Below are positions 1-30,211 of a DNA stretch of 30,211 nt, one piece after another. Where the stretch lies: the NCBI GenBank assembly GCA_010671965.1, contig JAAHIC010000010.1, positions 1 to 30,211 on the forward strand. The letters are read 5' to 3'. The notes beneath the pieces are model-generated. The model was not told the origin of the DNA, ran no database searches, and saw only the letters and a list, made by a program, of their open reading frames with translations. Numbering within the stretch: the first letter of the stretch is position 1; each line of letters begins with the position of its first letter. The position numbers and the translations under genes were made by a program. This stretch comes from Leptolyngbya sp. SIO4C5 (GTDB taxonomy: Bacteria > Cyanobacteriota > Cyanobacteriia > Phormidesmidales > Phormidesmidaceae).

Positions 1-784
1 TGTAGAAGCCCCGCGTCATTTGCGTGTTGTACTGATCCGAGCGATGGGCTTCTGAACCCTTCTCTCCGCCAATAATTAGCACCGCGCTGCCATCGTCTTT
101 CATCGCTTCGAGCGATCGCCAGGCAATAACATGATCTAGCTGTGAGCTGTTGATAGGGGTCGCCTCTGCGCCGATGGTGAAGCGCTCAGCTCTACCCTCT
201 TTGCGCCTGCGACCAAACGGCGGATTCGCAATCACCACATCCTGACTGCGCGGCTCTGGGCGGTAGCTGGTCGCATCGTTCTGAGTAACGCGGTAGCCCT
301 GTCGCCGCAGGTCAGCCGCTCGGTTATCATCCAGCTCATTCACCGTTGCCTTCTCTGGATTGGTTTCTAGTAACAGCGCCCCATGTCCGGCTGTCGGCTC
401 GTAGACGCTGGTTTCCTGAGTCACACCGGCCAACTGTGAACCCAGATAGGCAATCGGCATCGGCGTGCTGTACTGCTGACGTAGAATCGAGGTCGATGAA
501 CGGGTACCCAGGCGCGGCTGTCGCTGGTAGAGGTCTACCAGTTGCTCAAACGTCTCACCAGGCGATCGCCCTTGCTGAACGATTTGACGGCCCGCTCTGA
601 CCAACCCCTGCTCGATGGCTTCCTCGGTCGCTTTGGCGAGCGCATTGCCACCACTGACACGCTCTCCTAAAACCTCAGAGGCCACCTGACGCGCTTGGTT
701 GATCGTCTCAAAGCGATCGCCTGACAGTAAGCGTTCCTGGAACGCCTCTGCAAGCTGACTTTGTTGTTGCTCGCTTAAAGCCAT
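1..784 (-). CDS. N6-adenine DNA methyltransferase-domain protein, N-terminal part (runs off left edge)
   Basis: The frame stays open from an ATG at 784 to the window edge, giving the first 261 residues of a larger protein. After a helical, Gln-rich N-terminus (about 1-100), residues 128-135 (YEPTAGHG) match the S-adenosylmethionine-binding motif I and residues 187-190 (NPPF) are the catalytic motif IV of N6-adenine methyltransferases. The acidic step at 149-153 (NELDD) fits motif II. In known families this domain layout occurs in large plasmid and phage proteins that join a methylase to a helicase (strawberry-notch/SNF2 type). Whether a helicase follows here cannot be seen. The gene starts 7 nt after the stop of the preceding small gene, so it is the last visible member of the left operon. 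I infer a role in protecting or remodelling plasmid DNA. The methylase call is firm; the full architecture is unknown. Confidence 0.85.
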   Translation of the reverse strand, partial: MALSEQQQSQLAEAFQERLLSGDRFETINQARQVASEVLGERVSGGNALAKATEEAIEQGLVRAGRQIVQQGRSPGETFEQLVDLYQRQPRLGTRSSTSILRQQYSTPMPIAYLGSQLAGVTQETSVYEPTAGHGALLLETNPEKATVNELDDNRAADLRRQGYRVTQNDATSYRPEPRSQDVVIANPPFGRRRKEGRAERFTIGAEATPINSSQLDHVIAWRSLEAMKDDGSAVLIIGGEKGSEAHRSDQYNTQMTRGFY

Positions 785-791
785 CGCTCAG

Positions 792-983
792 CTACGAAGT
801 TGCCAGGAAGTATACAGGAGCAGGTTCATCATCAAAATGAACGGTCAAGAGTCCTGCTCTAAGACGAACTGAGCGCTCTAGCACTACTTCACCGTCTTCA
901 ATCCGTAGAATCTGCTGCCCATTCCAGTAGATAGACAGAATTTCCGGCTGCACCTGTAATAGCTGTTGAATAAAGGGATGCAC
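792..983 (-). CDS. hypothetical protein, 63 aa
   Basis: A 63-residue protein with a GTG start whose G is shared with the TAG stop of the SSB-like gene upstream (TAGTG). This close coupling is the main reason to accept it. The sequence is short and beta-rich, with alternating hydrophobic residues (ILSIYWNGQQILRI near residues 15-28), and has no signal peptide or membrane segment. I do not recognise a family. The gene lies between the SSB-like gene and the methyltransferase gene, with only 7 nt to the latter, so it is probably co-translated with both. Confidence 0.6.
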   Translation of the reverse strand: MHPFIQQLLQVQPEILSIYWNGQQILRIEDGEVVLERSVRLRAGLLTVHFDDEPAPVYFLATS

Positions 984-1351
984 TATGCCGCCTCAGCCTC
1001 ATTGTTCTGTTCATCCCCTTTGACCGATATCAGCTCGATGCGGTCAGGTGTCATTTGCAAGCCTGCTCGCGGCTCATTGTGGGTGCTAGTGATATAAGGC
1101 GACGGCTCTATCGCGCCGTAGACACAGATCAAGCTGCCCTTTTTCAGATAATCCAGCACCCGCCAGCCAGAGCTGTCTTCCCATATCGAGAGATCTACGC
1201 GAAACGACTTATCCCGGTCGCGGCGGTAGCGCACATAGATAGTGGCTTCCGCGACACGCGATGTCCCGCCGCTCAGCTCGATTTCTTTAATCTCTGGATC
1301 GGCGGCAAGGTTGCCCGTGATGATAGCGGTGTTGAGTGTCGTAACTGACAT
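983..1351 (-). CDS. ssb: single-stranded DNA-binding protein (SSB-like)
   Basis: This 122-residue protein has the SSB OB-fold pattern. It opens with N-x-A-I-I-T-G-N-L-A-A-D-P-E near residues 7-20, followed by strands with VAEATIYVRYRRD and FRVDLSIWED. The core ends with a YLKKGSLICVYGAIEP segment, the usual KG-x-x-(I/V)-x-V-x-G strand of SSBs. Such proteins coat single-stranded DNA, and plasmid copies commonly help with the strand that enters the recipient. The C-terminus (about 107-122, ending EAEAA) is acidic but lacks the canonical DDDIPF-like tip that recruits partner proteins in bacterial SSBs. The start is fixed by a strong Shine-Dalgarno sequence at 1358-1364 that overlaps the stop of the upstream gene. 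It belongs to the left operon. Confidence 0.85.
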   Translation of the reverse strand: MSVTTLNTAIITGNLAADPEIKEIELSGGTSRVAEATIYVRYRRDRDKSFRVDLSIWEDSSGWRVLDYLKKGSLICVYGAIEPSPYITSTHNEPRAGLQMTPDRIELISVKGDEQNNEAEAA

Positions 1352-1357
1352 GGAAAT

Positions 1358-1364
1358 ACCTCCT
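1358..1364 (-). promoter_or_regulatory. strong ribosome binding site of the SSB-like gene
   Basis: On the minus strand AGGAGGT lies 6 nt before the ATG at 1351 and overlaps the TAG stop of the upstream gene. Most genes in this block have weak or no Shine-Dalgarno sequences and rely on overlaps, so this one suggests independent, efficient initiation. Confidence 0.75.
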
Positions 1365-1791
1365 ATGAAATAAGTGACAAAGCCTTAAAGCCCATACTGG
1401 TAAGCTCATGGGCTGAATAATCTGGGTAAAACTCTGCTAGCCCTTCTCTGACTAATGCTGAAACTGAGCTAGGCGGCTCTCCTGAAAAACGAATCTCGCC
1501 CCCCATCATGCCTTTGAAGTAAGCTAGCCCTTCCTGAATCTCTGGCTGCTCAGTCAGCACAGAAGCCAACAGATACTCACGCAGCTCTTTCAGGACGTGC
1601 AGGCTGCTAGCAAGCGTACTGACGGCTTCATCGTGCAGCTCAGCCGGAATGATTTGTCGCCAATCTTCCCTTTGCGCGAAGTTAGGGCAGAACGAGCGTA
1701 GATCATTGCCAAAAGCTTTTTGACGCAGATCAAACAACTCTACATGTGAGTTCAATAGCTGCTCCAAACTCGCGGTTGCTGTTTTCTCCAT
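1363..1791 (-). CDS. hypothetical protein, 142 aa
   Basis: A soluble, largely helical 142-residue protein without a signal peptide or membrane segment. Its ATG overlaps the TGA stop of the preceding gene (TGATG at 1789-1793), which strongly supports translational coupling and the chosen start. The sequence has a long amphipathic helix (about residues 60-85, VSTLASSLHVLKELREYLLA) and a Gly/Met turn (FKGMMGG near 93-99). I recognise no domain. It sits between a small ParR-like or regulatory protein and the SSB-like gene within the left operon, so a role in plasmid DNA metabolism or establishment is possible but is only inferred from position. Confidence 0.65.
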   Translation of the reverse strand: MEKTATASLEQLLNSHVELFDLRQKAFGNDLRSFCPNFAQREDWRQIIPAELHDEAVSTLASSLHVLKELREYLLASVLTEQPEIQEGLAYFKGMMGGEIRFSGEPPSSVSALVREGLAEFYPDYSAHELTSMGFKALSLIS

Positions 1792-2072
1792 CAGCGCTTT
1801 ACCTCTCTGCCTAAAGGCTTTCGCGGCGACGCCAGCCCGTGATGCTCACGGATAGCATTGGCATAGCCTTCTAGCTTGTGAACGCACTGGAGAGCGATCG
1901 CTTTTGACTCGTTACTATCAGGCTTCATGACAAACGGCAGAAACCTGGCTTCGAGTGTTTCCATAACTAGAGCTTGAACATCCACAGGATGTTCACTGAT
2001 GTACTCAATCAAGCGCTCTCTAATAGAGCTGGGCTGACCTTGAACGGTAAGTCTGATATCAATCCTTCTCAT
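1791..2072 (-). CDS. small protein of a family with three members in this window, 93 aa
   Basis: A start at ATG 2072, 4 nt after the topoisomerase stop, gives 93 residues. A longer reading to 2231 is possible, but it would lie inside topA in another frame and has an unlikely composition. The C-terminal half resembles the 29178-29579 product: both have FLPF, then S-x-x-IA-x-Q, LEG and AIRE-x-x-GL in the same order and spacing. The 13043-13528 product next to parM shares the later part (IA-x-Q, EG, AI). The N-terminal strand-like stretch followed by helices would fit a small DNA-binding or ParR-like adaptor. That is inference, and I know no proven function. Its stop overlaps the next start. Confidence 0.7.
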   Translation of the reverse strand: MRRIDIRLTVQGQPSSIRERLIEYISEHPVDVQALVMETLEARFLPFVMKPDSNESKAIALQCVHKLEGYANAIREHHGLASPRKPLGREVKR

Positions 2073-2076
2073 AAGC

Positions 2077-4044
2077 TCAAGCCGATAACTCCCCGTACTC
2101 TGGACTCCACCACTGCTCTCGGCTCGTCCAGAAGTAAGCCACCTTGTCACAGTCAGCTTTGTCGGCCGAACAGCGCAGCATGGCTTTAGTCGTGTCGTCT
2201 TTCTGGTAAAAATGCTGCTCCAGTGCAGCACCGCAAACTGGGCACTGATGCTTAGTCAGCTTGTCTTCTGGCAGGTCGCTACCAGAGGGATCGTAGTTTT
2301 TCTGCACGTAGCCCTTGGCCCGCTTCAGCGCGGGCTGAAAATACTCGCTATTCCACCGGCACAAGTACCGCTGCCAGTCTTTCTCTCCCTGGGCGATCGC
2401 ATCTAGGGCCGCTTCCATTTCGGCAGTGAAGTCACTTTTAAGTAAGTCAGGGACGGTGGCCGCTAGCACCCGGTAGGTTTCCATTCCCAGCTTGCTAGGG
2501 GCAAGTTTTCGCTTAGAAATATGCACGTACTTACGGCTCTTGAGCGTCTGCACCGTGGCCGCAAACGTAGAAGGGCGTCCCACTCCCAGCTTTTCCAAGG
2601 TCTGCACGAGCTGGGCCTCACTGTAGCGCGGCGGCGGTGAGGTTTTACGCCGCTCTGACTTGCTCTGGGCCAGCTCTAGCGCCTGACCTTTTCTAATCTC
2701 TGGTAATGCCTCATCACCCTTGAGGTTGTTCCAGTAGCGGGCATAGCCCTCAAATTCAACTATCTGGCCCTTAGCCTCCCAGTACACACCACCCGACTCA
2801 CTCACAATGCGAGTTTTGGCAATCCGCGCATGACGGCAGCACGCGGCGATCGCCCGGTGCCAGATCAGGCTATAGAGCTGATACTGCTTTTCCGATAGGG
2901 TTTGGCGAACGCTATCAGGATGAATATCCAGGTAGGTCGGCCTAATCGCTTCGTGGGCTTCCTGTGCCCCTTTCTTAGCCCGGTAGGAAGCTGTCTGCTC
3001 CGGTACGTTTTCTGAGTCGTTCACCTCCAGCCAGGCTTTAGCCGTGGCCTTGAACTCATCTGAGAGCACTGGGGCATCAGTGCGGTGATAGGTAATCAAA
3101 GACTTACGGCCCTGCGGCAGATCTAAGCCTTCAAAGAGCTGTTGGGCCACCTTCATCACCTGACCTGTTGAAAAACCTAGCTTGCTACCTGCCGCCTGCT
3201 GCAAGGTCGAAGTCGTAAAGGGAGCTGGCGGCTTGCGATGAGTGGTACGCTGCTCTACCGACATCACCTGATGAGCTGACTTTTGGGCGATCTCCACCAG
3301 ACGCTTAGCATCCGCTTCTTTCCAGATTCGCCGCCCCTCGACAGCAGGCAGCTCATCAGCAGTTGTGGCATCGTCATCAGCTTCGGCTGCATCACCCTCC
3401 TCAGCTTGCTCAGTGCCCAGGAAGTAAGCTTTGAAGCCTTCCCCGTAGCGCACCCAAACCGACCAGTACGGCTCTGGCGTAAAGTCCTGGCGCTCTTTCT
3501 CACGACGGCAAACTATTGCCAGCGCCGCTGACTGTACCCGGCCCGCACTCTTACCCCCGCTGGAGTTCCACAGCAGCGGTGATACCTTGTAGCCCACTAG
3601 CTTATCTAAGACCTGCCTAGCTCTAGCCGCATCGGCTAAATCCTGGTCTAGTGACTGGGCAGCGTTGGCGATCGCCTGGGTGACGGCTTTCTCCGATATC
3701 TCCGAGTAGCGTACCCGGCGCAGCTTGCTCTTTGGTAAGTGGAGCTGCTGAGCCAGATGCCAACCGATTGATTCACCTTCTCGGTCGGGGTCAGTGGCAA
3801 TGCACACCTGCTCTGACTGTTTTGCCAGCTTGCGCAGCTTAGAGAGTACCTGTTTGCCTCGCTTACCTCTGGGCACATAGCGCGGCTCTACGCCTCTGCT
3901 GGTGATGGCAAAGCCTAGATTATCTTCGCCATCGTTCGCCAGCTCCGTGATGTGACCGAAGCTCGCCTCTACCCGCCAATCGCGGCCCAGAAAACCCTGA
4001 ATCGTTTTGCGTTTAGAAGGCGATTCTAGAATAAGTAATTTCAT
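2077..4044 (-). CDS. topA: type IA DNA topoisomerase (topoisomerase I)
   Basis: A 655-residue type IA topoisomerase that cuts one strand through a 5'-phosphotyrosine link to relax negative supercoils. The TOPRIM domain opens with LILESPSK (Glu7) and carries the metal-binding DPDREGE at about 85-91. SAGRVQSAAL at 166-175 is the conserved domain II/IV motif. The catalytic tyrosine is Tyr319 in SLITYHRTDAP, where the usual residue after Tyr (Met or Pro) is His. A C-terminal zinc-ribbon (CPVCG, then C and C about 20-25 residues later) is present near residues 600-635. An acidic insertion (about 211-235) separates blocks. The ATG overlaps the upstream stop (ATGA). A topoisomerase in a transfer operon parallels TraE of IncP plasmids. 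It is probably a plasmid-specific copy beside the chromosomal one. Confidence 0.95.
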   Translation of the reverse strand: MKLLILESPSKRKTIQGFLGRDWRVEASFGHITELANDGEDNLGFAITSRGVEPRYVPRGKRGKQVLSKLRKLAKQSEQVCIATDPDREGESIGWHLAQQLHLPKSKLRRVRYSEISEKAVTQAIANAAQSLDQDLADAARARQVLDKLVGYKVSPLLWNSSGGKSAGRVQSAALAIVCRREKERQDFTPEPYWSVWVRYGEGFKAYFLGTEQAEEGDAAEADDDATTADELPAVEGRRIWKEADAKRLVEIAQKSAHQVMSVEQRTTHRKPPAPFTTSTLQQAAGSKLGFSTGQVMKVAQQLFEGLDLPQGRKSLITYHRTDAPVLSDEFKATAKAWLEVNDSENVPEQTASYRAKKGAQEAHEAIRPTYLDIHPDSVRQTLSEKQYQLYSLIWHRAIAACCRHARIAKTRIVSESGGVYWEAKGQIVEFEGYARYWNNLKGDEALPEIRKGQALELAQSKSERRKTSPPPRYSEAQLVQTLEKLGVGRPSTFAATVQTLKSRKYVHISKRKLAPSKLGMETYRVLAATVPDLLKSDFTAEMEAALDAIAQGEKDWQRYLCRWNSEYFQPALKRAKGYVQKNYDPSGSDLPEDKLTKHQCPVCGAALEQHFYQKDDTTKAMLRCSADKADCDKVAYFWTSREQWWSPEYGELSA

Positions 4045-4694
4045 AGCTCTAGCCCTGACTCATCCTGCTTTTGTTGCAATTGTTGGCGCTGGTTTTCCTG
4101 CTGCTGAACAGCGATCTCCTCCATCTTTTCGGCAGACTGATTCATCCGCTCTTGGTCTGCAGACGTTATTCCCTCAGCCTTGAGTACATCACCTGCCTGA
4201 GCAACCAAAGAGCCGCCTGTCTCCTGGTTCTGGAGCACCCGTACATCACCCGCTTGAGTCGCTGAGTAGGTGTTGCCTTCGATGACATCCGTGCTACCTA
4301 CCGTCTGAGTTTTGCCTGCTGCTTTGGCCGCATCCATGAAGCGCTCGGTCGATTGCGCTACTGATTGCGCTACGGGATCAGCCGGAGAGCTAGGTTCATC
4401 GGCTGATGTCGTTACCGTGGCTGGCTCATCCGGTGAGGGTTGGCTCGAACTCTCGGCTTCTGCAGTCACCTCAACTTGCCCCTGCTCACGCTGCTTATCG
4501 GCTGCGAAAAGGAGCTTTTTCTGACCGTCAGACGGCTCGTTGCCATAAATCTGTTCTCCAGCCCGGATTTTGGCTGCCGCTTCTGCTAAGTCAGTATCGC
4601 CACCTGCGCCCATCTCATCGGTGTATTGCTCTTTGAGCTGGTTGAGCATCCGACCATATTGGCGGGCTTGTTCTCCGCTTGATTGTTCTGCCAT
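4041..4694 (-). CDS. LEL-tailed protein A, paralogue of the 5428-6243 product; candidate T4SS substrate
   Basis: A soluble, acidic 217-residue protein of unknown function. Residues 10-75 are helical, 76-110 form a Ser/Pro/Glu-rich linker, and about 112-190 form a module shared with the 5428-6243 protein and the relaxase C-terminus. Shared marks include VAQSTERFMDAAKAAG, an NQE-x-x-G turn and T-S-A-D-x-E. The tail (194-217) is very Gln-rich and ends DESGLEL. The other two proteins also end in LEL. The N-terminal part resembles the paralogue too (Y-x-x-x-x-S/A-D-x-Q-x-x-L-x-x-A-A). There is no signal peptide or membrane segment. The stop overlaps the topA start (ATGA). I infer from the shared tail that it may be recognised by the T4SS together with the relaxase; this is untested. 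Confidence 0.75.
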   Translation of the reverse strand: MAEQSSGEQARQYGRMLNQLKEQYTDEMGAGGDTDLAEAAAKIRAGEQIYGNEPSDGQKKLLFAADKQREQGQVEVTAEAESSSQPSPDEPATVTTSADEPSSPADPVAQSVAQSTERFMDAAKAAGKTQTVGSTDVIEGNTYSATQAGDVRVLQNQETGGSLVAQAGDVLKAEGITSADQERMNQSAEKMEEIAVQQQENQRQQLQQKQDESGLEL

Positions 4695-4723
4695 CTGCTT
4701 GAACCCAACACGTCAAGTCATGC

Positions 4724-4742
4724 CGCACTCGGCCTGAGTGCG
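4724..4742 (-). terminator. intergenic hairpin, possible attenuator
   Basis: CGCACTC, a 5-nt loop and GAGTGCG form a perfect 7-bp stem in the 63-nt gap between the duplicated-domain gene and the LEL-tailed gene. No T-run follows on the minus strand, so it is a weak terminator candidate. It may instead protect mRNA or attenuate transcription between the two genes. Confidence 0.35.
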
Positions 4743-4757
4743 CCTCATCAGCATCAT

Positions 4758-5399
4758 TCAGTTATGCGCGGCTTTGGCCTGCGTGGCTTTATGGGCCTGA
4801 AATTGTGACTCTAGCTCGGCTAAGCGGCTCTTGAGATTCTCCACCCAGCCTTGCGTAATCGGCTGTACAATACTGCCGAAAACCTTATCTTCCTCGCGGT
4901 CGCCATCAAGGTATTGCAGCATCACATTTGCCCTAGCCGGAACTGGAATTTTAGCCACTCTCTTAACGCGGGCAAAGCGCATCTGATGATTTTCATAGAC
5001 ACGTACCAAAGAATCGACAATCACCCCGTTCCTCAGCTTGCCGCTATTCTGAGCAGGCTCAGCTTGAGCGCTGATTGGTCCATTGACTGAAGGCTCGAAG
5101 ATGTCCTTGATGTCTTCAAAACGATCTTTCATGTCTTCCAGCCAGCCCCGTGTCACGGGCTGCACAATATTGCCAAAAACCTTTTCCTGATTCCCACCCT
5201 CTAGCTCGTCAAGATACTGCACCGTCACGTTTGGCCCTATGCCGGGTCTGCTGACGACATGCAGAACTCTGGCAAAGCGCATTTCATGCTCCCTATAGAT
5301 CCGCACAAAAGACCCGGCTCGAACACCGTTCTTTAGCCTGCCGCTCTTTTGAGGCTTAGCTTGAACGGTAGATTGGCTCGCTAACTGCTGCGTAGTCAT
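4758..5399 (-). CDS. internally duplicated protein, 213 aa, unknown function
   Basis: The 213 residues consist of two copies of one domain, about residues 19-95 and 119-195, with a 100-residue period. Each copy begins SG(R/K)L(K/R)NGV, continues with (F/L)VR(I/V)Y, then MRFARV, a QYLD motif, KVFG-(N/S)-IVQP and GW(L/V)E, and ends in a charged helix. The spacing of small hydrophobic strands suggests a beta-barrel-like fold (an SH3 or Tudor-like fold is a guess) followed by a helix. I do not recognise the family. It has no signal or membrane segment. A strong Shine-Dalgarno sequence precedes the ATG. The gene lies between two paralogous LEL-tailed genes, so it may act with their products. Confidence 0.75.
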   Translation of the reverse strand: MTTQQLASQSTVQAKPQKSGRLKNGVRAGSFVRIYREHEMRFARVLHVVSRPGIGPNVTVQYLDELEGGNQEKVFGNIVQPVTRGWLEDMKDRFEDIKDIFEPSVNGPISAQAEPAQNSGKLRNGVIVDSLVRVYENHQMRFARVKRVAKIPVPARANVMLQYLDGDREEDKVFGSIVQPITQGWVENLKSRLAELESQFQAHKATQAKAAHN

Positions 5400-5406
5400 G
5401 AGGTTT

Positions 5407-5412
5407 CCTCCT
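5407..5412 (-). promoter_or_regulatory. strong ribosome binding site of the duplicated-domain gene
   Basis: On the minus strand an A-run leads into AGGAGG, 7 nt before the ATG at 5399. It fixes the start of the gene and suggests a higher translation level than its neighbours. Confidence 0.75.
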
Positions 5413-5427
5413 TTTTTTGATAGTTCA

Positions 5428-6243
5428 CTACAGCTCTAGGTCAGGAGCTGGCCGCTGTTGGCGGCACTGCTCCTGTTGCTCCTGCTGTAGCTGCTCAACA
5501 CTCACCTGGCCGTACTGACTCCAGGCTTCTCGATCTGAGGCAGTTAAGCCGCTGGCTTCGCTGACACCTGCCTCATCTCCAACTGCAATTCCTTCACTTT
5601 CCTGGTTCTTCACCGTCACCACACCAGCCCGACTACGGCTGGCAATGTAGCGCTCGTTGACGGCTCGAACTTCGTCCAAACTCTCATCGATAACCCTACT
5701 CTCATCGATAACCCCAGCGGCGATCGCTGTATCTAAGAAACGACGGGCATTGTCTAGAATGTCCTGAGCCATATCGTCTTGGCTCGCTGTTTCGTCTGAC
5801 GCCGCTTCACCACTGGCGGCTGCTTCTCGCTTAGGTGGCTCTGAAAAAGCGATCGCTGACTCTACCGGCTGCTGGTCTTCCGACGGCTCTAGCTGGGCTA
5901 CCTCTTCCTCTACCTGCTCGATACCGCTATCACCTGAGCTATCGCTGTTAGCTGCCGCTGTACTGGAAAGCTGAGGGGACAGCTCTATTGCAGGCGATCG
6001 CTCTATACCTGACTGCTGACCTGTTAGCTGCTGCGCAGCCCGATTTAAGGTTTCCTGCTCGTCAGCCATTGGCGCGTATGTTGGCAGGTCAGCCTGCCGC
6101 TGCCGGGTCGATACGACCTGCCAAGCATCACCAGGGCTAACGCCTTGCTGAGTCAAGGTATCAACACCTTGCCGTAGTCGCTCACGCTGAACGTTCGTGA
6201 GATCGGCTAAAGCACTAGGCAAATGGATATCAGCTCTAGACAT
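5428..6243 (-). CDS. LEL-tailed protein B, paralogue of the 4041-4694 product; candidate T4SS substrate
   Basis: A 271-residue soluble, acidic protein of unknown function. The N-terminal 80 residues are helical, and about 80-157 form a low-complexity Ser/Glu/Ala linker. Residues about 158-245 form the module shared with the 4041-4694 protein and the relaxase C-terminus (MAQDILDNARRFLDTAIAAG, VVTVKNQE-x-x-G, T-A-S-D-R-E). The tail is Gln-rich (QLQQEQQEQCRQQR) and ends PAPDLEL. An 18-bp tandem duplication at 5680-5715 encodes a doubled VIDES unit. The ATG overlaps the upstream TAA (TAATG). The shared tail suggests a common partner such as the T4SS coupling protein, and hence possible transfer to the recipient. 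No enzymatic motif is visible. Confidence 0.75.
   Translation of the reverse strand: MSRADIHLPSALADLTNVQRERLRQGVDTLTQQGVSPGDAWQVVSTRQRQADLPTYAPMADEQETLNRAAQQLTGQQSGIERSPAIELSPQLSSTAAANSDSSGDSGIEQVEEEVAQLEPSEDQQPVESAIAFSEPPKREAAASGEAASDETASQDDMAQDILDNARRFLDTAIAAGVIDESRVIDESLDEVRAVNERYIASRSRAGVVTVKNQESEGIAVGDEAGVSEASGLTASDREAWSQYGQVSVEQLQQEQQEQCRQQRPAPDLEL
5680..5715. repeat. 18-bp tandem duplication inside the 5428-6243 gene
   Basis: Two 18-bp units, ACTCTCATCGATAACCC followed by T or C, lie head to tail and stay in frame. In the minus-strand protein they give GVIDESRVIDESL. They look like a recent slippage or duplication at the edge of the linker and the C-terminal module. Confidence 0.85.
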
Positions 6244-6815
6244 TAGTAACTAACAACTGCTTCATCGACAACAACCCAATCTGCGCCCTGATAGCAAAGC
6301 GTGTATTGAGTGATTTCTGTTTCAGTCGGATCGCTATTAATAATCAGACAAGGATAGCCGCCGCTAGTACGTTCTGAAAGCTGAAGGGTAGGTACTCCTT
6401 CAGGCAATCTGGAAGGTAGATAACGACCAAAAATCAGGTTGTCTTCACTGTCATAAATGACATGCAAGCTACCTAAGCGCCCCGTCAATTCTGGCGAATT
6501 GAAGTCAACAAACAACAAGCCTTCATCAGACTGAAAGACCCGCATCGTTTCTAAAATTGAGTCTCTATTGGCTGACTCGGCTGAGTTCTCAGCAATAATT
6601 TCTTTGGCTCTTTCCTCCGAGATAACTGAAGTAGTGCTTTGCCAGTTCAGTCCATCAGAAGCTCCGGCAGATGAACAGCCTAGTAAGAACAGTGAGGATA
6701 CTAACAGGAAAAGACCAAATCCTAAGTAGGAATATTTGACTATCTTCCCTGCCCATTCAGGCAGCTCGATGTCTTCCTCAGCTTGATATTTTTTGTTTTT
6801 TTCATCAATATTCAT
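6243..6815 (-). CDS. membrane-anchored or lipoprotein-like protein, 190 aa
   Basis: The 190-residue product has a polar, charged N-terminus (1-26) and one hydrophobic segment (about 30-47, YLGFGLFLLVSSLFLLGC). This ends in LLGCSS, which resembles a lipobox. The long N-terminal tail before it is unusual for a lipoprotein, so a single-pass anchor is equally possible. The rest would be periplasmic, with two Cys (PCLI and TLCYQ) and a conserved-looking beta-rich end. I recognise no family. Its stop overlaps the next start and its own ATG immediately follows the upstream gene. By position next to a secreted peptidoglycan hydrolase it may be an envelope component of the transfer machinery. That is inference. 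Confidence 0.65.
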   Translation of the reverse strand: MNIDEKNKKYQAEEDIELPEWAGKIVKYSYLGFGLFLLVSSLFLLGCSSAGASDGLNWQSTTSVISEERAKEIIAENSAESANRDSILETMRVFQSDEGLLFVDFNSPELTGRLGSLHVIYDSEDNLIFGRYLPSRLPEGVPTLQLSERTSGGYPCLIINSDPTETEITQYTLCYQGADWVVVDEAVVSY

Positions 6816-7340
6816 TTACTGACTACTCCTAATTTCATCCAAAATATTTAAGCGTTGCAATGCTTCCGCTTCTTCAGGAAATAGATCTATAGATGAAAGG
6901 TCAAAAGCGTTGATGAACTCTGCTCTGCTCATACGCTCAAGCTGAATAGAATACTCAATCTCTCGAAACTTAACAGCCGCATCGAGCGGAACATAATTCG
7001 CATATTCAAGAAAGTCTCGTGGTGTATTCCAAAGCTCTCGCTGACAAGTATTTTCAGTCTGCGATGAGACTAAAAGGGCAATAGGATACTGCTCAGAACC
7101 GGGAGCCGATTCATAGGTATAAATAAGGTAGTAGTTAGTGTCTTCAACTGTTGCGGTTGCAATTAGCTCAACGCCGCCAGCGGTAAAGGGAGAACGGCTA
7201 TCTATGCAGGCGTCAACAGCCGGAGGAACTGACTGCTCTCCCTGGCCTCTTACGCTCGAAGAGGAAAGTAAACTAATGGCGATTGAGATGCCTATTGCCA
7301 TCAGCGATAATCCTATGTAGTTAAAACGCCTCATCATCAT
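6816..7340 (-). CDS. exported or membrane-anchored hypothetical protein, 174 aa
   Basis: The 174-residue product begins MMMRRF and has a hydrophobic stretch (about 8-27, YIGLSLMAIGISIAISLLSS) followed by a polar region. This suits a signal peptide, possibly cut near SSVRGQ-GE, or an N-terminal anchor. The remainder contains two Cys (residues about 45 and 98) and ends in a helical segment (FPEEAEALQRLNILDEI). No family is recognised. It lies 3 nt after the stop of the peptidoglycan hydrolase gene and directly abuts the membrane protein gene that follows. All three products are predicted to be outside the cytoplasm, so they may work together in the envelope. Confidence 0.65.
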   Translation of the reverse strand: MMMRRFNYIGLSLMAIGISIAISLLSSSSVRGQGEQSVPPAVDACIDSRSPFTAGGVELIATATVEDTNYYLIYTYESAPGSEQYPIALLVSSQTENTCQRELWNTPRDFLEYANYVPLDAAVKFREIEYSIQLERMSRAEFINAFDLSSIDLFPEEAEALQRLNILDEIRSSQ

Positions 7341-7343
7341 TTC

Positions 7344-9617
7344 CTATCTAAAGTTGATAAAGTTTTCTGGATCCACCGCTGTAGAAGCATTTGGGAAATT
7401 AGCTTGACTATTGCGGTACACACCAAAATCCAGGTGAGGCCCAGTCCCATTGCCCGACTGACCAGAGGCCGCAATCTGTTGCCCCTGAGAAACAGCAGTA
7501 CCTTGAGAAACACCGTAGCTACTCAAGTGTGAGTAGCGAGTCTTATAGCCATTGCCATGATCAATTACGACTGTCCTGCCGTAGCCACCAGCCCAACCGA
7601 TATAGGAAACAACACCACCATCGGCTGCATTGATAGGCGTTCCCATTGGAGTGCCTAAATCCACCGCAGGATGGTATTTGCTACAGCCAGCACACGGTCT
7701 AGGACGCGGCCCGAAATCAGAGGTCATCACATAACCCGGTGCAGGGTTGGCGAACTGCCCAGTTGCCTGACCAGAACCTTGACCACCCCCCGGTACGCAG
7801 TTCTGCCCCCCTTGAGCAACATAGTTTTTGCGGGACTGCACACCGTAGTCGTAGAGGCTGAGCCTACCCAACGCATCCGAACGGCCCCCATCAATCGGAG
7901 CACCTGGCCCACCAAACCACATCTGACTAACCCGTTCAACTAAACGCCCACCTGTGAAAGGTCTACCTGTTTGTGGATCAACTTGGTTCTGAGCACGGCT
8001 AAAAAGCTGTTGCATTTCTGCCTGATACGCTCGCTCCTGCGCTGGCTGCGGAAAATAGCGATTAATCTCTGCTGCCGATGGACGGTAGCCGCCGCTGATG
8101 CGATTGAGCCATACTTGTCCGCCTGATACCTGCTTCACCTCAGCCTGCACTTCTGGCAGGTAGGTCATCATCTGATAGCGGCCCAATGCCCGACCGCCAT
8201 TGGTATACACACCCACAGCCTGATAGTTGCCAGAACCGCGTGACTCAATGCCAGCGATCGAGTTCGCCAGCTTATCTAAACTGACGCCTGCAATCGTTTT
8301 GCCTGTGCATGGCCCGGTGGTAATCGGGCTAAGCTGTGACCCCGGATATCGTGTTGTCCCCGGCGGCGGCGACGGCGCTGCGCTGGCACCGCCTTGACCA
8401 TCGAGCGGCCCCACATACAGCAGTGAGTTCACTTCATAGTCCAGCCAGGGAATTGAAAACTGGTTGTACGGGGTGCAGGTGCGACCAATAACCGGAATGT
8501 AGGTACACCAGCGGAAGAATAGCTTGAAGCTCACTTCATCGGTGGTTTCATCCGGTTCCCACACCACCATCTTGAAAACTGAGCCAAAGGGATGCCGACC
8601 TGTCGGTTCATAGCCCACTGAGTAGCCCATTGGTGAGGGCACATACTTGAGCGGCCCAAAGCCACCCTCAACTTCGTGGTACTTACCGCTAATCCACTGC
8701 TTGCCTTCAAAGCCGCCCTGTACCTTGCGACCTTCGTTTTCTAAGTCGTCTAGCTCGATGTAAGCGCACTTATCAGGCGCTCTCACTAGCTGGCCTTCCT
8801 CCGAGCAGGGCACCTCAAAGCCTGCCTGGTAGGAACCGCTAATCGTATTGGTGCGCCGGTCTTCTGCTGGCCCCCAGATAAAGTCGATGCGGCTGATGAT
8901 GCCGTTCAGCCCAGTAATGCCGCTGGGAAACTGGCTCAGCGGTATGTGCTGCAAGCCAGGAACATCCGAAATCTTGGCCTCATCCCAGCCTTGAAAATCA
9001 GCAATCTGAGCTGAGTCGATGTTCGGCAGGTCAGCGACTTTAAAGACATCCAGATTAGTCGCTCCTAGCTTTAGATCCTTTAAGCCAGGATTGTTGGAGA
9101 GGAACTGGTCAATCGTAATATTGCCAAAGTCAAGCTGCCCAGTCTGCTGAGAGAGGAGCTGCTTGATAGGCGCGACATCCCCTACCTTGTAATCTCCCAG
9201 GTAAGGAACTGAGGCTGATAGATTTTCTAAGGTCTGCTGAGAGAGGAGCTGGTAGGTTGACAGGCGACCTTCGGAAAAGTTGGTGCCCGTGATCTGATTA
9301 ATCTGGCCCAGCGATAGGCTTTGTCCGCCCAAGGCTGAAACATCGCCAATGGTCAGCACGCTGCTAACGGGATCGCCTGTCTGCCACTGACGCTGCACTC
9401 CCTGAAAATCGATGTTGCCGCCCTGTTCAACGTTGCCCAAATCAGCAAACGAAACATTATCAAAGTTGGGCACCACCTCTTGATAGGCACCGCTTTGTGT
9501 CTGAATCAATGCTGGCGCTGTCTGCTGCTGCGTTTGCGCGGCTGCCGGAGCTGACGGCAGCAGAAAGGCCGCGAGCGCTAAACAAATTATCAGTAGGTAT
9601 CTCAACAGCGCTTTCAT
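7344..9617 (-). CDS. secreted peptidoglycan hydrolase: lytic transglycosylase plus M23 peptidase
   Basis: A 757-residue protein with a signal peptide (about 1-27, ending APAAAQ). The N-terminal 30-250 region is repetitive (LLSQQT twice, repeated short 'D-x-x-x-I/L-P' steps), and 260-400 is an uncharacterised beta-rich part. Residues 450-600 look like a lytic transglycosylase: Glu458 in IAGIESRGSG and GRYQMM at 479-484 match the catalytic Glu and conserved loop. After a Gly/Gln linker, residues 645-757 are an M23 (LytM) endopeptidase with His649 and Asp653, His697 in YSHLS, and GPHLD at 726-730. In the usual HxH the second His is a zinc ligand, and here it is Asp730. The enzyme would open peptidoglycan for the transfer channel, like VirB1 or P19. 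The start overlaps the stop of the AAA+ gene (TAATG). Confidence 0.88.
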   Translation of the reverse strand: MKALLRYLLIICLALAAFLLPSAPAAAQTQQQTAPALIQTQSGAYQEVVPNFDNVSFADLGNVEQGGNIDFQGVQRQWQTGDPVSSVLTIGDVSALGGQSLSLGQINQITGTNFSEGRLSTYQLLSQQTLENLSASVPYLGDYKVGDVAPIKQLLSQQTGQLDFGNITIDQFLSNNPGLKDLKLGATNLDVFKVADLPNIDSAQIADFQGWDEAKISDVPGLQHIPLSQFPSGITGLNGIISRIDFIWGPAEDRRTNTISGSYQAGFEVPCSEEGQLVRAPDKCAYIELDDLENEGRKVQGGFEGKQWISGKYHEVEGGFGPLKYVPSPMGYSVGYEPTGRHPFGSVFKMVVWEPDETTDEVSFKLFFRWCTYIPVIGRTCTPYNQFSIPWLDYEVNSLLYVGPLDGQGGASAAPSPPPGTTRYPGSQLSPITTGPCTGKTIAGVSLDKLANSIAGIESRGSGNYQAVGVYTNGGRALGRYQMMTYLPEVQAEVKQVSGGQVWLNRISGGYRPSAAEINRYFPQPAQERAYQAEMQQLFSRAQNQVDPQTGRPFTGGRLVERVSQMWFGGPGAPIDGGRSDALGRLSLYDYGVQSRKNYVAQGGQNCVPGGGQGSGQATGQFANPAPGYVMTSDFGPRPRPCAGCSKYHPAVDLGTPMGTPINAADGGVVSYIGWAGGYGRTVVIDHGNGYKTRYSHLSSYGVSQGTAVSQGQQIAASGQSGNGTGPHLDFGVYRNSQANFPNASTAVDPENFINFR

Positions 9618-11323
9618 TAGAACTCTGGGCGATCGCTATCGCCTAGCTGCACACTTCTGAGTCGGTGGTCTGCCTGAATCTCTTTGCTCGTGCGGATGGC
9701 ATCTTCGTCGATGCCCATCAGCGATTGGTCAGGTACGGCAAACGGGGAAGTATCTGGCCCCGATACTGGAATGGCATAATCAGCCCGGTTCTGAATCGCA
9801 GCTATCTGATCGCTGATATCCCGCTGCGTCGAAGCTGGGCTGAAGTTTTGTCGCTCCTCAATCAGGTCTGATAAGGCCAGATGGGGCTTAGCTGGGCTGA
9901 AGTTCCCGCTCTGCATGTCGCGGAAATAGTAAGCGTCAGCAACGTGCTGTACTGCCTTGGCGACCTCTGCCGGAGTGCAGCCCCGGTACTCACGAAGGAG
10001 CACACGCCAATCACGATCGCTAAAGTCATACTCAAAGTATTTCTTTAGGTGAACTTTGAATACTTCCCAGAGTGAGCCAGCATGAGGCATTCCGAAGAAA
10101 TGCACGTACTCGAAACGCCGGATCATCTCGGCTGGAAGCATCTGCAAGTGGTTGATGGTGGCAAACATGACCACTGGAGAGGTGTGATCCTGCATCCAGC
10201 TCAATAGCCGTCCGGCCAGCTTGCCCAGTACACCACCCTCAACACTGGTATCCCAGCCAGAGAAAGCTTTTTCAAACTCATCGAAGAACAGAATGCAGGT
10301 GCCGATTTCATCAACAAAATCAAGCAACCCGTTTAGGTTGTTCATCGACTCTTGCACTGTCCGGCCCACAAGGCCGTTCCAGTCCGTGCTGACTAAGGTG
10401 CCGCCGATGTGTTTGGCTGCAAGCTTCGCCGCCAGTGACTTACCTGTGCCCGGAATACCCCACAGCAGAATAGCTTTAGGCGGTCTGAGGTTGCGCTGCT
10501 CGGCCTCTGGTTGCAGCAGCAGCCGTACCTTATCGAGCGTGGTGTAAAGTCTGTCCATCCCGGCGGCCACCGGAACGTCCGGCTCTGGCAGCATGTTGAT
10601 GCCGCGCCCTTTCAGTTTCTTGGTTTTGTAGCCCATCACCAGCCCGGTGATATCTGAAATATCTACTTTGTCTAAAGTCGATCGCTCAGCCGCTCTATGA
10701 AGCGCAATATCAATCTCGCCACGCGGCAAACCGGAGCAAGCCTGCACGAGCTGGCGCTGAGCGTTGATGCTCTCCTCCGATTGCTCCATCCCCAACACAT
10801 CCCAGCAGAAATCTGCCACAATGCCCTGCACCGCATCCCGGCTCGGCATCGGATATTCCAGCGCTGGCAGCAGTGGGTATAAATCGAGGGGGATCTTTAA
10901 ATAGGAATCTAGCAGCACCACATACTGCTCAATGCCGTTTTGTCTCAGGGCAAAATGGGCGTTCTCTATTTCATGAACGAGGCGATCGCCCACATCTTTG
11001 AGCAAGCCCTCCAGCACAAAGATGCCGGGTCTAGCCAGCGCCACGACGCTGCTGATAACACCTTCAGCCTCAAAGCTGGGCAGAACAATATCGCTCTCAT
11101 GCAAATCTACTTTGCGCCTGTAGTCACAGGGTTTTACCTGTTGCAGCATGTCATAGGCGCTGTTCCAAAAGTAGATGGGTAAGTCTTGGTTGTGGGTGAA
11201 GTGCAAAAAGCGATCCAACACAAAGTTGCGATCGCTCACCGCTGCTTTGCACGCCACGATATACTCGTGCTCTCGCTGGAGCTTGGGCCAGATATTGAGG
11301 GGATTGAATGTACGCTGGCTCAT
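9617..11323 (-). CDS. AAA+ ATPase, Ycf46-like
   Basis: A 568-residue cytoplasmic AAA+ ATPase. Walker A is GIPGTGKS (289-296), Walker B is ILFFDEFE (344-351), sensor 1 is Asn391 in FATINHL, and adjacent Arg402-Arg403 in MIRRFEY suit the arginine-finger position. The N-terminal 1-230 region resembles that of the Ycf46 proteins of cyanobacteria and plastids: a degenerate ATPase-like domain with IFVLEGLLKDVGD, VVLLDSYLKIPLDL and a LEYPMP step. The C-terminal 500-568 is a polar tail. Chromosomal Ycf46 has been linked to inorganic carbon use. A copy in a conjugation operon probably remodels a plasmid or transfer complex instead, but that is inference. It is coupled to the hydrolase gene and follows a membrane protein gene by 21 nt. 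Confidence 0.85.
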   Translation of the reverse strand: MSQRTFNPLNIWPKLQREHEYIVACKAAVSDRNFVLDRFLHFTHNQDLPIYFWNSAYDMLQQVKPCDYRRKVDLHESDIVLPSFEAEGVISSVVALARPGIFVLEGLLKDVGDRLVHEIENAHFALRQNGIEQYVVLLDSYLKIPLDLYPLLPALEYPMPSRDAVQGIVADFCWDVLGMEQSEESINAQRQLVQACSGLPRGEIDIALHRAAERSTLDKVDISDITGLVMGYKTKKLKGRGINMLPEPDVPVAAGMDRLYTTLDKVRLLLQPEAEQRNLRPPKAILLWGIPGTGKSLAAKLAAKHIGGTLVSTDWNGLVGRTVQESMNNLNGLLDFVDEIGTCILFFDEFEKAFSGWDTSVEGGVLGKLAGRLLSWMQDHTSPVVMFATINHLQMLPAEMIRRFEYVHFFGMPHAGSLWEVFKVHLKKYFEYDFSDRDWRVLLREYRGCTPAEVAKAVQHVADAYYFRDMQSGNFSPAKPHLALSDLIEERQNFSPASTQRDISDQIAAIQNRADYAIPVSGPDTSPFAVPDQSLMGIDEDAIRTSKEIQADHRLRSVQLGDSDRPEF

Positions 11324-11344
11324 CGTTTATACGCTCACTGCTCT

Positions 11345-12028
11345 CTACTGAGCTGAGTAGAATTCTCGCTGCGCTGGCGGCTGCGTCCAGAGCAAGCAAA
11401 AACCTGACTTGGCCTGACGGCTACCGATTTGAATGGTGATGCCTAGTTCCTGTACCTGCTGTTGGCACTCGCCGCCTAGCAAGTCTTCGTTCCAGGTGAC
11501 GATATTTCTTGCCAACTGTCCTTCGGCACTGATGGCCCAGTCTAGGGCTTCGGCTTCGGCTAGGGTGAGCTGGCGCGGCCCGCCCGGAGCCATCTCTACT
11601 TGTGACTGCCGCCACTGACTATAGCCCCAACCACCTAATACGCCTAAGCCGAGTAAGCCAAAGGCGATCGCTCCGGCAGCTATCAGCGATTTGATAGTTA
11701 TCTGGGCTTTGCTAGCGCCTGCTTTTTGAATCAGCTCTTTAGCCGCTTCGGCTATCTGCCGCTCGATGCCACGCTTAGCTGCTTTTTCATAGTTATCAAC
11801 CCGGTCGAGGGCTTGCTGACAAGCAATCTCAATCGTGTGTTGGAGCTGTTGGGGCGTTTCCTCCATCAGTGCTTGTACGCTGGAATTGGCTAGCAGCAGT
11901 AAAAACAGTGGATCGCTTTTATCGAGAGGAAACGTATTGGTGATACGCAGGATCTTAGCCTGGGTATCAGCTTCAACACCCTCTAGCAGGGCATTGAAAA
12001 CAGCATTCTCGTCAACAGCCGTAGTCAT
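11345..12028 (-). CDS. single-pass membrane protein, 227 aa, unknown function
   Basis: The 227-residue protein has a cytoplasmic-looking helical N-terminus (1-130). This includes a hydrophobic DPLFLLLLANSSVQALM segment (38-54) and a long charged helix (about 80-128) that may form a coiled coil. A clear transmembrane segment follows (about 131-152, LIAAGAIAFGLLGLGVLGGW). The outer part (about 155-227) carries two Cys (GGECQQ and SGFCLLW). This layout is common in cyanobacterial plasmid proteins of unknown function. It sits between the ParA/TraL-like ATPase and the Ycf46-like ATPase. I infer that it could anchor one of those ATPases at the membrane near the transfer channel. No catalytic motif is visible. 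Confidence 0.7.
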   Translation of the reverse strand: MTTAVDENAVFNALLEGVEADTQAKILRITNTFPLDKSDPLFLLLLANSSVQALMEETPQQLQHTIEIACQQALDRVDNYEKAAKRGIERQIAEAAKELIQKAGASKAQITIKSLIAAGAIAFGLLGLGVLGGWGYSQWRQSQVEMAPGGPRQLTLAEAEALDWAISAEGQLARNIVTWNEDLLGGECQQQVQELGITIQIGSRQAKSGFCLLWTQPPAQREFYSAQ

Positions 12029-12073
12029 CTACTTACAGGAATTTCTTTGCTTTGCTTTGAGAATAGAGAGAAG

Positions 12074-13033
12074 CTAGCTTACTGGTTCCGTCTCTGGCTT
12101 CCCTGGCGACATGTGCTGACCACTAACCTCAAATGAAGTTGGATCCGTATCAGGCGTGTTACCTCTTTCAGGATCTTCTTTGTCGTTCTCTTCGTTACCT
12201 TCCTCTTCGTTACCTTCATTCTCTGAAGGAGGATCAGCCAACGAGGGCACTTGCTGCTCCGCAATCAGCCCTCTATCTTTGAGCGCACTAAAAGCAGTCT
12301 CAAACCCTTCACTCAGCTTGTCTATGAAGGTCTTAACTCGCTGCTTTGACAAAACACCCATCTCAGCCTGGATAAGTTGCATGGCTTCAGACAAAGTCAG
12401 CTCATTGCTATCGATGAAATACTGAATATTCGACTCCATCGAGGGGAACTCAATTTCAGTGACGAAATTAGGTGCTTCCTTTACCCTCTGGTAAATTTCG
12501 CTGTCATCTAAATAGCTGAAATCACGCCCATTGAGCCGACCTCGGTTGAGCACAACAACGTGAGGAATTGCGTTGTCAAGCTGGTTCACACTACGCTCTA
12601 GCTGACGTACTGACTCGTAACATCCATCGCTGACAAACCACTTGACTAAGCGATTGCCTTCATACTCAGTCTCCATGAACTTAAGCAAGCTCACCCTATC
12701 TATCCAGGCTTCTAATACATCAAGCGTGTTAGAGGGGAGGTTGACTAGGACCGGATGCTTGACAGCCAGGTTAAAGATGACGTCTGGCTCAGTCTGCATC
12801 GTCTCGTCATCTGAGAGCGTGATAGTTGCTGTCTCTGCGGCCTCAGAAGCGTATATCCGTCCTACATCGTTGATTTGGGCATCTGCCTCAACCAAGGCAA
12901 ATTGAGTCCCTCGGGATTTTAGATATTGACAGAGGGAGCGAGAAACGAAGGTTTTCCCCACGCCTCCCTTCTCTCCACCAATCATGTGTATGTTGTGTAG
13001 CTTCTTGTCTATTTGCTTCTTACCGTTAGTCAT
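12074..13033 (-). CDS. ParA/MinD-family ATPase, TraL-like
   Basis: The 319-residue protein carries the deviant Walker A GEKGGVGKT (20-28), with the signature lysine at 22, preceded by IHMIG. The VEADAQINDVGR stretch after it fits the switch I region of ParA/MinD ATPases. The opening is close to TraL of IncP-type transfer regions. ParA-type ATPases position plasmids or protein complexes on the nucleoid or membrane. The last 70 residues are a highly acidic low-complexity tail, partly built from a 15-bp tandem repeat (12188-12217). It follows the parM-like gene and its small partner by 10 nt, so partition and transfer functions share one operon. Whether it serves partition or relaxosome docking cannot be decided from sequence. 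Confidence 0.85.
   Translation of the reverse strand: MTNGKKQIDKKLHNIHMIGGEKGGVGKTFVSRSLCQYLKSRGTQFALVEADAQINDVGRIYASEAAETATITLSDDETMQTEPDVIFNLAVKHPVLVNLPSNTLDVLEAWIDRVSLLKFMETEYEGNRLVKWFVSDGCYESVRQLERSVNQLDNAIPHVVVLNRGRLNGRDFSYLDDSEIYQRVKEAPNFVTEIEFPSMESNIQYFIDSNELTLSEAMQLIQAEMGVLSKQRVKTFIDKLSEGFETAFSALKDRGLIAEQQVPSLADPPSENEGNEEEGNEENDKEDPERGNTPDTDPTSFEVSGQHMSPGKPETEPVS
12188..12217. repeat. 15-bp tandem repeat inside the ParA/TraL-like gene
   Basis: Two identical units CTCTTCGTTACCTTC stand head to tail. They encode the doubled EGNEE steps in the acidic tail on the minus strand. They are in frame and probably arose by slippage. Confidence 0.85.
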
Positions 13034-13042
13034 AAAAACTTT

Positions 13043-13528
13043 TTAGTTTGCTTCAAACATCGATCGCATTCGGTCAAAATTTTGACCAATTTTCTTGGTT
13101 TCCTCTTCATTAGAAGATTTCAATCCGTCTCCAATAGGAGTAGAGTCTTTTCTGTTGTCATGACTGCTATGACCATTCTTTAGCTCGGCTCTTTCAGAAG
13201 AGAAAAGCATTGAGGGAGGTAAAATATCTGGCTCATCCTTAATATCTGCCGCGTTTTTGATAGCTCGGATAATGCCCTCGAAGTAACCTATAGCCTGATA
13301 AGCAATATGCTGGATCACCTCTTTGGGATAACCCTTTTGCTTGAGCACAAAGACTAGATGCCGTTTGGCAAACATGCTTTTAGTGCTACCAATAATATCC
13401 AGGTCGAAGGGCAAATCATCTTCAAAATGCTGCAAAATGATCGACATCTCATCCTTGGCGTTCCTAAAGCCTCTTAATCGAACTTGATGATCAAAGTCAT
13501 ATTTAGTGCCACCATTTTTACTGACCAT
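13043..13528 (-). CDS. putative ParR-like partner of the ParM-like ATPase, 161 aa
   Basis: A 161-residue basic-then-acidic protein starting 8 nt after the stop of the parM-like gene. That is the position of the centromere-binding adaptor ParR in parMRC loci. Residues about 1-30 (YDFDHQVRLRGFRN) are polar and beta-like, 45-105 are helical, and the end (106-161) is disordered and charged. The segment IQHIAYQAIGYFEGIIRAIK (about 75-95) resembles IA-x-Q...EG...AI in the 93-aa (1791-2072) and 133-aa (29178-29579) proteins. I do not recognise a defined domain. A ParR-type role is inferred from gene order and the adjacent phased repeats at 14787-14981. Confidence 0.6.
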   Translation of the reverse strand: MVSKNGGTKYDFDHQVRLRGFRNAKDEMSIILQHFEDDLPFDLDIIGSTKSMFAKRHLVFVLKQKGYPKEVIQHIAYQAIGYFEGIIRAIKNAADIKDEPDILPPSMLFSSERAELKNGHSSHDNRKDSTPIGDGLKSSNEEETKKIGQNFDRMRSMFEAN

Positions 13529-13536
13529 CCTAACTC

Positions 13537-14706
13537 CTACGCAACACGATCGCTTTCAATTATAGATTCAAAACTTTCACTAAATATGTTCCAAACATCA
13601 ATTAATCTATGCTTTAGCGAGGGATCTTCAAACTGATTGACAGCATCAGTGATAGTGTTTGCCATATCTCTTGTGCTCCATGAGGGGTTGGCCCAGCCCA
13701 GATGGCTTTTAATTTCATGCCGCAAATAGTATCCTGCGCCACCACCAATACATAGGCTGTCAATCCGAGTTGGCAGAATACCATCAAGCCATTCTTTTAA
13801 AAGTTGCCAGTATTCCTGTTTAGCAATTTTTATGGCGCTAGCAATCTGGTCAACTTCTGTCTCGATGTTTTTAGGCTGCTTCGATTTAGCAAGGCTCCTG
13901 AGCAAAATATTTTCAGTAGAGATGTTATTCCCAATCTCATATATAGTGCGTGTTAAGCTCTGACGGCTTTGACCGGAAGTTTTTTCAATAACCTTATCAA
14001 CTAGCTGAACAAAACCGAGGTCAGTTGTGCTAGAAGCATTCATATCAATCTGACCATGATTGAAAGTTAGCAGTGAGCTATTACGATGACCTAGCATCAG
14101 ACTACAGACTGCCTCACGTCGAACGAACCAGTCTTGTCCCTTCTCTCGAAGAAGCTTCATCGCAAATCCACTTCCTTCTGGACTAACCATTAGGCTCTCT
14201 AAGTTGGGCTGAATATGCTGATCCCTAAAGTGAATATGTCTAGCCTGTTTAGTAAGTTGTTCTTTAAACTTCTCCTTATCAGCAAACTCTCCTAACGGAA
14301 GCAAGACGGCTAAATGCACATCAACTGATTCCTTTAAAGCTTCGCGCTGAACAACGGCTCCGATGGTGGCAAGTGCTTTAACAATAGCAGCTTCATATTT
14401 AAGCTGATCGAGTTGAATAGACGCTTTAAATTGCTGAGCTAGAAAACCTACAGCAAAGCAGTTGTCATCCCTAGCACGAAATTTTAGCCAAGCATCATTG
14501 ACTGGAGTTACAACACCTGCACTGCTATAAGTTCGCTGTTCAACCGACTCAACAGGCACCTTAATCACTTCAGGTTCCATAAGCAGAACACAGGGTTTAT
14601 TGCTGTCAATCTGATATACGACTTTTGTTACTGAGCTACCAGGATCAAAGGCGATTTTTATATTTTGTATTCCCTGTAACATTTCTAATCGCTGATTCTT
14701 TTCCAA
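13537..14706 (-). CDS. parM: actin-like plasmid segregation ATPase, ParM/StbA type
   Basis: A 389-residue actin-fold ATPase. The phosphate-1 motif is IAFDPGSSVTK (Asp21), and the adenosine motif is CIGGGAGYY (about 319-327). The expected phosphate-2 motif (D-[IL]-G-x-x-T) is MLGHRNSS (204-211), so the usual catalytic Asp is replaced by Met. ParM filaments push plasmid copies apart when bound through ParR to a centromere. Phased repeats just upstream (14787-14981) and the small gene just downstream suit a parMRC locus. The first start is TTG at 14706. ATG at 14682 (residue 9) is an alternative and would leave room for a TATAAC -10 box at 14707-14712. The gene is visibly more AT-rich than the T4SS genes. 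Confidence 0.85.
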   Translation of the reverse strand: MEKNQRLEMLQGIQNIKIAFDPGSSVTKVVYQIDSNKPCVLLMEPEVIKVPVESVEQRTYSSAGVVTPVNDAWLKFRARDDNCFAVGFLAQQFKASIQLDQLKYEAAIVKALATIGAVVQREALKESVDVHLAVLLPLGEFADKEKFKEQLTKQARHIHFRDQHIQPNLESLMVSPEGSGFAMKLLREKGQDWFVRREAVCSLMLGHRNSSLLTFNHGQIDMNASSTTDLGFVQLVDKVIEKTSGQSRQSLTRTIYEIGNNISTENILLRSLAKSKQPKNIETEVDQIASAIKIAKQEYWQLLKEWLDGILPTRIDSLCIGGGAGYYLRHEIKSHLGWANPSWSTRDMANTITDAVNQFEDPSLKHRLIDVWNIFSESFESIIESDRVA

Positions 14707-14712
14707 GTTATA
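14707..14712 (-). promoter_or_regulatory. possible -10 box for the parM operon
   Basis: TATAAC on the minus strand immediately precedes the TTG codon at 14706. It would suit transcription beginning near 14704 and translation from ATG 14682. No convincing -35 box is seen at 17 bp, so it would rely on an activator or be a -10-only promoter. Confidence 0.25.
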
Positions 14713-14786
14713 GCCAAAATATTTAAAATTGGATTTAATTGCATCATCCGTTTGTTAGACATCAAATAGAGGTTGATTTTTGCTTG

Positions 14787-14833
14787 TATTCATTTGAATA
14801 CATTTGAATCAAAATGAATACATTTGAATACAG
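14787..14833. repeat. phased 10-bp repeat array A (putative centromere)
   Basis: Units of CATTTGAATA follow one another with an exact 10-bp period: CATTTGAATA, CATTTGAATC, AAAATGAATA, CATTTGAATA. A leading TATT makes the first unit part of the inverted repeat TATTCA-TT-TGAATA. The period of one DNA turn suits cooperative binding by a ribbon-helix-helix protein such as ParR. Forty-four bases (14791-14834) are repeated exactly in array B, 147 bp away. Confidence 0.85.
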
Positions 14834-14892
14834 ACTTTTAGCTTTAGGGAAAAAGGTAGACAATTTTTCGAGGTTTTTAAGCTTTTTTAGAG

Positions 14893-14981
14893 TATTCATT
14901 TGAATACATTTTTATTTGTTTATATTTATTTGACTACATTTGAATACATTTGAATCAAAATGAATACATTTGAATACAGAT
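14893..14981. repeat. phased 10-bp repeat array B (putative centromere)
   Basis: About nine consecutive 10-bp units start at TATTCATTTGAATA. Three degenerate units (14908-14937) are followed by the same four units as array A at 14938-14977. The 44-bp block 14938-14981 is identical to 14791-14834, and both copies continue into a similar TTTTAGCTTT flank. The arrays lie upstream of the parM-like gene, as parC does in parMRC loci. Replication iterons are an alternative, but no Rep gene is visible. Confidence 0.85.
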
Positions 14982-15010
14982 TTTAGCTTTTACAAATTGC
15001 TGCGTTTAGG

Positions 15011-15044
15011 TCAGGCAATGGGAAGTCTGTACATGGTGCCTTGA
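15011..15044. promoter_or_regulatory. imperfect inverted repeat, candidate part of oriT
   Basis: TCAGGCA (15011-15017) pairs with TGCCTTGA (15037-15044), with one bulged T, across a 19-bp loop. It lies about 100 bp upstream of the relaxosome accessory gene, where oriT inverted repeats usually sit. I see no match to the known IncP nic consensus, so the call is tentative. Confidence 0.3.
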
Positions 15045-15095
15045 TTCTAACTCTTGACCGATTTATTATCTAGTTGCTACCGATACTTTTGTTTT

Positions 15096-15110
15096 ATTAC
15101 TAGTAGTAAT
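15096..15110. promoter_or_regulatory. perfect 15-bp palindrome, probable operator of the relaxosome operon
   Basis: ATTACTAGTAGTAAT is a perfect palindrome with 7-bp arms and a central G. It lies 30 bp before the start of the ribbon-helix-helix-like gene. A TTGCTA (15074-15079) and TTACTA (15097-15102) with a 17-bp spacer would be a promoter whose -10 box lies in the palindrome. Binding there would therefore repress the operon. Autoregulation by the 15140-15478 product is a reasonable inference. Confidence 0.45.
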
Positions 15111-15139
15111 TAACTTGATTCACCTTTTTTAATTTTGTC

Positions 15140-15478
15140 TTGGCTCGTACTGATCAGATTCACTTCTTGGTGACATCCGCTGAAAAAGATCGAATCACGA
15201 GGAGAGCACAAGATCAGGAAGTTAGCTTGTCTGATTTCTTGAGATCTCTGGCTTTAGATGAGCAAGTTTCTGAAAGCACCTGGGCTGATATCAGGCGGTA
15301 TCTATCGGCTATCGAGGCTCAGTTGTTTGCTCTGAGATTTGTGATTGAAGCGGAACTAGATGTTACTTTTTCTCGGCACAGTGCCGAAATTGATGCCAAC
15401 GAAGACCCGGTAGAGTACCACTTTGCTCTACTTGCAGAGAAGCTGAAGCAGCTTTTTTTAGAAGCTCAACAACGTTAA
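15140..15478 (+). CDS. relaxosome accessory protein, ribbon-helix-helix-like (MobC/NikA type)
   Basis: The 112-residue protein opens with a beta-strand and helix typical of relaxosome accessory proteins: QIHFLVTSAEKDRITRRAQD followed by E-V-S-L-S-D-F-L-R-S-L-A-L. Relatives such as NikA and MobC bind oriT beside the nick site and help the relaxase. The rest is helical and acidic and may dimerise. The start is a TTG at 15140 with no Shine-Dalgarno sequence. No upstream ATG is available in frame, so translation is probably modest. The gene ends 3 nt before the relaxase ATG, a standard pairing in MOBP systems. It follows the palindrome at 15096-15110, which it may bind. Coding status is very likely; the exact start is less sure. 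Confidence 0.8.
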   Translation: MARTDQIHFLVTSAEKDRITRRAQDQEVSLSDFLRSLALDEQVSESTWADIRRYLSAIEAQLFALRFVIEAELDVTFSRHSAEIDANEDPVEYHFALLAEKLKQLFLEAQQR

Positions 15479-15481
15479 CCG

Positions 15482-17695
15482 ATGGCTATTGTCAATGCAG
15501 CTACAACCAAAGATTTCCGGGCCACTCACCGCTATGTAGCCGTGAGAGAGGATAAGCAGCCACAGGTTATCCATTCTTCTGTGCCTCAAGGCATCGATGC
15601 TCTGCTGGGTCAGGAGATTGACCCAATCGCCACTGCCGAAGCGATGGAAACACAAGCCGCCAAGAGCGATCGCGTTGAAAAGCCTTGCTATCACATCTCT
15701 ATCTCTGTTGCTGAGGAAGATGAGCTGTCTAAGTTGGATTGGAATCAGCTTGCGACCGGATTTCTAGAGAAGACTGGCTTGGACGGACATCAAGCGGTCG
15801 GCTACCTACATGAGGACACAAGCTATCCAGACAGCGACGAGATACGACCACACCTGCACCTAGTCGTTAACCGGGTAGGCGCTGATGGGGTTGCTGTTGA
15901 TACGTCATGGGACTACTACCGCTTCCAAAACGCAATTCGCGACGTGGAGCAAGAGATGGGCCTGACCTCTGAGCCGAATAGCTGGGAAGTGGGGCACCGC
16001 CGCGACCCATCCGGGCAAGTTCATCGCCTAGCCGCCGAGCAAGCCCAATATGAAAATTCAGAGCATCCGCGTCAAAAGCCACCTCAACCAACTGTTCGCT
16101 CTAAGCTTCAGGATGCGATTGACAGCGCTATCGAGCAGGCCACTTCAGTTGAAGGCATCACAAACTTCCTAGAGAAACAAGGCATTGATACCCAGCTCAG
16201 CGATCGCGGCTGGAGCTTAGAGAAGGACGGTATTGCCTTTGCCGGAAGCCAGCTCGGACGAGCCTATTCGATGAATGCGGTAGAGCAAATCATGGCGGAA
16301 TCACCAGAGCAAAAAGAGCAAATCATTGATGCCGAGTGGCAACCTGCTGAGGCGGAAGGTAGCAGCAAGGCAGATAGCAAACAACGCCAGAAGCAGCGCC
16401 AGCGCTCGATGAAGCAAATCATGCAGGAGACGGCTGATGCTGAAGAAGACTCCAGCGATCGCCAGCAGCAGGGCCGCAAGATTAAGCGCTCTGGTGAACG
16501 TCTATCGCGGCAGTCTGATGAAGTGGATGGCCTTACCTTTCTCGGTGGCACCGTCGCCGCAGCGGGCGGACTGCTGGAGCTAGGTGAAAAGTTCGGCCAA
16601 GAAGTACGCAAGGCTCGCAGCCGCGCCAACAGCCAACGTGCGACAGAGCAAATTGACAAGCTAGAAGAGATAGGCGATCGCACCACAGCGCTAGAAAAAT
16701 CGTTAGTTGAGCAGGCTGAACAGGTTGACGAACAGCCGGAAACAGAGGCGCAAACTACCGAAAGTGACCTAGCAGCCGATAGCCAATCTCCTACTGAGAA
16801 AAGCTTGAATCTGGCTAATGAGCGTATCAGCGCTATTGGCGATCGCTTGGGCGTGGAGCTGGGAGAAGCTGAGCCGATTGAGCTAGATCCAAATGCTCCT
16901 ATCGGCAAGCAGCTTGATCAGATGGATGAGGCGATCGCTCAGATTGATCAGCGCCTCGGCACGCTGGAGAATGCGGTGGGCGAAATCACGCAATCACCTA
17001 AGCCTGAGCTAGGCAGTAGGCCCACAGGCGATGAAGTTGCCCAATCGCTTGAAAACTTCGTTCAGGCAAGAACTGAGTTTAGGAGTGAAACAGAACCGAG
17101 TGCTTTTGATAGCTCGGCTGGAACTGTGGAGCTATCGCGCGAGGGCTTCCAAGGCCGAAACTCACGGCTGACCGTCACAGATCCCAGCTACGGCACCGTA
17201 CTGGAAGCTACCAAGGAAAAGGAAGTAGATGGAGACTGGCAGACCCAGATTGACGAACTGAGTGATGAGCAAGCTCAGACAATCAGCCAGCTTCCTCAAT
17301 CCGCTCAGGAATACGGTCAGTACAAGCAGGGACAACAGCTTGTCGATAGCTTGAGAAGCTTACCGCAGACGGCAGATGAATTTGCAGGCAACAGCGGCAA
17401 TATCCGCTGGAATAGCCCAGAATCCGGCTTTGACTATGAGTTCAGCATTGAGCGTCAGGCCGATGGCACTCAGCAGATTACAGGTCAAGACCGAGAGAGC
17501 GGTGAGCAGGTCTTTAGCGCCACTGCGGGCAACGATGACGCTATCTTCGTTGAGCAAAACAATGTCCCTAGCGACCACACACAAGAGCTTTTAACCCAGA
17601 AGGAGCAGGAGCTAACGTCTTCTGACCAAGAAGCGGAGCAAGCGCGTAGAAGAACGCCGCGCCGCCGCTCTAAGCAGCGCGAGCTGGAGCTATGA
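15482..17695 (+). CDS. relaxase, MOBP/VirD2-like, with duplicated C-terminal module and LEL tail
   Basis: A 737-residue relaxase that would nick plasmid DNA at oriT and lead it through the T4SS. The metal-binding motif III is H110-E-D112...R-P-H124-L-H126-LVVNRV, preceded by HISISV (71-76). The nicking tyrosine should be in the N-terminal 25 residues; Tyr18 in HRYVAV is a candidate. Residues about 300-350 are Gln/Lys-rich, and 370-510 form likely coiled coils. About 519-620 and 632-715 are two copies of a module also found in the 4041-4694 and 5428-6243 proteins (VAQSLENFVQA, G-T-V-L-E-A-T, L-S-D-E-Q). The end is Arg-rich and finishes SKQRELEL. C-terminal relaxase segments commonly carry the T4SS secretion signal, so this module is a good candidate. 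The gene follows its accessory gene by 3 nt. Confidence 0.92.
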   Translation: MAIVNAATTKDFRATHRYVAVREDKQPQVIHSSVPQGIDALLGQEIDPIATAEAMETQAAKSDRVEKPCYHISISVAEEDELSKLDWNQLATGFLEKTGLDGHQAVGYLHEDTSYPDSDEIRPHLHLVVNRVGADGVAVDTSWDYYRFQNAIRDVEQEMGLTSEPNSWEVGHRRDPSGQVHRLAAEQAQYENSEHPRQKPPQPTVRSKLQDAIDSAIEQATSVEGITNFLEKQGIDTQLSDRGWSLEKDGIAFAGSQLGRAYSMNAVEQIMAESPEQKEQIIDAEWQPAEAEGSSKADSKQRQKQRQRSMKQIMQETADAEEDSSDRQQQGRKIKRSGERLSRQSDEVDGLTFLGGTVAAAGGLLELGEKFGQEVRKARSRANSQRATEQIDKLEEIGDRTTALEKSLVEQAEQVDEQPETEAQTTESDLAADSQSPTEKSLNLANERISAIGDRLGVELGEAEPIELDPNAPIGKQLDQMDEAIAQIDQRLGTLENAVGEITQSPKPELGSRPTGDEVAQSLENFVQARTEFRSETEPSAFDSSAGTVELSREGFQGRNSRLTVTDPSYGTVLEATKEKEVDGDWQTQIDELSDEQAQTISQLPQSAQEYGQYKQGQQLVDSLRSLPQTADEFAGNSGNIRWNSPESGFDYEFSIERQADGTQQITGQDRESGEQVFSATAGNDDAIFVEQNNVPSDHTQELLTQKEQELTSSDQEAEQARRRTPRRRSKQRELEL

Positions 17696-17705
17696 CCGAT
17701 TTGAA

Positions 17706-18356
17706 GTGATTGACAATGACGCAGTTATGACTATCGCAAGACGACCGAGAAAATCGAAGCCAGTCATCAAATTCAATCTGCTGTGGAACAAAGTCGTTCT
17801 GCATCAGGCTGAGCTTGGCTTGATCGCTACCCTCGTAGCGGTCGCTGGCTACATGCTCTACGCCAGCCCGGTCACCGTCATGGTGGCCCTAGTGATGGCA
17901 CTGCCCGCGATCGCCCTGGGCGTGCTCAATCAGAGTATCAGTCAAATAACCCGGTGGGGATTACCGCTCAAGAGTTGGCACCTTGCTAGCGCAGTAGTAG
18001 CCGTTTCGGCTCTGGCAGCGTTCAGCGGCGTTAGCCCGGTCAACGCCCAGATGTTCAATAATCTGGAACAGGCGGTGACTAATGCTGTTTCCAGCACTAG
18101 CGGTAGTACAGTCGATCCCGCTGTTATTACCACTATCTTCAATATCTTCCGCATCCTGATTGTTTTAGCCTTTTTGATTGGTGTGGTAATCGTCTTTACC
18201 CAGGCTACTAGAGGCGGCGACTGGCAACCGATTGCCAACCTGCTAGCCATTGGCGTTGCTTTCGTTATCGGCGTGGAAGTCATCAGCCAGCTCATTATCG
18301 GCACTGGTAGCGGTGGCCCCGGCGGTGCCCCTGGTGGCCCCGGTACTGCTCCTTAA
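17706..18356 (+). CDS. VirB2/TrbC-like major pilin precursor with long leader
   Basis: A 216-residue membrane protein 10 nt after the relaxase stop and directly before virB4, the usual position of the pilin gene. Two hydrophobic segments (about 36-75) and a third (92-108) form an unusually long leader ending in a signal-peptidase-like site SPVNAQ (110-115). The predicted mature part has two transmembrane helices, about 143-164 and 178-198, separated by a short ATRGGDWQP loop, as in VirB2 and TrbC pilins. It ends in a Gly/Pro tail (GGPGGAPGGPG). Mature pilin would form the conjugative pilus. The start is GTG 17706; ATG 17727 is a plausible alternative that shortens it by seven residues. No strong Shine-Dalgarno sequence is seen. 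Confidence 0.75.
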   Translation: MIDNDAVMTIARRPRKSKPVIKFNLLWNKVVLHQAELGLIATLVAVAGYMLYASPVTVMVALVMALPAIALGVLNQSISQITRWGLPLKSWHLASAVVAVSALAAFSGVSPVNAQMFNNLEQAVTNAVSSTSGSTVDPAVITTIFNIFRILIVLAFLIGVVIVFTQATRGGDWQPIANLLAIGVAFVIGVEVISQLIIGTGSGGPGGAPGGPGTAP

Positions 18357-18392
18357 TCTGGCGTAGTTTGTCCGCGTACCTCAGCATTGCTT

Positions 18393-21300
18393 ATGAGCCT
18401 TGATATCGATAGAGATCCCGTTCGCGTTAATAAGCTGCTGGGGGCGCGGGCCAGCATTGGCCCCATCCCCGCTGAGCAACTCATGCCCTGGGTGGCTATC
18501 GGTGGGGTCAGCTTCTTCTTCGTCAAGATGCTGTTGGCCCAGAACTTCATCACCTGGCTCCTGGTGTGGTTCTGGCTCAACGGTACCTGGTGGGTGCTCA
18601 CAGGCGAGAAAACCTACAAGTTCATCAAATCCTGGGCGCACCCGCCTGGCCATGACTGGACAAACGGAGAAACGATCTTTATTCGAGCCTATGAACCCGG
18701 TATGTGGGATAAATTTCGCAAGTTTCTGAAAAAAGACAAGAAGATTAAGCGCAAAACCCAGTCAGGGGAAAAGCAGTTCGCCCCTTTCCAAGATTTGTGC
18801 CACCTCCACTCAATCGTTCAAGTTGAACTGGGAGGCCATAAGTTTGCCTGCTTGCTGCTCTATGACGCCAAGAAAGATCAGTGGTCAGCAGAAATTCCCT
18901 TTAAGTTCCAAGGGCTGCACCCGCAGCTTTACCGCGCTGAAGTAGAGGAAGCCATCGGCTCGCTTCAGCAGGGGATGGCGGAACTACTCGACGGTGAGCG
19001 CCTACGCTTCTACACCGAATGTAAATCCTCGATTACAGAGCGCAGAACCCAGCTTAGAAACCTGGCCCGCATCTCTAAAATGCCTCCCATTTCAGTGATG
19101 CTCTTGGATGAAGAAGCCCGGATTAAGGAACTCACTGAGAAAGGTATCCGGCAGGTTTGGAGTCAGACCGTTTGGGCCACCTGGTCGAGTGCCCGCGCGG
19201 ATGAGCAAAACACAGATTTTGTTGGCAAGGCGGTATTAGGCGCTAAGAAACTCATTAATAAGAGAGTCCGCAAGGTGGCGGGCACTGAAGAACACCACTT
19301 CAAACAGTTCTACCTCAAGCTGGTAAGACAGATTTACGAGAGCGGCTATCTCAACTGGAGAAATGTCCTCGAAACTAAAGCTAAGCTCAACTTCGAGCCG
19401 ATGGACGCTCAAGAGCTATGGGAATGGCTCTGGTATCGCTTCAATCGCCGCAAAGCACCACAGCTCACCCAATACATCAGAATTCGTGAGACCGAAGACG
19501 GCATCAGACAGCGAATACCCCCTTCTGGTCAGAAAGATTTAGTAACGCTGCTGCTCCAGGGCGATCGCGGCCAGCCTTCCACACCCCGGCACAAGCGGCA
19601 GCATGGCTATATCTACGTCAATGGCCGCGTCGGAAAGGTCGCCGTACTCGAAGCCCCACCTGAGCTATGGCGCAATACCCGCCAGCAGCTCAAGTGGATC
19701 TGGGAGAGATTATCGAACTCCTACGTCCGCGATACCGAATGCGTCGTTGAGGTCACGCCCAAGGAGCGTTGGAGTACCCAGGATGAGCTAGAGAAGATGA
19801 CCCGCCAAAGTCACTTCGAGAGCGAGCGGGCGGCTACCTACGGTACCGGGCGTGATGTCCACGCCGCCTTGCAAAGCAAGCAGGCTGAGCAAGCCCTGAT
19901 GAAGATGCTCGAAGGCCAAAAGCCAATCCTGGTTGGCTGCACCTTCATCGTCTGGAGAAAGTCTGAAAGGGAATGTGATGAGGCGATCGCCCAGCTCTGT
20001 AACAGCTTCGGCAGCGCTGAGGCGGTGATTGAAAATGATGTCTGCTGGCGGGTTTGGCTCGAAACCTTACCCATTAATAGGTTTCCGTTGCTGACCCGTT
20101 ATAACGCTTTTTCAGAGCGGCGCATTGTTCTCGATACCGAAACCGTCGCCGGATTCCTACCAATTACCTGCCCGCGTGACGTTCATGACCAAGGTGTCGA
20201 ATTTCAAACGGAAGAAGGGGGCAAGCCGCTCTACGTCGATCTGTTCACAGGTACCGGGCGAGTCCTGATCACAGGTACCACTGGCTCTGGTAAGTCGGTA
20301 CTCGGCTGGCGCTTTATTGAGGATGCCCTAGCTCAAAATATTCCGGTCGTCGGCATTGACCTCAGCTCCGGTGGCAACAGCACCTTCCAAACTGCTGTGC
20401 AGGCACTCGGTAGGCATGGTGCTTATATCGATATTCTCCATGAAAAGCTCAATCTGCTAGAACCGCCCAATCTGCTCAATCTCAGACCTGAAATTCAGCT
20501 TCAGCGTTTCAAGCGCTGGAAAGACTTTGTCCGGCAGGCAATTGTAGCGATCGCTATGGGTCAGATTAATGACCAGCAGCTTCTAGAGCGGGTTAACTCT
20601 ATTGTTTTGCGGACGCTAGAAGTCTTCTTTGCGGACGCTGAGATTCTAGAGCGCTACAACGAGGCGATGGAAAAGGGCTGGCTCAGTGAAGCTTGGCAGA
20701 AGATGCCCACGCTGCATGAGTTTTTGAAGTTTTGCTCCAGAGAACAGCTTGACCTCAAAAGCTATGAGGATATCGACGCAAAAGCCATCAACCAGATTGT
20801 TAGCCAAGTCGGGGCCAAGCTCGTTGACCCGAATATTGGAGATGCGATCGGGCAGCCCAGCTCGGTAAATCCAGACCCCATCATCAAGTTCTATGCGCTG
20901 TCAGGTCTGACTAACGAGAGCAACGCCTACATCATGGCGCTTTCAGCTCAGATGGCCGCCCTCAGAAATGCTCTGGCTCACGATAAATCGCTGTTTGTAG
21001 GTGATGAGCTGTCGGTACTGCTGGGCAAGCGCGGCTTTGCCGAATTAGTCGGTGAAACCTTTGCCACCGGGCGGAAAGAGGGCATTAGCTCAGTCATCCT
21101 GGCCCAGGATCTCGATGCCATTGTCGAATGCTCAGCCAGCGCTAAGATCCTTGCCAACATCAGCACCGTCATTACAGGAAAAACGACTCATGCAGGCTGC
21201 AACGCCTACATGCAGGCGCTTGACTACCCTGAATCGGTGATTAAATTCAACGCCACCGAACGCTTCAAGGGCAGCAAAGCCGATCTCTTCTCCCGGTGGC

Positions 21301-21590
21301 TGGTAGAAGAACAGGGCCGCTTCTGGCGCACCCGCTATTATGCTGCGCCACTGATGCTGGCAGCATTAGCCAACGGAGAGGAAGAACAGCTTGCTCGTAA
21401 CCGGGTGCTGGCTTTCTATCCAGAAACCACTCGCGGCTATCTCGATGGCCTCAGAGAATTTTCCCGCCAATATGTGCAGGCCATGCGCGGTGCCATCGGC
21501 TTCGAGGATATTCAAGCACCCCCTGAAGTCAGACGCCGATTCCAAGCCGCAGGCCAAAAGCGAAGCTTAGTAGCGACGAAAACAGACTGA
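18393..21590 (+). CDS. virB4: VirB4/TrbE-type conjugative ATPase with N-terminal VirB3-like membrane segment
   Basis: A 1065-residue ATPase from ATG 18393 (a TTG two codons upstream is less likely). Residues about 31-70 contain two closely spaced hydrophobic segments followed by GEKTYKF, resembling a VirB3/TrbD domain fused to VirB4, a fusion known in several T4SSs. The Walker A motif is GTTGSGKS (628-635). Walker B lies near residues 866-873 (SLFVGDELS), where the DE pair follows an unusual V-G. A conserved AQDLD segment near 905 fits the later sensor region. VirB4 powers pilus assembly and substrate transfer at the inner membrane. Length exceeds the usual 800-900 residues because of the fused N-terminus and an extended middle domain. 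Its TGA overlaps the next ATG. Confidence 0.9.
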   Translation: MSLDIDRDPVRVNKLLGARASIGPIPAEQLMPWVAIGGVSFFFVKMLLAQNFITWLLVWFWLNGTWWVLTGEKTYKFIKSWAHPPGHDWTNGETIFIRAYEPGMWDKFRKFLKKDKKIKRKTQSGEKQFAPFQDLCHLHSIVQVELGGHKFACLLLYDAKKDQWSAEIPFKFQGLHPQLYRAEVEEAIGSLQQGMAELLDGERLRFYTECKSSITERRTQLRNLARISKMPPISVMLLDEEARIKELTEKGIRQVWSQTVWATWSSARADEQNTDFVGKAVLGAKKLINKRVRKVAGTEEHHFKQFYLKLVRQIYESGYLNWRNVLETKAKLNFEPMDAQELWEWLWYRFNRRKAPQLTQYIRIRETEDGIRQRIPPSGQKDLVTLLLQGDRGQPSTPRHKRQHGYIYVNGRVGKVAVLEAPPELWRNTRQQLKWIWERLSNSYVRDTECVVEVTPKERWSTQDELEKMTRQSHFESERAATYGTGRDVHAALQSKQAEQALMKMLEGQKPILVGCTFIVWRKSERECDEAIAQLCNSFGSAEAVIENDVCWRVWLETLPINRFPLLTRYNAFSERRIVLDTETVAGFLPITCPRDVHDQGVEFQTEEGGKPLYVDLFTGTGRVLITGTTGSGKSVLGWRFIEDALAQNIPVVGIDLSSGGNSTFQTAVQALGRHGAYIDILHEKLNLLEPPNLLNLRPEIQLQRFKRWKDFVRQAIVAIAMGQINDQQLLERVNSIVLRTLEVFFADAEILERYNEAMEKGWLSEAWQKMPTLHEFLKFCSREQLDLKSYEDIDAKAINQIVSQVGAKLVDPNIGDAIGQPSSVNPDPIIKFYALSGLTNESNAYIMALSAQMAALRNALAHDKSLFVGDELSVLLGKRGFAELVGETFATGRKEGISSVILAQDLDAIVECSASAKILANISTVITGKTTHAGCNAYMQALDYPESVIKFNATERFKGSKADLFSRWLVEEQGRFWRTRYYAAPLMLAALANGEEEQLARNRVLAFYPETTRGYLDGLREFSRQYVQAMRGAIGFEDIQAPPEVRRRFQAAGQKRSLVATKTD

Positions 21591-22699
21591 TGCGAACTCA
21601 ACGCAACTTCAAACAAATTGCCACGCTCATCAGCGCTCCTCTGATAGCTCTGATGCTACAGAGCGGGCCTGTCAGAGCACAGGGCACACCGGCATTCAAC
21701 CCGAATGCCGATGATGCTAGAAGCGCTACTGATGGTAGCTCTGGCAGTGATGCTAACTCTGCTGGCAGCGCAACTGCCCCAACTGGCCCGCTGGGAGATA
21801 TCAACAGTGCCGCCAACGACATCAATAGCATTGTCAACAATACGTCTAGCGATATTGATGCCGCTGTCCAACAGCAGCTTCAAGGGCTGACTGAGACCAT
21901 TAACAACAGTACCGACAACCTGCTGGGCAATAACACCATTGGGCAAATCGACAACACCATTGATACTGTCACAGGAACGATCGACACCGTCACCGGGGCG
22001 ATCGATAACATCACCAGCACTTTCAATTCCCTCTTTGACCTGAACCGACTCTTTGACCTGTTGAGCCTGGACTTGCCTGATATCTTCTCTGGCGCTTTAG
22101 GCGGTCTCAGCGGCGGTGGCAGCTCCGGCGGCTCCACAGTACAGATTCAAACCGGAGCACTGGGATTACCGGATCCAAAGATTATTGAGCAGCAGATTCA
22201 GAACGCGGCTCCCTCAGCTTTTGAAGAAGCAACTGGGTCGAAAACAGGCGGTAGTGGTTCTCCCGTCATCAAAGATGATTTGGTGACTTTGTTTGAAACC
22301 GACATGACCGATGAAATTGCGGCCCAAACTGCTCTGACGGAAGACGGGCAGCAAAAGCTCAGAGAGAACGCCGAAGCTGCAAACAGCGCTCTCGAAACCT
22401 CAACTGAACTGGCTTCAGACTCAGAAGGCCAAGACGTTTCTCAAAATATCCTGCGCAACATCAGTGCCCAGCTTGCCGCTCAGCAGCAGACTGGCACCCT
22501 CGATACCATCGATGCCCAGCTCCGCGCCAGAGACGATGCCCTCAGAAATAAGATGCTCGTCGATGCAGTCAGAGAACTTCAGGGAGATCGCCTCCAAGAT
22601 AGACGGCAAGATGCTTCAGCTTACTCAGATGCCATTACCCAGGGCGGGCAGCTCATCCTGCCCGGTACAGGCATCAATCCGGCAGGAGGCACCCCATGA
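21590..22699 (+). CDS. secreted VirB5/TrbJ-like T4SS protein
   Basis: A 369-residue exported protein whose signal peptide (about 1-30) ends VRAQG. A Ser/Ala/Asp-rich part and repeated I-D-x-x-I/V-x-T steps (about 60-145, DTVTGTIDTVTGAIDNIT) suggest long amphipathic helices. A Gly/Ser-rich hinge follows (170-182). The C-terminal half has ILRNISAQLAAQQQTGTLDT and a helix of Arg/Asp repeats (about 285-335), recalling the C-terminal part of TrbJ/VirB5. VirB5 proteins sit at the pilus tip or base and contact other cells. Family identity rests mostly on gene order between virB4 and virB6 and on the signal peptide, so I call it VirB5-like only. It overlaps both neighbours by 1-4 nt, consistent with one mRNA. 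Confidence 0.65.
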   Translation: MRTQRNFKQIATLISAPLIALMLQSGPVRAQGTPAFNPNADDARSATDGSSGSDANSAGSATAPTGPLGDINSAANDINSIVNNTSSDIDAAVQQQLQGLTETINNSTDNLLGNNTIGQIDNTIDTVTGTIDTVTGAIDNITSTFNSLFDLNRLFDLLSLDLPDIFSGALGGLSGGGSSGGSTVQIQTGALGLPDPKIIEQQIQNAAPSAFEEATGSKTGGSGSPVIKDDLVTLFETDMTDEIAAQTALTEDGQQKLRENAEAANSALETSTELASDSEGQDVSQNILRNISAQLAAQQQTGTLDTIDAQLRARDDALRNKMLVDAVRELQGDRLQDRRQDASAYSDAITQGGQLILPGTGINPAGGTP

Positions 22700-23838
22700 T
22701 TGACTCACTCCTGCTCGCTCAGCAAGGCTCCCAAGCCGCTGTCGATGTCATCACCAACGCCCTCCAACTTACTGAAGACACAATTGCCTCGTGGAACGAA
22801 ACCTGGATCGACGTGGTAGATCCAAACTCGCAGCTCTGGGGCGATGTCGTTGAGTTCTCTAGAGGCTTGCTAGCGCTCTGCTTCCTCTATATGTTCGTGC
22901 GCTACGGTAACGAGCTGATGAAGTCAAAGTATCTCGGCACTATCGTCGAAATCTTTACTTTCCCGCTCATTGTGCTGCTGTTCCTTGGCAGTGATGGTCA
23001 ATTGCTGGCAAACAGCATTCTCTTTGTCCGCTCTTTGGGCTACCAGCTCGTGACAGGGCTGCTCTCTAAGCAGCTCGTTGGTTATCAAATGCAAGATGCC
23101 GTGACCCAGTTCGGCCTCAACAACTTGGGCGTCCAGCGCATCAAGCAGGTGTACAGCGAGTGTGAGGAACTGGTAGGCGATCCCTTTCTGGAATGCTGGG
23201 ATAGCAAAGCGCCTGAAGTGCAGGCTATCTACGACCAGCTCCAAGCGCAAAATCCTGGCATTGACCTCGGCCCACTGCAATCCTTTGCAGATATGGCTCT
23301 TAACTTCAGTGCTGCTGGCACTATCCGCGATATCGGTACTGCCGCAGGTGGTGTTATCAGCGGCGATATCAGCGGCGCGTTTGCCAGCATTATTCAAGAT
23401 CGGCTGCTGCCTATCATCCAGTCCATTCTCTATGCGGTGCAGTGGGCTTTCGTGAATTTAGTTGAGGCATCACTGCTGATTGCTGCGGTCTTTGCCCCCA
23501 TCGCGCTGGTGCTCTCCATTTTACCGACATCGGGGCGGCCCATCTGGGCCTGGGCCTCTGGCTTCGTGGGTTTGCTGGGCTTGCAGATTGGCTACAACCT
23601 CATCGTCGGCATTGTGGCGGTGGTGCTAGCTAATACCAGAGGCGGTGCCATTGAAGTCTCACAGAATCTTGGCTTCCTGCTCTTCATCTCTGTCTTTGCC
23701 CCTGCCTTGGCAACTTTTATCTCAAGCTGGAGTGCCACCACGCTCTATGCCTCTATCAGCCGCAGGGCTAACAGCATCGCCTCGGCTGTCACCGGGGGCA
23801 TCTCCACCGCTGCTCGTTTTGCCGTTCTGAGGAAATAG
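22696..23838 (+). CDS. VirB6/TrbL-like polytopic inner-membrane protein
   Basis: A 380-residue integral membrane protein. Hydrophobic segments lie near 55-72, 77-95, 228-262 (long and possibly two passes), 272-305 and 325-345, with an extended soluble loop between about 100 and 225. This matches the VirB6/TrbL pattern of several transmembrane helices flanking a periplasmic loop. VirB6 proteins form part of the inner-membrane channel that the substrate enters. The gene starts within the last codons of the VirB5-like gene (ATGA overlap) and ends 2 nt before the virB8-like gene. The loop contains two Cys (SECEELVGDPFLECWD) that could form a disulphide in the periplasm. Confidence 0.8.
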   Translation: MIDSLLLAQQGSQAAVDVITNALQLTEDTIASWNETWIDVVDPNSQLWGDVVEFSRGLLALCFLYMFVRYGNELMKSKYLGTIVEIFTFPLIVLLFLGSDGQLLANSILFVRSLGYQLVTGLLSKQLVGYQMQDAVTQFGLNNLGVQRIKQVYSECEELVGDPFLECWDSKAPEVQAIYDQLQAQNPGIDLGPLQSFADMALNFSAAGTIRDIGTAAGGVISGDISGAFASIIQDRLLPIIQSILYAVQWAFVNLVEASLLIAAVFAPIALVLSILPTSGRPIWAWASGFVGLLGLQIGYNLIVGIVAVVLANTRGGAIEVSQNLGFLLFISVFAPALATFISSWSATTLYASISRRANSIASAVTGGISTAARFAVLRK

Positions 23839-23840
23839 TT

Positions 23841-24674
23841 ATGGGGCTGCTAAGTTTTTTCAACACTCAAACAGAGGACGACATGCAGTTCTCTCAAGCT
23901 GAACAAGCTGAAGAATACACAGAGAACGGTAACGGCGTTCGGCCTACAAAAGCTGACGCTGATGACAGCAAGGTGCTGCTGCCCATCAAAAGCGAGAACT
24001 CCCTCATCGTCGTCATGGGCCTGCTCGGTGTGGGGCTGCTTGTCAGCGCTTTCTGCAATGCTTTTCTACTTTTCAACAACCGCGCACTAGCACAACGGGA
24101 AAGCATCTACGTGCAGCAGCCGGATGGCTATACCGCTGAGGCCGCTGAGTTTGATGTGCTCCATAGAGAAGCCGACATCATCAAAAATACGGCGGTGCGC
24201 TGGATGCAGATGTCCTTCGAGTGGGACAACAAAATTCCTGGCTCCAACGCTGAAGATCCAGGTTATGCCATCGAGGGCACCACTCGGACTATCCCGACTG
24301 AGGTTTATCTGGCCTCTTACCTGATGGAGCCAGGGTTTCGGCAAGAGTTCCTACGGCTGATGAGCGAAGAAATCGTTCCCACCGGGGCCATGCTGGGCCG
24401 CGATAAGTCTGTGGTGCGCTTCTTTGCTGTCTCCAGCCCCCGACAAGTGGGTGAAGCAATCTGGGAAGTCGATATCGTCGCCACTCGCATCGAACGCGAC
24501 AGGCGTAATGAAACCGCTGAAGTGCCCATGAACCGCACCATTACGCTCAAAGCCATTCCCCCGGTAGAGCCTGTTTTCGATGAAGAGGAGCCGCTAGCTT
24601 GGCGTAGAGAAGTCTACCAGCTCATGAGTAACGGGCTGACCATCACTAAAGTTGAACCCCTGGAGGTCGATTAA
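23841..24674 (+). CDS. VirB8/TrbF-like inner-membrane scaffold protein
   Basis: A 277-residue bitopic protein with a cytoplasmic acidic N-terminus, one transmembrane segment (about 54-79, LIVVMGLLGVGLLVSAFCNAFLLF) and a periplasmic domain of about 195 residues. Features of the periplasmic part (helix HREADIIKNTAVRWMQMSFE, then strands with REFLRLMSEEIV and a final beta-sheet GEAIWEVDIVATRIER) suit the VirB8 NTF2-like fold. VirB8 nucleates the T4SS core and contacts VirB10 and VirB9. The order virB6, virB8, virB10 supports the assignment. It lies 2 nt after virB6 and 2 nt before the virB10 gene. The fold assignment comes from length, topology and context rather than a diagnostic motif. Confidence 0.78.
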   Translation: MGLLSFFNTQTEDDMQFSQAEQAEEYTENGNGVRPTKADADDSKVLLPIKSENSLIVVMGLLGVGLLVSAFCNAFLLFNNRALAQRESIYVQQPDGYTAEAAEFDVLHREADIIKNTAVRWMQMSFEWDNKIPGSNAEDPGYAIEGTTRTIPTEVYLASYLMEPGFRQEFLRLMSEEIVPTGAMLGRDKSVVRFFAVSSPRQVGEAIWEVDIVATRIERDRRNETAEVPMNRTITLKAIPPVEPVFDEEEPLAWRREVYQLMSNGLTITKVEPLEVD

Positions 24675-24676
24675 CT

Positions 24677-26524
24677 ATGGCTGATAAAGAAAATCTCGGC
24701 TTCCCAGAGGTCGATGAAGAAACTAACCACAACAGTAATAACGGCAATGGCAGGGGGAGTCAGATCACGACAGCTCCGGCTGAAAAAAACGCTAACACTA
24801 ACAGTAATGGGTCTGTCTCTGAAACCGATGACGATAGCATCCCTTATGAGGAACAGCTTGGCTATGCTGGTGTCGATCCTGACGAGGAAGATGAGCTAGT
24901 CACCACCGAAGAACTCATAGAAGGGCCAAGCACTGCTAAGCAAAGAGGGGCTGAGAATTCCCCCCTGCCCAGGCTCGCCCTAGTCGCTGCGGGTCTAGGG
25001 GCGATCGCTTTCATTATCTGGATCTTCTCCGGCCTCTTCGGCGGTAGTGAACAAGTCGCTCAGCCAGGCGAAGAAAATCCTTTTCCCGATGAGGAAACTT
25101 CCCCCTACAGCGAAAGCGATCGCTATAAGGCAGAACTGGCTCTCATTGAACAGGAAGACGCTCAGCCAGAAGAACGGGTGGCAATCGCCCAAACACCGGA
25201 GCGACCCAATCAGCCGGAAGCAGACGGTGAAACGCAGTCACCGCAGACGCCAGCTCAGCCTACCGCAACGCGCTCTAGCCCATCGCGCTCGGTGCCCTCG
25301 TCTCCCAGTCCGTCACCACCACCGCCGCCACCAGAGCCAGCCGCTTCGACGCTTTCTCCCTCACCTGCTAGACAGCCACTACCGGATCTCAGCGGTTCCT
25401 CCCGTTCCCCATCACCTACGCCACAGCTAGAGGAGGAAGTCGATCCCCTAGAGCAGTGGTCTAGGCTTTCTCGCGTCGGCTCAGCCGGGGCTGAAGTTGC
25501 CCTCAGACCCGAGCCGGAGTTTGAGGAAGAAGCTACCACTTCAGGCGATCGCCCTCGCCCTACTCGTTCTAGTTCTGGCCGTAACCCAGCGGCCAGCAGC
25601 TCTAGTCAGCCAGAAGCTGAAAATTTCCCGTTTCCCTCAGCGAGGATTGGCGACAATCCCGTACCGCTGCCAGAGCAACAGCAGCCAGAAACAGCCGCTT
25701 CATTACAGCCGCTCAGCTCAGCTCGGTACTCGCCAACAGCAGCCAGCTATTCCACTAAGGCCCAGCCTCAAGGCGAGCTGGTCGCTATGTCTCCAGGAAC
25801 AAGAGGCATCCTTAATCGCAGACCTACAAGCAATCAACCCACAGCGCAGCCGCAGCAGCCTGCTATCCGTCAGGTGGCAATCGGTTCCTCTGCCCAGGGC
25901 ACAGTTACGGTGCCGGTTGTCTACGCAGGCGGTGATGGGCCTACTGGCGGGCGCTCTGCCGTTGAGCTGACTTCGCCACTGCTCGATATCAATGGGCAGG
26001 TGGCCCTGCCAGAGGGCACCGTCTTGATTACCGAAATCTCAAACATTCTTGAGGCCAACATCATTCAGCTCGCAGTCGTTGCCATTGTCTATCAGGATGC
26101 GGCGGGCAGAGTTCGGCAAGAAGCCATCGAACCTGGCGTTATTACGGTGCGAGGCGAGGATAACGAACCGCTGGTAGCAGAAGTCGAGAATGATGGCGGT
26201 AGCAGCTTTGGCGATGACCTCTTAGTCGGCTTGGCCGGGGCGCTTGGCAATATCGGTCGGGTGATTAATGCCCCTGATGCCGTGACGACTGCTAGCTCTG
26301 GTTCGTCCGGTAATCGCACATCGACCAGCACCTCGACCACGGTTACCAGCGGCAACAACGACAATATCTTTGGCGCGGCTCTAGAAGGTTTCTTTACACC
26401 CACAGCCGAACGCCTTTCTGAGCGCTCCCAAAATAACCGTGAGACAGCTCAGCCCTATTTAATTGTCGAGGAAGGTGAAGAGGTTTCTATCTTTGTTGAT
26501 GGCTTACTGGAGGTGGCTCTCTAA
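24677..26524 (+). CDS. virB10: VirB10/TrbI-type T4SS core protein
   Basis: A 615-residue protein with VirB10 topology. It has an acidic cytoplasmic N-terminus, one transmembrane segment (about 99-121), a long Pro/Ser/Gln-rich periplasmic stretch (about 185-400) and a C-terminal beta-rich domain (about 405-600). In that domain VPVVYAGG, S-P-L-L-D-I-N-G-Q-V-A-L-P-E-G and the run of short strands after it match the TrbI/VirB10 core. A disordered Ser/Thr segment (about 535-560) precedes a last conserved strand (VEEGEEVSIFVDGLLEVAL). VirB10 spans the envelope and gates the outer-membrane pore on ATP signals. Its TAA overlaps the next ATG (TAATG). The long Pro-rich part is at the high end for the family, perhaps to cross a thick cyanobacterial envelope. 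Confidence 0.88.
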   Translation: MADKENLGFPEVDEETNHNSNNGNGRGSQITTAPAEKNANTNSNGSVSETDDDSIPYEEQLGYAGVDPDEEDELVTTEELIEGPSTAKQRGAENSPLPRLALVAAGLGAIAFIIWIFSGLFGGSEQVAQPGEENPFPDEETSPYSESDRYKAELALIEQEDAQPEERVAIAQTPERPNQPEADGETQSPQTPAQPTATRSSPSRSVPSSPSPSPPPPPPEPAASTLSPSPARQPLPDLSGSSRSPSPTPQLEEEVDPLEQWSRLSRVGSAGAEVALRPEPEFEEEATTSGDRPRPTRSSSGRNPAASSSSQPEAENFPFPSARIGDNPVPLPEQQQPETAASLQPLSSARYSPTAASYSTKAQPQGELVAMSPGTRGILNRRPTSNQPTAQPQQPAIRQVAIGSSAQGTVTVPVVYAGGDGPTGGRSAVELTSPLLDINGQVALPEGTVLITEISNILEANIIQLAVVAIVYQDAAGRVRQEAIEPGVITVRGEDNEPLVAEVENDGGSSFGDDLLVGLAGALGNIGRVINAPDAVTTASSGSSGNRTSTSTSTTVTSGNNDNIFGAALEGFFTPTAERLSERSQNNRETAQPYLIVEEGEEVSIFVDGLLEVAL

Positions 26525-27405
26525 TGCGCTTACCCTGGCTCATTCCCTGGCTCTTTATCAGCGGCTTACTGCCAAGCGGCAAAGCGATCGCTCAGCAGAT
26601 CAGGCCCAATGCGCTGCCTGATGTGCCCATACCTGCAGCATTACAGGCAAGACCCGCCACCAGTATCGTCAGCACTGACCGAGCACGGCTCTATACCTCG
26701 CCAGTCAATCTTTATCCAGGCCGCAATAGCATCATTGACTTTGCGGCTACGGGCGAAGTCATCACCTTCATTCAGCTCAGTGATCTCAGTCACATCGTTT
26801 ACGACACCAATGCACCAATCGATAGCGGAGCCGCTCAGGTTGTCGCACTACGGCTGATTCAGCCGATTCCCTTCGAGGGGCTAACCAAGTCGGCAGTGCC
26901 CAACATGGTCATCAGCACGCTCGATGAGCAGGGTAATACCTACACCTACCTGTTTGACTTACATCAAAACTCTGGCAGACCTTCTCAAACCGAGTCGAAC
27001 GGCATTGCGATTGCCCCTGCTAGCGAGGTTAGAGAAACCCGGCTATTCAACACCGTGGCGCTCAGGCCCAACGTCCTCCGTACTGACCAGGGCGAAGCCA
27101 CGTTAGAGGATATTGAGCAGGGACTAGCGATCGCTATTGAGCAAGGCTATACACCCGCGAACGATCCGGTGGTCACAGAGGTCAGAGAGGCGATCGCCTT
27201 GGCTAGAAACGGTACGCCGCTGCGCACCGCCGCTAATCAGCTGGGGCTAGACATGGCCGTGCTCACTGCCCTGGGTGAAATTGGTATCGAAAATTCTATC
27301 TTGGAGCCGCTCCAGTCAGAACCTATCACTATTCCCGTGGAACCCAGCAGGCTTAACTATGATGATATTTGCCCAGTTACAGGATGCGATTTTCGGCCCC
27401 TTTAG
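26524..27405 (+). CDS. VirB9/TraK-like outer-membrane complex protein
   Basis: A 293-residue exported protein with a signal peptide (about 1-23, ending AIAQQ). Residues 50-150 carry the N-terminal VirB9/TraK pattern of beta-strands: ARLYTSPVNLYPGRNS, a TGE-V-I-T-F-I-Q-L-x-D-L-S step, then MVISTLDEQGNTYTYLFDL. VirB9 forms a ring with VirB10 at the outer membrane. The second half is unlike the usual VirB9 C-terminal beta-sandwich. It is helical (TLEDIEQGLAIAIEQGY, VVTEVREAIALARNG, AANQLGLD) and ends with two Cys (ICPVTGC). I therefore call it VirB9/TraK-like from the N-terminus and position. The coupling-protein ATG lies inside its last 16 codons (47-nt overlap). Confidence 0.7.
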   Translation: MRLPWLIPWLFISGLLPSGKAIAQQIRPNALPDVPIPAALQARPATSIVSTDRARLYTSPVNLYPGRNSIIDFAATGEVITFIQLSDLSHIVYDTNAPIDSGAAQVVALRLIQPIPFEGLTKSAVPNMVISTLDEQGNTYTYLFDLHQNSGRPSQTESNGIAIAPASEVRETRLFNTVALRPNVLRTDQGEATLEDIEQGLAIAIEQGYTPANDPVVTEVREAIALARNGTPLRTAANQLGLDMAVLTALGEIGIENSILEPLQSEPITIPVEPSRLNYDDICPVTGCDFRPL

Positions 27406-29155
27406 AGAAGCGTGGCAGGTTATCAAAGATGTCTTGTTCTCCACTCAAGGGTTGATTCTCATTGGCCTGGTCGTGGCTATTTATGTCTTCAACCTGCTTA
27501 GCCCGCGCAAAAACCAGCTCACCTCTGGCCGCTGGGCTAACCGGCAAGATAAGTTCAAAGCCGTCAGGCGAGCGCACAAGCAGCTCAGCTCCAGTGATGC
27601 CGATGATGTCTGCCTCTGGTGCGGGTCGCCTAGCCAGTGGCAAGCAGGCGGTTTCATGGCCTCTGCGATGACGCTCATCAACGGCACGCCGCCTACGGTC
27701 TATGTCCCCGATGCTAATCGCAGCGCAGTTGTTATCGGCAAGGCAGGAAGCGGTAAAACTTTCTCAGTCATCGACCCGATGATGACATCGGCCATCGAGC
27801 AGGGCCATCCCATCTTGCTCTATGACTACAAGGCTGATGAGTACGGCAAGGGCGGCCAGCTCAGCTATCTAGCAACGCTAGCGGCGCGGCATGGCTACAA
27901 CGTGCAGATTCTCGCACCAGGGCGGGCCTATAGCGGTATCGTTAACCCGCTGGATTTTCTCGAAGACGAAAACGATAGCACCACAGCCGGTGTGCTCGCT
28001 GAGGTCTTCCACAAAAATCTGACGGGCGGCAACAGCGGGCGCTCTGATGCTTTCTTTGGCCCTGCTGGGCAACGGCTGATTCAGGCGCTTTTGCAGTATG
28101 CCAAATCGACCCAGTACCCAGACCTGGCGATGGCCTTCAGCCTGGTGCAGCTCCCCAATCTGGTTGAACGCCTATCCTACGCGGCAAAGCAAGATAGGTT
28201 GCCCTACTTCGTGCAGGTCAACTTCTCTCAGTTCATTCAGGCGGGAGCTAGCGAAAAAACGGCTAGCGGCATCATGGCGACCGCCGCTGATGTCCTCACT
28301 CGCTTTATCGCCCCTGACCTGCTGCGATCTCTGCTGGGAAAAACCAATATTTCCCCTGTGCTCCAGCGCAAAGAGATGCTAGTGGTGCAGTCTGATATCT
28401 TCCGTCAAGATGTCGTTAACCCGTTGCTGGCGGCGATTATCAACGTCGTCATCAACCGCAACTGCTCAGTGCAGCGCGAGCATCCCTTTATCTTTAGCGC
28501 GGACGAGTTTCCCACTATCTTCATGCCCCAGGCTCCGAGCTGGCCAAATGAGCACCGCTCTAAGGGCTTTGTCGGTATCTTTGGCTTTCAGTCGTTCCCC
28601 CAGATTGTTGAAAGCTATGGTGAGCAACGAGCTAAGGCGCTGCTTTCGTCATGCAGCACGCGCTTCTGGTTCAACCCTGGAGACGTGAATACAGCTAGAA
28701 GCTACACCGATGAGCTAGGCGAGGAAGAAGTCACGTTTCAAACCAAATCCTACAGCCGCAGTCGCGGTGATGATTGGGGCCGCAATCGCTCGGTCAGCGA
28801 GCAGGTGCGTACCAAGAAGCTGCTGACGCCTGATGAGGTGATGCGCTTTGACGTGGGGGAGTGCATCTACATTAACCCGGCCTACGGCCAGCTTCCCATC
28901 CACTACGAGCAGCTTCCTGTTCCCAAAGCCGATATCAAGCTCAAAAAAGAGTGTGAAGGCATGTGGGAAACCGTGCGCGACCGCATGATTCGCCGCGAGC
29001 AAAAACGCCGACCCGACCTCAACATGGAACAGCAACTCCAGCTCCGGCTCAAAGAAGCAGAAAGGCTGTTGCCGATGCCGCCAGATGAAGAGGGCGAGAG
29101 CAGCAGCAGCAGCGGCGGCAAGCAGGCCGAGGCGAGCCTGCCACAGGAGTTTTAA
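27359..29155 (+). CDS. virD4: type IV coupling protein, VirD4/TraG family
   Basis: A 598-residue coupling protein from ATG 27359. An in-frame GTG at 27275 would add 28 poorly hydrophobic residues and is less likely. A single clear transmembrane segment lies near residues 27-43 (QGLILIGLVVAIYVFNLL), fewer than the usual two. Walker A is GKAGSGKT (127-134), and Walker B is FIFSADEF (377-384). The downstream segment SCSTRFWFNPGD and the RSRGDDWGRNRSVSEQ region fit the C-terminal ATPase core. VirD4 recognises the relaxase and other C-terminally tagged substrates and delivers them to the channel, so the LEL tails may be its targets. The end is Glu/Ser-rich and disordered. It overlaps the VirB9-like gene by 47 nt. 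Confidence 0.92.
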   Translation: MMIFAQLQDAIFGPFREAWQVIKDVLFSTQGLILIGLVVAIYVFNLLSPRKNQLTSGRWANRQDKFKAVRRAHKQLSSSDADDVCLWCGSPSQWQAGGFMASAMTLINGTPPTVYVPDANRSAVVIGKAGSGKTFSVIDPMMTSAIEQGHPILLYDYKADEYGKGGQLSYLATLAARHGYNVQILAPGRAYSGIVNPLDFLEDENDSTTAGVLAEVFHKNLTGGNSGRSDAFFGPAGQRLIQALLQYAKSTQYPDLAMAFSLVQLPNLVERLSYAAKQDRLPYFVQVNFSQFIQAGASEKTASGIMATAADVLTRFIAPDLLRSLLGKTNISPVLQRKEMLVVQSDIFRQDVVNPLLAAIINVVINRNCSVQREHPFIFSADEFPTIFMPQAPSWPNEHRSKGFVGIFGFQSFPQIVESYGEQRAKALLSSCSTRFWFNPGDVNTARSYTDELGEEEVTFQTKSYSRSRGDDWGRNRSVSEQVRTKKLLTPDEVMRFDVGECIYINPAYGQLPIHYEQLPVPKADIKLKKECEGMWETVRDRMIRREQKRRPDLNMEQQLQLRLKEAERLLPMPPDEEGESSSSSGGKQAEASLPQEF

Positions 29156-29166
29156 TCACAGCGAAA

Positions 29167-29172
29167 AGGAGG
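29167..29172 (+). promoter_or_regulatory. strong ribosome binding site of the 133-aa protein gene
   Basis: AGGAGG lies 5 nt before the ATG at 29178 and fixes this start rather than an earlier in-frame codon inside the coupling-protein gene. It resembles the leaders at 1358-1364 and 5407-5412. Confidence 0.7.
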
Positions 29173-29177
29173 TTTCT

Positions 29178-29579
29178 ATGCCATCAAAGAACGACGATAA
29201 AGGACAGCAAATAGCTCTAACTTCTGTTTCCTCTACTCCCAAAACAAAGTCAATCACCATCTCGAAAAGTGCTCCATACGGCGCTGAAGATGGTCAGCTC
29301 ATCCAGTATTTACAAGACTTGGGGCGCAACGAATATGATCTGGTTTGGCAGGTAGTGCGTGAGTATTTCTTACCCTTTGCCTTACCCGTAGATGACCCGG
29401 CTAGCAGAGACATCGCTATCCAGTATGCCAATGCGCTTGAGGGCCGAGTCCGCGCTATCCGCGAGCGTTTTGGGTTGCAGCCTTTGCCAACGAATCCAAC
29501 AACGGCAGAAGTGGAGCCTAGCCACAACAGCGCGGCTGAGTCAGACCGGGAAGTCAAGAGTTCAAGCTCAATATCTTAG
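29178..29579 (+). CDS. small protein related to the 1791-2072 product, 133 aa
   Basis: A start at ATG 29178 behind a strong Shine-Dalgarno sequence gives 133 residues. An N-terminal strand-like stretch (about 20-33, TKSITISKSAPYG) precedes LIQYLQDLGR. The core motif FLPF...IA-x-Q...LEG...AIRERFGL (about 65-105) aligns with the 93-aa product at 1791-2072. Both ends of the transfer region thus carry the same small family. The tail is Ser/Glu-rich. This may be a DNA-binding or ParR-like regulator, and the beta-strand before the helices would fit a ribbon-helix-helix, but no function is demonstrated. It closes the plus-strand operon, 22 nt after the coupling-protein gene. Confidence 0.75.
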   Translation: MPSKNDDKGQQIALTSVSSTPKTKSITISKSAPYGAEDGQLIQYLQDLGRNEYDLVWQVVREYFLPFALPVDDPASRDIAIQYANALEGRVRAIRERFGLQPLPTNPTTAEVEPSHNSAAESDREVKSSSSIS

Positions 29580-29668
29580 GTAACGCTGAAAGGGGGTGCG
29601 TTGTTACCCAAGAAAAGGAGTGCCCCCGATCGCACTAGCTTGCCCTCAGCTACCAGACCGCGCTCCCA

Positions 29669-29702
29669 GCCCTGGGGATAGCCCAGGCGGTCACCCCAGG
29701 GC
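29669..29702. terminator. inverted repeat between convergent genes, possible bidirectional terminator
   Basis: GCCCTGGGG (29669-29677) and CCCCAGGGC (29694-29702) form a perfect 9-bp stem with a 16-nt loop. A competing inner stem, CCTGGG with CCCAGG, is also possible. It lies between the plus-strand operon end at 29579 and the minus-strand gene ending at 29706. No T-run follows, so intrinsic termination is uncertain. Confidence 0.45.
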
Positions 29703-29705
29703 AAC

Positions 29706-29939
29706 TTAAGTCTTTCGCCAGCCGCAAGCGCGGCAATAGCTGAAATCTAGCCCTGGCAGCGTAAACGGTTGCTGACAGCCATCGCACATCCCACAGGGAT
29801 GTCTTGCTTTGCTCTGGGCAACTGTGCTGGAGCTAGCCGCTGATTTCGGCTCAGAGAAAATTTTGTGCCGTGCTGCGGCCCTTCTAGAGCGTGTAACAGG
29901 AACAGTATCGGTCGTTAGGAAATCAAGCTGATTTGTCAT
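29706..29939 (-). CDS. zinc-ribbon miniprotein, 77 aa
   Basis: A 77-residue basic protein with five Cys near its C-terminus: CGMCDGC (Cys49, 52, 55) and CRAC (Cys69, 72). This fits a treble-clef or zinc-ribbon site, for example Cys52/55 with Cys69/72. The N-terminal 48 residues are basic and disordered-looking (RSRRAAARHK). Such proteins often bind DNA or RNA or other proteins, and I cannot assign a function. Its ATG lies inside the last codons of the preceding minus-strand gene (17-nt overlap), which supports translational coupling. It converges on the plus-strand T4SS operon. Confidence 0.6.
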   Translation of the reverse strand: MTNQLDFLTTDTVPVTRSRRAAARHKIFSEPKSAASSSTVAQSKARHPCGMCDGCQQPFTLPGLDFSYCRACGWRKT

Positions 29940-30211
29940 GGCGCAGTTCGTCTATTTCCCCTTGGTGAAAGTTCTTCAAGTTGGAGTCAGAAGTCTCTTC
30001 ACTCGTTTGCCCTTTTTCTAGTACTACAGAAGGGGCTGTATCTATTGTCTTGTCTTGGTTCTTTAGTGGATCACCTCCTGAATCTTTAGCTATATCCACT
30101 GAGGGTGATCCGTCTGTCTCAGTCTGGGCTCGAGCAATGCGCTCGCGCCGCTCAGCCCGCCTTTGCAAGATTTCTAGCTGCTGCTGGTAGATATAAGCAT
30201 TGAGTCTATAA
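29923..30211 (-). CDS. C-terminal end of an unknown protein (runs off right edge)
   Basis: The frame is open from the right window edge to a TGA at 29923, giving at least the last 95 residues. A TTG at 30168 could start a shorter 81-residue version, but the upstream codons remain open to the edge, so the true start most likely lies outside. The visible part begins with a Gln-rich and basic helix (IYQQQLEILQRRAERRERIARAQ), perhaps the end of a coiled coil, followed by an acidic low-complexity tail. I recognise no family. It is followed by the zinc-ribbon gene in an overlapping arrangement. Confidence 0.6.
   Translation of the reverse strand, partial: YRLNAYIYQQQLEILQRRAERRERIARAQTETDGSPSVDIAKDSGGDPLKNQDKTIDTAPSVVLEKGQTSEETSDSNLKNFHQGEIDELRHDKSA

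Follow-up and report, generated by a model that had tools for sequence, protein, structure and literature searches.

A recurrent C-terminal tail on relaxases and other plasmid proteins of cyanobacterial conjugation systems, a candidate signal for the coupling protein

In the passages of the literature on which we draw, the signals of T4SS substrates vary widely, with no consensus for all effectors, and both effectors and relaxases carry signals for VirD4 (PMC10025392). The XVIPCD of the Xanthomonadales X-Tfes is described as a C-terminal domain of ~120 residues, in which a Gln-rich end comes after a conserved part, and which is fused to many N-terminal domains and is needed for the interaction with VirD4 (PMC6536674). 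The Agrobacterium proteins VirD2, VirE2 and VirF, moved by VirB/VirD4, carry a C-terminal, positively charged stretch with an Arg motif, and the signals of the relaxases TraI (F/R1) and TrwC (R388) for the coupling protein are internal (PMC10025392). Moreover, the F-type pED208 T4SS translocates SSB, ParA, ParB and PsiA/B (PMC8406263), and the polyvalent proteins of phages and conjugative elements, which are large and contain methylase-helicase or polymerase parts, have been proposed to reach the recipient together with the DNA (Iyer et al. 2017, PMC5512222). The injection of proteins with plasmids is, as such, an already published idea.

The stretch of DNA analysed here, called the window, is the 30,211 nt of Leptolyngbya sp. 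SIO4C5 contig JAAHIC010000010.1 (assembly GCA_010671965.1, positions 1 to 30,211, forward strand). Its minus strand encodes a DNA methylase truncated by the contig end, of which the N-terminal part is present (2..784, PF02384, N6_Mtase), a single-strand DNA-binding protein (983..1351, PF00436 and NCBIfam), a type IA topoisomerase (2077..4044, PF01131), proteins of 217 and 271 aa, and an M23 peptidase protein of the transfer region (7344..9617, PF01551). By their coordinates, the topoisomerase start and the stop of the 217-aa gene overlap by 4 bases. The plus strand carries a NikA/MobC-like relaxosome accessory gene (15140..15478, PF21983, E=7.6e-10) adjoining the relaxase, a VirB4/TraC-like T4SS ATPase (18387..21590) with weak Pfam matches under the cut-off and homologues on 112 plasmid records, a TrbI/VirB10-like protein (24677..26524, PF03743, E=1e-7, 32.4 bits for a cut-off of 35) and a VirD4-type coupling protein (27275..29155; PF12696, PF10412, PF02534), the proposed reader of the tail. 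By eye, the methylase fragment resembles the start of a 2155-aa protein of another genome (G297), which ends in the module described below.

The initial annotation had claimed that the 217-aa protein, the 271-aa protein and the relaxase end in GLEL, DLEL and ELEL, and the ORFs and tails are as it described. The 217-aa protein (4041..4694, minus strand) consists of an N-terminal half, a C-terminal module delimited by BLASTP against the 271-aa protein and by profiles (aa 106-186, 4137..4379), a Gln-rich linker and the tail (aa 214-217, 4044..4055, end ...DESGLEL). The 271-aa protein (5428..6243, minus strand) has a conserved helical N-terminus and a disordered middle, followed by the module, placed by BLASTP and an AlphaFold2 model (aa 148-245, 5509..5802), a Gln/Arg-rich linker and the tail (aa 268-271, 5431..5442, end ...PAPDLEL); 8/8 members of its family end in [DE]LEL. 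No domain family was found above its cut-off in either protein. Their C-terminal ~90 residues are homologous (30/89 identities, E=4e-7, pairwise BLASTP), and a whole-genome search with the 271-aa protein returned the 217-aa protein as second match (E=9.1e-6). The two module profiles score 41.7 against each other, twice the best value (19.9) among 100 column-shuffled decoys. A 354-aa protein of another genome (G015:C180) has a module related to the 217-aa one and the tail GMEMD.

The relaxase (15482..17695, plus strand, 737 aa) is composed of the relaxase domain, a coiled-coil-like middle, two predicted alpha-beta5-alpha copies, an Arg-rich linker and the tail ELEL (aa 734-737, 17681..17692, end ...KQRELEL), which also ends 12/12 of its closest full-length relatives (P0009, P0012-P0022). 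The catalytic domain (15620..15964) matched PF03432 with E=3.8e-24 and 85.9 bits, for a curated cut-off of 24.6. In the AlphaFold2 model of aa 501-737 (mean pLDDT 90.6), a helix, five strands and a helix occur twice (model residues 16-102 and 108-223), corresponding to copy 1 (aa 516-602, 17027..17287) and to copy 2, which has a long last helix (aa 608-723, 17303..17650); in the model of the 271-aa protein the same succession occurs once, at residues 148-245, with pLDDT of about 82-91 in the strands of the block and 67.2 for the whole model. The 271-aa module and both relaxase copies agree in predicted topology, but sequence barely links them: when the relaxase copies were compared with the small-protein modules by profile, 10, 35, 39 and 45 of 100 decoys reached or exceeded the real score. 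With larger profiles, the small-protein module scored 18.7 against copy 1, just above all 40 decoys (maximum 17.9), and 18/40 decoys reached its score against copy 2. The two copies are weakly alike (21.0 vs 20.2 in decoys; 20.1 vs 15.3 with larger profiles). Thus the claim that all three proteins share the module holds for the 217-aa and 271-aa proteins by sequence and for the 271-aa protein and the relaxase by modelled topology, but not for the relaxase and the small proteins by sequence, where scores are close to decoys; likewise, the two copies claimed for the relaxase appear as two blocks in the model, but are only weakly alike by profile.

To survey the tail, a pattern set before testing was used, namely a C-terminal [LIVMFWY][ED][LIVMF] followed by 0-1 residue. 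Among the matches listed, it ends 31/97 further cyanobacterial relaxases, counted as distinct tails of proteins that are not mutually independent, so that the tag, initially taken to be plasmid-specific, is not confined to this plasmid. This total comprises 22/58 distinct tails from 60 relaxase loci and 9/39 from 47 other places, again among the matches listed. The rate of 22/58 is biased towards the pattern, because the first 60 places were chosen roughly by rank, excluding already-seen places, short ORFs and the well-represented genus g36, whose relaxase ends had earlier failed to fit; the second set, examined by the same test, is formed by the 47 listed places left out of the first. Apparent fragments were counted as misses; a relaxase ORF was absent from two loci and ran beyond the sequence in two others, and six tails were duplicates. 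The chance expectation, taken as the rate inside the same proteins, is about 1.7% per protein, and 4/408 other ORFs used as control fit the pattern, two of them ending GVEIG, which resembles the GVEMG end of the NIES-3755 methylase-helicase. Among the matches listed, the tail was found in 22/88 relaxases once nine of the RELEL type, met before the test, were removed, in 12/53 clusters at 70% identity, and in 0/12 non-cyanobacterial relaxases (Fisher p=0.018 vs the full cyanobacterial set). An early count of 14/37 is descriptive, as the pattern was drawn from those or overlapping sequences. On the other hand, 66/97 of the further relaxases among the matches listed do not fit, and the tail is frequent in some cyanobacterial lineages and missing from others. 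In genus g36, where VirB4 is present, the relaxases read lack the tail and end QAKIG, QEIQ, PIP and similar, although DLELG or PQLER is the end of small module proteins there; RGFSR, RGFSL and xxER are other recurring relaxase ends. The second set of places, and above all the g36 relaxases, somewhat lowered our confidence in the readings proposed below. The linker is not specific, since tail-less relaxases also have a K/R/Q-rich end (35% vs 44%).

Eight further cyanobacterial genomes have the module at the ends of proteins. Together with the tail it measures roughly 95-125 residues and ends ORFs of 217, 271, 354, 385, 836, 1203, 1295, 1401 and 2155 aa, some of them cut by contig ends, so that the predicted recurrence at the C-termini of diverse proteins was indeed observed. 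Some carriers contain helicase or polymerase-like parts. Additional small proteins also belong to the family (profile score 51.5 vs 15.3 in 40 decoys). Outside the window, the ends of 9 module-bearing proteins were read, and a looser tail pattern fits 4 of them but not the other 5 (EPEMA, SELT, EAEL, EMGL, LDATR).

Module and tail are separable. Relaxases of 315 aa, too short for the double module, end RELEL, and since such module-less relaxases exist, the initial idea of module plus tail as a single tag fails for the module. Module-bearing proteins encoded beside VirB4, in which no relaxase domain was seen, end ELQV, EMQV, ELQA or EIEM, with one exception, and E-h-[EQ]-h is the end of all module proteins with a different N-terminus except one; E[LIMV][EQS][LIVMA] covers 18/21 members of the entire family, which is a description and not a test, because the pattern was derived from the same family. 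Seemingly unrelated proteins of one contig may fall in one pattern class, as for DWEI (relaxase), SEMQV (module protein) and DIELS (polymerase-like) on G225:C10 and, likewise, GWEL, PEMQV and NIELN on G379:C6. The polymerase-like proteins fit a slightly looser tail pattern in 5/8 contigs; on one contig with such a protein (G347:C11), a separate relaxase ends SLATA and does not fit. The tail, rather than the module, is the feature common to relaxases. It might be argued that the module is instead the functional part, i.e., a DNA-binding, oligomerisation or relaxosome-assembly domain of plasmid DNA-processing proteins, and the tail its inherited end. We consider this unlikely: the clear module family among small and large plasmid proteins and the helicase or polymerase-like parts of some carriers would fit it, but the tail is present on the 315-aa relaxases, and between module and tail the linker varies in length and sequence while the end is conserved.

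The other genomes that carry the small-protein module all encode a relative of the VirD4 coupling protein of the window (8/8), and in 6/8 the two share a contig, a count without matched control because the survey consisted of module-carrying genomes; the coupling proteins of G188, G015, G009 and G008 are 60-75% identical to that of the window. No VirB4 of the window type was found in the module genomes G008, G297 and G062; G008 thus lacks a VirB4 match at E<=1e-20 although it encodes a relaxase besides the module and the coupling protein. The expectation that the module occurs only together with a T4SS is therefore borne out for the coupling protein but not for this VirB4, and homologues without a T4SS were not found in the strong sense, because a coupling protein accompanies the module in the carriers found. 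In general, short tails at the C-terminus often bind partners of other kinds, and it could be supposed that this tail binds, in the donor cell and instead of the coupling protein, an accessory protein of the relaxosome, a membrane anchor, or a chaperone or protease blocked or attracted by the acidic-hydrophobic end. The many relaxases that lack the tail despite a T4SS in the genome favour such a partner; however, relaxases share the tail with unrelated proteins encoded on T4SS contigs, few of the control ORFs have it, and the coupling protein accompanies the module in every module genome, which makes this explanation rather doubtful. Finally, chance or common low-complexity composition is very improbable: the tails are indeed short, follow Gln/Arg-rich stretches and have no direct sequence link between relaxase and small-protein modules behind them, but the 217/271 likeness far exceeds its decoys and the tail, kept within families, ends 31/97 relaxases among the matches listed against 4/408 other ORFs.

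Compared with the known systems, the locus resembles XVIPCD in having a C-terminal domain of similar size on diverse proteins and a Gln-rich C-terminal region in the 217-aa and 271-aa proteins. Pfam holds an XVIPCD model, whereas 12/12 module sequences matched 0 Pfam families at E<=0.01. Here, in addition, the setting is cyanobacterial conjugative plasmids, and the hydrophobic-acidic-hydrophobic tail is common with relaxases. The C-terminal, positively charged stretch recalls the Agrobacterium substrates, but, comparing by composition, the Arg/Lys/Gln stretch here leads into an L-E-L-like end and often comes after a folded module. The internal signals of TraI and TrwC differ from a C-terminal tail and count against the proposal. 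Helicase- and methylase-bearing relatives are of the polyvalent kind, with Helicase_C_4 in one module carrier, N6_Mtase at 2-784 and PF05183-like proteins near VirB4; the 217-aa and 271-aa proteins, both small, do not combine two or more disparate domains in one chain. In the sections of the polyvalent-protein paper considered (PMC5512222), no common C-terminal export tail or module was seen and cyanobacteria are named once, and none of the papers searched was seen to describe this tail or this module.

The tails and their enrichment, the module and the topology predicted for it, and the association with the coupling protein in the genomes lead us to favour, with moderate confidence, the reading in which the tail on its Arg/Lys/Gln-rich linker would be a recognition signal for the coupling protein and the 217-aa and 271-aa proteins co-transferred establishment factors. 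In many cyanobacterial conjugation systems, the VirD4-type coupling protein would read a tail of the form hydrophobic-[E/D]-hydrophobic (LEL and variants), held out by a flexible linker, and on the relaxase this tail would serve to recruit the relaxase-DNA complex. Other plasmid proteins would have acquired the same tail, often on the small alpha-beta5-alpha module, which may serve for docking, spacing or assembly, and would travel through the T4SS along with the DNA. The 217-aa and 271-aa proteins would be two such passengers, encoded with the single-strand-binding protein, topoisomerase and methylase and acting on establishment in the recipient. The similar tails on small proteins, relaxases and some large cyanobacterial plasmid proteins suggest a shared passage through the DNA-transfer channel. 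More tentatively, and somewhat short of even confidence, a common C-terminal code of many cyanobacterial conjugation systems, formed by a basic/Gln-rich linker and the hydrophobic-acidic-hydrophobic end and often using the module, may deliver a whole establishment kit with the DNA, made of relaxase, anti-restriction methylase-helicase, single-chain RNA-polymerase-like protein and small proteins such as the two described here. A common tail bears on the question of how passengers are selected by conjugative coupling proteins; if the proposal is true, such a code would allow the passengers to be listed from sequence alone.

The stretch is a complete contig (C2, 30,211 bp) from a 5.6-Mb genome, and carries genes for a PF03432 relaxase (15482-17695, + strand), accompanied by a NikA-like accessory gene, a VirB4-like ATPase (18387-21590, +), a VirD4-type coupling protein (27275-29155, +), a TrbI/VirB10-like protein and an M23 peptidase, together with ParA-like and actin-like genes. 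A run on the minus strand includes the genes of the 271-aa, 213-aa and 217-aa proteins, a topoisomerase, a single-strand-binding protein and a methylase, the last interrupted at the contig end; the named relatives of the window proteins are from Sphaerothrix, Almyronema and Thainema records, which makes the host a cyanobacterium. The topoisomerase gene start and the 217-aa gene stop overlap by 4 bases (4041-4044), which suggests coupled translation. The 213-aa protein (4758-5399), whose gene separates the two small genes, is made up of two halves that resemble each other, both built around an MRFARV stretch.

The initial annotation had proposed that a C-terminal module and a LEL tail, common to the 217-aa protein, the 271-aa protein and the relaxase, form an export tag. 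The tails (GLEL, DLEL and ELEL, respectively) are real and were read directly. All members of the 271-aa family (8/8) end in [DE]LEL despite a variable preceding linker. Complete ends were available for 19 relatives of the relaxase (among P0009 and P0012-P0029; the partial P0010 and P0011 were excluded): 12 end in ELEL, one each in GLSL and ELSL, and the remaining five in QLER, PREL, ESER, EAER and ESER. The two small proteins have homologous C-terminal modules (profile score 41.7 vs a decoy maximum of 19.9). The relaxase C-terminus was modelled with high confidence as two alpha-beta5-alpha units (mean pLDDT 90.6) and the 271-aa module as a single one (strand block pLDDT about 82-91). By sequence, relaxase and small-protein modules compared at chance level in a direct test and marginally with larger profiles; for this reason we accept from the models that they have the same topology, claiming no common descent.

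After reading 37 relaxase ends, and before further counts, the tail pattern was set as [LIVMFWY][ED][LIVMF] plus at most one residue. Among the matches listed, it was found in 22 of 58 distinct ends from 60 further relaxase loci and in 9 of 39 from the 47 remaining places, that is in 31/97 further ends combined, or 22/88 when nine RELEL-type relaxases are excluded; the rate inside the same proteins gives an expectation of 1.7% per protein. Among control ORFs, drawn from the first 60 stretches and 20 T4SS stretches and comprising the remaining complete ORFs of 100 aa or more, 4/408 matched, two of them ending GVEIG, like a NIES-3755 methylase-helicase ending GVEMG beside an NLEI relaxase. The pattern occurred in 0/12 relaxases of other phyla and was absent from those read in one cyanobacterial genus (g36). 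Relatedness of the relaxases makes the effective number smaller: clusters with a match were 12/53 at 70% identity, 8/29 at 50% and 3/10 at 40%. Other endings recur, such as RGFSR and xxER. The tail on cyanobacterial relaxases is far over background, yet patchy. RGFSR/RGFSL is a second recurrent cyanobacterial ending (stretches L194, L205, L206, L214, L218, L219); some non-cyanobacterial control relaxases end in Arg-Gly closely followed by a hydrophobic residue (L255, L257, L259), and some relaxase relatives end in SER or AER.

The C-terminal part of the 271-aa family profile matched the ends of other cyanobacterial proteins in 7/388 genomes, one of which is that of the window itself; the ORFs concerned measure 1401, 1295, 1203, 836, 385, 354 and 2155 aa, some truncated by contig ends. 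A domain scan of four carriers gave a strawberry-notch helicase domain plus DUF6908 in one, DUF6908 in another and no known domain in two; the start of the 2155-aa protein resembles, by eye, the window-edge methylase. A wider profile gave strong matches at 12 places in 9 genomes, and 24/388 genomes at E<=0.01 when weaker matches are included, among them small proteins of g36 and others ending DLELG or PQLER, whose profile is a strong match to the module (score 51.5, compared with 15.3 for 40 decoys). The g36 proteins with module-like C-termini and these ends lie on L064, L067, L081, L072, L071 and L082, and relaxases in those genomes end differently. On Leptolyngbya NIES-3755 plasmid1, a 627-aa protein (L051:6739-8622) that ends GMELS and seems to contain two units of the module lies near the GVEMG methylase-helicase and the NLEI relaxase.

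The coupling-protein survey covered the module genomes and found a relative in 8/8 strong-module genomes besides the window's own, on one contig with the module in 6/8; identity to the window's protein was 60-75% in G188, G015, G009 and G008, and about 40% in G026 and G297. VirB4 of the window's type was found in 116 of the 388 genomes searched and not in G008, G297 and G062; thus, the association of the module is stronger with the coupling protein than with a complete channel. The near-complete genome G008 gave no such VirB4 at E<=1e-20. Its 107-kb contig C3 (L031-L036) encodes a helicase that bears the module, together with a coupling protein sharing 62% identity with that of the window.

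The relaxase-type double unit recurs near VirB4 in proteins with a different N-terminus and no detected relaxase domain (three by Pfam scan, the others by no match to the relaxase profile), which end ELQV, EMQV, ELQA or EIEM; only L133 (DQER) departs from this. On L133 (G085:C75), two proteins both end in ER (PDQER and STLER), as does the relaxase of that contig (L311, RQLER); the tails of one plasmid may change in concert. Some double-unit contigs encode a separate relaxase of some 315 aa, which leaves no room for the double unit, ending RELEL (G174:C38, G200:C15, G180:C1, G269:C2); one of another type ends DWEI or GWEL (G225:C10, G379:C6), and that on G347:C11 ends SLATA, outside the pattern. 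The window's relaxase therefore looks like a fusion of a separate relaxase and a double-unit protein, with the tail at its end. Several double-unit contigs also carry mutually related proteins (1095-1331 aa, or fragments) that lie near VirB4 on conjugative plasmids of cyanobacteria (L086:43591-46962, L084:28282-32166, L131:2508-6503, L132:872-4249 and others). Two of three scanned matched PF05183, the family of QDE-1-type RNA polymerases, and one of these exceeded the cut-off. In 5/8 contigs the proteins end IELN, IELS, ELEMV or IEIT, a slightly looser pattern. They may represent an injected RNA polymerase or primase.

In conjugation generally, recruitment of the relaxase by the VirD4 receptor via translocation signals is established (PMC8406263). 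Since the tail is common to differently built relaxases and to unrelated proteins of the same plasmid, it would most simply be a signal for recruitment by this receptor. The Arg/Lys/Gln-rich linker is similar to published C-terminal VirD4 signals; a K/R/Q-rich end is fairly marked also in relaxases without the tail. The layout here, in which proteins of different kinds finish with a compact folded module and then a Gln-rich end, resembles XVIPCD in function, without sequence membership. The tails, their enrichment, the module and its genomic association were observed.

From these we infer binding to the coupling protein, export and function in the recipient. PMC5512222 argues that methylase-helicases of the DarB type modify DNA as it enters the recipient, and that polymerases and primases initiate its expression or replication; against this background, the likely passengers make sense. 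The 217-aa and 271-aa genes neighbour those for the single-strand-binding protein, topoisomerase and methylase, which suggests a putative role of their products in early establishment in the recipient. The initial annotation had thus noticed something real, and its idea of an export tag survives in an altered form: the tail, which occurs on some of the cyanobacterial relaxases, is the likely signal, and the module, separable from it, is a further part present on a subset of the likely passengers.
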